From contig OY811984.1 in the NCBI GenBank assembly GCA_963681505.1, forward strand, positions 2,722,272-2,786,271: a DNA stretch of 64,000 nt, written 5' to 3'. The DNA comes from Eunapius fragilis. Taxonomy: Eukaryota; Porifera; Demospongiae; Spongillida; Spongillidae. Shown here one piece after another: positions 1 through 64,000 of this stretch (position 1 is its first letter; every line of letters begins with the position of its first letter). Under the pieces are notes generated by a model. The model was not told where the DNA came from. It made no database searches and was given only the letters and a program-made list of their open reading frames with translations. Both the position numbers and the translations under genes were made by a program.

Positions 1-160
1 TCCTACTGAGGACTCCATTCCTAACTGCCAGCACAGCAGCTTGGAACTCAGCTTGGTCAAGGTGCAAGCTTACATAAGAGGTAACTGAAAACCATGAACT
101 GGCATGAGGAGCAGAAACCAAAGAAGCATTGCCTTTTTGGCATGAAAGGAGGTCATCAAC
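1..160 (-). pseudogene. Fragment of a retroelement-associated ORF, cut by the window edge
   Basis: On the minus strand one frame reads through about 45 residues containing ASSWF, then HLDQAEF, then a run ending RNGVLS. I recognise this spacing (a GASSWL-like motif, then a Lys/Asp-x-x-EF motif) from the region after the reverse transcriptase in some invertebrate non-LTR-derived ORFs. It has no start codon and runs off the left edge. A second piece with the same type of sequence lies at 55509-55740 on the plus strand. Identification is from memory of the family, so moderate to low confidence. Confidence 0.4.
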
Positions 161-1304
161 ATTAGATTATCATCAAACTTCTTACACAAATGTCGACATG
201 CTGAAAGAGAGGGGAGGATAAAATAGGCTCTACTGTGACAACATCAGACAGGGATGCAAGAGCATTGACCTTCAAAATGTTGCTCAATAAATGATGAGCA
301 GAGAGGAGAGGAAAGCAGCACATGAATGATGCAATAGTGCACAAGCCAAGCCCTCCAAAGCTGAGGCTGAGTTATGAAGGTTGCCAGTGTTCATCTGAAA
401 TGACAAATGCTATGCAAGTAGAGAAGCAACATCTTACCCAGCTCCTCATCAATGAATTGCAGAGAATCGTAGGAAAGCCTAAGAGGAGTGGTTCTTGCAA
501 GATGAACTAACTTACAGTACAGTAGATGCCACAAAAACACGGAGGCTACATGAAGATCAGCTGTACAGGGCAGGGATCAGTATCTTGGCCTTAGAACATT
601 TCTCAGCTATAAAGTGGGAGCAGTGCAAGTAGTCACCTGTTGTTACCCCCAAGGATGATCAGTTGTATTAGGCAACCTTAGGGACTGAAAACGTCACAAT
701 TAGAAAGTCACATATATGATGTCCCAGTTAATCAATAAGATACAACTGTTTACCTGCGAGCTCGCCATCATCAAGGTACCAAAAGGTCTAACCATACATC
801 ATGAGCATCTATGGTGGCCACAAGCTTCGATCTGAAGGACTAGGGCAAACAGCGTGGGTCCAGGGGGTCCCCACTTGCTAAATATCGGGCTGTGAGCTTA
901 AAAGACACAAAGGATGCCACAATTCTGGGTGAGCACCATGATGCCCATGAAAGGATTTCAGGGGAAAGAACTGAGCACTCATCAAGTACTGCCTAGGTTG
1001 AAGGCATTTGGCGTGTCCACCCTACACTCAACAAAGTCATCCTCCATCCAATGCTCTTCGATAGGGTATCTTAAACTGTGGGCAATCCTGTACCGATACT
1101 GCAAGGGCAAGGGGTGGACATCTGGTGGAAGCCATCATTATATTCGAAGCAAATCAGTCATAAATGTCATTATACGCCGGTAATGGCATCATTCAAAGTT
1201 CATGTCATTTCAACTGCTAACCATGATGGACAGGGTGTGTATAAGCAGCATATTAAGCAACATAGGTATCGTTGAAAAAAAGAAAAATGATTTTAAAAGG
1301 ATAG
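161..1304. other. Intergenic, no gene seen
   Basis: Short overlapping ORFs of 60-90 codons occur in several frames, but none has recognisable motifs, splice structure or repeat structure. I see nothing I can name here. Confidence 0.5.
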
Positions 1305-1480
1305 GTTCACAGGGAAAAAAAGCGTCGAATCATTTAGAATCATTTAGAAATCCTTGTGTGATTGAACAGAGAATCACACAAAAATCAATAAAGCGTATGA
1401 TTTTTGCGTGATTCTCTGTTCAATCACACAAAGATTTCTAAATGATTCTATATGATTCGACGCTTTTTTTCCCTGTGAAC
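1305..1480. repeat. Foldback (hairpin) MITE
   Basis: The left arm begins GTTCACAGGG and the right arm ends CCCTGTGAAC. The arms are complementary over about 80 bases each with few mismatches: the GCGTCGAATCATTTAGAATC block, the GTGTGATTGAACAGAGAATC block and the ATCATACGC centre. There is no coding capacity. This is the layout of a miniature foldback element. Confidence 0.85.
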
Positions 1481-1815
1481 GTTCACTACGATCCCACGCG
1501 GTAGATATAATTCAATGCATGCATGCCTAACAAAATTACGATGTGTTAATTCCTGGAGTTGTGCATTAGTTGGAGAATATCAGTATTACATATTATATTT
1601 TGAGTGCAATTTATTGTCCACATGCACATGCCTTAACAGGGCTCCGTATTTGTAAACATGGTATTAATAGCGTATTGAACTGCTCGGACGAAACGACCGT
1701 GAAATTTAAAAAATTAAATAAACGAATGCCAATTATAATCATATAATTAGTTGCTTACACATCAGTAATCAGTTACTTACACATCAGTAATATATTTGTA
1801 TCAATGTTACTTTGC

Positions 1816-2617
1816 TCAAACGTAGCAACGGAACTCAGAATTAGACCACTTTCCATTGGAACTGCAGGAAATGACTTGCTTACCCGACATTCTGTATCCT
1901 TTCTTACACGAATATACGGCTATGCATCCTGAATAGTTGCACTTTGCTTTTACATATCCATCCTTAGGAGCAGTGAGACAACTGCATGTAGTACCTAAGC
2001 TTAAGGCAATATATATAGCTATATAGTGGGTACGTGTTTACAACAATGAATTTTAAAATGTACTTACGTCGGCATGATGGCGTCTGGAAGTACCAACTTG
2101 GAGATCCATTTGCGAACACACATTTGTTCCAGAAAGAACCATGTAGAACGTATCCTCGATCGCAGCGGTACTGTATTTTGCTACCGACGTGATAATGACC
2201 GATGTGCCCTTTCAGAGCACCGTTGGGTGGAATAAAAGGTTTGTCGCATATGTTTCTATTATTCGAAACAGCTTTAAACAAGTGCCGCAGCCGCTTCTTT
2301 CCGTGTCGAGAAAAACCATCGTGATGAAATCGCTTTGTGGATGGGGCATATTTTGTATCAAAGTCATTTTCCGAAATTATTTTATGTTCGATATTACCAC
2401 TGTCGATCTGTTGAAGTACATTAGTTCCGCTGGAAACGTTATAACTGATGGCATTGGACCTGGTTTGGTCGGTTTCAGAGCTTTGGAGGATTTCCTGTAG
2501 AATTCTGTTCGCAATAGCATCTGGGCTGGAGCTACCGTGCTCAGTGATCACATTCCAGCATTCCACCAGATTCGAAGCAAATACATGTAGAAGAACGGCT
2601 AAAGCTCGAATATCCAT
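1816..2617 (-). CDS. Secreted protein with two sushi (CCP) domains
   Basis: Two exons: 2617-2068 and 1994-1816, joined at phase 1 (donor GTAAGT, acceptor CTTAG), giving 242 residues. The first 19 or so residues form a signal peptide (MDIRALAVLLHVFASNL). Residues 20-115 are polar and unrecognised and contain the basic cluster RHGKKR, a likely furin-type cleavage site. A first sushi domain follows with CDKP, then YRCDRGY, then a Trp-containing tail ending PSCRR. The second exon supplies another sushi unit (CLTAPKDGY, YSCKKGY, CSSNGKWSN) ending at the stop. Sushi domains mediate protein-protein contacts in complement-like and adhesion proteins; the partner here is unknown. The acceptor was chosen because it alone restores the cysteine pattern in frame. 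It is divergent from the desaturase gene, about 1 kb away. Confidence 0.75.
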
Positions 2618-3631
2618 GTTTTAATCAGTGCTGCGAGGTCAATTCAAAATCCAACTTCTGTGGATGTACATGGACAAAATAGATCCGTGCACTTTATATA
2701 TACGCTCAGATTTTCAGTAGCTCCATGCAATGTTCCCATGTTTCAAATTATTTTCATTGCATGCATTGGTTCGTCTCAAACGATAAACTCTACATCCTTA
2801 AGTTCTCCCAAGTTGGTAGGGCGTAGCCCAATTTAAGAGGAACCTCTATTGTCTAATGTGCCTTGGTTGGCCGATACATCGTGAACCCCTGCATGCATTC
2901 ATGTACACATAATAGGTGTGTCTCCGTCATGTCTTCTCATGCAAACCTCCTATATATTATAATTTAATATATGCTTATGCAGGCAATGCTCGCTAAAGTA
3001 TACAACTACATAGTAGGTATTACTGTTACTATATTACCATATATATAAGGCGGAGATGTGACTTGCTCGGTACGGTGGTTGCATATACATGCATGCTAGG
3101 CTATAGTGGACGGAATGTACCACATCGCCCCTAATATAATTTAGTCCGTTCCATGCAGATATATATTCTTAGGGTTTTTTGCATACCACCTCTAAGTTTA
3201 ATTTTTAAATTAGTGCGATGCTGATATTTCGGCCCATTAATAACATTTGACCCGAATTGACCGGATTCAAAGCTGTCGGTGGCTTTAAAGCCGTCTGCCC
3301 GTTTCGAAGCCGGCTGCTTGCCCGCTTCAAAGCGGGTTGGTTGTAAATAAGGGTCAAATACGACTGCGTTATGCCGCGACGCTATTCTTCTCTGTCACCG
3401 GAGTGCTGTGAAGTCACAGTACTCATAGATAGTGTAGGATGAGTTCCTATGCAGTAACCACTTCATAGCAAGCTCTACGGCACCGCGTATTTCTTAGACT
3501 CCTGCAGTACGTTGCGCGCGGGGGAAAAAATTAGGAATGGGCATGCATGGGGGTTGCCTATTACGTCATGCCAAGGGGCGGACCTGTACAAAGGTCAATT
3601 CCGTAATCTCTGCGGAACGGTCGATCAGGTG
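2618..3631. promoter_or_regulatory. Shared intergenic region between divergent sushi and desaturase genes
   Basis: About 1 kb separates the two start codons, which point away from each other, so it presumably contains both promoters. A TATATA run lies at 2695-2702 upstream of the sushi start. I see no other clear element and no ORF of interest. Confidence 0.4.
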
Positions 3632-6600
3632 ATGGAAGCAGGCAAGACAACCAATGGCCACCAGAACGGAGTCAAATGCACAAAAAAATTCACCTGGAGG
3701 GAGCTGAGCCAACTGAACGAACCTCACAACGCTCACGTTGCTGTTCGAGGAAAGGTATTTACACGTTGGCGGCAGCGCGCTCTATCGGCCGCACATGTCA
3801 TGTCAAGATCATGACCTAACCTTGTTAAATCTCACAGGTGTACGACGTTAGTTCTTTTGTGAGTCGGCATCCTGGTGGTGTGGACCAGATCATGTTTGGT
3901 GCTGGACGAGACATCACCCAGTTGTTTGAGTCGTACCATTCTTTTGAAGTATACAAGTACGTCTCCAATTACCCACCAGTATGTATGGAAAGTATATATA
4001 TGTTGCATACTGCGAAGTGGAAATAGGAAAGTGTCATTTACCAGAGATCATGATCTCTGCATTTACTGAAATTACAAGTAGTGAAAGTGGGTGTACCCAC
4101 TTCTATCCAGGCCAAGGTTTACACCAATCAACAATCCATACAATCAATTGATTACAAGTGTTCAGTCTTGTCGTACTATTTTCGCTGCCATATAACCAGA
4201 GATCTCTGATATAACTTCAGCCTCTGTACATTTTCAATGGGACAATGGCTGACCATGTGACTTTCTACGTTTATTGGCATAACAATTAAAACAAGAAGAA
4301 AAAAAAACTAGTTGCACAAACACACTTCATAGGATTTAGAAACTTAGGTATGTCGAGATCTGTCCAAAAGTGTCACTGGGTAGATCTCCAACAAATGATC
4401 ACTGTTTACATTGGTTAGACTTAGATAACTTCTCGGCCACTCTGATAGAAATGATATTCAACTGAAAAGGTCATAAATGTAAATAGAGCTTTTCAAGCCA
4501 TCACTGGGTCTAGACATTATGTGTATTTGGTGACATCTATTGTTGTAATTTGGTAAACGCCATTGTTGTATTCCTGATCTGTGGCTACTATATATAGACA
4601 GGTAGAACAATGCAAAAAAAAGCATTGGCAATGTCCATTGTCTGAATTTAATAGGCATCATATGTTAGACTTTGCCTGCCATTAACCCATTAACAGGGAC
4701 TTCTATGCAAAGTCCAGCCTGCTGAATAAGCACATTTCATTTATTCAGGACCCTGGAGAAGTTTTATGTTGGAGATTTAGTTGACAATGAGTTGCCAGTG
4801 TTTCCTCGTCCAAGGTAAGTATAATCTACATGCTATGTATTACAGTAAGGTACTGTGATGGTGTGTAAAAGTATATGCACTGCCTCAATTCAATGAGATA
4901 ACTAATGACGACATCTAATATGATGAACAGTTATGTACTGTTTATAGTACAGTTTGTAATGCCAAATGCTGTGTTGGTTTGTGTATGTTGCATTAATATC
5001 TATATTGATGCAGTGAGAGTGGGCTATCAGAGAAAGTGTTCTACTTAGGTAATAAGTATCAAAGTTGAAACATGCAATGCATAATTAAAAGTTCACGCCA
5101 CTGTACTGGCATAAGAAAGAAGGTGTAGAGAACCCATGTAATCTCTTAGAATATCAAATAATTTGACAACATGAAAAGCAATCTCATAAATATATTCTAA
5201 CCTCAATCAGATTGTAAAATTAGAAGCCTATGGTTAATAGAATATTGCTACGGCTACTATGCATAGCAGATGTAATATTTGTTGCATTTTAGCAAGTTCT
5301 ATCAAACGGTCAAGAAGAGAGCTGATGATTATTTCAAGACTAACAACATTGTGAGGAATCACCCATAACTCTGGGCAATGTCTCTTTTACTTTTATCTTG
5401 ATCCTAAGGATCCAAAGATTGATTATTGGATGTTTTTACGATATGCAGTATTTTTCCTGTTGGCAAATTCTTGCTGGCTTGGTGGTGTAAGCTATTTCAC
5501 CCATCCCACACAGTGCAATATAACTGTATGTATTCTGTGATTACAGATGGTGTTCCAAAGCAGTCTGCTAGCTGTAATTGCATTTGGTCTTGGGTGGGGA
5601 TTTTTCTCAGCTATGGTTGCTATGTCCTGCACTCATGATGCAAGGTAATTGTTATTGTATACTGCCTAATGGAATACAGTCATATCATTTGTCTGGACAG
5701 TCATTTTGCTGTTACTCATAAGCCATGGGTGTGGAAATTGGTGGGAAGTGTTCACGATTTCTATCACGGTGCTTCAATGTACGTCTGGATCCATCAGGTG
5801 AGCTAGTGTACAATGTGGTAATAAGAAGCTTCTAGGGAGCACGGGTACCCATGCTTCTAGGGAGCACGGGTACCCATGCTTCTAGGGAGCACGGGTGCCC
5901 ATGCTTCTAGGGGGCACGGGTACCCATGCTTCTAGGGAGCACGGGTACCCATGCTTCTAGGGAGCACGGGTGCCCATGCTTCTAGGGAGCACGGGTGCCC
6001 ATGCTTCTAGGGGGCACGGGTACCCATGCTTCTAGGGAGCACGGGTACCCCCATGCTTCTAGGGAGCACGGGTACCCATGCATCTAGGGAGCACGGGTAC
6101 CCATGCTTCTAGGGAGCACGGGTACCCATGCTTCTAGGGAGCACGGGTACCCATGCATCTAGGGAGCACGGGCACCCATGCTTCTAGGGAGCACGGGTAC
6201 CCATGCTTCTAGGGAGCACGGGTACCCATGCTTCTAGGGAGCATGGGTACCCATGCTTCTAGGGAGCACGGGTACCCATGCTTCTAGGGAGCACGGGTAC
6301 CCATGCATCTAGGGAGCACAGGCACCCATGCTTCTAGGGAGCACGGGTACCCATGCTTCTAGGGAGCATGGGTACCCATGCTTCTAGGGAGCACGGGTAC
6401 CCATGCTTCTAGGGAGCACGGGTACCCATGCTTCTAGTGAGCACGGGTACCAATGTACAGCTGTATATGTTGAGATTTTGTTTTCTTTTTGCACAGCATG
6501 TTCTCGGTCACCACCCCTATACTAATATTGATGGGGCTGATCCGGACATACGAACTGCTTCTTCTGTAAGTTCTTGTCTTTCCAATGTGTTAGAGATGTG

Positions 6601-9600
6601 CAGTTAGCTTAAACTATAAAATGTATTCCTGTGCAGTGTGTTATGCTCCCAGTGCAATGGATTAAATGATATAATTGACGCTTGCATACCATACATCGGG
6701 AATGCAATGGGTTAAGTGTTAATCCTGCAGGAATTGTCAGACATAAGGCGCATTAAATGGAATCAGAAATGGCTTCCTCGGTACTTCTATCAGCACATAT
6801 ATGTACCCATGCTGTATTGTGTGGTAAGCTGGGCACTCAAACTGTTCTGTGTTAGGATATTTTTTTTGTACTTGCATAGCTGGGCATCAAGACACGTCTA
6901 CAAGATTTCCACATCCTTGTGAGACTAAGAAAATGTGTGCTTTCTTGTGTCTCATTTGAATCCTATGATATATCATCTGTTTGACCTTTTAGATTCCATT
7001 AGGCTAAATCCTCCAAGGCTAACTCAGTTGCTCATCTTCCTGTGTGGGAAACTGACCCACGTTACGTATCGCTTTATTATCCCACTATATTTCATGCCCT
7101 GGAGAACTATGGTAAGTTGACTGCAAACTCTGCGTATACACACCTGCTTGTACACCCTAATACATGATACTATAACTCTCATTCTTGTTCTTGGCACATT
7201 GGCTGCTGTGTCTAGCAAGTATTAGGTGCAGTGGGAGGGGGTCTATTTGGGGGGGAGGGGGTAATTATATATGCAATTAAGACGATGGAAATGTACCAAA
7301 GTAGTGAACTCTTTGATCATTATGGGGTGTAAATTCCTTGGCTACTTCCTCCATGCAAGATGATCAGTTATTGGATCTTCATTCTCTCATTAGAGGATCT
7401 AAAATAGTCTTTCTGACATACTTGATGTTACTGGATGGTTAGAAATAGCCGCAAAAGTTTGTGTAACTTCTGATAGCATACTTCGGTTTGCACATGCTTC
7501 CATTGCTGTACATACTGTGCTTATGTTCATGACCCGTTTCACATAGATCTGGTAGCTCCACACGAATCACATAGACGAGTATAGCAAGTTGCTTTTCCAG
7601 TTGTGGGATGGAAAAATTCAGGGTTTGTACGCGGTTTGGATTATGTAAAAGTCTTTTAAATAACTACCGAATTCCAGACCTGGAAAAGGTCTTGAAATGC
7701 GTCAAAAACATGAAAAAGTATGGAAAATCACGTTTTTTGGCGTAAAAGCTATGCACTAGAGCTGTGATCTAACAATAAATTGCGACCACGATTGCTTCTC
7801 GTTCGATACTGTGAAACCGTATGAATTTGGTGGGAGGTTCTTTGTGCGCGTCCGTGTTATCAGAGATAATTATCTCAGGTGTTATCTATTGACGAGGAAG
7901 TGTTGGATGTAAGTGTGTATTCTTTATAGGTTGGATAATAGTACAAAAACTGGATAGCAGCAATCGAACGAGCAAGTACAAAGCACGCTGTAGGAGATCC
8001 TTTAATGTCATTCGTGGGTGAAGCTGCTCTTGTAGGCCACATGAAAGGCAAGAAGCACACGTATCTGATGGATCGTAAGCCCAAACAGGGCCCGCGGAGG
8101 GCATTATAAAGTGGGGGGGCAGATTTCAATACTCCTCCATGTTAAGTTTCAACACAATTAACCTTCGCAGTTATTCATAGTTATAACGCGCGCGCATAGC
8201 ACAATAATACCTCATTCGATCTATACAGGGAGATTGGAAAGTCGCGCAAAATGGTATAACTCCAGAATTGAACATTTTAATAAACTGGGCAGTAACTTTT
8301 AAATTTGATTCATGCTTGAACGAAGCCAAGTTTTCAAGCTACGAGCGGTCGAAAAAGATCGTTCACTAACTGCCTTAGCCTGGATTGACCAAGATCAGTT
8401 TAAATATAGGGAAGTCTGTCAGTATAACAATCTCCGTAACAAGGCACTTTTCACATTGCAAGTATATGGCTATCCTCGGGTGCAGGTATGTCGTCTGGTA
8501 AAGTATACACGGTCATCATCTTCGTTTGGCACATCTGCAGTACCACGTGCTTCATTACTCGAATTAAAATATTCTGCCGATATCTTTAAGCATGGTTGGA
8601 TTACTAGGAAGAACGTAGCTATGCTATATATTAAGGAGATTCGCCCATTGCGTATGTAGCGGACCGACCCGGCAATTAAGAGTTCGAATGAATCCAATCG
8701 TTTGGCAGGCTATCTAACTCAAGCAAATATATTTCGGAGTTCCCTATAGCCCCTTCGTCAAGCAAACAATCAAATCACTATGACTTGAGGTGGATACACT
8801 GCACAATAACAAAAGAACAAAAGGCTGGTCGTGCGATGCGCCTGCATGCTTGTATGTAGGTATTACATGCATAATTATACTGCATCGTTAAAGATAAAAA
8901 TTAATCGGCCAAAAAAGTGGGGGGGCAGCTGCCCCCCTTGCCCCCCCGGCTCCGCGGGCCCTGCCAAAGAAAACCTTGTTTCTTTCTTGGCTGCACCAGA
9001 AGTACCAAGTGAAGTAGAAATGTCTTCTAGTGATCAATAGTAAGCAGCTGTGTGCATGCTATTACGCGGGCGTTATTCATTTTGTATGGGGGGTGAACAC
9101 TGCCATAATTCGACACGCCGCTTCGGGTTGCGCCATTCCATTACAGCTAGCTCCGTAACAGTCTCGTTACAGCTCTGTATACAATACATTTGGGTTGAGT
9201 TATCGCTCTACAGCTCAGTTACAGTGCATTAGGTAAGATAGTTCTGTTACAGCTCCGATATCAGTCGTCTTGTTACTCAGCGCGTGTTACTACTGCAAAC
9301 CCTCGTTCCTTACTAGTAATGGACCATGGTTTGGACCCAGGGAATTTGTTGTCCTTGCAAATAGTATTACGCGGGCGTTATTCATTTTGTATGGGGGGTG
9401 AACACTGCCATAATTCGACACGCCGCTTCGGGTTGCGCCATTCCATTACAGCTAGCTCCGTAACAGTCTCGTTACAGCTCTGTATACAATACATTTGGGT
9501 TGAGTTATCGCTCTACAGCTCAGTTACAGTGCATTAGGTAAGATAGTTCTGTTACAGCTCCGATATCAGTCGTCTTGTTACTCAGCGCGTGTTACTACTG

Positions 9601-12600
9601 CAAACCCTCGTTCCTTACTAGTAATGGACCATGGTTTGGACCCAGGGAATTTGTTGTCCTTGCAAATAGTATTACGCGGGCGTTATTCATTTTGTATGGG
9701 GGGTGAACACTGCCATAATTCGACACGCCGCTTCGGGTTGCGCCATTCCATTACAGCTAGCTCCGTAACAGTCTCGTTACAGCTCTGTATACAATACATT
9801 TGGGTTGAGTTATCGCTCTGCAGCTCAGTTACAGTGCATTAGGTAAGATAGTTCTGTTACAGCTCCGATATCAGTCGTCTTGTTACACAGCGCGTGTTAT
9901 TACTGCAAACCCTCGTTCCTTACTAGCAATGGACCATGGTTTGGACCCAGGGAATTTGTTGTCCTTGCAAATAGTTGAAAAGTGAGCTAGCTAGATCGAT
10001 CTACGTTCGTATGGCGGCGGTTGTACGCTCAGCTTCTTCCTCCCTCTCCGTGCATCTTCTATAGTAGACGTTCTGACCGTGCAGATGTGGGTTTAAGCTC
10101 GCTACCCACCAACAAATCAGTATATTTCAAAAATGAAAACACTTAACAATGGTGCCTGTAGATATATACGCATGCAGATACCTAGCTAATATCACTGGAT
10201 CACGCCACCATAGTGCGCTCACATTGCCACTTCACATACTAAATTGTGTATAACTGTAGTGCAATGTTCCGAGGGCATGCATGGAGCTGCAGATAGGGGG
10301 GAAATGAGGACATAATAAACGCTTGCACCAAATAATAACCTTCCGCTGCCCCCTGCTGACTGCCCTTCCAATTACACCAAATTTTTGTATACACAGATGC
10401 AAGCAATGCACAAAATGTGCAGCACACATCATAAACACACTGCACATGATGGTAATGTAGTACAACATTACATGCCCGGTACACCTCAAGCATCAAAAGA
10501 ACGCTGCCTTCCTACTGGTGTAATACATGTAGGCTCACATGTATATGCAGACAACATGCATAGCAATGTGAGGCTATACACCAGCAGTACTCTGGAGTGC
10601 TCACACTATCTCTGTGGATCACTTGGTTGACCACACCCCTGCCTGGATGAAGATATTCGGCCATCTTGGCTCCATTGAATGTAGGCTCACACGTATTGGG
10701 AGATAACATGTACACTAGTACTCTGGTGTGCTTACACTATCTCTGCGGGTCACTGGTATTGGCGCGCCACATCGGTGCTGCTTCGATTCCTCGTTTATAG
10801 CTTTTTCTTTGAAGGGACATAACCCTAATCAGCTGTACAAAAACGTAACCTTCTTTGCACTCAAATCGCTGGCAGTAGGTACCGAAGCCATGTTTGAATC
10901 TCCCTGTAGCTATATTGCTTAGATCGCGCGCGCTGATGCACAGTATGCAAGTGTTAAACCGCAAGGAATGTGGGGCCATAGGTTAATGACCTTATATATA
11001 CGGGATTGGAAACGCTGTACATTGCACGGATTCTATCATCGTTTCACGTATGCATGACGTCATATTTGATGTAGGAGGTGGAACATTCTAGTTTTCTTCC
11101 AGAATTCAATATCAATAGAAACCGTCAGTGAAGTACATTGTCTAGTACACCTTTCGTATTTGCGCTTTGATGCTAGGCGACCTTGTCGATACATGACCTG
11201 CACGATACAACCATAAAAATATACATACGACCAAGAAGAACGCGATCATTTATGTGCATAATGGGCCGTATATCTTTAGAACCAATATGTGTAGAAGACT
11301 TTAACATACACCACGCAACCCATCGACCTTTTAAGATTGGTAAAATACTAACCAAAAGCCATAGTTTTGTACCATGACACAACAACAGCCTGCGAGCAGC
11401 TGGAGGTTCAAAACACGCAAATTTGAGTTTGAAGCTCTGAATCTCTTTTTGTGTAACAACTACAAGTTTGCAACAAACCCTACGCAACACTACCATCTCT
11501 GCCTTTGCTATGTAACGAGGTTTCAACGTTTAAAGCTATTCTGTGTTGCCACAGTAATCAGCGCAAAAATTTCACTTCCTATTCGCATGACCTGATACAG
11601 CCGTTTAACCATCGTATAAAGCACAAGGTTTAAAAGCCAAATCATTTGAACGTGCTTTCTGATTACACAAGTTCCCATACGACGTTTTATATCATCAACT
11701 GCTTTCTTGTACCTTTGCTGTCTCTGTTCAGGACAGTTTCTTCACCCACGGCTGTTACATTACATTGAAATTTGGACAACAGGTCTGCACCCACTATGAA
11801 TTTTAAGTAACTAGCAACAGGGCTCATTACTTCCATAGCAACGACTATAGGTAGAAAGAGGCTTTTGTACATGAAGATATCGTGGGAGTTTTCACTTAAA
11901 GCGCAACCTACATATGCAGTAAGGACTTTGCCACCCGACAGTGCTAATTTCCAGCAATGATACCTTGGCGAACACGTGCCACACTGCCGAAGGCTCACGA
12001 GGTCTTAACGGGTGCGGTCAACGGTGCTTATGTTTTCTAAAAATTGCTCTTATATTTTTCGACAGGAAACGCCTTGAACAAAGTAAAGGGTTTGATCTTG
12101 CGTTTCAAGTAGCTTATACGTTGCTACGCGGCCACGCCTGTCCATTATAGTCGGTTGAAATATAGCGCCATTTTGGGTTCTCTAATGACACACCTCCTGT
12201 GGATATGATGATGATAATAGAAAGGTATGCATTCTTTTATTAGGCGGTGGTACTGCAACTGACATGTGTGATGAAATGTTAAGGTAATGGTCTTGCAAAA
12301 TGATTTTAAGCCAAGCAGTAGTATTTCTGATTCCAGTGTATAAGTGTGTTTTAACGAATTGAATTTAGCATGTATGGTTCAGCACCTTGCTCCCCCATTA
12401 GACCACAGCCAGCTTGGTATGTAGATTCCCATTCCAAAATGTGCATGGTCCTCACTTGATGGCCTGACCTATTAGGAATGAAAAGAATAGCTCACAAGAA
12501 TTACATTAATGCTATCTGAATGCTCCATCGTGCTATAGCTTGCTTCCAATTGCGTTTGAGTTGATTATTTGCCCAAAAGGGGGCAGGCAACAACCATCCA

Positions 12601-15600
12601 GCATAGGGGTGCTGACCCCTTGCCCTGAGTCTGACTGGAACCAAGAGGTGATGCTGGTCCCCTTTACTCAGATCACCCCATGACACTGGTTGAGGTAAGG
12701 TGGCTAGGTCAGGGGTAGAAGCCCGAAGGGTGCCGCCTGCCATTGATGTATAAGCAAGAACACAGCAATACATTTTCAAGTGCAGCACTGCACAGGTGGA
12801 GTCGGGATGATTAAATCATTATGCAATGCAGCTAGCAATTAGCTGTAAACAGCCTGCCACCATCCTTTTTCTATATGTTTGACCTGGAACCATATCAGGT
12901 GTCAATATGTTTGGGATCAGAGTGTATTAGGTTGGGTTGACTAAGTGGAGGTGAGGCTTTTCAGTCCCCAGACTTTAAGCTTGGGGTTTAATGGAAGTAC
13001 TGGATGTTCCCAGGCTTTAGGCTAGGGGGGTGCAGAGTATTACTCATTCACCAAAACATTAAACCAATTAGTTTAGTACCAAAACAACCACTTAGGTATG
13101 CACGCACCAAGTTTTTTAATGGTACTTGTGGTACTCAAGGAGAGCTTCATTCATATAAATTCTGCTGAAATTCTCCAAATGCCATTCACTGTATGGCAGT
13201 AAGCATCAAACACCCTTTGCACTACCTTGCTGACAACTTGCCTCTCTTGGCTGGTACATTAGTACAACATATTTGATAGCTTTGATGCTTCTGTCACATG
13301 ACCTGCAACACACCACCCCATCATGGAGGAGTATCTAATTATTCTTGAAGATTCTTGCTGTTCAGTGCGGTGTTGTAGAATGACACAATGCAGCAGTCAA
13401 ATGGAAGGCATGAGGAAGGACTGAATTATGAAAGAATTTTTTATTGCACACTACCTTACAGGAACTGATGGCATAGTTGCACCAGTCATGTGGCTCTAAC
13501 AAACATTTGTAAAAGTGTTTGGCTTCGTGATGCAACTGTTACATGTTTCATCATCACGCAGCACTTGAACGTGAATGACTTGCATGGGTGTTAGATCTCA
13601 GGACTGTGTCAATATGAAAGGTTGACCGTATATAGCTCTTTATGGATTCTTGCTTGTTTCAATGGCCTGCAACCGCATAACCAGTACAAATCATCCAATT
13701 GACACTTGTGCTTAGGTTCCATTGTGGCTGTAGATTGCTCGCGGTATGTAAATTATTCACGGTTTTGTAAGAGCTCTTACGCCTAGTTTGCAGGCGCGTA
13801 GCACGAAGCCGAACTCATCAAAAGATTCACTGATCTTTTCTCTTTCTTCTGAGCGTTTTACAGCTCATTTAATAAGAGCAATTTTTTACAGTATGAAATC
13901 GAACTCGAGGCATTTTTAGTTATGTTGAGAAGAGCCTGTATGCGTGGCCACAAGTACATCGTAGTCGTAATAGTGTTCGATTGCGCAAATAGTCCTTTAA
14001 TATTCCAGATGTTTACTAAACATAAATTCCTTATTGGTTTTCGCATTGGTACAAAAGGCCACATGCTGGCAACCTCCGAAGTTAAGTGTCAGTTAATGAG
14101 CTTTATGGCGACCATTTTTTTAGACATACCGTAATTCAATCCTTACGATCTAATTTCAAAACCTAATGTCACGTACGGAACAGCCGTGCACCTCCCCTTG
14201 ACAAGAGCCCGCGCTTTTTAATTAGATTCATGCGAAACGATGATGGAACATCCATACGCAATACTAGCGTATATAGCGTTTCCAATCCCGTATCTATAAG
14301 GTCATTAATCTATGGTGGGGCTGAGGAATGTGAGGCTAGCTTCCATTCGGTATGTCACACCATAAATATTGGAATTACACACAAACGATATTGAATAACA
14401 AATTGAATTGGATCCTTCGGTCCAGAAAGGCTCCTCTTGAACTCGGAAACGTCTTTTTTCACTTCGCTTCGCTTACAAATTTCTGCACATCTTCAATAAT
14501 TCTGTTCGCATTTCCTTCAGTTCACTTCGCAGAATTTCCCTGTCTTGTTTGTGTTCACTTCGCAGTTCTTTATTATCGCTTCGCAAAATTGCCATGTCTT
14601 CTTTTAGTTCGCTCCGCAACATTTCTATGTCTTTTTTTTGTTCGCTTCGCAATTCAGGAACATCCGTTTTTGTCGCTCTATCCTTCAGCAGTGTCCAGAG
14701 TGTCCCAACCGTCCCAACAGAAGCAACCACCACCTTTGCTATGCTTGTTGATTCGTTATGCAACAAACCGCTAGACATTTTGCGACTAACGAGTCTGATG
14801 GACATGCCAACTTGTATGCAGACCAGTGATAAAACAAATTGCATAATTATCCCAGGCTGGCGCCTTAAAACATGTGACTGTCTGACGGACGCTGACCTAT
14901 ATGTTGTGTGCATGTGCATATGTGTGTATAAATGCTGTACCTGTTGTACACGGCCAGTTTTTTTTTACAACGATTCAGAGCTGTTAACGCTTGCGTAACG
15001 TCTCTATTAGCACGCGGGCGGATCAGATCCTTTTGGCAGCGCGGTGATATGTTTCTTAAATTATCTGGGGTGAATCATTATCTACTGCACCTGATTCATG
15101 TCCGTATAGCTGATGAATCATCAACAAAGTTCGTATCCCTTATGGAGCGCATTTCATATGTTTTTTTGCTTTTTTGCCGTTTCATCCCAATGTTTTAAGT
15201 TGGCGCTATCAGTAACTTCACTCCCATATGGAAAGCAGCTTAGGCAAGTTACCTTCTTTTTCAATGTGCTCTTGCAATGAAAGGCCTTGACATAGTAGAA
15301 ACTTCATTGCACACAGCTGACTCCAGAGCTGCCAAGGTCTGGGGGGTCAGATGCTGGAGCTGCCAAGGTCTGGGGCATCAGATGTTGGAGGTTGAATACA
15401 AGACCCTCAAATTCAAGTTTCATAGAACCAAACAAATCAACACTGATACAACTTACATACTGTACTAAGGTACTAAATTGCTGAACAATTAACATTACTG
15501 TTTTGATGAATAAGCTTTATTGTATTCCCATGCTGCTTTCTTAGCTTTCTCTAGCAGCTGTTTTGTTGGCTCCAATTTGCTGTTTTGTTCGCTCCATTAT

Positions 15601-18600
15601 TAGTTATACACGCTCGTACCCATTCCTAACCCAGTGCCCATATATATATACTGTATGCGCATGCGTATAAATAGATGCTGGAGATTCTAGCAGGTGTGCG
15701 TGTGAGCTGGAGAATCAGAGCAAATGCATGTGTCTCCAGCCTAATGCGTGAGACTTGGCAGCTCTGTGACTCAGAAGCCCATTTGTATTTTAATTCCCAT
15801 TTCATCCTTGCCTCGTTATGGGGGGGGCTGAACTGTCATGAGCAAGAAACCTTTCAATAACCTCTTTCATATTTTTCAAAAGCCCTTGTAAAAGCTGCAT
15901 CAGGTTTAATTCCACATGGCAAAAACATCATGTCTCAGCACATATTGGCAGTATGAGCAAAATATTTTCTTTTTTGATACAAACAATTTTATCCAAACGT
16001 TTTTTCATATACCAGGATAACACAAAATGTCTACCCTTTCAAGATAATTGTTCTAAAAATATCCCTCTGTTTTGTCTGATAGGCCTTCATTTCATTGGTA
16101 CAATGCAATCGAAGTGACCTTTTTCTGCTGCAGCACATTCAACTGGCTCATGTCTACTTGACTGTTTTCATCATCTTTAACCGAATACTTCCATTTATAA
16201 CCCGAAGTCTAGGTCATGGAGTAACTGTGCTTGCAACGATTACAGATTCGTTTGGCGTTGGTGTCAACCCCCTCTGGTTTTTGTCAAGGTTACTGCCTCC
16301 ACAACTCACAGAACTACTCCCTTTGAATTTATTCCCACAATTCGAAACTGCACTCCGTGACATTTGTCCCACAACTCCAGCGGTACCTGAATCACCCGTT
16401 AACAGCTCTTATCTTTCTTCAAAACAGACCATGACTTGTGCAGAAGAGCCCTGCACCTGCGTATATGTACACCAAACAACACACCGATAAATAAGTTCTC
16501 ACACACAGTAATCTCAAAGAACACGTGCTCGCAATAACATGGTTAAATTTATTCATAACCCATGAGGGGGGGGGGGGGGGGGGTAACCTGATATTTGGGG
16601 GGAGGGGGGGTGCAACTTTTTTGTCAAAAGAACACAGCAACAGTTCAGGGGCGGGCGGAGAAGGTGGGGCATGCAGTTACCCCATATTGATGTGTTTCAT
16701 CACTTTAAAAGGAGGTTCAAGTGGCCTTTATTTTAACCCCTATTCATTCAAACCTTTGTGCTGTTGAACCTATATAGGTTACATGTGTGTTCATTTTGCC
16801 ACCCAGGAAATGTGATTTTGTGAATTCATTAATTGTTATAGGCATGCAGACTGAGTATGAAAAGAACAAATGGTTAGGGAGTTAGATGTGCTGCTAAGAT
16901 CAGCTTGGGCGTGTAAAAGGAAACAGTATTGTCTCGCTACCAAATACGGCATGTCCACTTATACAACTGTGTAATGAATGATACATGCGACGATGCCCCA
17001 GTCACGTGGAGTGTAGTCTGTAGTCTGCATTGTGTGGTTGGGACATGGAGCGTAGTCTGTAGTCTGCACTGTGTGGTTGGGACATGGAGCGTAGTCTGTA
17101 GTCTGCATTGTGTGGTTGGGACGTGGAGTGTAGTCTGTAGTCTGCATTGTGTGGTTGGGACATGGAGCGTAGTCTGTAGTCTGCATTGTGTGGTTGAGAT
17201 CCAAGTATTTGCAGTTACAAACACCTGCGTTTTCTGCACATTGTGCTATCGTGTAGTTGTGTGGTTGCGAAATACCAAATCCAACACTTCCCTAGCTAAC
17301 GTGCTCCCGATTTGACAAGCCAGTGTTACTTCTCTTGTGCAGGTACTGATGAATCTCGTTGCAGAGATTAGTGGCAGCTACTGGTTGGCCCTTATATTTC
17401 AGACATCTCATGTGATAAGTGAGGTTAGTGCGGCACAATACAGGGTACAATACCAACATTACATGTATGCAATCATGAATTATAGGTGGAGTGGCCAAAG
17501 CCAGATAAGGACAATGTAATGCATATGGACTGGTAAGATGCTTATTTCATGCTGTTGTAATTTCTGTGATGCCCACTACAGCATGTATTATATCATCTCC
17601 AGCTATTTTTAAAAATTGGTTGTGTAGCTTATATATATGTACTGTAGAACGGATCATTGTAAATAATGTACATTTAACATCTAAATTAAGGTCTTTTTTT
17701 TTTTTCCAATCTGATTTGTTAAACTATGAACTCTATGTAATGCCATAGGAGCGCAATCTGTTGCATAGCTCTCCTGTTCTAACTCCTCCTGTTCTTGCAA
17801 GGTTATATCTTTTAATGTCTGTTAGAAGGCCGATGATTTCTTAATCTATATCGTCTTGGAAACAAATTCCTGGTGTTCAGTGCTATCCTGCCTGCCCTTT
17901 GTTTACTGAGGGCTTCAGCTTGCACATCAGAAATACTGTCATACTCTTTGGCATGGAGTTGGTCTTGCTGTGTGTCAGCACTAGGTCTGAGCTATAATTG
18001 TTCTGATGATTTTGTGGCTTCTTTATCCAAGTGGTTTCCATTTGTGTTGTTGCATGGCACCCTACCCCCATCAGAGCATTTGCCCTCTCCTTGGTGCCAT
18101 ATTGTCCCCTACCCCCATCAGAGCATTGGCCCTCTCCTTGGTGCCATGTTGTCCCCTACCCCCATCAGAGCATTGGCCCTCTCCTTGGTGCCATATTGTC
18201 CCCTACCCCCATCAGAGCATTGGCCCTCTCCTTGGTGCCATATTGTCCCCTACCCCCATCAGAGCATTGGCCCTCTCCTTGGTGCCATATTGTCCCCTAC
18301 CCCCATCAGAGCATTGGCCCTCTCCTTGGTGCCATATTGTCCCCTACCCCCATCAGAGCATTGGCCCTCTCCTTGGTGCCATATTGTCCCCTACCCCCAT
18401 CAGAGCATTGGCCCTCTCCTTGGTGCCATATTGTCCCCTACCCCCATCAGAGCATTGGCCCTCTCCTTGGTGCCATATTGTCCCCTACCCCCATCAGAGC
18501 ATTGGCCCTCTCCTTGGTGCCATATTGTCCCCTACCCCCATCAGAGCATTGGCCCTCCCCTTGGTGCCATATTGTCCCCTACCCCCATCAGAGCATTGGC

Positions 18601-21600
18601 CCTCTCTTTGGTGCCATATTGTCCCCTACCCCCATCAGAGCATTGGCCCTCTCCTTGGTGCCATATTGTCCCCTACCCCCATCAGAGCATTGGCCCTCTC
18701 CTTGGTGCCATATTGTCCCCTACCCCCATCAGAGCATTGGCCCTCTCCTTGGTGCCATATTGTCCCCTACCCCCATCAGAGCATTGGCCCTCTCCTTGGT
18801 GCCATATTGTCCCCTACCCCCATCAGAGCATTGGCCCTCTCCTTGGTGCCATATTGTCCCCTACCCCCATCAGAGCATTGGCCCTCTCCTTGGTGCCATA
18901 TTGTCCCCTACCCCCATCAGAGCATTGGCCCTCTCTTTGGTGCCATATTGTCCCCTACCCCCATCAGAGCATTGGCCCTCTCCTTGGTGCCATATTGTCC
19001 CCTACCCCCATCAGAGCATTGGCCCTCTCCTTGGTGCCATATTGTCCCCTACCCCCATCAGAGCATTGGCCCTCTCCTTGGTGTCATATTGTCCCCTACC
19101 CCCATCAGAGCATTGGCCCTCTCCTTGGTGCCATATTGTCCCCTACCCCCATCAGAGCATTGGCCCTCTCCTTGGTGCCATATTGTCCCCTACCCCCATC
19201 AGAGCATTGGCCCTCTCCTTGGTGCCATATTGTCCCCTACCCCCATCAGAGCATTGGCCCTCCCCTTGGTGCCATATTATCCCCTACCCCCATCAGAGCA
19301 TTGGCCCTCTCCTTGGTGCCATATTGTCCCCTACCCCCATCAGAGCATTGGCCCTCTCCTTGGTGCCATATTGTCCCCTACCCCCATCAGAGCATTGGCC
19401 CTCTCCTTGGTGCCATATTGTCCCCTACCCCCATCAGAGCATTGGCCCTCTCCTTGGTGCCATATTGTCCCCTACCCCCATCAGAGCATTGGCCCTCTCC
19501 TTGGTGCCATATTGTCCCCTACCCCCATCAGAGCATTGGCCCTCTCCTTGGTGCCATATTGTCCCCTATCATTGGCCCTCTCCTTGGTGTCATATTGTCC
19601 CCTACCCCCATCAGAGCATTGGCCCTCTCCTTGGTGCCATATTGTCCCCTACCCCCATCAGAGCATTGGCCCTCTCCTTGGTGCCATATTGTCCCCTACC
19701 CCCATCAGAGCATTGGCCCTCTCCTTGGTGCCATATTGTCCCCTATCATTGGCCCTCTCCTTGGTGTCATATTGTCCCCTACCCCCATCAGAGCATTGGC
19801 CCTCTCCTTGGTGTCATATTGTCCCCTACCCCCATCAGAGCATTGGCCCTCTCCTTGGTGCCATATTGTCCCCTACCCCCATCAGAGCATTGGCCCTCTC
19901 CTTGGTGCCATATTGTCCCCTACCCCCATCAGAGCATTGGCCCTCTCCTTGGTGCCATATTGTCCCCTATCATTGGCCCTCTCCTTGGTGTCATATTGTC
20001 CCCTACCCCCATCAGAGCATTGGCCCTCTCCTTGGTGCCATATTGTCCCCTACCCCCATCAGAGCATTGGCCCTCTCCTTGGTGCCATATTGTCCCCTAC
20101 CCCCATCAGAGCATTGGCCCTCCCCTTGGTGCCATATTATCCCCTACCCCCATCAGAGCATTGGCCCTCTCCTTGGTGCCATATTGTCCCCTACCCCCAT
20201 CAGAGCATTGGCCCTCCCCTTGGTGCCATATTGTCCCCTACCCCCATCAGAGCATTGGCCCTCTCCTTGGTGCCATATTGTCCCCTACCCCCATCAGAGC
20301 ATTGGCCCTCTCCTTGGTGCCATATTGTCCCCTACCCCCATCAGAGCATTGGCCCTCCCCTTGGTGCCATATTGTCCCCTACCCCCATCAGAGCATTGGC
20401 CCTCTCCTTGGTGCCATATTGTCCCCTACCCCCATCAGAGCATTGGCCCTCTCCTTGGTGCCATATTGTCCCCTACCCCCATCAGAGCATTGGCCCTCCC
20501 CTTGGTGCCATATTGTCCCCTACCCCCATCAGAGCATTGGCCCTCTCCTTGGTGCCATATTGTCCCTCCCCTTGGTGCCATATTGTCCCCTACCCCCATC
20601 AGAGCATTGGCCCTCTCCTTGGTGCCATATTGTCCCCTACCCCCCATCAGAGCATTGGCCCTCCCCTTGGTGCCATATTGTCCCCTACTTCCATCAGAGC
20701 ATTGGCCCTTTCCTTGGTGCCATATTGTCCCCTACCCCCATCAGAGCATTGGCCCTCTCCTTGGTGCCATATTGTCCCTCCCCTTGGTGCCATATTGTCC
20801 CCTACCCCCATCAGAGCATTGGCCCTTTCCTTGGTGCCATATTGTCCCCTACCCCCATCAGAGCATTGGCCCTCTCCTTGGTGCCATATTGTCCCCTACC
20901 CCCATCAGAGCATTGGCCCTCTCCTTGGTGCCATATTGTCCCCTACCCCCATCAGAGCATTGGCCCTCTCCTTGGTGCCATATTGTCCCCTACCCCCATC
21001 AGAGCATTGGCCCTCCCCTTGGTGCCATATTGTCCCCTACCCCCATCAGAGCATTGGCCCTCCCCTTGGTGCCATATTGTCCCCTACCCCTATCAGAGCA
21101 TTGGCCCTCTCCTTGGTGCCATATTGTCCCCTACCCCCATCAGAGCGTTGGCCCTCTCCTTGGTGCCATATTGTCTCCTACAGATCATAAGATCCTTGGA
21201 CATATTCCGTAATAGAAATCATCATTCGGGACATTTCACTGCTTGAGATTTCTATATGTCCACATGTGTACGATCATCTATTAATTTTCATAAGGTGCCA
21301 TTGAGCAAATGAATGAGTGCTGTAGGAGAAATGACCGTAGAGCTGACGCTGTTCAAACCCCCCCCCCCCCCCCCCCCTCTCCATTAAAAACAAATAGCTT
21401 GTGTTTCTCTATATGCTCACATGACCTTTTTCACTACTTCATGGGTGAAACAGAACTCCAACATTAATATGCTCCGCAGAAGCATGCGTGCAAGTTATGG
21501 AGATAAACACTTTTTTAAATATGAGCCATTTTTAAAAGTGGTGTGGGTGGGGTAAGTGTTCAATGATGCTTACATTTTCCTAACAATGTTTTGGTGAGAA

Positions 21601-22053
21601 AACTGTTCTTATAATAGCACTGCGGATGACACTATTGCCCAATGTTAGTTATTTAACATGGCACAGTACAGCTTAAATGTGGAGGAGGGGGGAGAGGCAG
21701 CTTGACCTTGCCTGTTGTACTCATGTGTGGGAAAGCTACATGTGTTGGATCATAACATTGAACGTTGCTTACTTTGAAATGCCAGGGCTGAGCTGCAGAT
21801 AGCTACAACTCAGGACTATGCCACTGACAGCTGGTTCTGGACAGTATTTACTGGAGCCCTCAACCACCAGACCACCCACCATTTGTTCCCTGGAGTTATT
21901 CAGTCGCACTATATGAAGATAACGCCTATTGTGAAGCAGACGTGTGAAGAATTCGGGTTGAAATATCATTACGTGGACACCACTACCGAAGCAATTGGAT
22001 GCCATTTCAACCACCTGAAGGCACTGGGCCAAGACACAAAGAAAAGTGATTGA
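3632..22053 (+). CDS. Front-end fatty acid desaturase with N-terminal cytochrome b5 domain
   Basis: Introduces double bonds near the carboxyl end of polyunsaturated acyl chains at the ER membrane, taking electrons through its own b5 domain. Fourteen exons: 3632-3754, 3838-3956, 4749-4814, 5293-5350, 5409-5486, 5547-5644, 5701-5797, 6497-6565, 6731-6823, 6880-6934, 6993-7111, 17343-17423, 17486-17532, 21786-22053. All phases agree, giving 456 residues, the usual family size. Cytochrome b5 HPGG is at residues 52-55 with the second heme histidine near 75. Histidine boxes: HDASH (178-182), HVLGHH (214-219) and QTTHH (396-400); the Gln in the third box is the front-end signature. From memory the C-terminal half resembles fungal (Mortierella) delta-5 desaturases, but regioselectivity (delta 5 or 6) cannot be read from sequence. 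The 6934/6993 junction is the least certain. Introns between boxes 1-2 and before box 3 carry large minisatellites. Confidence 0.9.
5821..6452. repeat. 25-bp minisatellite, about 25 copies, in desaturase intron 7
   Basis: The unit TTCTAGGGAGCACGGGTACC plus CATGC is repeated head to tail with few substitutions (TAC/TGC, CTT/CAT, GGAG/GGGG variants). Each unit contains the palindrome GGGTACCC. The array fills nearly the whole intron between the first and second histidine-box exons. Confidence 0.95.
8086..8963. mobile_element. Non-autonomous TIR element inserted in a transposon ORF, CCAAA target duplication
   Basis: The left end CAGGGCCCGCGGA is matched by the right end TCCGCGGGCCCTG as a perfect 13-bp inverted repeat. 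The flanks CCAAA (8081-8085) and CCAAA (8964-8968) are identical, as expected of a 5-bp target duplication. Removing the insert and one flank copy keeps the surrounding zinc-finger reading frame open across the join, which supports the boundaries. Inside are G-runs near both ends and a 115-codon open frame (8312-8659) of no recognisable family. Confidence 0.7.
8226..8310 (+). repeat. One end of a CAGGGWGATTGGAAA MITE family
   Basis: The sequence CAGGGAGATTGGAAAG followed by GCGCAAAATGGTATAACTCC matches the terminal region of the full-length MITEs at 47821-48009 and 52768-52964. Only one end is present here, nested in the 8086-8963 element. Confidence 0.6.
9061..9975. repeat. Three tandem copies of a 305-bp unit
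   Basis: Copies at 9061-9365, 9366-9670 and 9671-9975 differ at only a few positions (for example TCTACAG/TCTGCAG and ACTCAG/ACACAG). Each begins ATTACGCGGGCG and ends TCCTTGCAAATAGT. Inside each unit a degenerate motif GTTACAGCTC recurs about every 15-25 bases. ORFs of 60-72 codons in this stretch are repeats of one another and not genes. Confidence 0.95.
9976..10975. other. Intron sequence with one imperfect direct repeat
   Basis: About 75-95 bases starting GTAGGCTCACATGT at 10529 recur imperfectly from 10679 (GTAGGCTCACACGT through CACTATCTCTGC). Otherwise I see no gene or element. Confidence 0.45.
10976..14315. mobile_element. 3.3-kb TIR DNA element with TGGGG target site duplication
   Basis: The left terminus (CCATAGGTTAATGACC, then ACGGGATTGGAAACGCT, then ATCATCGTTTC) is repeated in inverted orientation at the right end (14225-14315). 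The terminal inverted repeats run about 75-90 bp with an unequal middle. Both ends are flanked by TGGGG (10971-10975 and 14316-14320). The interior has no intact transposase. A minus-strand frame at 11687-11998 contains VGADLLSKFQCNV, vaguely like the C-terminal part of a retropepsin, but no Asp-Thr/Ser-Gly site is visible. Family unassigned. It lies inside desaturase intron 11. Confidence 0.65.
12140..13850. other. Interior of the TIR element without recognisable coding
   Basis: A 95-codon open frame on the minus strand (12501-12788) and several shorter ones are present, with no motif I recognise. I see no internal repeats. Confidence 0.4.
14473..14844 (-). CDS. Possible small coiled-coil membrane protein, antisense in desaturase intron
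   Basis: An open frame of 123 residues from the ATG at 14844 (an upstream in-frame ATG at 14919 would add 25). A hydrophobic N-terminus (MQFVLSLVCIQVG) and a second apolar stretch (AKVVVASVGTVGTLWTLL) precede about 60 residues of heptad-like repeats built on LRSE: ELRSEQKKD, MLRSELKED, ILRSDNKE, ELRSEHKQD, ILRSELKEM. The repeats vary at the protein level while keeping Leu spacing, unlike the minisatellite ORFs nearby, which suggests real coding. I do not recognise the family; mitochondrial or membrane-anchored coiled-coil proteins have this layout. No introns are apparent. Confidence 0.45.
   Translation of the reverse strand: MQFVLSLVCIQVGMSIRLVSRKMSSGLLHNESTSIAKVVVASVGTVGTLWTLLKDRATKTDVPELRSEQKKDIEMLRSELKEDMAILRSDNKELRSEHKQDREILRSELKEMRTELLKMCRNL
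15000..16900. other. Intron sequence, low complexity, no gene seen
   Basis: Contains a two-copy 31-bp direct repeat (GCTGCCAAGGTCTGG at 15329 and 15360), a 20-base G tract at 16563-16582, and a 131-codon open frame (16095-16490) with no recognisable domain. Nothing else supportable. Confidence 0.4.
17003..17197. repeat. 39-bp minisatellite, five copies
   Basis: The unit GTGGAGTGTAGTCTGTAGTC followed by TGCATTGTGTGGTTGGGAC is repeated five times with a few transitions. Because 39 is divisible by three it produces a pseudo-repetitive ORF on each strand. It lies just upstream of desaturase exon 12. Confidence 0.92.
18058..21178. repeat. 47-bp minisatellite, about 66 copies, 3.1 kb, in desaturase intron 13
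   Basis: The unit contains CCTACCCCCATCAGAGCATT, then GGCCCTCTCCTTGGTGCCAT, then ATTGTCC. It is head to tail with very low divergence (CTCC/CCCC, GCC/GTC and similar changes). Several shortened units (CCCCTATCATTGGCCC; TGTCCCTCCCCTTGG) recur at intervals, which points to higher-order duplication of blocks. Since 47 is not a multiple of three and the unit lacks stops in any plus frame, all three plus frames stay open for more than 1,060 codons. These are not genes. The array sits between the exon encoding VEWPKPDKD and the last exon with QTTHH. Confidence 0.97.
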
Positions 22054-22512
22054 GAAAACATTTTAAGTAACAAGTGTACAGTGTTGGTGCATTTGTTGAA
22101 TGAGGCTGAATTAAATTATTTTAATGTATTGCATCTAGCACTGCTTAAGACACTTTAAAGAAGAACTGTCAGTTGATATGAAATCCTGCAGATTATGCCA
22201 ATTAAAGTAGCATGAGCAAGATGTTTTTCTGTCTTGGCTTGTGTGTGAGAGTATGTGTGCTGTCTGTAGTCTATCCCATCATATTATTATGCATCAACAC
22301 TGACCCTCATGATTCTTCTGAAGCAGTTGAATGATCAGGGTTAGTAGAATGCTATCACTGCAGCCATTAATAATCTGCTATCCACTTCAGCTATTATGTG
22401 CCCCACCTCTTCTGCATGCCCACTGTAGTACGAACACACGTCCCCGGTCCAATCATAACCCCAAATTCAAATTAAAGCTCCCCCGGTTTTTTGTACATAT
22501 TTATCCCGCGAG
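22054..22512. promoter_or_regulatory. Intergenic region between desaturase and CTU2
   Basis: About 460 bp. The 3-prime UTR of the desaturase includes AT-rich polyadenylation-like signals (AATTAAA near 22109, AATTAAAG near 22199). The CTU2 promoter must lie in the remainder; no TATA box is obvious. Confidence 0.4.
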
Positions 22513-25500
22513 ATGTGTAGCGTGCTCGATAACGAAGATGGATTGCAAGAACTGCTCGAAAAAACACACGAAGCAAGGCAAGTGTGGCACAGCAGTGGCC
22601 CGAATGGGTACAGTGTGCAGCGATGAGTTATATTATTTGGTGACACCTACACACTACATGCAGCGCATCCGACCTGAACTGTATGAAGTGTGGGCAGCCG
22701 GCAGTCGTGTTCGCGAGGATGATGGATCCATTTTGCAGGTGAGTGCGGATCGGTTTTCCGTAGCTCTTGCATGTGACCTCGTTTCTCCGTAATCCATTAT
22801 TTCTGCCCCGGCACAGGGATTGCTTTTATACTTACTTCACGCATCGCTTCAGGGCGATGTTTGGCAGAACAAAGCTTGTTCGCACGGGAGACAAGGTAGG
22901 TATAGCTTACCGGGTCATGACGTACGTGTAATTTCACAACTGGAAATGAATACAAGAGAATATATGAATACTAGAACTAAAATCACAAGAGGTAGTTGGT
23001 GGGACACATATAGCCAAAATTGTATTCAGCCTCATGAGGGTGAGGCCAGATGTTGGATGCAACCTCACTTGGAGGTCGACATAGCTGGGGGCTAGTTTAT
23101 TGGTGATGCTAACCTGAGGGCACCTTAGGCTGCATGTCCCAACCTGGCTGTTGTACCCTCTTGAACAGCTAGAACATTCTAGTGATCAATGCTACTTCCT
23201 TGGAGTTAATCATCAGGCATGGATTGTATCAGTGGCACATGAATGATTCCATTTCCAAGGAAATTAAGAACATGCATGTCAAATAAACATATGCCAAATC
23301 TTGGATGATTTCCATCACATATGACCATGCTGCGGCTTGCATCTCACATAAAAAAATTACGGGTGACATATCAAATTACGGATTGGTTCGAAACAACATG
23401 CATGAATCATGCGAGAACTTTCAAGACTCATTTCATTGAGTGATTAGGATAAAATCAACATTGCACCTTAGATGTAAAACCCAGGGAATGGGAACACTAA
23501 TGTTTCACAACCTCAGCATCTCCATACGAGGAACCATGGCTGTCAAGGTGGCTGACACATGTACCCCACACGTGGTATGTTTCAGGTGCTGTTGGCCTAC
23601 TCTGGGGGAGAGAGCTCCAGTGTGCTGCTGTCTGTTGTGAAGGAGGTGAGATGAGGTGTTGTGGAGGGGGTGGTTGTGGATAGGGGAGAGAGGGGATGGT
23701 TGTGGGTAGGGGGAGGGGATGGTTGTGGGTAGGGGAGGTGTGGGAGTGGGTAGGGGAGGGGATGGTTGTGGGTAGGGGAGGGAGGGGTGGTTGTGATAGG
23801 GGAGTGACCATGGTGATTGAAGTAATATATGCTGATCTGTTCCAGGGATTGAGCAGGAACACACACAGGAAGCTTCGCTTTGAACCCACTGTCTTGGTCA
23901 TTGATGGTGAGTCAAACTGGGGGTAGGGGAAGGGGGGTGGGGGGGGGGGTGCATGTGCATTAACCAAATACACAACTTGTGTCAGTGACACTTGCTATTC
24001 AGATATAATTTTTTGTGGATGTTTCATTTTAATATTAAACTTATCCAGTATTCACAACTTTCACCTGCTCAAGTATGTGTGCATGGGTCCAAATGATTGT
24101 ACATGATCTACGGCCTTGCTTCTATTTAAAGTTTTATTTACATTCTGCAATCTATTAAAGGATACGAACAGGTTCTCTATTGTTCTCTATCACTGCATGG
24201 TTTTGGGACCTCAAACACTAAACTGCTCATTCTTTACTTGTTGTTCGAAAGACAACAAACTAAATGACCTGATCATCACAAGAAGCAGTTTGGGTTTTTA
24301 ATGAAATTCATAATTGGGTCAAATCCTATAACGTGGGAGTTGTGTTAGCCACTCCTGACAATGCCTATGTGTGAGTGCCAGCATCAAGGATACCAGCCGT
24401 CCACTATCCACGCCCATACCTGGTTAAGAGAACTAGCATCATCTCATCAGATGTCCTGGAATGTACTTCTTCTGAGTCTCCAACTACAATAATAGTTGGT
24501 TCCAGACTTTCAGTGGTCATTTCTGAGGGCATCCACCATGTATCTCACCTGGATGTGCTCATCTAATATTCAATTAACACTTTAGACCAGAATATCCTAT
24601 CCCAGCCTGAGCCAAGTCCCCACAGTCCCTCACAAGGATCCAGGCAATACATGTACATGTAGGTGCACTACCCGTTGAGGACCCAGGCTGCAATGGTACC
24701 AGCATCCATTGGTTCATGGTATCACTGTGCATACAATATGTCACAGGTCTGGCCTTTTGGATCAATCAGTTTAGAACCGTAGGACCACAGCTATTTTTCC
24801 ATCAAAATCAAAAGGATTACCTTCCAGGGTTTTAATCGTGCAAATGAAAGGAAGTGATGGTGCTGGATGTTCATCTGTGTCAATTCTAAAAGTTTCTAAT
24901 ATTCTTCAATGGCTGTTTTAGGTGCTTTTGCCCAATGAGACACACACGTACACTTTTTCCCTAAATGTCTAAATGTATGTACACAACAAGTTCCTTCATG
25001 TATGTGTTACTTTGTGTAGGTCATTTGATAACAGCTGGATGGTATACTGTTAGGCATTTTCCAGCTCGGGTTTACAAGGCAGCTATCAATAGCAACAAAA
25101 AGTACAGAGCAAACGTTTTTAGTAAATGGGATTTTTTAGTCCATGTGTGAGTTATGAGCAAGAGTCCCTGATTGAACCCCTGTGTGAGTTAGGGTCCTTG
25201 GTTGAACCCCTTTGTGAGTTAAGGCCGGCATACACGGTACCTACCGATTTATCGCCTGCAACTCAAATGAATACGGGTGAAAATTCTGTAAACTAAAGTT
25301 TTACGGAGTATTTACACATATTCATTTGAGTTGCAGGCAATCATTTGGCAGGAAGTCGACCCGTGTATGTCGGCCTTTAGGGCCCCTGGTCGAACCCATG
25401 TGTGAGTTATGTCAAGCAAGGCCTCCTGGTTGAAACGTGTATGGCTTATGAGCAGGGGTCCGTGGCTACAGCTGAATGGAAAGGGTTAAGCAGTTGTGTA

Positions 25501-28500
25501 CTCACAGCACTACCTTTAATAAGTGCCCACCAACAGAGGGTGCATTCCATGGACACTCCTGGGAACATCGCTGTCAGACTCTGGCTGAGACAGTAGCCAT
25601 GGCCGCCAGGGTTGGCTTTCCTGTGATGTTCACTAGGATTGAGCAGGTGATGCACACATGTACCCCCACCTGTGGATCAGATGATGCATGCATGTACCCC
25701 CACCTATGGATCAGGTGATGCATGCATGTACCACACCTGTGGATCAGGTGATGCATGCATGTACCCCCCACCTGTGGATCAGGTGATGCACACATGTGCC
25801 CCCACCTGTGGATCAGGTGATGCACACATGTACCCCCACCTGTGGATCAGGTGATGCACACATGTACCTACCTTGATAGTGGTGAGTTGCTAAGCATGAC
25901 AGTTGCCTAGCAGCAGCTTGGGTGCACACCAGCAGCTGAGGTGTTGATTATTTGCACGCATAGCTGGTATCATAGAACCGGACAGTCCAGGTGTATGTGT
26001 GTTTTGCTCCAAGTTTAGTGACCACTTACCTTGGATACATGCAGGTACTTGGGACGTACCAAGTATACAATGCCTACACTGAACCACATAGTCAGAAGGA
26101 GCCTTGTGCTGAGGGGGGAGGACCTCCTAGTAATGCGGGACCTCATCCAGGAGCAGGTGAGGGACCTCATCCTGCAGCAAAGGCATCCACAGACCTGGGT
26201 ACCCGTGAGGCAAACGTTGCCTTGGATGCGGAGCCATCAGGTGCTGATATGAAGGAGGGGGAAGGGGAGCCTTGTGAGCAACAGACCACAGAGCTGCCTG
26301 TGGAATTGCTGTACGAGCACGGCCGTACTACCAAGCCTTCCGTCGCAAACACTGAGACACAATGTGCTACTCCGCCACCCTTATTAGAGCACACTATTAC
26401 AACGCTCAGGGATGTGCTTGGCACAGTGGGTCAGGACGTTAAGCTTAGCCACCAATTGGCAAAGCTGTCGGAATCGACCATTTCTGCGACTGCTAAAGAA
26501 AATCTCCTGCTCTCTTTAAGGTGTGTGCAGGGGACGTTTTAGGGGACAATCGTGCGGCTTGTGTGCTGGGTGAGCATCGTTTGTGCTTGTTGGGCCGTGC
26601 ACCGAGTGTCCTGAACGCACTCTAACACATCACACACCGGAACATGCACATCTATCTCTGTAATCTATCTCACTACCTGTTGTGTAAACTTCGTGCCCGC
26701 AATGTGCCAATGGTCGCCTTGTGTTTGCAGGCATCAGCTCTTGGTTGAGGTTGCCAGGAGTCACGGCTTCGCTAACGTGAGTGCAATCCCCCTACCTTCA
26801 CAAGCGCTTGCTACCCTTTAAATGCAGTGTGCAGTCAGCCACATGTGTGTACACCAATGTTTCATTGTCAGCCACATACATGTGTGTACACACCAATGCT
26901 TCATCGTCAGTCACATACATGTGTGTACATTTCTGTGCGCCAATGTTTCATCATCTCTTACCTGTCGAAAAGGTGTTGGTTGGTGATTGCGCAACATCTC
27001 TGGCAGTGAGGCTGATAGGAAATGTAGCACAAGGACGGGGAGGAACACTGCCTCTTGACATAGTAAGTTATTAAAGGCATTCTGTTTCTTTTTTTTTTAT
27101 TGAGAGGGGAAGGGATGGTTTGCCGCATGGTTCAACTGCATCAGCATACAAGTACCTCAGTGCCATGTGCATCCAGTCATATCTCAATATGAAAAATGTT
27201 TTTTCTACCGTTCACGTGTGCACTTACACACTGATTTATGGTTGCATCAACATGTACGGTCGCACATAAATGTTGTCAGAAGTCGGAACTTAAATGAACA
27301 TGAAGACGTTGCAAGCAATTGTCACATATGTACATGTAATGTTCCCGCGTTGTCCCGTTGCTACGTAACTATGGCCTGTGGGTGTAAAAAGAAATGCCAC
27401 CAAAAGGAGTCAAAATCACACCAGTTCTAATGCTAAAAGATTTGCCCCAGCACCTAATTATAAATGCACGAATAGGCTGTCTTTCCGTTGGTGTTCGTTT
27501 CAAGTGCGTCTGCCTAGGCCGTTTTTGAAAACAAAAAAAAGGTGGGCTCTTTCGAATTTTGATTCTTTTTCTACGATGCGCAAACAGTCACAGGCTTACT
27601 CCAACACATTTTTGTCTCGGCACGTTGCGCGCATTCAAGTATTATTACAACTAGGCACATGTAAACCAAAATGTCATTGTATGTACATTAATATTAATGG
27701 TGATATACTCACGAAAAATACATGCAGAGCTGCAATGGGCCTCCAGTGCAGTGGGCCTCGAGTATACATGCAGAGCTGCAGTGAGGCCTCTAGTATACAT
27801 GTAGAGCTGCAGTGAGGCCTCTAGTATACATGTAGAGCTGCAGTGAGGCCTCTAGTATACATGTAGAGCTGCAGTGAGGCCTCTAGTATACATGTAGAGC
27901 TGCAGTGAGGCCTCTAGTATACATGCAGAGCTGCAGTGAGGCCTCTAGTATACATGCAGAGCTGCAGTGAGGCCTCTAGTATACATGCAGAGCTGCAGTG
28001 AGGCCTCCAGTATATATGCAGAGCTGCAGTGAGGCCTCTAGTATACATGCAGAGCTGCAGTGAGGCCTCCAGTATATATGCAGAGCTGCAGTGAGGCCTC
28101 TAGTATACATGCAGAGCTGCAGTGAGGCCTCCAGTATACATGCAGAGCTGCAGTGGGCCTCTAGTATACATGCAGAGCTGCAGTGAGGCCTCTAGTATAC
28201 ATGCAGAGCTGCAGTGAGGCCTCTAGTATACATGCAGAGCTGCAGTGAGGCCTCCAGTATATATGCAGAGCTGCAGTGAGGCCTCTAGTATACATGCAGA
28301 GCTGCAGTGAGGCCTCTAGTATACATGCAGAGCTGCAGTGAGGCCTCCAGTATATATGCAGAGCTGCAGTGAGGCCTCTAGTATACATGCAGAGCTGCAG
28401 TGAGGCCTCTAGTATACATGCAGAGCTGCAGTGAGGCCTCCAGTATATATGCAGAGCTGCAGTGAGGCCTCTAGTATACATGCAGAGCTGCAGTGAGGCC

Positions 28501-29436
28501 TCCAGTATACATGCAGAGCTGCAGTGGGCCTCTAGTATACATGCAGAGCTGCAGTGAGGCCTCTAGTATACATGCAGAGCTGCAGTGAGGCCTCTAGTAT
28601 ACATGCAGAGCTGCAGTGAGGCCTCTAGTATGCCTAAAAGCTAGTAGGAAAGGATTTGGACGAGACCAAACTGTCTCTCCTTCTTTGTTTTGACTTCTTC
28701 GTGTATATAGGATATTTTATTTTATTCACTCTACTGAATTATATATTGTATGCTTGAATGTATTGAAATGTTGTATTGTTGTGTACTAGGGATTTTCAGA
28801 TCAGAGATACAAGGGAGTCACAATATTTCGACCATTAAGGTACTGCGCAATGGTAAACTTACTTGAGGAAATATTCTTGTTGCAGAGAATTTCCGGAAAA
28901 CGAAGTCATGTCGTATGCTGAGCTCTTTAATGTGCAATATCGTCGGGCATCAGAGGTGAGTCTGGGCATCAGTTGTGAACCTTACAGGCTGGTTAATGTG
29001 AAGGCCGCGTGGCCCAACGGTTAAGGCGTCTGACTTCGGATCAGAAGATTGAGGGTTCAAATCCCTTCGCGGTCACTTTTTTTTTTTCAGGTGCCACATA
29101 GAGGAAGTGTAGAGAGTATAACGCGTAATTTTATCAGACACTTGCAAACGACCTTTCCTTCTACAGTCAACACCATCTTCCGGTGTGTGCCAGATAGGAT
29201 GAGGGATTCATACTTCACGTGTGTCTGTGTGTGTGTGTGTGTGTGTGTGTTTACATCCGCAGTACTGGTGACAAGCTCTCAATGGACAGAGTGAAAACAT
29301 GTAGCACAGAAGGGGTCTGTAGACTCTGCCAAGTTAGTCCTTCTAGCCTATTATTCCATTGCATGCTGCCTCAGAAGTAATATCGGAAATAAATGATTGT
29401 CTTTTGTGTGTGTGTGTGTGTGTGTGGGGTGTGTGT

Positions 29437-29467
<31 letters not shown>

Positions 29468-30106
29468 GCATGCTTATGCATACAGGCTCCCTTGAGCAAA
29501 GAAGCTGATAAGTTTTTACTGGCTCATCTCCAGGTTTCCAGCTGCCTTTTGTCAGGTAAGATTTGATACACACACTGCCTATCGCCAGTGAGTTCATTTT
29601 AACCACACAATGCTGGTATGCAGATATCACTGGAGACGCTTGTAATGATACGCAGAGGTTAGTAGGTTTGTTTGGAGTAATCTGGAATATTGACTTCTGC
29701 CATTGTACAGGCTACAGCCTGAAGAGGTGTGGGCTTCTTTGTGTTACGGTACGTTAAGCCATAGCCATAAATGAGCATGAAACAAAGCAATCTGTATGAA
29801 ACTTGATATGGACCAGTTTCTAGGTTCATATCTCCTTTTGAGTAGCACAAGATTCTGTGCAATGAAGGCAATTTGCATGTGCATATTATTTTTCTTGATG
29901 GCATTGCTTTTTATTTTGATGGATTCGTCGCTTAAAACAACATTTCATTTCCTTCCGTAGGTTGTCGACTAACAGTGAAGGACATGGTATGTTGCCTAGT
30001 TAACCAGCTGTATTGGCATCTTGGACGTGCTCATGCCTCACATTGTCAGAGGACTTCAGTGTCTGGACTACCTTCTTTTGTGACAGACAAGGCACAGAAG
30101 GTCTGA
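22513..30106 (+). CDS. CTU2: Cytoplasmic tRNA 2-thiolation protein 2 (CTU2/NCS2)
   Basis: With CTU1 (NCS6) it carries out the last step of 2-thiolation of wobble U34 in tRNA-Lys, -Glu and -Gln, using sulfur from URM1. Eighteen exons: 22513-22577, 22664-22738, 22817-22895, 23586-23645, 23846-23906, 25537-25646, 26045-26520, 26731-26776, 26973-27062, 28790-28839, 28886-28955, 29091-29182, 29263-29290, 29486-29555, 29624-29657, 29711-29748, 29961-29986, 30050-30106. Phases agree throughout, giving 508 residues (human about 515). Landmarks: the CMKCGQPAVVFARMMDPFCR zinc-like motif, DCFYTYFTHRFRAMFG, the PP-loop-like VLLAYSGGESSSVLL, VLVGDCATSLAVRLIGN, LQTTFPSTVNTIF and the C-terminal LCYGCRLTVKDM. 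Intron 1 is GC-AG. One Cys of the distal CxxC pair appears lost (SSCLLS). The last exon and exon 13 are the least certain. Confidence 0.93.
23640..23812. repeat. G-rich simple repeat in CTU2 intron 4
   Basis: Degenerate GGTTGTGGGTAGGGGAGG units follow the donor of exon 4 almost immediately. Open frames on the minus strand here are proline-rich artefacts. Confidence 0.8.
25220..25379. repeat. 160-bp TIR MITE in CTU2 intron 5
   Basis: The left end TAAGGCCGGCATACACGG and the right end CCGTGTATGTCGGCCTTTA are inverted repeats. A second internal pair, CCTGCAACTCAAATGAATA and its complement, brackets the centre. No coding capacity. Confidence 0.8.
25641..25866. repeat. About 34-bp minisatellite starting at the CTU2 exon 6 splice donor
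   Basis: Units of GGATCAGGTGATGCACACAT followed by GTACCCCCACCTGT are repeated six or so times. The first unit overlaps the exon end (GATTGAGCAG/GTGATG), so each later unit carries a copy of the CAG/GTGATG donor context. Confidence 0.88.
27725..28631. repeat. 31-bp minisatellite, about 29 copies, in CTU2 intron 9
   Basis: The unit CATGCAGAGCTGCAGTGAGG followed by CCTCTAGTATA is tandem with CTCTAG/CTCCAG, TATACATG/TATATATG and GTGAGG/GTGGG variants that recur in a patterned order, indicating block duplication. The unit includes the palindrome GCAGAGCTGC-like core AGCTGCAG. Confidence 0.95.
29003..29075 (+). tRNA. tRNA-Arg (anticodon TCG)
   Basis: A 73-base cloverleaf. The acceptor stem GGCCGCG pairs with CGCGGTC (one G-U). 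D arm GCCCAACGGTTAAGGC. Anticodon stem TCTGA/TCAGA encloses loop CTTCGGA with anticodon TCG. The T arm contains GGTTCAAATCC. The discriminator is A and there is no intron. The sequence is very close to animal tRNA-Arg(UCG) as I remember it. It lies inside CTU2 intron 11 on the same strand and is followed by an 11-T run that serves as a Pol III terminator. Confidence 0.97.
29220..29463. repeat. (TG)n microsatellites in CTU2 introns 12 and 13
   Basis: Two TG tracts (about 29221-29250 and 29404-29463) flank the short exon 13. Both are interrupted by single substitutions. Confidence 0.85.
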
Positions 30107-30706
30107 TCCCCATTGCTGACGTCATGATGTGCAAGTGATTGCCCCCCTTCCCCTCCCCCCCAATTTCCACAGAGTGACGGTTCTGTATGCTTGTTAACAG
30201 ATTAACATGTGCAGCTTTTGTGTCATGTATTTGAGATGGACGCATCATTCCTTGTTGCAGAAAGGGTTGAATGGATAGTTCAGTGAAATGGTTTTTGACA
30301 GTGGACTATGGGGGGCAAATTTGGGTACATGTTTGTACTCTTCAGAAGGGAATAACCTGCAAGGGAATGAGGCAAGGGCATTTAAAACAGCCATTGCGAC
30401 AGCATATTGGGTCTAGTTTATCATTGTTACATGTATGCTACTGATAAAAATTAGGTAGGATGATTGTGTTAAGGTCACTGAATACAATAATGTGCCTCTT
30501 GCATTGCAGTGTGAAAACTCCAAAGCTAAGCTATTGCACCTGTGTATCTGTCGGTAGGTACTATGCACAATCCCAGCTGTGTTCGTGCCAGGCAGTCCAC
30601 AGTACATATGCACTGCATGTGGAACAGCTCCACTGTAGCCTGGTAGTGGGCGTTGGCTGAGAGAAAGGGGAAGTGTAATAGGGGTGCCCATCGGTTAGTT
30701 GTAGAG

Positions 30707-30707
<1 letters not shown>
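30107..30707. other. Intergenic region downstream of CTU2
   Basis: Between convergent genes. No convincing gene; a 92-codon minus-strand open frame (30413-30691) lacks motifs. Confidence 0.4.

Positions 30708-30797
<90 letters not shown>
30708..30797. repeat. (GT)n microsatellite
   Basis: An almost uninterrupted run of about 45 GT units just beyond the 3-prime end of the minus-strand gene at 30818-31620. It generates CVCV and HTHT open frames that are not coding. Confidence 0.95.
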
Positions 30798-30798
<1 letters not shown>

Positions 30799-30817
30799 TG
30801 TGTGTGTGCAAAAGGAC

Positions 30818-31620
30818 TTACAATCTGAAAAGTTGCCAGCCCTGTTCACATGGGGAAGTGGTATCCCCTCCACCATTCTTCTGTTCAGCCATTTCCTCTG
30901 TGCCCTCAGTAGCAATTTCAACATCACTCTGGCAAGCATTTTCGCTAGCAACAGGCCCTGCCCCCTCACTTTCACCACTAGTGGTACCGGTAAGAAAAAG
31001 TCACGTGGTCAACAAAAACACGAAACCAAATTTTAAAACTTGAAATAAAAACAAGTAACGATGTCTTACGTTTGGTCGCAAGTACAGCTACTCCTGCTGT
31101 CATCAAATTCTGAGGGTAGACTTTCGTGTGTTATAGAATAGATTTGTATATTAGGTACTCAAAGCTATCATACATAGCGTGTGCACACTCACAAAGAGAA
31201 GTCAGGTCGCAATTGCATGCGGTCCCATTCCGCAGCGTACTTGTGCCAAACGTTTACGCTGGTGTTGTTCCTGGGAGGTTGGCGAGTTACAGGATCTGCA
31301 CTGCTTGTTCCAAGTGTGACACAGCTGATTTCAGCGGCTCTGCGACCTCTTCCACACGTTCCGTTGTCAAATTCCTTGCGCGTTACAGAGGTCCACCTCC
31401 CGCGCAACGACAATTGGAGAATGTCATCGCAAAAAGCAGCTGGTCGGGTGCACGTGAACTTATGAGGTAGTGTTTCTGGTAGATATACGTTGTCACGGGT
31501 AGTGGACAGTTGGAGATTTGGTGGAACCATGCCAGTATCCATCCGACACTGAACGTTCGCATCACGGTACGTACGTGGAGGGTGCGTGCTTTCGTCTCTG
31601 TACTGATACGTCGTCGACAT
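30818..31620 (-). CDS. Unrecognised three-exon protein with acidic C-terminus
   Basis: Exons 31620-31193, 31120-31070 and 30977-30818 join in consistent phase 2 at GTGAGT and GTAAGA donors, giving 212 residues. If unspliced, the first exon would stop two residues past the donor. Residues 1-142 are basic and polar with scattered Trp/Tyr (TTYQYRDES, SLRGRWTSVTRKEF, VWHKYAAEWDRMQ) and no signal peptide or membrane segment. The last 55 residues are acidic, low complexity (GESEGAGPVASENA, ATEGTEEMAEQK) and end GWQLFRL. The size and the RxxYxxEF-like motifs remind me of small ciliary microtubule-associated proteins, but that is only an impression. It is convergent with CTU2. Confidence 0.5.
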
Positions 31621-33201
31621 ACTAATAGGTATCTTTTAACGCATGGCGGCACCCGCTGGTGCAGTGCAATGGAAACGCTGCGAGTATCAGTACAATACTA
31701 CACAGCACAGGTAATTAATCTATATGGAAAAGGGTGGCGTCGTAAACGCGTACACATAGCTGCCCGAACTTAATTACGGCCGAAAGTAAATGAACGCTTC
31801 CATGTTTTTATTTTGTCGAACTCACATTTTGCAAAATTAGTCGGACGAGTGCCAACTGTCACAACTTTGTGTAACCCAACCTTATACATTAAGCGCCATT
31901 CCTAGCTTTTTACATCGCTCCGCTCCGCTCTGAAAAAAGCTTCCTGGTTTTATTTAAATCAGGCTTTGAGCTCATGGCTACAGCAAGAAGACAGTTCACA
32001 CCTATATATTATGGTAGGTTCATTAGAACCATCAGTCGGGTGCCTTGACTATTCTGTACGGTACTCAGAAGCTCACTGCGTGAAGACTTGGTATACTAAG
32101 TTAGTTATTGCGACACATATGTATATGTGTTTCTGCTGGTGTTATGTGTATCAGTATAGTGTTCATTAAAATTTTAAATCGCTTAGAAAACGTAAACACT
32201 GATCAAAGTAGCCAGAGGGACTTTTTTTTAACTGTTTCGCTTGCCGCTGCTGCAAGCTGAGTCTGGGCACGAGATTAGGCGGGGGTGCTTGCACTTTTTT
32301 GTAACCTCTCGAGGTCAAAATGTCGCACATTGACTAACACTGTTGACAATAGTGCACTATCAACCATGACCACTATTAGCCTCTCCTAACACTCCCCAAT
32401 ACCATATCCAATGCCTCACGGCTTAAAATATGGTCTGAAGGACACACTTCTCGATTTGAAGGCTGTAAGTCTACAAGTTAAAGGTCACCCAGGATGGGGA
32501 ATATTTCCAGGGGTGTATTTAGGATATCGGAGTGAAATGGGGGGGGGGGGGGGGGGGGAGGGGAAGTGATACACATCTCCCAGGCATAGGGGTGCTTAAG
32601 CTCCCCCATCGCCCCAACCACTTTGCAACTTCAGCACTTTTTAAGTCACATATTTGCATAGTAACAGAGTCTACCATTTGTACTATTAGGGCACTGTAGT
32701 GAATGAATATTATTCAAGTAAGCCCAGCCAGGAGAGAGGGGGGGGGGGGGGGTAGAATTCCCTAGTTTCCCCCCCCCCCCCCCTCTCTGATATCAGGGTG
32801 ACCTTGATGGCTGGATGCATGCTGTGCACTGCCTCAAGGACCCTCATGAGGGATGCCTCTCATGAGGGTTCCGAGCATGAAGATATTTCATGGTGCAGTT
32901 TTTTTTTTTGCCAAGCAAAAGAAAGGTTGATTAAATAATATCCATGAAAATGATGGCAAGTGTAACATCGTGGTTTTGTTACATTCTGAAAATGAAACTG
33001 TTTCAATTAATGGTTCTCTTGATGGTGTGGGGAGGAGTAGAAAGTCCATGGCCAGCCACATAACAGGGGCCATGGTATACAGGTTTTTATTACATCCGCC
33101 ATCACAAGAATTAATTGCATTACTTGGGCAGACTTGCTAGACAAAGGATTGGATTGATACAGGGAATTGCAGCTTTCCACAGGTGGTAGAAAATCCAAGA
33201 T
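31621..33201. other. Intergenic region with homopolymer tracts
   Basis: Contains poly-G and poly-C tracts (32540-32557, 32740-32753, 32769-32782) and no supportable gene. Confidence 0.4.
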
Positions 33202-33257
33202 CTAATCAGAGAACAGCGGGTCCATGAAGTCAGCTTCTATCTTGTCAATGTCGACAC
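33202..33257 (-). CDS. Possible terminal exon of an unknown gene
   Basis: On the minus strand a CTCAG acceptor is followed by 18 codons reading GVDIDKIEADFMDPLFSD and a TAG stop. The acidic, hydrophobic composition looks like a protein C-terminus and not like the surrounding low-complexity DNA. I could not find convincing upstream exons between here and the paracaspase start at 34180, so this may be chance. Confidence 0.22.
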
Positions 33258-33479
33258 CTGAGTGGGCATGGCAAAGGAGGGGGCGGGGCCCAATGTGGGC
33301 ATGATGAATGCCGCCACAACGGGCATGGGGAGGGGGTGAACTGTCACAGTGTATGAGTTTCTACCTATATTCTATCTATCCATTTTTTCTATCCTTTTTT
33401 TCACCTGCCTAGTATTCTGTTCTTGTTAGAAGAACACGCAAGAACAGAACACTGTCTAGTTGTACTTTACTTTAATCAC

Positions 33480-33735
33480 CCCCCCCCCTATTGTATCCTT
33501 CCCCTAACACTGAGGCTAAGGCCCAGAGGAAGTAGGCCTAAGTAGGAGGGGGGCCGGGGAGCAGTGGCGGGAGGGGAGGGGGGGGGGGGGGGGGGGGCAG
33601 TGGTGGGGGAGTGTATAGTCAGTGTCATCGTTAGTGTCCCCCCCCCCCCCCCCCCCCCCCCCCAGCATGGTAGCACTGCATCCATGGTACATAGGCCCCC
33701 CTGCTCCTGCCCCCTCCCCCCCCTCCCTCCCTCCC
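33480..33735. repeat. Poly-G/poly-C low-complexity cluster
   Basis: Alternating G- and C-runs (for example the G run around 33578-33597 and C run around 33638-33663) with short unique spacers. They could form a long G:C hairpin and are prone to assembly error. Confidence 0.85.
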
Positions 33736-33964
33736 AAAGGGACTAGCTGGGCCTTATAGCCTCTGTCAGGTTTAAGGGAAGGATAATTTATTGGGGGATA
33801 CCGAGAATACTGTGTAGGTGAAAAAAGGATAGATTACGAACGAGGTTATGCTCAGCACTGTGATCGGAGCTACAGATGACGTTCTTGGCAGGTGAGAATA
33901 CACCACACCCTCCCCTAAAATGGAGGCGTGTCAAGGGGGCAGGTGATTCGGAGATGGGTCGTCT

Positions 33965-34060
33965 GCGACAGGGTAGAGAAGGTAGAGAGCACATGTACCG
34001 ATGTCTCTGTCCAGTTTAGGTAGAGAGCACATGTACCCATGTCTCTGTCGTCTGATCCTG
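33965..34060. repeat. Two-copy 37-bp direct repeat upstream of the paracaspase gene
   Basis: AGGTAGAGAGCACATGTACC followed by GATGTCTCTGTC recurs as AGGTAGAGAGCACATGTACC followed by CATGTCTCTGTC, about 40 bases apart. It lies 120-215 bp upstream of the start codon, in the presumed promoter. Confidence 0.6.
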
Positions 34061-34179
34061 AGGCGTTGTTTCATTGTGTAGTCCTTGACAAGCGACAGCT
34101 GCACCGGGAATATTTGAACTTTTCATCCGATGGCTTTAAAAAAAAAATTAAAATTAATTCTGTGTGACGTAATTGCTTC

Positions 34180-34862
34180 ATGACGCAATATTGTTCAGTA
34201 ATGTCCCAACCGAACTATATCCTTCTTACAGATGTACCTACAGAACAGATAAGATGTTTAGCTGCGTGCCTTGATCAAGCTCCACTCTGTGAGCTTGTTG
34301 ATAGTAACGGAAACGACTCTATTTCAGATGAAAACTGGAGAAAACTGATTAAGCGTCTGGCCAAAGCTGACAAAAAATATAACAATTTATTGGAAAAGTC
34401 TTATATCCAAAGTCTAGAAAAGGAAGCTTGGAATTTGAAAAGCCCATCGTTTAAGTTGCTTGAAGACTTAAAGGCTCGCCGACTCGACATAAAGCTCTTC
34501 CGCTCCTGTCTTGAACACAAGGATGTTCACTGCGAATCTGCGCTCAGCGTTTTAAGTGATGAGAGTAAGTCCCATGTATTGGGCTGTTTAACCGTACTCC
34601 CTTACAGATGGTGCGGGGGGGAGGGCTTGGAAACATGACGTCCCGGTTAACAGATATAACACAAGCCTGTCCAGTCCGGGGGGTACTTAAAAGTCTGTCC
34701 TTGGGATATAACACAAGCTTGTCCAGGGGTGGTTAATATACTGTCCCGGAGGTTAAATAATGGAATAGCCATTTTAATGATGGTATTTACGCCGTGAGTA
34801 CACGTGCATCAGGTAGCCAATGGCAGCAATATCCTTGAATATGATGCAAGCTGTTTCATAAT

Positions 34863-34904
<42 letters not shown>

Positions 34905-34986
34905 CACACACATAACGTGCACGCACACATACACACACACACACACGCACACGCACACACACATGTACACACTCATAACGTGCACG

Positions 34987-35059
<73 letters not shown>

Positions 35060-38000
35060 CAACCACCCACAGTGATAGCACAGCCAGAGAGTGGGGAGGT
35101 AGAAGTAGAGGTTGGAGGTAAACTGAAGCTGGTCTGCAAAGCACAGTGCTCACACCCTCAGTATCAGTGGTTCAAAGAGAAAGAACCTCTTGTGAAAGCA
35201 ACCTCTGATACTTACCTGGTTCCAAGAGTGGACATTACCCATACTGGCCAGTATACCTGCAGAGTCAGAAACCCTCTCATGGCTGACTCAGATAGGGCAT
35301 ACACATTCTCAAGAACCATCGACGTCACTGTGCTGCCTTTTCCTGTTGCCCCTATACAAGGTAAGTAACACAATTTGTCTGCAATGCATTGATGCTATGA
35401 ATGAAGCTTGTGTACATTGCTTGTGTACATTCACTTTACGTTGACGCCTTGTCCAGTTGGTTCTGCACACTTATTTCATGTCTTTGGCTTTCAGTAACAC
35501 CTGCATAACATTGTACGTATTCTCAGTGCATAAGGATATAAAACTGCTTTCTTGTTTTCAGAGACTAATCCTATACCTATGCAGCCACCACCAGTTATCC
35601 AAGTTGAGCCCAAATCATTGACCACTCAATGGGGCTCTGAAGCGATGTTGTCGTGTAAGGTTGATGGAGTACCTAGTCAGGTGATTACCTACAAATGGTT
35701 CAAGGGGGACCTCAAAGAGATTTCTTGTAGCAGTGCAGAACTGAGGATACCTCGGGTTACATGTGAGGATGAGGGCCAATACCGCTGTGATGTCTTCAAT
35801 GGTACAGTGAAGATTGGATCTGACCATGCAACCATACATGTCCAGCTAGGTAAGTTGTTTCTGAACTCCAACCAAACACTTATTCATGTAGGAATTATCG
35901 TACAACTGATACTGTTGCATTGCTATACATTTGCTGTTTTTTTCAGAGGAAGAAGATTGTATTGAAATCACTAAGCAACCTTATATACACTCCGGAGGAA
36001 ACACCGGTGTTAGTCTGTCATGTGAGGCTACTAACAAAGCTGGGAAAGAACTTGTCTACCAGTGGTTTAAGTGTGAGAAGAAAGGTGACAAGCAAGGTAT
36101 GGTGTGTGTTTGTTGTCATATTGGATCATTTCATGCTATGGGGGGTGGGGAGGAGGGGGGTTATAGTTATCGGAAACTGCAGCAACCATGATGAGTGTGA
36201 CTAAAACACTGACTTGTGAAGAGACAACTGAGAATTGGGCCCAGTTTCATGTTGGTATGCTTTTTGGTATCAAAAATACTTGTACCCATTTCTCATATTC
36301 TCCTTGGTCATCATCATCTGCTTTTTTTTCAGCACTTATAAAAATTTGGTACAAAAGAACTACAAACGTACAAATACGTATTAACATGGTACCTTTATGT
36401 GTTAGATACACCTTTAGTGTATAATAGTAGCATATGTGAAAAAGACCAGCTTTAATCACCAGACTGCTCTTACATACACTTAATGTACATTAGTATATAT
36501 ATGCACAATGAATACTACTGCGCATGTGCGTGCATTATGTCACAATGTCTGTACGCTACATTACTCCCCCTCCCTCCTCCTTTGAATGGTTCGACATTAC
36601 ACATCATAAATATTCTGTCCCAATTTATCGGGCTTTCTGCGGCTTTGTGTTGATCTTCTTGGCACAACTGATTCTTGTCCTTGTTCTGCAACAATTGGCT
36701 CAGCTAATTCTTCAGCAATTTCTTCTCCCAGTGCAAGCCTGCTGTTGCTCGACCTCCCTGTCCTCTTGGACTACTACTTCCTGGGGCTCAACAGGAACCT
36801 CCTCATGGTCCAGCGGATCATTTCGACGCTGATCAGGTATTTTCCCAGGAACAATTTCAATTTCAATGTCATCTTCCTGCTCGCCATTACTCGAACATTG
36901 AGGAGGCAGTACTTCTTGTTCTTCATCCCTCTTTGAAGAATGTACGTAGGGTTTCAACCTGTCAAAGTGTACGACAATTTCTTTCTGGGATGATCCCTGT
37001 GTTGGATTTTAAGGAGTACTTTCCCTAGCACATCTATCACCTTATACGGGCCCTGCCAGTAGCGATGAAGCTTTGCCGACTTGCCTTTTGGCACAGCTGG
37101 ACAATGGAGCCACACATGATCACCAATTGCATACGGTGATCCATTTGTCGTTCTGTCATATAGAGCCTTCTGACGTTGCTGTTGTAACTGCAGACGGTTG
37201 TGAACAAGCTGATAAGCCTGCTCCATGCGAAACCGCATGTCCTGAGCGTATTTGTTCACCTGCATAGGGGAAGAAGGGAGACGAAACATTACATCAGCAG
37301 GAAGGCGTCCTTCTTGTCCGAACATCAAATAGAAGGGCGTGCAGCCAGTAGATTCCTGCACACTAGTCCGGTATGCCATCATCACCATTGGAATATGTAA
37401 GTCCCAGTCACGTTCATTCTCTGAAACAGCCATACTAAGGAGGAGTACGGTTGAATCTCTCGACCAAACCGTCTGATTGAGGGTGGTAAGGGGTAGTTCT
37501 CGTTTTGACTACTCCCAGTAGCTGGCACACTTCCTTTAGCAATGCAGATTCGAAATTTCTTCCTTGATCGGTGTGAAGAACGTCTGGCACACCAAACTGG
37601 CACACAAAACGCGACAAATAGTTCAGCCACAGTCCCAGCTTCCATATTAGGGGTACGCTTCAACCTGTTTTGTTAAATAGTCCCCCACAACCAATACATA
37701 CTTGTTACCTCTGTTGGTTAGTGGCAGGGGGCCCAAGATGTCTATGGTAACTCGTTGTAGAGGACACTTGGTAAGGTCGCTCTGTAACGGGGCTCGTCTT
37801 TTTGTTGATCAATGGAGATTTTCTAGACGCGCACATCTTTTGCACCAGTCTTCTACGTCTTTGCGTTGGCCTGGCCAGTAAAACACCAAAAACACCAAAC
37901 ACCAAACACCAAAGCCAACATTTCTCGCTAGTGGCACAGTACTGCTTTTCAGCTTTCGACAAAACCCTGCTAGCATACGCAATGACTTGCTCGTGTCCTT

Positions 38001-41000
38001 CATGTGCAGGATGGCACCGATACCCTCCTGGCTGGCATCAGTATCCACAACAAATGTTCGGTCAAACTGTGGAAAGGACAAAATGGGTGGCAGTAACAAC
38101 TTCCCCTATAAACTGGAAAACGCTGCTTCACACTGTTCTGTCCATTGCCAAGACTTCGTCTTCTCCGTCAATGCATGCAGGGGAGCTGCTATCTCGGCAA
38201 AGTTCTGGATAAACTTTCTGTAATAGGAGGCAAATCCAAGAAACTGGCGCAACGTTTCGTGATTATTGGGCACTGGCCAATTTTTAACACAACTCGTTTT
38301 CAGAGGATCAATCTCAATGCCTTTCTCAGACACCACGTACCCCAGATATTGAACACTTTTGCGAAACAGTTGGCACTTACTAGGTTTTAATTTCAAGCCC
38401 GCTTCATTTAACCTCCTGAGCACGTCTGCCAGGCGAGTAAAGTGTTCCTCCACTGTCTGGCTAAAGACGATTATATCGTCCAGGTAAACCAAGCAGGTAC
38501 TCCAACTTAGACCAGCTAATACCAAGCCCATCAACTTTTGAAAGGTGCTGGGTGCATTGGTCAACCCAAAGGGCATTACACGGAACTGTTGGAGACCAAA
38601 AGGAGTAATGAACGTGGTCATCTCTTTATCAGAAGGATCCATATCCACCTGCCAGTATCCGCTGGCCAAGTCAATTGTCGAGAACCATTTTGCTCCTGCA
38701 AGGGTATCTAATGCATCGTCAATTCTGGGTATGGGGTGTACATATTTTTTTGTTACATCATTGACACGACGATAATCGACGCAGAACCTTTCTTCTTTGC
38801 CAGAACTATGGGCGATGACCATGATCCATCAGCTGGTTCAATGATCTCTTGCTCTAACATTCCCTGGATCATTTTTTGGACCATGTCTCGCTGATGGAAA
38901 GGCAGCCTGCGAGCCTGCTGATGAAGGGGCAAAGCATCCCCAGTATTAATCTTATGACGTAATACCCGTGTCCTTCCCAGGTCCCCATCCCCAACAGAAA
39001 TGACATCAGCAAACTCTCGTAACAGACTCTTGAATTTAGTGTTTTCTCCCACGGTTAGGCCCTGCACTTTACTAGCCATTTCATCAATTGTCTTACGGAT
39101 AGCTTCCTCTGAACGCACTGTTGGTTTCTTATCCAATGATGGTTCTACCAGCCTCACCGTGTCCGCTTCCTGCAAAAAATGACAGCTTACCTATCTTTTC
39201 CTGGCTGTAAAGGGTCACTGGAACAGGTGTTGGATTTATCAACTGTACTGTTGTCTTCCCCCCGTAAATTGGAGATACAGAGTGAGCACCCATAACACCA
39301 CCGTGGTCTTTAGCAAAGTCTGTTTTAGGTTCAAACAGACCAACATGGCCCGGAAAGTCTTCATCTGATGCCAGGTCTACGGGAAGCTGGACTTGATGAG
39401 AAGCAGGAATAACAACTGTTTCCTTAACAAGAACATGACAAGTACAAGCACAGCCTCCAGAGAAATGGTACAGGTGTCACATGCCCCGCTATTGTTAGTG
39501 TTCTACGACCCAAGTCAATAACACAATTGTGTCTCTCCAAAAAGTCTGTTCCCAACAGACATTCTTGTGTCATTTCTTTTACAACAAGAACACTGTGCAC
39601 ACCAACATGCTCTACCACCTTCAACAAGACGTCACCTTGTCCACTCAGAACAAGACTTTCACCATTCACTGCCATCACTGGATACTTAGCTGGACTGAGC
39701 TGTTTCTATCCCCTCACCACAGCTTTCCAGACGTTCTCGTGAAGAAGGGTCACTGATGAACCTGTGTCAACTAACATGTGGGTGGTGTAGCCTTCTACAG
39801 CACCTTTTAGGGTAAAGCGTACACGCAACCGCCGAGGTATGCCTTGCTGACCTGTCTCCGTTTCCGTTATCCGCGTTACCTGCTTGAAGCTGTGGACAAT
39901 TTCGACGCACATGACCTGGTTTCCTGCAGTGCCAGCAATTCACCCTTCTCGAGTACTTTGTCTGGTGTTCCTGTTTGAGCAGGCTGTCTAACCACTGCGT
40001 CAATGATGTCACCTGCGTAGCTAATTCCTGGTAGCTCCTGCTGTTTCCACTTGCCGTTGCAGCGTTAATGCCCCTTGTAGTATCTTCTGAAGGAGTTCCC
40101 ACCTGTTTCGCTGTCTGCAGCATGCCCTGGGCTGACTCTATTGACTCCAATTGACACGCAAGTGTGACAGCACCGCCAAATGTGTTGGGCCTCTCCTGCA
40201 TAAGTTTCAACTGGATGGACGAAGATATAACACCATTAATAAACTGGTTACAAGCCATTTCGAGTCTTTCATTTGCTTTCCATGAAGGGAACGCTTTATC
40301 AGCTAACATACGTAACCTTCCAGCAAACTCGGTCAGGGATTCTGTACTCTTTTGCTGTGCTGCATGCAGCCGACGCTGCCACTCCAATTCCACGCCAGCC
40401 GCTGAGAACTGTCTCTCAAGGCATGTCTTCACTGCTGTGTACTCAACTTTGTCAGCACAACGCAAACCCATCTGACTTACGATTCGAAATGCATCGTCTT
40501 CCAGCAGTGAGACGAGTTCCTGGCCTTTCGTTTCATCGGGTATCTCCGCTTCTTTCATGTACAGCTCTACTCTCTGAATCCACAGGGTGAAGTCTGTTCC
40601 AGAGACAAATCTTGCCGGCGGCCTCACACTGAACCGAGCTGTCTTCTTCTCATCACCCATATCCCACTTCTGACACCAATGTGACAAAGACCAGCTTTAA
40701 TCACCAAACTGCTCTTACGTACACTTACATTGGTATATATATGCACAATGAATACTACTGTGCATGTACGTGCATGATGTCACAATGTCCGTACGCTACA
40801 CATGCATGTAGGTCTCGTTATGCATACTGCCTTCTCAAACCTGTCAGTGCTAGTTAAGTGTTCCCGTGATACTGCTGCCTCTGCTACCTCTTCGAAGCTA
40901 GCTTCCTTATCCAACAGTCTACTCTTCTTGTTCTTAGAAAGCAGTGGGTATGGCTTACTGTTTGTCGAAGAATTTGCCTGCAACATGATGTTTTTAAAAT

Positions 41001-44000
41001 TGATCCCGAAATACCAAACTTGTATTACTTGCGTTGGTATTTTGCTCAATGCTTTATATGTTTATTTGACCCCTAAACATACCATGTGGATAATATTCTG
41101 ACGCCTTTTCTTAAAGCTGTTCCTAGCTTCAGCTATAAGACATGGAAGAAGACAACGACCAAGGAAAAAATGAGATTGAGTACGGGTTGATAATTTTTGT
41201 TCTATAAAACCGTGCCATGTTATGACACAGAGCCAATGTAGAATTGTTCATTTTTGTGTTATCATTCTATTCCAACAAAGTGGGAAGTGATCCGATTCTT
41301 TTTTTTTTTATTTTATCACATTTTAATGGCATTCATGATTCTGCATCAATGGAACCTAGCTGTCACAGGTCCTGATTCTTTTTCATAGGGTGTGGTTCCG
41401 TGTGTTAGAGTAGTGACTAGTACATTTTCTCTCCATAGTTTTCCTTGGCAATACCTATCAATGTAAGCAACCCACCAAGTCTTACGTCACAAAGTTCTAC
41501 TGTCAAGTGTCATTAAAAGATAAGGATAAAGTGTGTGTGAAGTCCAATCCAGTTAAGGTTGAGTCATGTGAGTGTAGAGGGTCTGTTATGGCACACAATT
41601 ATTTGATATCTTGTTTGTTGCAGCGTGGTTTACCGTCCAACCAGCAGCCGTTCATGGTCGTACTGGAGAGAGTGTCATTCTACGCTGCCATGCAGCATGC
41701 TGCCAGCCAGACGAAAAAATTTTATATGAATGGTTTATGTCAGCCAATAATGAAAAGTTTTCTTTATGTAGCCCTGCTAATGGATACTTGCTTAAGGGAG
41801 ACTCAGGTGAAGTACTCATGATCGAAAACCTCTCAGACAAACATGTTGGATATTACAAGTGTGTAGTAAATACACAAGTAACATCAGACATAGTTTATGT
41901 TGAAGCTGCACTGCATAGCTCTGCAGGTGGGAATAGAAAAACACGAAGTTAATCGAATTTTTAAAAATATTTTTTGTTCATTGTCCTTCAGAGGATGTTC
42001 CCACTATCAGCTTCTCCAAACAGCCTCATAACTGGGCTGTTGATTTAGGAAAACCCTTTAAAATTACATGCAAAGCCACTGCATCTAGAGGTGGAGTGAC
42101 CTATCAGTGGATAAAAGATGGCCAGGTTCTTGATGACGAACGGAATAGTGAACTAAAAAGGTGTGGTATGCTATTGCTTGTTGTTTACAAAGTTTTCCAC
42201 AATTAGTATTTTTACCCACATGTAGAACTTCAGCAAAACAAACTGACTTTGGTTCTTATTATTGTCTTGTGAGAACTGTGGATGGAAATAGTGTTGCCAT
42301 GTCTGGCACTGCACGAGTTGAAATTTCAACATCGGCTGGTAAGTGGCATTATGCAAGGAAGGCTATATACATGTAAGTACAGTGAAATGATCTCAGTAAT
42401 GAAGCTTGTTGATAACATTTATGATGATGTACAAAATATTGTATTGCGAAAAACATACAACCTTTTTATCATACACATATTAAAACCAATTCTCTAAGGT
42501 AAAGTTGGCAGCATATAGGATTGGAAGGCAGTGGCGGTGTACAAAGCATGGGAACAAGGTTGAGTGAAATGGAAAAATGAATTACACGTATATATAATTG
42601 TACATGTAAGACACTGTATAAACTGGTGTGTACTAAATATTATTTGTTCCCATGCTTATATCCCAGAGAAATAATCTTGTCCAAGATTTTGCCAAGATGG
42701 CAAGATTTTCACTTAGATCTGAAATAAAACTGAAACCATGATATGTATGGGTTTGAAATCAATATGCAATCAAGGCGTCCATTTTACACCCCATGGATCG
42801 TATTAATTTCATGACCACACACACATTTCTATCTATTCAATTATGTCTAAAAATGCACTTTTCAATAATGCTAAAGAAGGAAATGGATGTGGTCATTACA
42901 TTAATAAAACCCATAGCTAGGATGGATGCCTGATTAATTTCAAACCGACATACATATCATGATTTCATAATCTAAGCGAAAATTTAATTTTTCCATTGGT
43001 TATTGCACTCCAATCCTATATGCTACCAACTTTCTCTTAGAGAATGTTTTTTTATTGCTGTTTCATGAGTTTTGTTCATGAGATGAGAGATAATCAGATG
43101 GATAGAACATCTTAGTAACTTCACTATACCAGTGGTGTTAATCTATAAGTGACACAGATCTTGACAGGTCCAAGTAGAGCAAAGGAACCTATTAATTAAG
43201 GAACAACCAACTTCCATTGTCTGATGCAGACAAACTATGCATGCTAGAAAGATAATTTAAGCATTGTTGGATAGAGAATTCAACAGAGATTACAACCATA
43301 TTAACCATAGCAAATGTTGTATGAATTCTGGTACTGAAAGCTCACTTTTCGGCAAACATACCTTAATGTATGGGATAGGTACTGAATAAGGAACAACCAC
43401 ATCAAAGGGTTGTTATATAAACACACAGCTGCATGGGGTTTGCCTTGGGGAGGGGGGCGGGTGCTACCTGTTTAAAAATGAAATCTTCAACTGAATTGTA
43501 GTCTAATTATGGCCATAAAAAAGCATAAAGGCTATTCTCCTGAGGTCGCTATGAAAGCCATAGTATTCTTGAACTTAAGGGGTGTGGGGTGACGAAATAA
43601 GAGGTATCGAAGCTGCAAAGGCACTAGAGCCTGAGGAGGAAGGCTGTTCGTTTAATTTTATTGTGCTCGACATCAGCGTTGAATGTATATCTATAGTAGA
43701 AACAGTTGCATCCAGCACTAGTTAGTGGGTTAATCAGATTCATTGATCTGCGCATGATCTTAAAACAGTAAACCCATAATGTTGATTAAGATTTTTAATG
43801 AGTTTAGTGTTCCTTAATAGGGGTGTGTTCCACATTCGGTTCCTTTGCTCTACACACTTAGAGTCATTTTAGGGCATTTACACTTCTCATTTCAAAGGTA
43901 CATTGTTGATGTCTATGGCACATATGTACATTCAATTCCAACCAAATGTTGTGTTTTCAACTGAATTCAGCATTCCGCTTAGAATAACTAACCACATACA

Positions 44001-47000
44001 TGTAGCTACCTCAAAGTACTGCTGAAAATGAAAATGGTCTTTTTCTCTATGGTGCATACAAAGGCCATTACTAGGGGTTCAAAACTTCTGCAGGAGCATC
44101 CAGATTGTCTCAAATTTTGTGCGTACATACTGATAAGTTCTGTCTGTTTGATCCATCCTGTTTATAAATTTTTACTTTACCCAAAAGATACAGCTGTGCA
44201 GAGTGTGTACCCATTTTCCTGCTTGATGCTCACCACAAACAGCAATCTCATCAGTGTATGAGAAGTGGGTGCCTAAATCATTTGGGTGAATCAAACAGGG
44301 AAATATGCATGTTCTTTGCACTGCTATATCTTCATCATGTTCAGATAAAGTAACAGGATGTATCAATGGTGACAGCTTACTCTCCTATGTATATTGTACT
44401 GCTTTTTGAACTATGAAGGGTTTGGACAATCCTATGTTATGAACCCCTAAGGGGAATGCCCGTTGTATGTTCCCAAAGGTAAAGACATAAAGGATATTAG
44501 ATATAAAATGATGTATCTTGATATCTGGTAAATATCCCAAAACATTCATGCAGTATAATTTTGTCATGAGCTATCTCAAGTTATATATAAATATTTCCTA
44601 TTGTCTCTCTGGCTTAAGGTGGTAGCCATCGCTGATAAAAGATCGTCATTATTAAAACTGTCTCCAGTTTAGTGATACAAAAAGCACATGGCAGTTCCTT
44701 ATGCTTGCGCGTTTAAATGTAGGAGCCATATCAATTTAATTCTCCCCTAATAGAAGGCGGCTAAAGGTACAATAAATTATGGTGTTATACTAAACCCCGC
44801 TTATAATAATTGAGGATTGTATTTGTGTGAATGACTTGTTAAATGTGACAAAGACGTGTTGTTTATCATTTTATGTTCGCAGCAAAATAGCATTTCCGAC
44901 CTAGAAAACATACTTAAATATATTGGAATCATCACTGAGGAGAGAAAATAAATTTCCCGTTTTGAAGACAAAACTGAAATTAATTTATGTTTTGTCAGCC
45001 ATTTTTTGGGCATGCACACACAAGGACATGCACACAAGCATGACCACGCGCACATGCACACATAAGCATGCATGCACACACACTAAAATATAACCGTAGA
45101 TTGAACCAAAACAGTTGTAGCATGAAATTGAAACAAGCCGGCTTGTTTCAACATTGTTCTACTATACATGCACAGATATAAATTATGATGGATGTACTGT
45201 TCCGACGGCAAACTTCAAGTGTGTAAATTGTACTGGTAACATAGACTATAATATGAAAACAATGCTTTTCCTATTCACATAATTATGATACTTCCTAATT
45301 ATTTTTATAAATACGTTTTCATATATATTTTGTTTGCTATTCAGTGCTCAAAATACTTTGTAATAGTTGATTGGCATAGTTGCTAATCAAAATGGATTTG
45401 ATTAGCTAAAGGTCAGCTTTGTGTAGTAGTGCATTACTTTCAACATGTAACACAAGGATTGTATGCACATGTTAGTCTAACCAATAATGGATTTAGATAT
45501 GTGCACGTGATAGACAACCGCGATGTAAAAGACCGTGCGCGCAGGTTACGTGCATATTGAATGAATAATGTGCATCACAAATGTTGCTACACAAAATCTA
45601 ATTTGTATTGCAAATGACAAAAAACGCATCACAAATTGCGATGCGATACCGCTTAATTTGAACTCTGCTATTTCATTCTTACACAGCTCAGGAGAAAGTA
45701 GCTCTTCTTATTGGAAATGGGAGATACAAAGATATGTCAAAACTTGAAGGCATTGAAGATGACATTAGAAAACTGAAAAAGGCTCTTACTGACTTGGACT
45801 TCAAGGTCATTTCTCTCTTGGACTTGACATATGATGAGATGTTGAAAGCTCTGCAGCAATTCTACAGACTTCTGAAATCTGGCATCTATGCAGTGTTCTA
45901 CTTCTCTGGGCATGGCTTTAGATACTCTGAAATCACCTATCTTATGCCTATAGATGCCACTATAGATCCGATAAAGTGTGACAGTAACATATCATCCAAA
46001 ACAATTAAGAGCCATATTAGTTTAACTGGAGCAACAGGGCTAATCCTTCTTGACTGTTGTGCTGAGAGGTAAGCCATGTAAGGGACAAACCATGTAAACA
46101 TTTCAGTAGCACTACTAAAGTTGAATGTTATATGTCATGATGTGAATTTGTATAGTGGATACAGTATCCAGGCTCCAAGAAATAACACATCAAGTATTAC
46201 AGAAGTTAAAGATTGTTATGAAATCTCAGCTTGGTGAGATGTCAATCTTTACAGCAACACTCATTTAGTCAGTTCTCTGTAGCCTTGAAGGGAGTCGTGC
46301 ATACATGCATACATTCAACGATGCTCTTGTTGAGTGTCTTAAAAAGAAACTCAAATTCCATGAACTTGGCCCTCAGATGCAAGATGGTAACACTATCATT
46401 CTATTGTCTTTCATCAATGTGTCGTAATGACTATTTATTTTCCATCACTTTAGTCATGAATCGTTTATCCGCCAGCAATAAGAAACCTGTTCAACACCCC
46501 ACTGCGTCAGGCCTACTCCTGGATTCAGAGGTCACTCTTCATGATCCAATTAAATTTGGCAGTGAGGATGCTGAGGGGCACAGTGATTTCCTCTGTGAAC
46601 AATGTGCCAAAGCCAATCGTAAGATATTGCCATCCTTATCTCTACCTGGCAATTAGTCTTTGCTGTGTCACATACCCCTCCCCTTTCCTGTCACATCTCC
46701 CTCCCTTTGCCTGCCACATATACCTTCCCTTGCCTGTCATATACCCTTCCCCTTTCCTGTAACATGCCCCGTACCTTGTCTGCCACACCTTCCTGTACTG
46801 GCATAACTTAATGATATTATCGCAGGTGTTCCTGAGACTGCTGTCTATCCAGATCAAATTACTCTTTGCTTTTCCGCTGAGTTTAGCAATGTTCTGAATG
46901 TTGAAGTGGTATGTCCATTGCCAAAAGGGAGTATCGATGTGGACATCGAGAAAGAGTTTATGGTATGTCCATAGCATTAAAGTAAATTCAGGGTTCGTAT

Positions 47001-50000
47001 GGGTTTTTCATTCCTGCAATTTCATATTCAAGGGCCTGGAAAAGCTACATGTACATGTATGTGGTATTGTATTGGGGCAAAAGTTTAGTTAATCCTTGCT
47101 AGTCTGCTTGTTACGTTGCTTCTACCACCGTCAGTATACATTTAGTGTGCTAATGCATCTACCTGTAGTTATTGGGTGTTATTTGTATGTGCATGTGTTA
47201 GTTTTGTTGCACATGTTTAGTTCCTACTGATGAGCGCGCAAAATCCTTGCCAGTAGTATACCCGCACAAGAAAGTTGAAGGTACATTAATAGTGTACTAC
47301 CATAGATATTGTAGTAGAATATCTATGGTAGTACTAGGTGCGTGCAACATGTGCACTTTCATTACAATGCATTGGATTTGTGATTGTTGTGTACATACAT
47401 TATGCAGCGGCGGATCCAGGTTTTAGGGGGCGGGTATGGATGGTGGGTGTGGCTGCGGGGGGGTGCTGTCGGTTTCTGGCCTGATACAAAAAGTGGGGGG
47501 GGGGGGGGGGGGGGGGGGGGGTGCTGTCAGTTTCTGGCCTGATACGAAAAGCGGGGGGGGGGGGGGTGTGGTATGATCGCGTATCAGGGGGCCCGGGATA
47601 TAGTACAGTAGTAGAGTTCATGTGTACGGATATCAATAGGCAGCGCAAGCGTGCAGTTATTATTATAAAATGCGGCCCGAAAAGTTATGAATTTATATAT
47701 AGAAGGGGGGGGGGGGGGGGGGGGGCACGTGCCCTGAGTGCCCCCCTCCCAGATTCGCCACTGTTATGTTTTGCATCACATGTACATGTAGATGGTACAG
47801 CAATCTGTAGTTGTATGCATGTACAGGGTGATTGGAAAATCTTGAATTGGTAGAACTGGTATAACTCCAGAGCTGAGCATGAAAAAATTATGCATCCAGT
47901 GATTAATAAAAGGTTATAAATTAGTAGTTATAAAAGTTACTGCTCAGTTTATTTAAATATGCAATTCTGGATTTATACCATTTTGCGCAACTTTCCAATC
48001 ACCCTGTACATGAAGGCGTATTGCGATTGACAAATAGGCAGAAATAATTCTATTGATGAAGAACGAGCCTCAGATGGCAAACGCTTTGTAGTACGTGTAC
48101 CTACATGTGTGTCAAATCACTAGTACAGTTATGTTGTATTGAATTGTGACAAAACGTTTTGGGTTTTAGTTAAATCCTTGCTACTCTACTTGTTACTATA
48201 GCTTCATTAGGTTGGATGCTACAGTTTTTAAAAAAGCAGTCCCTGATAGAACACATTGTTACACAGCAGAGTCATTCAGTTTGTTACACTATTATAAATA
48301 TATATTCAGGTCTATTTGCATTAATTGCACACTTGGTAATAGATCTAATGTCATTATGCCCTTTCTTACTTAATACATTAGAAAACGTCATGGGTAAACA
48401 ACTTGATTGCCATACACATAGGCATAAAACCTGAGTGTTATATACATGTACATGCTTTCCATATGCTCAGTTTGCAGCATCAGCGATATGGTTTAACAGA
48501 GCATCTCCATATTTTATACAGACTCATAATTTTTGGTACTTGTTGTACAATGGATTTGTGATTGTTGTGTACATGTTCCGCGCGAAGCAGGAATTTGCGC
48601 AATCCTTGGATTGCGCTGCACAATCTAGGAATCCTTACTTTCAATCCAAGGATTGCGCACCATATTCCAGAATTGCGCACATTTCTGCGCGAAGCAGGGA
48701 TTTGCACAAAGCAATCATAGGCTTGCGCAGCATGATCTAAGAATCCTTACTTTGGTGCAGAAATGTATTGCATAGTATAGCATAGTATAATGTATGTTGT
48801 TGCCAGCACATAAAATCATTGTGTTCATATTGATACCAAACTGAAACAGTTGCGACAGAGAACTATGAGCAGCCACTACAATACCAATCACCCGCGCGTG
48901 AAGCTACAAAGCCCACACACATGTAGTGAAACCACTTGCCACATCTGTCACAGGCAACCATATCATCATAAGAGCCTGGCAGTCGACAGTCACAGTACAA
49001 TTTTATAAACTCCCCTGATGGTTTGCAAGCTCTTTTCACCTTGGATGACATGAGTGGAAACCTGCTGAACTTCTCTTTTTCAAAACAGGTTACAAGGTGG
49101 GTCCTCAGCTTATCCTGATCAAAAGTGATTGTTTGCAAATCATCTCCCAGCGCAGCATGATAAGCGAAGGCTATGGCAAATGGGCCACAATCAGAGACTC
49201 CTTTCTGTTTTTGCACAGGAATATGATGAACTGTCAGCCCAACATCCTCAACACTGCCCTTCAGATGGCCGTAAATCCTTGCCAGTTGTTCTGCCAACTC
49301 AGCACTGAGAGTGGTAGATGAGAGGCTGTTGTATAGACTAATGACTCCATCCAAGAAGGTGGACACCACCCAGTGGTTTTCATTCACAAAGTGAATCTGT
49401 ACAGCTATGACGAAGAGGTCACATACAATTTATACATTTTAAATCCAAATATTTAGAATTTTCAGCATTCGATGGGGCATATAAGTTGAGGGTAGGTTTC
49501 ATTTGAGCTACACATTACAGAATTATACCTAATAGCAGCAACTTACAATTGTCCATGATGGGTACAAAACCATCCATCTGGCTAAGGAGGGTATTTTGCA
49601 TTCCATGAACAGCTGGAAATTGTTGTGATATAAGCTTTCTGGCTGCATTCATGTGCTTGTCACATAATAATCCTTCATTCATGATAACATCCTTATCAAA
49701 CTGATCCAAATCAATAGTTGGAATCCAAATCTGAACAAAGTGCATGCAAGAGGATGAAATCAGAGAGACAGCACTTTTAAAATTTGAGCTGTAAAGAAAT
49801 CACTTTACATGCAAACATGCATGCACATACCTCAGGTTTTCTATCTCTCTTAGGACTCTCCTGTTTTAATTTGGCAACCTGTCCTGGTTGATTTTGGCAT
49901 TCTGAACCCTTGTGACACTTGCTTGTGCAAATGGTCCCACATTTTTTTGCATCTGCATGGATTTCTTGTACAATTAGTCTTGCACTGACAAGAAGATACC

Positions 50001-53000
50001 ATGAAGTCATTTTTGGGGTTGCTCTTAATGGCAGCCTCTCTAAGTGATAACCTAGTTAGAGCCCTTCCAATCTTGTGCATCTAGTCCCAAATCCCCTTCA
50101 TAAACACTCCAAGTCAGCTTCACCAAACAGGTACTGAGAACACCAAATTTGCACCTTCAAGTTTAGTGTGCATTGAATATTTGAAGGGCAATTAAATTCA
50201 CTGAATTGTTTTATACACTGGCACTCACTTTAAACAATAGAGATGAAATGTCTCTCCTAAGCGCTGTACAATCACACATGGAAGTCTGTGTGAATCTGTG
50301 GATGACCGATGAATCCTCGGGATTCGAACACTGACGAAATCTCCCACATTGAATATTTGGATCTGCATATTAAAATCATATACACAAAAATCTAGTATAC
50401 ATGCAAACACCCACATACCCCCAAGTAATATACCTTCTTATTTTTTTCCTTTGGTGTATTTCACTTGCATCCTCTCAGCATTTTGCCAGTAACTTGCATC
50501 TGCCTGTTTTCGAAGTTTTTTGTGCTTATCAGATGTAGCTAGCAAAGAGTTGGCTTTGACTATTCTTTGTGGGGAGTTGTTAGACTTTTTTTCTATTTGT
50601 AACTGATCATCTGATTCTGAGACATCCTGAGCATGTGATTTGGAAAGATGCTGAGTGTCTGATATAGAAGGAGGCTGATCATCTGATTCAGAGGGAGTCT
50701 GATCATCTGACGGAGTCTGAGCATGTGACTTGGAGCAAGGCTGAGCACGTGACTTAGAGGGAGGCTGATCATCTGATTCAGAGGGAGGCTGGTCATCTGA
50801 TTTGGAGGAAGGCTGATCATCTGATTTAGAGGGAAGGTGGTCATTGATTATGTCTTCTAAATATTCCTCCATAATGTTGGATCCACACTTCGCACCTAGA
50901 AAGACTGATTGTCGTGGAGGCTGGCCAAAAACGAACTCATAAGGAGTGGTCTTCACGACCCCATGAAGAGTTGTGTTCAACTGATCTGAATGTCAAGATA
51001 TTTGGAATAAATAAAAAAATCAAAAAAGCATACGTGCAAGCAATTGAGCAACGTACACTGAATAACAAGGAGGAGTATCTGTGTCAGATACAAGGAGACG
51101 AACGCCCAACATTTTCTCCACTGTCCCATTCCCCTGCTCAACAAGGCCCTGGCACTTAGGATTTCTTGGGCGGCCATTGACAATAGTGACTTCACCAGGC
51201 CTGTCCTTACACAAACTGGCCACAATTACATTCATAAACTCACAGCCATTGTCAGAGTGGAGAATTTTTGGTGTTCCTCGGTAACTGAACACTTGATTCT
51301 GAAGGTTAAGAGCCACTTCAGCAGCTGATTTTTGGCAGAGGGCAAAAAGAACATGGAACTTTGACCAGTGGTCCATGTAGTGGCCAATCCATTTGTATGT
51401 CCCATCTGGACAATGTCTCATGTCTATGAGATCCATCTGTATACACCACAAAATCAATGAATATCCACATACACATCATAATCAAACTACACATGGGGTG
51501 GGTAGGAAGTTCGATAAAATTGAATCATATACATGTACTTGTAACTAACTTTTAGCACTACTGACAGCTAGGGGTTTACCTGCCCTCTTGTCATAAATCC
51601 TGATGATACAATGGGTTTCAAGGGACCTCTTGTTGTCTGTGGTTTCCACATGTGACACACAAGGCATAGGGCTACATACTTGTCAACGGCAGATCTGGGC
51701 ACGCACTCAAACAATTTCCCCACTTCAGCTATTGTCTTTTTGTGCCAATATGGCCTTTACTTGTTGCATGGACTCCATGGATGACATCATAGAAGTCCTC
51801 CACAAATGCAATACGCCTCCAGCCAGAGAGAATAGTGGTGTCATTGGGGTTCTGCAAAATAACTTTCATTAATATCTATAGCATTGCCAAGCTAAATGTC
51901 CTAAAAATACAAAGCTTCCCACTTACACTAGTTTTTGCAGGTATACACAGCACACCCTTAAGTCCCAGTGCTGAATGGGATATGAGCTGAAACCCTTTGC
52001 TCTTAACCCAATGCCTGAACTTAGGAGTGTAGTTGTTCATATCCCCTACTTTCTTGAGCAGTTTGATAATGTTCTCTCCTTTAGCTCTGGAGATCGTTTT
52101 GCTTCCTTTGCTGTCCCCATCCATAAAAGTATCTTTGCAGAACTCCTCAAACATCCGTTTTTGCTTGTCCATCTTTCGCTCACCGTATTCCAAGATTGCG
52201 CACGTGCATGCGAACAGATCATGTGCGCAATTCTGGAATACGGTGCGCAATCCTTGGATTGAAAGTAAGGATTCCTAGATTGCACAGCGCAATCCTAGGA
52301 TTGCGCAAATTCCTGCTTCGCGCGGAACATACATTATGCAGCGGCAGATCCAGGTTTTAGGGAGGGGGGGGGGGGGGGCATGATAGTGGGTGTGGCTGGG
52401 GAGTGTAGTCAGTTTCTGGCCCAATACGAAAAGCAGGGGGGGGGGGGGGCTGTAAGTTTCTGGCCTAATACAAAAAGTGGGGGGGGGGGGGGGGGGGGGG
52501 TATGATCGCGTATCAGGGGGCCCGGGATATAGTACAGCTGTAGAGTTCATGCGTACGGATATCAATAGGCAGCGCAAGCGTGCAGTTATTATTATAAAAT
52601 GCAGCCCGAAAAGTTATGAATTTATATATAGAAGGGGGGGGGGGGGGGGGGGGGCACGTGTCCCGAGTGCCCCCCCCCCCCCCCCCCCCCCCCCCCTGGA
52701 TCCGCCGCTGTTATGTTTTGCATCACATGTACATGTAGATGGTACAGCGATCCGTAGTTGTATACATGTACAGGGTGATTGGAAAATCTTTGAATTGGTA
52801 GAACTGTTATAACTCCAGAGCTGAGCATGAAAAAATAATGCTATTGAACCAAAAAACATGCCAGTGATTTATAAATTAGTAGTTATAAAAGTTACTGCTC
52901 AGTTTATTTAAATATGCAATTCTGGATTTATACCATTTTGCACAACTTTCCAATCACCCTGTACATGAAGGCGTATTGCGATTGACAAATAGGCAGTAAT

Positions 53001-55145
53001 AATTCTATTGATGAACAATTAGCCTCAGATGGCAAACTCTTTGTAGTACATGTACCTACATGTGTGTCAAATCACTAGTACAGTTATGTTGTATTGAATT
53101 GTGACAAAACGTTTTGGATTTTAGTTAAATCCTTGTTACTCTGCTTGTTACTATAGCTTCATTAGGTTGGATGCTCAGTTTTTTAAAAAGCAGTCCCTGA
53201 TAGAACACATTGTTGCACAGCAGAGTCATTCGGTTTGTTACACTATTATAAATATATATTCAGGTCTATTTGCATTAATTGCACACTTGGTAACAGATCT
53301 AATGTCATTATGCCCTTTCTTACTTAATACATTAGAAAACGTCATGGGTAAACAACTTGATTGCCATACACATAGGTATAAAACCTGAGTGTTATATACA
53401 TACTTTCCATATTCTCAGTTTGCAGCATCAGCGATATGGTTTAAAGCATCTCCATATTTTACAGACTCATAATTTTAGGTACTTGTTGTAGGTCATAAAA
53501 TTGGTTATGAATCGGGCAGAATAGATACACTGTATACGCATAGAGTTAAATGCATTAGATAAATCTGAGACTAATATGCTAAGAAACAACATTGTTAATG
53601 ATTCCACTGTGACAAAGAGCTATCCATCTCAGAGACTAGCGGTTCAGGGTTTATTGAAAATGGCATGAAAAGTAATCGCTTCAATATAACTCGAATAAGC
53701 AGAACTACATGGAGGCATGGCAATAAATTAATATTTCAGTTGAAAACCCAGTTGCCTGACTGCCGCATGCAGGTCTGGGTGCTATTACAATTAGTCTGCA
53801 GCTGATGTAAACAGTACAGTATGATACCACCATGCAGTTTGTAAGTATAGCAGATTGTAGCCATCATGTATGATCACGTTCCTTGTTGCCAAACCAAATG
53901 CAAACACTGTCAATTTGAATGTACATGTGATGGTCCGGTGTACCACCAGAGGTTACATTACAAAGGAAACTGGATGGCCTACAAAGTATAAGGGTACTGG
54001 ACAAGACATGCTACTAATTAAGAAGTCCATCACAGACATGGTTACTTATCGTGCCTTGAACACTTTAACCTATATCAGAAATAGACGCATGATATTTATA
54101 TGTGCATCTCTTAACACAACTGACAGTGCTAGAGCTCGTTGTATGCACCTACGTCAGTAATAAGAGCCCATTTGCCTATTGATGAACTTTATGCCTATAA
54201 AAAGTTTTATTCGGTTGCTAACTGCTATTTCATGGATCTCAATGACTTTTGGCAGCAATACAATTCAATACAAAACATGGGGATGAGCTCTGCACTCGAT
54301 CAGGTCTGTTTAATTGGTCTCAGAGTATTATTAATTGTTTCTCCTGATTTTTTTTGGCTTTGACATTGTGCCCAAAACAATTGCTCTTTTGGGTCTGATA
54401 TTATAGAGATGCTCTGTTAATTTTTGATCCAATGTGGGGAGATTTGAGTGGTGTGGTATGTATTGACTATAGCAGCAGATGGAGCTTCATTCTTTTGAAC
54501 TTTGTGGTGTATCCATGTACATACTCTTAATCCTTAATTGCATTGACTGCTTCAACTAAATAATGCACCAGTATGTAGTAAATGGTTATTTCATTTCACT
54601 GCACTAAGTGTAGTCATAACACTCCATACTTACCTTTGCTTGATCCATGACCATGTACAACCATATGTTGTACTCTAGTAGTGCCCAAATGTGTGGTCTG
54701 CAGGTGATAGTCTATCTAGTGTTGATTTGGCTCACTCTACTGGTCAAATCACTCATATACTTAGGCTTATTAATAAAATAGTGCCCTTCACATTGTAATG
54801 TACTCAGTGTGGTGGTTATGAAATGTGTGTTAATGGTTTTTATAATGGAAGTGTATAAACCATGAAAGTTCATTCAGTGGAAAAAATTGTTGCATATACA
54901 GTCTTCTCAGAGTGTTGCAGTCACCTCTGAGGGCAGTGATAAAGTCCGAATTGAAGGAATTCAGAGGGCTAAGGTGAGCGAGCAGGTGGCTTCATTTGTG
55001 CTGTTTCCAAGGGTATTCTGTTTCATTGCAGGAACCTCTGAAGCTACGTATGAACGTTCAGGTGGCATCTGTTGAAGGGGGTGTCAAGACTGTCCCTGTT
55101 AACTATGAATTCAAGAACAAATTGCTATTTGGATCTCTTCTATAG
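34180..55145 (+). CDS. MALT1: MALT1-type paracaspase: death domain, five Ig domains, protease, C-terminal Ig-like domain
   Basis: Arg-specific cysteine protease and scaffold of CARD-BCL10-type immune signalling. Fifteen exons: 34180-34564, 35058-35360, 35562-35849, 35947-36096, 41439-41567, 41624-41926, 41992-42160, 42226-42338, 45687-46068, 46156-46233, 46283-46386, 46454-46618, 46826-46962, 54902-54973, 55032-55145. Phases agree, giving 963 residues (human 824). Residues 1-128: death domain (SPSFKLLEDLKARRLDIKLF matches the human DD core). Ig units, each with C...W...Y-x-C: 129-229, 230-325, 326-418, 419-519, 520-613. Paracaspase p20-like 614-800: KVALLIGNGRYKDM, catalytic His689 in YFSGHG, catalytic Cys738 in LILLDCC. 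The tail (ITLCFSAEFSNVLNVEVV) matches the post-protease Ig domain of human MALT1. An alternative start is at 34201. Confidence 0.92.
34863..35056. repeat. (CA)n microsatellite abutting a paracaspase splice acceptor
   Basis: About 190 bases of CA repeats with ACGTGCACGCAC and ATGTACACAC interruptions repeated twice. The last ACACAG of the tract is the acceptor of exon 2. Confidence 0.93.
36435..36560 (-). repeat. 3-prime LTR of the Gypsy element
   Basis: Begins TGTAGCGTACAGAC and ends TTTTTCACA when read on the minus strand, matching the other LTR apart from substitutions and a short insertion around 36480-36490. Contains TATATATA, a likely promoter element. Confidence 0.85.
36954..37663 (-). 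pseudogene. Gypsy integrase region, frameshifted
   Basis: One frame (37435-37617) carries the second Asp motif (HTDQGRNF) and the Glu motif (HPQSDGLVERFN) of the DDE catalytic core. Another (36954-37433) carries the downstream part (AYRTSVQESTGCTPFYLMFG, then GDHVWLHCP and WQGPYKV of the GPY/F-type module). The two frames are offset, so at least one indel lies near 37435. Confidence 0.85.
37809..38099 (-). pseudogene. Gypsy RNase H fragment
   Basis: Carries VVDTDASQEGIGAIL, the first catalytic Asp motif of RNase H, then loses similarity into GVWCLVF and a VFYWPGQRKDVEDWCKRC stretch that resembles the integrase zinc finger end. The middle of RNase H appears deleted. Confidence 0.75.
38106..39175 (-). 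pseudogene. Gypsy reverse transcriptase, one frameshift
   Basis: Two overlapping frames (38753-39175 and 38106-38822). The upstream piece ends with WSSPIVLAKKK; the downstream piece has FCVDYRRVN, FSTIDLASGYWQ, MPFGLTNAPSTFQ and the catalytic YLDD, then FLGFASYYRKFI. The frame changes near 38810-38820. Confidence 0.9.
39424..39912 (-). pseudogene. Gypsy aspartic protease region
   Basis: MLVDTGSSVTLL gives the catalytic Asp-Thr-Gly. The flap and C-terminal region (VKEMTQECLLGTDFLERHNCVIDL) continue in another frame at 39424-39678, so the region is frameshifted near 39690. Confidence 0.82.
39767..40660 (-). CDS. Gypsy gag-like protein with CCHC zinc knuckle
   Basis: An open frame of about 297 residues from the ATG at 40660. 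It includes an N-terminal capsid-like helical region (LWIQRVELYMKEAEI, LLEDDAFRIV, FAGRLRMLADKAFP) and a single CWHCRKPGHVRRNC knuckle. The frame is intact even though pol is not. The N-terminus starts close to the presumed primer binding site. Confidence 0.8.
   Translation of the reverse strand: MGDEKKTARFSVRPPARFVSGTDFTLWIQRVELYMKEAEIPDETKGQELVSLLEDDAFRIVSQMGLRCADKVEYTAVKTCLERQFSAAGVELEWQRRLHAAQQKSTESLTEFAGRLRMLADKAFPSWKANERLEMACNQFINGVISSSIQLKLMQERPNTFGGAVTLACQLESIESAQGMLQTAKQVGTPSEDTTRGINAATASGNSRSYQELATQVTSLTQWLDSLLKQEHQTKYSRRVNCWHCRKPGHVRRNCPQLQAGNADNGNGDRSARHTSAVACTLYPKRCCRRLHHPHVS
40680..40800 (-). repeat. 5-prime LTR of the Gypsy element
   Basis: 121 bp, minus-strand start TGTAGCGTACGGAC and end TTTGTCACA. 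Used together with the copy at 36435-36560 to define the element. Confidence 0.85.
42490..43045. repeat. Long degenerate foldback element in paracaspase intron 8
   Basis: Outer arms TTGGCAGCATATAGGATTGG (from 42508) and its near complement ending 43043. Inner arms CATGATATGTATGGGTTTGA (42738) and its complement around 42950 also match. The whole 555 bp folds back imperfectly with no coding sequence. Confidence 0.65.
43046..45686. other. Remainder of paracaspase intron 8
   Basis: A short inverted pair (GTAGAGCAAAGGAACC at about 43174 and its complement at about 43840) may bound another decayed element containing two copies of AAGGAACAACCA. No coding seen; short (TGCACACA)-like runs near 45010-45080. 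Confidence 0.4.
46985..47065 (+). repeat. Fragment of a CAGGGTTCGTA-type transposon end
   Basis: CAGGGTTCGTATGGGTTTTT followed by GGGCCTGGAAAAGC resembles the dispersed repeat end also seen near 7620. No further element is attached. Confidence 0.4.
47393..48574 (+). repeat. Copy 1 of a tandem 1.15-kb duplication (repeat-rich unit)
   Basis: Starts CATACATTATGCAGCGG, continues through G-runs bracketed by inverted GCGGATCCAGG/CCAGATTCGCC-type ends, then a MITE (47821-48009), then unique sequence to TACTTGTTGTA. It ends with a second copy of its own left flank (TTTGTGATTGTTGTGTACAT). A near-identical unit starts at 52329. Confidence 0.85.
47821..48009. repeat. MITE with GTACAGGGTGATTGGAAA ends, copy 1
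   Basis: Left end GTACAGGGTGATTGGAAA and right end TTTCCAATCACCCTGTAC are perfect inverted repeats (18 bp), with a second inner complementary pair (TATAACTCCAGA). 189 bp, no coding. Confidence 0.88.
48863..49745 (-). CDS. Ginger-like element: C48 (Ulp1) protease and PHD finger
   Basis: Upstream exon about 49745-49545 contains EGLLCDKHMNAARKLISQQF, a conserved lead-in to transposon C48 domains. After an intron, 49387-48863 gives ENHWVVSTF (catalytic His region) and QKGVSDCGPFAIAFA (catalytic Cys with the oxyanion Gln upstream). It ends with a PHD finger: CDCRLPGSYDDMVACDRC, then WFHYMC, then WYCSGC. C48 proteases cleave ubiquitin-like modifiers, and PHD fingers bind histone tails, which could direct integration. 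The reading frame is intact over this part. Confidence 0.8.
49850..50080 (-). pseudogene. Ginger-like element: Cys-rich CxC-type domain, frameshifted
   Basis: One frame gives SCQCKTNCTRNPCRCKK and the other continues KCGTICTSKCHKGSECQNQ. Together they make a dense Cys block interrupted at a run of seven A residues near 49938-49944. A one-base indel there, real or a sequencing error, splits the domain. Confidence 0.6.
50225..50980 (-). CDS. Ginger-like element: linker and GPY/F-like module
   Basis: After TPYEFVFGQPPRQS (end of the integrase region), a repetitive acidic linker reads variants of SKSDDQPPSESDDQ about ten times. It is followed by KLRKQADASYWQNAERM and, after an intron, VGDFVSVRIPRIHRSSTD and LPCVIVQRLG (50416-50225), which has the position and shape of the GPY/F-type C-terminal module of Gypsy integrases. 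Confidence 0.7.
51020..52172 (-). pseudogene. Ginger-like element: N-terminus, H2C2 finger and DDE integrase
   Basis: Exon 52172-51927 starts MDKQKRMFEEF and ends at a GTAAGT donor. The next exon begins at 51851 and carries an H2C2 finger (HGVHATSKGH, then CLVCHMW), but its frame breaks at a five-A run near 51740, where the expected Lys codon is one base short. The DDE core follows on 51457-51020: first Asp in QMDLIDM, second in LHSDNGCEF, Glu in GLVEQGNGTVE. Its overall layout matches KRBA2-like/Ginger integrases in memory. Confidence 0.78.
52329..53492 (+). repeat. Copy 2 of the tandem 1.15-kb duplication
   Basis: Starts ATACATTATGCAGCGG and runs parallel to copy 1 (47393-48547), differing by substitutions and by G-run lengths, and ends around TACTTGTTGTA. 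Its terminal G-run block has intact inverted ends (GGCAGATCCAGG and CCTGGATCCGCC). Confidence 0.85.
52768..52964. repeat. MITE with GTACAGGGTGATTGGAAA ends, copy 2
   Basis: Same inverted ends as the copy at 47821-48009; internal changes include an extra AACCAAAAAACATG segment. Confidence 0.88.
53493..54901. other. Remainder of paracaspase intron 13
   Basis: One plus frame at about 53868-53990 is Cys-rich (CCQTKCKHCQFECTCDG, then YHQRLHYKGNWMAYK) and stops; it may be a transposase zinc-finger remnant, but I cannot assign it. No other supportable feature. Confidence 0.35.
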
Positions 55146-55508
55146 TGTGTGGTCTTAAAAATTATACATACTCATACATTTATTTTAAGACCTAACTGCA
55201 TAAATGATGTACAGAAATTAACTTCATACATAGACATAAATGGTGTAAATTGCTTGCGTTGTGGAAAAATCCTGAATGTTAGTGAGCTTTATGCCAAAAA
55301 AATACCTTGTTATACTGCATACTGTGCCGGCTCTTTGTTGAGGATTATCAGTATAAAGTGAAAGGATAGTCTTCTTTGGTCCATCTGTTGGAAATACACT
55401 CAGCTTTAGACACGACTTGGAAAAGTGGAGATACACGTTTTGTACAATACCAGACAAATCACAAATGTACTGGGTAGCCTGATCACCATCATCCAGACCT
55501 ATGGTTAA

Positions 55509-55740
55509 TTGATCAGCATTACCAACCCTGCATATTCAAAACCTATAGGGTGTGACTTTCCATTTTCATGCCACAACAAGGTAAGAGACTTCACTGCAAA
55601 GCTGCTGAGCAAGGTCTGCCCAAACAATTCCATTGAACCTGCTCTCCATCATCTCATGGTGAATGCAGGCATTATAAATGCATCAACCAACTTAGAAGAT
55701 GGTGCTCGATCTTTTAGTATGCATCCCTACAAAAGAATAT
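55509..55740 (+). pseudogene. Non-LTR retroelement-associated ORF fragment
   Basis: One plus frame reads CHNKVRDFTAKLLSKVC, then SIEPALHHL, then NLEDGARSF. This matches the HNEIRD...EVC...EP-LQPL...DGAR pattern that follows the reverse transcriptase in some invertebrate non-LTR ORFs. The fragment is truncated at both sides. Confidence 0.55.
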
Positions 55741-55749
55741 ATGCATTCT

Positions 55750-56164
55750 TCAATGTCATGTTCTTCATAATCATATATTCATTAGCTGGCTTCATCTTCG
55801 TTTACTAATGTCAGTGTGTAACGTTTGTTACTGGTCATTTCATGCAGAGTAAGAACAGTTACTGATATGCTATACAGGGCTTGAACCACAGCCATGGAAA
55901 CCATGCACATTTTACAAACTATTTTAAGAGGTTGCAACTCCTCCCCCCACTTCTTCTGCCTAGGGCCCTACTATGGCATGCACATGTGATAAATCATAGA
56001 TGTATAGAACATCACTAGCTACTTTCATTGTCTGAATTATTATTATTTGTATTGCGGGTGCGTATCTTCTCATTTCTCTCCATCTAGTTTGTTTAACCAC
56101 AACAATATTAATGCCATAATGTGCTATACTGAGAGAAAAAGAAGTGGACCTAAAACAGACACCA
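55750..56164. other. Intergenic, nothing recognised
   Basis: AT-rich sequence between retroelement fragments, with no motif or repeat I can support. Confidence 0.4.
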
Positions 56165-57470
56165 CTAATGACAAGTAGAGGGGTCGACAAAGAAGCACCT
56201 ATGTAAACACATTGAAATCTGTATATTGCTTAGAAAAGACTTTATCCAAGCAAACAAATGTGAATGTAAATCATATGATTCAACCTTTAATAAAAGCTTG
56301 TTATGAGATGCAGAATCAAATGCTTCAGCAAAGTCTATATAAACCACATCAACCTGCATCTTAGCATCTGCTAGCAATGATATTTCGTTTAATGTTGGGT
56401 ACAAGTAGCCCTTTTGGCTAGAAAGCCATACTAATCTTTTGATATCTAATCATTAACTCTGAGAAAATGAATCATAGACTCTGAAACAATAGATTCCATC
56501 ACTTTGCAACATATGCTGGTCATAGAAACAGGACAGTAGTTACAGGGAAGCTGTCTTTAAATACTGGGCATACATAACTGACTTTCCAAACAGTCGCTTT
56601 TCATAGACATAGTAAACAGACAACGTAGCGGAAATGCTATTCCAGGAGCAACAGGCTTTAAGGAAAACCATCAGGAGTTATAGAGCATTTGTTTGGAAGG
56701 GTTTTTAGAGTTCTCAACACTTTGTCGTAATTAAAACTGATGCCATTCAAGGAAATTGTGCTTTATAAATGAAGTGAAAAATAGGGATTATTGCCATTGT
56801 CCTTGGTAAAAACAGAAGCAAAATATTTGTTGAAAAGTTGACAGTTATCACTATTCACAAATAGCCAATGTGCCATCATCATTCAAAAGAGGAGATAGTC
56901 ACTCTAAGCTATTAATTTTGGAGTTAGCATATGCATAAAATTTAGATACGTTTTTACTGTAAGCAATATCTTGTTCCATGGAAGAATAGTAAGATTTGAC
57001 TGCATCATCATACTGTTGAGCATACTTTCTATACATTAGTTTGTTTTTGGAGTACCAGTGTTTTTTCTTTAGACGAAGCAATGAATGGATATATTTTGGT
57101 ATTGAGGATCGAACATAACAGAGAGGAACAAATTGAGAGATAGAATCCTTCAAAACCTGAGAAATTTTAGTCCAGAAATCATCCACATTTAGTCTGGTAT
57201 TATATAGCAGCAACCAATCTACATCAAATAGATAAGATATACGAGAAGAGTAGTCTGCATGTCTGAAGTGTCGAAAGCCAAAACTACAATTGGGCTTAGG
57301 AGTAATAGGACAAAGGATTGAGAAGTGTACTGAACTGTGATCAGTGCTGGAAAAGGTTCAACAACAGCTAAGTCATAGACTAAACATGGGTCAGAAGCAA
57401 GAACAAGGTCAATAAAATATGAGCCATGAGTAGGACTGTCAACAACTTGTGATTGATTTGATTGATTGAT
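56165..57470 (-). pseudogene. Decayed LINE (CR1/Jockey-like) fragment
   Basis: Minus-strand pieces in LINE order: end of an AP endonuclease (SPTHGSYFIDLVLASDP, about 57445-57375), then a linker with KKKHWYSKNKLMYRKYAQQ (57213-56899), then reverse transcriptase with VVYIDFAEAFDSASHNKLL and WIKSFLSNI (56404-56210). The pieces are in different frames with stops between them. The catalytic YADD segment is not seen. Confidence 0.78.
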
Positions 57471-57715
57471 TGATTTACAGGTACAAAAAGTACACTGAGG
57501 TAAATAATGGCATGTACATGCACTTATATATTCCCTGCTAGAAATGATACACTTTACAAAAACTTGAAAAGTGAATTTTAGACAGGTGTGACTTGAAGGC
57601 ATCAAGACTTGTGGCTTCAATAACATTTGATGGCAATGAGTTCCACACTTTAATAACTCGTTGCGAGAGAAAATTATACCTACGTATACAGCTGTAGACT
57701 AACAAACTACCAACG

Positions 57716-57815
57716 GGTTTGAATTTAAGGGAGTGATGGATTTACCTAAGGAAGATTTTTTTCTCATTGACTTCAACTTCCACAATCTACGGGGTCACTC
57801 CCTTAAATTGAAACC
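57716..57815. repeat. 100-bp element with 20-bp inverted ends
   Basis: GGTTTGAATTTAAGGGAGTG at the left pairs with CACTCCCTTAAATTGAAACC at the right, with one mismatch. It encloses about 60 bp of unique sequence. Probably a MITE remnant. Confidence 0.6.
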
Positions 57816-58457
57816 AGACCATTCTGCATCATACAGGTTAAAAAGTTGTTGTGTGCTACAGAACCATAGCTTATATAGGAACCCTCCAGTTAATATAAGT
57901 CACCTATGAAAACACATCGAATGGTTCTTGCCATGATGTAACCAAAAAGTTAAGTTAAGTGGTTATGAATAAATCAAATGTTTCATGCATAGGCTGAAGC
58001 AACTTGAATTGTGCATGCAGCTGAAATTTACATTAGAGAGGATGAAAGGTTGGAAATGTGACATGTATAGCTGGAGTCTGGATCCCATCGTTGATGATCC
58101 TGTCACATAATTGGCTTTAACACAATTACTTTTCCATGACAACATTAGGAATAATGATTGACACATGTTGAAACTGAGGTATTGGGGAACCTGAGGACTT
58201 GCAATTGTTACTCGAATTGCATTTGAATTAAGAGTTTTACCCTTCCAATCAAAATAACTATCAATAAGATCTGATGCAAGCTTACAAAAATCATTACTTG
58301 CATCAATACATTCCCTCTACTGCACTGCAGTCATTCAACTGTACTTGTAAATGAATACAACTTCCTTTGCAACAAGTCTGCATACATGCATGCCATTATG
58401 GTTGGGACTGCATGTCTGCATACATGCATGCCATTATGGTTGGGACTGCATGTTCAG
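57816..58457. other. Intergenic with a two-copy 38-bp repeat
   Basis: TCTGCATACATGCATGCCAT followed by TATGGTTGGGACTGCATG is present twice in tandem at 58377-58452. Nothing else is seen. Confidence 0.6.
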
Positions 58458-60917
58458 TTAGACACTTATATACAGGTAATATAATTTCGTCTCATTATCC
58501 AAAACTATTCTGCAGTTTTTGGCTTTGATTTGGATGCCCAAAGTTGTTGGATCGACCATGCATGGAACTGAACTCAAGGGTTTTAAATCTTTGCTGTGTC
58601 GATGCTGAATCGATTTCAGGATGAAAGCATATTTTAATAAATTAATGATAAAATATGCTGCCCATCCTGATGCAGTAGCCATGACAGCAGCACAAATATG
58701 TATGACAGTCTAACGTATCTGGCAATTGTTTTCAAGGGACAAAAACACTGATAAAAAGATACCAATTCAATGCAATATAAATATCAGGGTCTGAAGTTAT
58801 ATGTGAAGGTCATTTCCATACGCCATACATAGATTGACGATAGTATCTAAGGAAAGAACAAAACAAGGTAAAGTTCTTCAAGTACACTGAGGTGAACCTA
58901 AGGCACTTCATACAATTAAAAGTTGTTTGTGTACAGGACTGGTGTGTGTTGACAACTAGCCATATCCAAACATTAACCTATTTGTTCAGGGATGGAATAT
59001 GCATTTTATCGCATGATTGTGGTCCATTAGTTAATATTGCATGATGAAGATAAGGTAGAGAGATATACAATCTGCAGTGGTAGGTGGTTATAGAGCAACG
59101 ACACTTAATATTACTCAATGTGTGTACCTATGCGTACGGTGTCTCTACAACTGTACAACACATGTGCCCACTACCATGTGCCCACTACCATGTGCCCACT
59201 ACCATGTGCCCACTACCATGTGCCCACTACCATGTGCCCACTACCATGTGCCCACTACCATGTGCCCACTACCATGTGCCCACTACCATGTGCCCACTAC
59301 CATGTGCCCACTACCATGTGCCTACTACCATGTGCCTACTACCATGTGCCCACTACCATGTGCCCACTACCATGTGCCTACTACCATGTGCCCACTACCA
59401 TGTGCCTACTACCATGTGCCTACTACCATGTGCCCACTACCATGTGCCCACTACCATGTGCCCACTACCATGTGCCCGCTACCATGTGCCCACTACCATG
59501 TGCCCACTACCATGTGCCCACTACCATGTGCCTACTACCATGTGCCTACTACCATGTGCCCACTACCATGTGCCCACTACCATGTGCCCACTACCATGTG
59601 CCCACTACCATGTGCCCACTACCATGTGCCTACTACCATGTGCCCACTACCATGTGCCTACTACCTCATTTCTGTATGGCAGTAGCAACAGATATGATTG
59701 TAACATACAGTGTAATAGCACTTAATTAATACCAATAATTATATCTGGTACAAGAGAGCAATACACATAGTGATAAACTAAAACGCAGCTGGATAAGTCA
59801 ACAAGCTAAGCAAAACTCCAAAAAGATGGCACTGGACCTGCCCATGTAAGAAATACTCTTGCATTAATGCACCATATAATGTCACCTCCATATAAGATAC
59901 ATTCAATACCTTCCATTACTGATCCAATGTTGTGCCATGCAAAATTGTGTCAGCGTGCACGATAAATTAACTCATATTTTTAACTTACATCATAAAAAAA
60001 GTTCATCACGTTGAATCCAAAAGCAATGGCCATCCCTATCCTAAGCCTGTTGTATAAAACATCAGAACAGGTTGTGGTCTGATGATGCATGAATACGAAT
60101 CCGATAATTATTATAGTTGTGAAGCTCAAGGACCTATACATACCACATCAGTGATACATCGGAAGTAATCGCATTGTGCGCAGCATCCACACTGGGAAGA
60201 GTAGTGTACAAGTGGTGGGTTGCCGGAGTGTACAGCAGCCGTAATATGGTATCAGCGTACGTACGTACCTCTCGTTGCATCTGGGCTAGTCCATCGCGGT
60301 TGGTGGTACACTTGGCCAGAATTGTGGCATTGATCTCGCCTTTAATCTTGGTTTTGGGTTGAACATATTAAAATTGCCAGTTAAGAATTAGACATCGATG
60401 CTAAAATCACAATTCTCATGATCATGCAGGCTTACTCCGTTTCCTTCTGCTACCCCGAATGCAGCTGCAGATAATGACACGTACAGCAGTGGTAGAAGAA
60501 TTGCAATAAACAGAGCCTGAGAAATCAAACATGTCGGGACATTCGTGCAACTAGCCGAAAGAGGCAATTACTTTGTGAGTATGTTCCAATTCCCATTCAT
60601 CACTTCCGTAAACTGGATCACGTATCCAGTGGCAATAACAGAAGCAAGCGTGCCTTAGTACAGCCAGAATGGTGGTTAAGATGAAAAGCGATGCAAGGAC
60701 GACCGTAGTTGGGCCACTGTAGACGATGAGCAGGGACCCTTCGAGAGCGAAGAGCAATATTCCAGCCGATGCACTACAGCATACCACAACGAGCTTAGGG
60801 AAACAACACACGGTAAGTACGCCACCTATGTAACTACGAACAACTTACCACGGTCTTCGTTGCGACCACAAAGTAACGTATGAGCGATAGACGGTCCTTT
60901 GATTTGTATTCGTCCAT
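58458..60917 (-). CDS. Four-transmembrane (tetraspanin-like) protein
   Basis: Seven exons, all phase 0: 60917-60849, 60793-60572, 60516-60436, 60346-60269, 60191-60144, 60078-59989, 58709-58458, giving 279 residues. Hydrophobic segments: TM1 about 14-50 (FVVATKTVLVVVCCSASAG and following), TM2 about 54-72 (VVLASLFILTTILAV), TM3 about 98-120 (ALFIAILLPLLYVSLSAAA), TM4 about 197-225 (AAVMATASGWAAYFIINLL). Between TM3 and TM4 is a Cys-containing loop with an NAT glycosylation site, ECGCCAQCDYFRC and TTTC. Its position suggests the large extracellular loop of a tetraspanin, although the classical CCG triplet is altered to CGCC and the first loop is very short. The cytoplasmic tail is about 50 residues. 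A distant tetraspan family is possible. Exons 1-5 are well supported; the joins to exons 6 and 7 rest on phase. Confidence 0.65.
59159..59665. repeat. 14-bp minisatellite, about 36 copies, in the tetraspan gene intron
   Basis: The unit CATGTGCCCACTAC is repeated with a single common variant (CCCAC/CCTAC) distributed in clusters. The unit has no stop in any plus frame, so three 200-codon open frames result. A related sequence at about 62385 has only one unit. Confidence 0.96.
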
Positions 60918-60974
60918 TATTTGGCCACACCCTATTAAAAATTACCAATTACATCATAATGTTTTTCTAGTCTG

Positions 60975-61681
60975 GGGACCCGACTGATGGCTGTGTTATC
61001 AGTCTCGCATCCGTTTTGTGCACTACTGCGCAGTAGCATGAATCTAATTGTGCCCCACCTACGAGCATGTATGTCATTAACTATAAGCCATAACATTAAT
61101 CTACACCACGTGTTTTTTGTAATGGCCGATATATGGATGCTGTCCATTACGCTGTGGAAAGACAGAGATAAAGAGCCTTCAGTTGGAAGTAGTTCTAGCT
61201 ATAGCCACTGGGCAGGACGTTTTTGGAGTGTTACCAACTGGATATGGCAAGAGTCTTTGTTATGCCTGCCTTCCTATTTTGTTTGATCAACTGTACCATA
61301 CACCGTACTGGTGTAGGCAGTGCACGACACATTTTTACAGCTAACAGCCGATCAAATAAATCCTCAACAATATTGACAGGGAACCTCCTAGCGACAGCTC
61401 ATCTTGCGCGAAATAAACGTGCAACGCTAGATGAAGATATTCCGTTAAGGCTCCGCCTTTCGAGTGGAATGTTGGTAAGGTCATATCCACATGACAAACA
61501 AAGGACAGAAAGATTATCCGCCATACTAATGCTAAATAGTCTGGGGACTAGTACTGTTTGTGCAGTGATAGGTAAACCGTTATCCACATTATTATTTCAT
61601 GAGATTTCATGATACCAACTAGTGCACAAAACGGATGCGAGCTAGTTAACAGACTGATTGTACCGCCATCAGTCGGGTCCC
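60975..61681. mobile_element. 0.7-kb TIR element upstream of the tetraspan gene
   Basis: Left end GGGACCCGACTGATGG and right end CCATCAGTCGGGTCCC are inverted. A second inner pair, CTCGCATCCGTTTTGTGCAC and its complement, extends the arms to about 55 bp with a gap. The flanks CTG/CTG could be a 3-bp target duplication. It starts about 60 bp upstream of the tetraspan start codon and so occupies its promoter region. It has no intact ORF. Confidence 0.75.
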
Positions 61682-61689
61682 CTGTTGGA

Positions 61690-62120
61690 AGGGCATTGTC
61701 CTACTCCATTTCTAAAAACATCACTGGTGGTGAAAAGCAGCAGGAAGCCCGTGCAGGGGTGGACTACATCAAGGTCAACTAGCATGTGCAGGGGTGGACT
61801 ACATATCATGGTCAACTAGCACGTGCAGGGGTGGACTACATCAAGGTCAACTAGGGGTGGACTACATCAAGGTCAACTAGCACGTGCAGGGGTGGACTAC
61901 ATCATGGTCAACTAGCACGTGCAGGGGTGGACTACATCAAGGTCAACTAGCACGTGCAGGGGTGGACTACATCAAGGTCAACTTCCACATCACAACTTTG
62001 CCACTGTGGACAAGATCATTGATGTGCTTGCACTGCTATCAGACCTGAACCACACCCTGTGTGATGAGCTGTGTGGCCTCAGTTCCCACATTTACACGTT
62101 CCTCAGTTCTTCATGTACAG
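61690..62120 (+). pseudogene. Exon-like sequence broken by a 35-bp tandem repeat
   Basis: A plus frame reads ALSYSISKNITGGEKQQEAR into AGVDYIKVN. The stretch encoding AGVDYIKVN is then tandemly repeated about seven times (unit GTGCAGGGGTGGACTACATC followed by AAGGTCAACTAGCAC; 61752-61984). Beyond the array another frame encodes NFATVDKIIDVLALLSDLNH and LCDELCGLSSHIYTF, ending at a GT donor (ACAG/GTGTAT, 62120). The composition is that of helical protein. The 35-bp unit is not a multiple of three and contains TAG, so the array destroys continuity. I do not recognise the parent gene. Confidence 0.45.
61752..61984. repeat. 35-bp minisatellite, about seven copies
   Basis: GTGCAGGGGTGGACTACATC plus AAGGTCAACTAGCAC, with one ATATCATGG variant and one unit lacking its first six bases. 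Confidence 0.93.
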
Positions 62121-62575
62121 GTGTATGTTGACAACTAGTCATATCCGTACATTAATACGTTTAACCTCTCTGTTCAAGGACGGAATATGCATTTTATCAT
62201 ACTTATACAGTGGTCCAGTTGTTAATGCTGCATGATAATGAGATTGAGATAATACTAAATGCATGAAGCCTCTGCAGTGGTAGGTGATTTTAGTGGAACA
62301 ACACTTATTACTCATAGTGAATTACCCTATGTATGCTCCTCATCTCCAGGCCTGGTGCCTACAAAACAATTGTACAATACATGTGCGCATATCTGTATGA
62401 TAGTAGCAATAGACATGATTGTAACATAATAGTGCTTAATTAAATACCACTTATTTAATTATAACTGGCCAATACACATAGTGATAAACCAAGATGTATA
62501 GGATAAGTCAACAAGCTCAGCAAACTCTGAAAAGATGGCACTGGGACCTGCCCATGTAAGATATACTCTATAGCA
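62110..62575. repeat. Duplicate of the tetraspan intron sequence at 58920-59865, lacking the minisatellite
   Basis: Matches include GTTGACAACTAG, GGAATATGCATTTTATC, CTGCAGTGGTAGGTG, AGTAGCAATAGACATGATTG and GATAAGTCAACAAGCT, in the same order as the first copy, with about 10-20% divergence by eye. Where the first copy has the 14-bp array this copy has a single CATGTGCGCATA. Confidence 0.85.
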
Positions 62576-62604
62576 TTCACCTAGATTCATGAACAAGTGG
62601 TTCC

Positions 62605-63045
62605 TTGTTTCCAGGGTTATTGTGTTCCTTTGCAGATGCCTCTGAAACTACTTTAAAGTGACATTTGCTGAAGGAGATGTCAAGACTGTGTTTGTTATAA
62701 TCATGATTGAATGGACAAATTGTTATTTGGATCTCTTCTGCTGAGCTTGTTGTTGCATGCAGTTAATAAGAAATAATGCTCATATACACACCTAACTGAA
62801 TACTAGCTTTAAAAATAGGTGACATATAATTACTTACATATGTGGCAATGTGTGACTGCCAGTGAGCTTTGCACCAACCCAACCTTGCAGCTGGTTAGAT
62901 TAAAATGACTGTATCCGTATTAGCACAATAATGGTCTTTTTCGTTCAAGTTGCTAGTGCCATTGGAAAAAAAACAACACTCAGCTTTAGGCATGGTTTAT
63001 GGGTAAAGTGGAGATACATGTTTTGCTAATATCCATGCATGTTTG
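62605..63045 (+). pseudogene. Decayed duplicate of the paracaspase last exon and downstream sequence
   Basis: The acceptor context (TTTGCAG at 62629-62635) and the following 110 bases align with exon 15 at 55032-55145: CCTCTGAA, TGAAGG-GATGTCAAGACTGT and TTATTTGGATCTCTTCT. The frame is broken by stops and small indels. Similarity resumes downstream (CACACCTAACTG; ACACTCAGCTTTAG; AAAGTGGAGATACA), corresponding to 55180-55450. It is not part of a gene now. Confidence 0.8.
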
Positions 63046-63092
63046 TACAAACGTAGAAGATGCCATTAGATTATTAACGTACGTACGTCACT

Positions 63093-63203
63093 GTAAAAAT
63101 GGATGGGTGAATTTCACTCAAAACGGTTCAAAATAGCACTTGATTCGAGGAATCGAGTGCTATTTTGAACGGTTTTGAGTGAAATTCACCCATCCGTTTT
63201 TAC
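63093..63203. repeat. Near-perfect hairpin foldback, 111 bp
   Basis: Arms of about 48 bases, starting GTAAAAATGGATGGGTGAAT and ending with its complement, differ at one position. The loop TGATTCGAGGAATCG is itself palindromic in part. Typical of a MITE; no coding. Confidence 0.92.
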
Positions 63204-63480
63204 AATTCTTTATCCACTCTATAACTGGCTTAAGGAGGGGAGACTGACGCCACTTATCACAGTTTGTATACTTCATATTTTGAAAATGCCATTAAGACAC
63301 ACTTCAGTTTCAACCTGCTAAAAATTGCATAATAAATATGCTACACAGCTGTGACATGTTTCCCAGTGCCTAGGTTGTACAATGGAACTTTATATGCATT
63401 AGCTGCTATATACTAATCCCAATTTGTTCTCACATGCCATATGTTAAGCAGACTAGCTGGAGGAATGGGAAGATACTCAC
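63204..63480. other. Intergenic, nothing recognised
   Basis: AT-rich sequence without motif or repeat. Confidence 0.4.
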
Positions 63481-63575
63481 CAGTGCACACAGAATGATTC
63501 AGCTGATTCATCTAGCATTCAAACTGCGATGGGTAGTGTACAAGTGGTGTGTTGCCGGAGTATACAGAATTGAGT
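63480..63575 (-). pseudogene. Decayed copy of tetraspan exon 5 boundary
   Basis: GTAGTGTACAAGTGGTGTGT and GCCGGAGTATACAG match 60200-60234 (GTAGTGTACAAGTGGTGGGT, GCCGGAGTGTACAG), which is the acceptor region of tetraspan exon 5. The exon sequence next to it is no longer recognisable as Cys-rich coding. Confidence 0.65.
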
Positions 63576-64000
63576 CATGCATAAATGATAAAACTGGCTA
63601 TCTTGATATCCTTTCCCAACACCTGGTATATGCATCTGAAATTCCTCCGGTGTACTCAACCTAGCAACCTCTAACTCTCTCTCTCTGGGCAATGCTGCCT
63701 CCATTACTAGTATGGGCACACTCGTTACTGAGGATTGCTTTCATCGCGGCGTGCATGCATGTAAATTTCCTTTCCGGTTTTGTTTCTAAAAGTTCTTCCT
63801 CAATACAATACAATACAAGCCTGAAAAACACTGACTGAACCCTTAACCCTCACAAATTCAGACAAAACCTTTTCCACTAAGACGTTAGAGGGCCTCTCCC
63901 ACAGCAATAGCATAGGCCCGCATGCAAGTTTAGGAAGGTATTAAGGTTGGTGCTCTGCCGACAGCAACAGGCTGTACGCTGCTCAATACCGAATCTAATT
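63576..64000. other. Intergenic, nothing recognised
   Basis: No gene, repeat or element that I can support up to the window edge. Confidence 0.4.

Follow-up and report, generated by a model that had tools for sequence, protein, structure and literature searches.

A predicted MALT1-family paracaspase with five immunoglobulin units ahead of its protease in the demosponge Eunapius fragilis

Gene model and domain composition

Splice-border and open-frame reading of a 64-kb stretch of E. fragilis DNA (the window) revealed a predicted 15-exon gene at 34201-55145, ending with a TAG stop codon at 55145 and encoding 956 aa (Table 1). All 15 exons of the model are open and have AG/GT borders. From the N terminus, the product comprises a death-type domain, five immunoglobulin (Ig) units, a protease of MALT1 type and a final Ig, likewise of MALT1 type. 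The first-pass annotation, which had described a paracaspase with a death-type domain and five Ig units, is upheld by a gene model with one open frame and by the unit-by-unit evidence given below. The highest 19-residue hydropathy mean of the product is 1.32 and its N-terminal maximum is 0.93, values that fit a cytosolic location.

Table 1. Features of the five-Ig gene and of its intron 4, in window coordinates
Feature	Position	Strand	Remarks
Exon 1, death-type domain	34201..34564	+	ATG 34201, in-frame ATG also at 34180; open frame, end phase 1
Exon 2, Ig unit 1	35058..35360	+	phase 1-1, 303 nt
Exon 3, Ig unit 2	35562..35849	+	phase 1-1, 288 nt
Exon 4, Ig unit 3, first half	35947..36096	+	phase 1-1, 150 nt
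Ty3/gypsy-like retroelement in intron 4	36434..40800	- (antisense to the five-Ig gene)	terminal repeats ~36434-36560 and 40679-40800
Exon 5, Ig unit 3, second half	41439..41567	+	phase 1-1, 129 nt
Exon 6, Ig unit 4	41624..41926	+	phase 1-1, 303 nt
Exon 7, Ig unit 5, first half	41992..42160	+	phase 1-2, 169 nt
Exon 8, Ig unit 5, second half	42226..42338	+	phase 2-1, 113 nt
Exon 9, paracaspase core with catalytic His and Cys	45687..46068	+	Peptidase_C14 1.4e-24; MALT1 best PDB match, 2.7e-23
Exon 10, protease domain continued	46156..46233	+	78 nt, phase 2-2
Exon 11, protease loop GSRAYM	46283..46386	+	Met at the human Glu500 position
Exon 12, linker from protease to C-terminal Ig	46454..46618	+	PDB match to MALT1, splice borders
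Exon 13, start of C-terminal Ig3	46826..46962	+	AEFSNV motif common with human MALT1
Exon 14, C-terminal Ig3 continued	54902..54973	+	kept in C2 paralog; splice borders
Exon 15, end of C-terminal Ig3	55032..55145	+	stop TAG; kept in C2 paralog

The five Ig modules had been given lengths of 303, 288, 279, 303 and 282 nt for units 1 to 5, with phase 1 introns at every outer border, and these borders and lengths were reproduced. Each unit contains the C...W...Y-x-C pattern, which in unit 3 ends in an F-Y-C, seen in the alignment beyond an earlier Y-x-C. Scanned singly against Pfam Ig_3 (curated cut-off 30 bits), units 1, 2 and 5 scored 42.9, 53.9 and 41.9 bits, and unit 4 fell under the cut-off with 27.1 bits (E 6.2e-6). 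Unit 3 alone matched no Ig family in Pfam at 0.01, giving just one unrelated weak match; an earlier count of five Ig_3 stretches had used a permissive threshold, E 1. Together with its partner from a paralog on contig C2, unit 3 was aligned to a profile built from six further Ig units with a probability of 95.9% (E 6.4e-9); a profile of death domains, run on that target, reached 0.1%. The count of five Ig units is confirmed, with care needed for units 3 and 4.

The units are old, and the identity among them is at most about 35% in local alignments. Recent exon duplication was ruled out, since the units are too diverged and their order is common with the C2 paralog. Ongoing growth or shrinkage of the array by exon duplication, a possibility raised in the first-pass annotation, is not supported, no recent duplication being visible; loss is seen in the decay of unit 2 in this paralog. 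In a tree of the Ig units, two of the nine inner branches are starred, pairing window unit 3 with C2 unit 3 (97/94) and window unit 5 with C2 unit 5 (99/98); the pair formed by the fourth units has a support of 86/89, and four inner branches are open. The decayed C2 unit 2 had been excluded beforehand, and a long-branch warning applies to window unit 2 and human Ig1. The tree assigned no window unit to human Ig1 or Ig2.

Ig unit 3 is split by intron 4, which measures 5.3 kb and holds the Ty3/gypsy-like element; the lengths of exons 4 and 5 are each divisible by three. Analysis of this element revealed two direct-repeat blocks (93 and 94%), matches to reverse transcriptase, RNase H and zinc knuckle above the cut-off, and an integrase match below it. 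Its presence might interfere with splicing of the five-Ig gene.

The kinship of exon 1 to the MALT1 death domain is only moderately supported. Profile alignment (hhalign) with the human death domain and that of a second sponge MALT1 gene, on contig C22, gave an E value of 1.7e-4 (Prob 49.8), two other death-fold sequences giving Prob 0.1 and 0.5, and pairwise comparison with the human MALT1 death domain gave 0.010. No match was obtained in a Pfam scan of this exon. A PDB search with a profile of exon 1 and the C22 death domain ranked MALT1 below an unrelated chain, with an E value of 0.19 versus 0.002 for the C22 domain alone, so that the addition of exon 1 weakens the match. The single-sequence model of exon 1 has six helices at low confidence (mean pLDDT 44.8), and a genome search with this exon as query retrieved only the window and C20, missing even the C22 death domain, and may have missed others. 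By manual placement, neither sponge gene keeps the BCL10-binding pair V81-L82 of human MALT1: the window gene has about L-K there, and C22 has A-N.

Paralogs, substrate pocket and BCL10-like genes

The same genome contains, on C22 (L012), a canonical two-Ig MALT1 gene, the model of which was set by hand. Its death-domain, Ig and protease exons have phases identical to those of the five-Ig gene, and it resembles the latter in its catalytic residues but differs from it in having two Ig units and harbors a Pro/Thr-rich link exon. In C22, too, the protease exon is followed by a 78-nt exon of phase 2-2. Because gene structure is common to both, five Ig units rather than the usual two are read here as variation inside the MALT1 family and not as a ground for exclusion.

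The paralog on C2 (L008) displays Ig3 to Ig5, the protease and the C-terminal Ig3 in the same order as the window gene. This conserved order argues that the array is neither a fusion made by gene prediction nor a recent duplication. Identity between the two is 47, 44, 70 and 75% for Ig3, Ig4, Ig5 and the protease. In the five blocks used for dN/dS, amino acid identity is 49% for each of Ig2 to Ig4, 69% for Ig5 and 75% for the protease, and every dN/dS value lies under 1 (0.55, 0.62, 0.29 and 0.41 for Ig2 to Ig5, 0.37 for the protease). Both the Trp and the first Cys are gone from the second Ig unit of C2, the exon of which, on sequence reading, is apparently still open and in phase. Ig1 and a MALT1-type death domain were not found in the 30 kb of C2 examined; upstream of the paralog lies a different, weakly death-like open frame. 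A decayed relative was also found on C19. Finally, the part of C20 examined, positions 1-20000, matches 34076-54085 of the window; the alignment spans 20,019 columns, has 10 gap openings and shows no mismatch. This match, mismatch-free from the first base of the contig, was taken for an assembly duplicate and not for a second true gene copy, though it may be a very young real duplication.

When the first 895 residues of the five-Ig protein were searched against the PDB, the best 10 of the 60 matches listed (79 matched) were MALT1. The equivalents of D365, H415, D462 and C464 are retained. In MALT1, Asp365, Asp462 and Glu500 belong to the P1-arginine pocket, with roles described in PMC4357240; two of these three are kept in the five-Ig protein and all three in C22, where the five pocket residues examined are all conserved. 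In the window gene, and likewise in C2, Met stands at the position of Glu500, a change that the first-pass annotation had missed along with the canonical MALT1 and the BCL10-like genes. The loss of Glu500 suggests either a cleavage preference unlike strict P1-arginine or reduced enzymatic strength together with a larger part as a scaffold. The C-terminal Ig3 is present after the protease, its AEFSNV segment aligning to human MALT1, and its last exons are kept in C2.

Human MALT1 and the five-Ig protein share the order of death-type domain, Ig, Ig, caspase-like protease and Ig3, the catalytic His and Cys, and AEFSNV in Ig3, but human MALT1 has two Ig domains before the protease instead of five and keeps Glu500. 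TRAF6-binding motifs are described for the human protein in PMC5978004, whereas no P-x-E-x-x-(aromatic or acidic) motif was found in the 956 aa of the five-Ig protein. Shrimp LvMALT1, as described in PMC10748089, likewise has a death domain, Ig domains and a caspase-like domain; unlike the five-Ig protein but like human MALT1, it carries two Ig domains ahead of the protease and a single one behind it.

Human BCL10 has reciprocal best matches in two CARD genes on C13. Their best PDB matches are BCL10 (1.3e-7 and 4.6e-8), the next being other CARD proteins (0.21 and 8.9e-5). The human BCL10 CARD, searched against the genome at E 0.001, retrieved only these two places (two of three scored candidates), and the frame at C13:7056495 runs on past the CARD into a Ser-rich stretch. 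For a CARD-coiled-coil partner, a CARD9 query against the genome, run without a positive control, returned nothing, a result of little weight.

A probable long-armed paracaspase and its alternatives

We consider it fairly probable that the gene encodes a long-armed demosponge paralog of the type 1 paracaspases (MALT1 family) working on death-fold assemblies. It most likely derives from a two-Ig MALT1 gene in which three Ig modules were gained via phase 1-1 exons, the C2 paralog splitting off afterwards. The putative N-terminal death domain would join a death-fold assembly; by analogy, this would be a filament of BCL10-type CARDs, candidates for which are present in the genome. The Ig units would form a stalk carrying the protease outward, with five units presumably holding it farther from the core than two, and clustering would switch the protease on, as in MALT1. 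The first-pass annotation had assigned BCL10 binding to the Ig domains of MALT1. This assignment calls for care. In PMC6168461, the cryo-EM structure of human BCL10-MALT1 locates the contact with BCL10 in the death domain; Ig1 points away, and Ig2 and the protease lie on the outside as flexible parts. The same paper also cites earlier cell work in which Ig1/Ig2 helped.

The Ig units could instead be mainly a binding array, each with its own partner or foreign ligand, the protease acting as read-out and length meaning valency rather than reach. Their strong differences from one another agree with this, as does the greater divergence of Ig2 to Ig4 between window and C2 compared with Ig5 or the protease, expected with changing partners. 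However, dN/dS remains below 1 in every block tested, and hydropathy alone indicates no signal peptide or membrane span. A MALT1 Ig ligand of this type is not known, and we regard this explanation as unlikely.

It is similarly doubtful that the five-Ig protein is a regulatory or decaying version which, having lost cleavage after arginine, serves as a decoy or scaffold in competition with the canonical C22 MALT1. The Met shared by both expanded paralogs would suit such a role, as would the element in intron 4 and the turnover seen in the C19 relative and in Ig2 of C2. Against it, the protein retains the His, the Cys and every other pocket residue tested, the whole set of 15 exons is open with AG/GT borders, and the protease has a dN/dS of 0.37 relative to C2. 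Reading the locus as two adjoining genes, an Ig gene and a paracaspase gene, would make sense of predicted joins that span 3.3-kb and 5.3-kb introns, but is highly improbable given the Ig3-Ig5 and protease order of C2 and the death domain-Ig-Ig-protease arrangement of C22 in the same phases.

Implications for the MALT1 family

According to a 2018 paper, neither type 1 paracaspases nor BCL10 had been found beyond cnidarians and bilaterians. The E. fragilis genome, with its C22 MALT1 and BCL10-like genes, appears to contradict this statement; no report of a sponge type 1 paracaspase or BCL10 was found among the open-licence papers listed. Quite likely, the BCL10-MALT1 pair predates the split between sponges and other animals, and long-armed five-Ig paracaspases with a changed pocket evolved on top of it in the demosponge.

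MALT1 and BCL10 drive NF-kB signalling in human lymphocytes, and both are drug targets. A sponge with MALT1 and BCL10 would push the origin of the pair back and offer an animal without adaptive immunity in which its first function could be sought. The five-Ig paralog, combining the same scaffold with a longer arm and an altered pocket, would provide a natural test of the role of the Ig stalk.

Gene model and Ig units of the five-Ig paracaspase

Within the genome searched (218.9 Mb, 24 contigs), the window gene lies on contig C14 and its model spans 34201-55145, with 15 exons encoding 956 residues. AG/GT borders were found at all exons, and the exons 2-8 and module lengths proposed in the first-pass annotation proved correct. 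The C-terminal Ig3 was completed by two exons located past the end of that annotation. At exon 2 (region 34860-35072), a long (AC)n repeat precedes the 3' splice site, where the usual pyrimidine tract is missing, and a second in-frame AG occurs 15 nt downstream; given this layout, (AC)n length may affect splicing.

The whole protein gave strong Ig matches. When the units were scanned singly at the Pfam Ig_3 cut-off, three of the five passed, one fell just below and unit 3 (exons 4+5) was unrecognised. Aligned together, unit 3 and its partner from contig C2 matched a profile built from six further Ig units with a probability of 95.9% (E 6.4e-9); a death-domain profile on the same target reached 0.1%. 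On the Ig_3 matches and this profile comparison, the earlier count of five Ig units is accepted.

The intron inside unit 3 houses an antisense Ty3/gypsy-like element with short terminal repeats; in C2 the corresponding intron appears to be short (60 nt by hand placement). Intron 13 (47553-53401) contains direct repeats (47553-48447 and 52482-53401, 95-98%) about 4.9 kb apart. Two coding frames lie between them, and the intron probably harbours a second mobile element.

Coordinates of the features (window positions where no contig or locus is given)
Feature	Position	Strand	Remark
C-terminal Ig3 exon	54902-54973		window gene; conserved in paralog
C-terminal Ig3 exon	55032-55145		window gene; conserved in paralog
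PHD-finger frame	48866-49429	minus	between intron 13 direct repeats
Integrase-core frame	51023-51475	minus	between intron 13 direct repeats
Canonical MALT1 gene	C22:5392945-5399003 (L012:2945-9003)		death domain, two Ig, protease, C-terminal Ig3 (last exons modelled in part)
Decayed fragment, C19	L014:7359-8031	minus	death-domain and protease pieces
CARD gene	C13:6904723-6905022	minus	reciprocal best match of human BCL10
CARD gene	C13:7056441-7056752	minus	reciprocal best match of human BCL10

Relatives in the genome and origin of the array

A genome search with the protease exon returned five places: the window gene, an identical one on C20, and others on C2 (75%), C22 (37%) and C19 (45%). 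Positions 1-20000 of C20 align with window 34076-54085 with 0 mismatches and 10 gap openings; this copy, at the contig end, is most likely an assembly duplicate. The C19 place contains stops, and its death-domain and protease pieces are about 250 bases apart with no Ig match between them. The C2 paralog shows the same order as the window gene (Ig3, Ig4, Ig5, protease, C-terminal Ig3), its Ig2 being decayed. Upstream of its Ig exons, a weakly death-like open frame (about C2:16457960-16458430, minus strand; Pfam Death E 0.053, below cut-off) does not resemble the MALT1 death domain and could represent either an exchanged N-terminus or a separate gene.

For the death domain of the C22 gene, MALT1 occupied the top four of the 23 PDB rows (E 0.002-0.005), and the Pfam Death model gave E 0.011, below cut-off. 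Its two Ig units matched human MALT1 Ig1-Ig2 best, in a single stretch over both (93.6 bits, E 9.6e-26). An unrelated protein with many Ig domains came second with an almost equal total (1.7e-25), made up of four stretches that each reached 29.8 bits at most. The exon phases, with C22 borders set by hand, are those of the window gene. Judged by its sequence, the C22 gene is a canonical MALT1.

Inside the window gene, the Ig units share at most about 35% identity in local alignments. Units 3, 4 and 5 each pair with the C2 unit of the same number, as does unit 2 despite the decay of its C2 counterpart; this unit-by-unit pairing indicates that the Ig2-Ig5 stretch, at least, predates the split of the two genes. 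Outside C2, the nearest matches of units 1 and 2 are the paired MALT1 Ig units of human and C22. C22 carries a 65-residue Pro/Thr-rich link at the position, between Ig2 and the protease, where the window gene has its extra Ig modules. The simplest account would be that three phase 1-1 modules were gained at this site.

Protease pocket, BCL10-like genes and other families

Comparison of the window gene with C2 gave dN/dS values of 0.55 for Ig2, 0.62 for Ig3, 0.29 for Ig4, 0.41 for Ig5 and 0.37 for the protease. The window gene keeps the equivalents of the catalytic His415 and Cys464. In human MALT1, the P1 arginine is hydrogen-bonded by Asp365, Gly416, Ala498 and Glu500, with Asp462 also in the pocket (PMC4357240). 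Every catalytic and P1-arginine pocket residue looked at is conserved in C22. The Glu500 equivalent is Met in both the window gene and C2; those of Gly416 and Ala498 were taken from the printed alignment, where a seven-column gap stands just before the loop with this Met.

A CARD search found 25 places in the genome (12 retrieved). A whole-genome search with the CARD of human BCL10 gave only the two C13 places at E 0.001 (three candidates scored). These genes lie about 152 kb from each other. BCL10 is the top PDB match of both (E 1.3e-7 and 4.6e-8), ahead of the next other protein at E 0.21 and 8.9e-5, respectively. Their homology to BCL10 is well supported by these matches. A Ser-rich tail follows the CARD in one of them. 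Contact between BCL10 and MALT1 involves the Val103-Leu104 pair and Val81-Leu82 of MALT1 (PMC6168461). Conservation of these contact residues is only partial: by our own placement, the former is V-N in one C13 CARD and V-M in the other, and the latter is not retained in either death domain of the sponge that was aligned, those of C22 and the window gene.

Searching the genome with silicatein yielded 95 matches, 12 of which were retrieved. L023-L028 represent four separate genes (L023/L028 being one, L025/L026 another) with an active-site serine (CGASYAF or CGSSYAF), which we take to be the mark of silicatein; cysteine cathepsins account for L017-L019, L021 and L022, and L020 resembles neither group. 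The Antp homeodomain query reached seven places, all at 49% identity or less. Such a gene content is consistent with a demosponge. A Sushi-domain open frame lies at window 1967-2620 on the minus strand (E 3.3e-8).

The five-Ig gene beside the canonical enzyme

This genome holds a full type 1 paracaspase gene, in contrast to PMC5978004, which states that type 1 paracaspases and BCL10 had not been found beyond cnidarians and bilaterians. No later report of a sponge type 1 paracaspase was found in the part of the open-licence literature covered, a result that falls short of proving absence. PMC6168461 describes the human filament with the death domain on the BCL10 core, Ig1 pointing outward, and Ig2-protease-Ig3 as a flexible outer zone. 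A five-unit stalk would set the protease further out from the core and would let it pair across longer distances. The longer stalk, together with the changed pocket, suggests that the window gene forms a specialised lineage alongside canonical MALT1.
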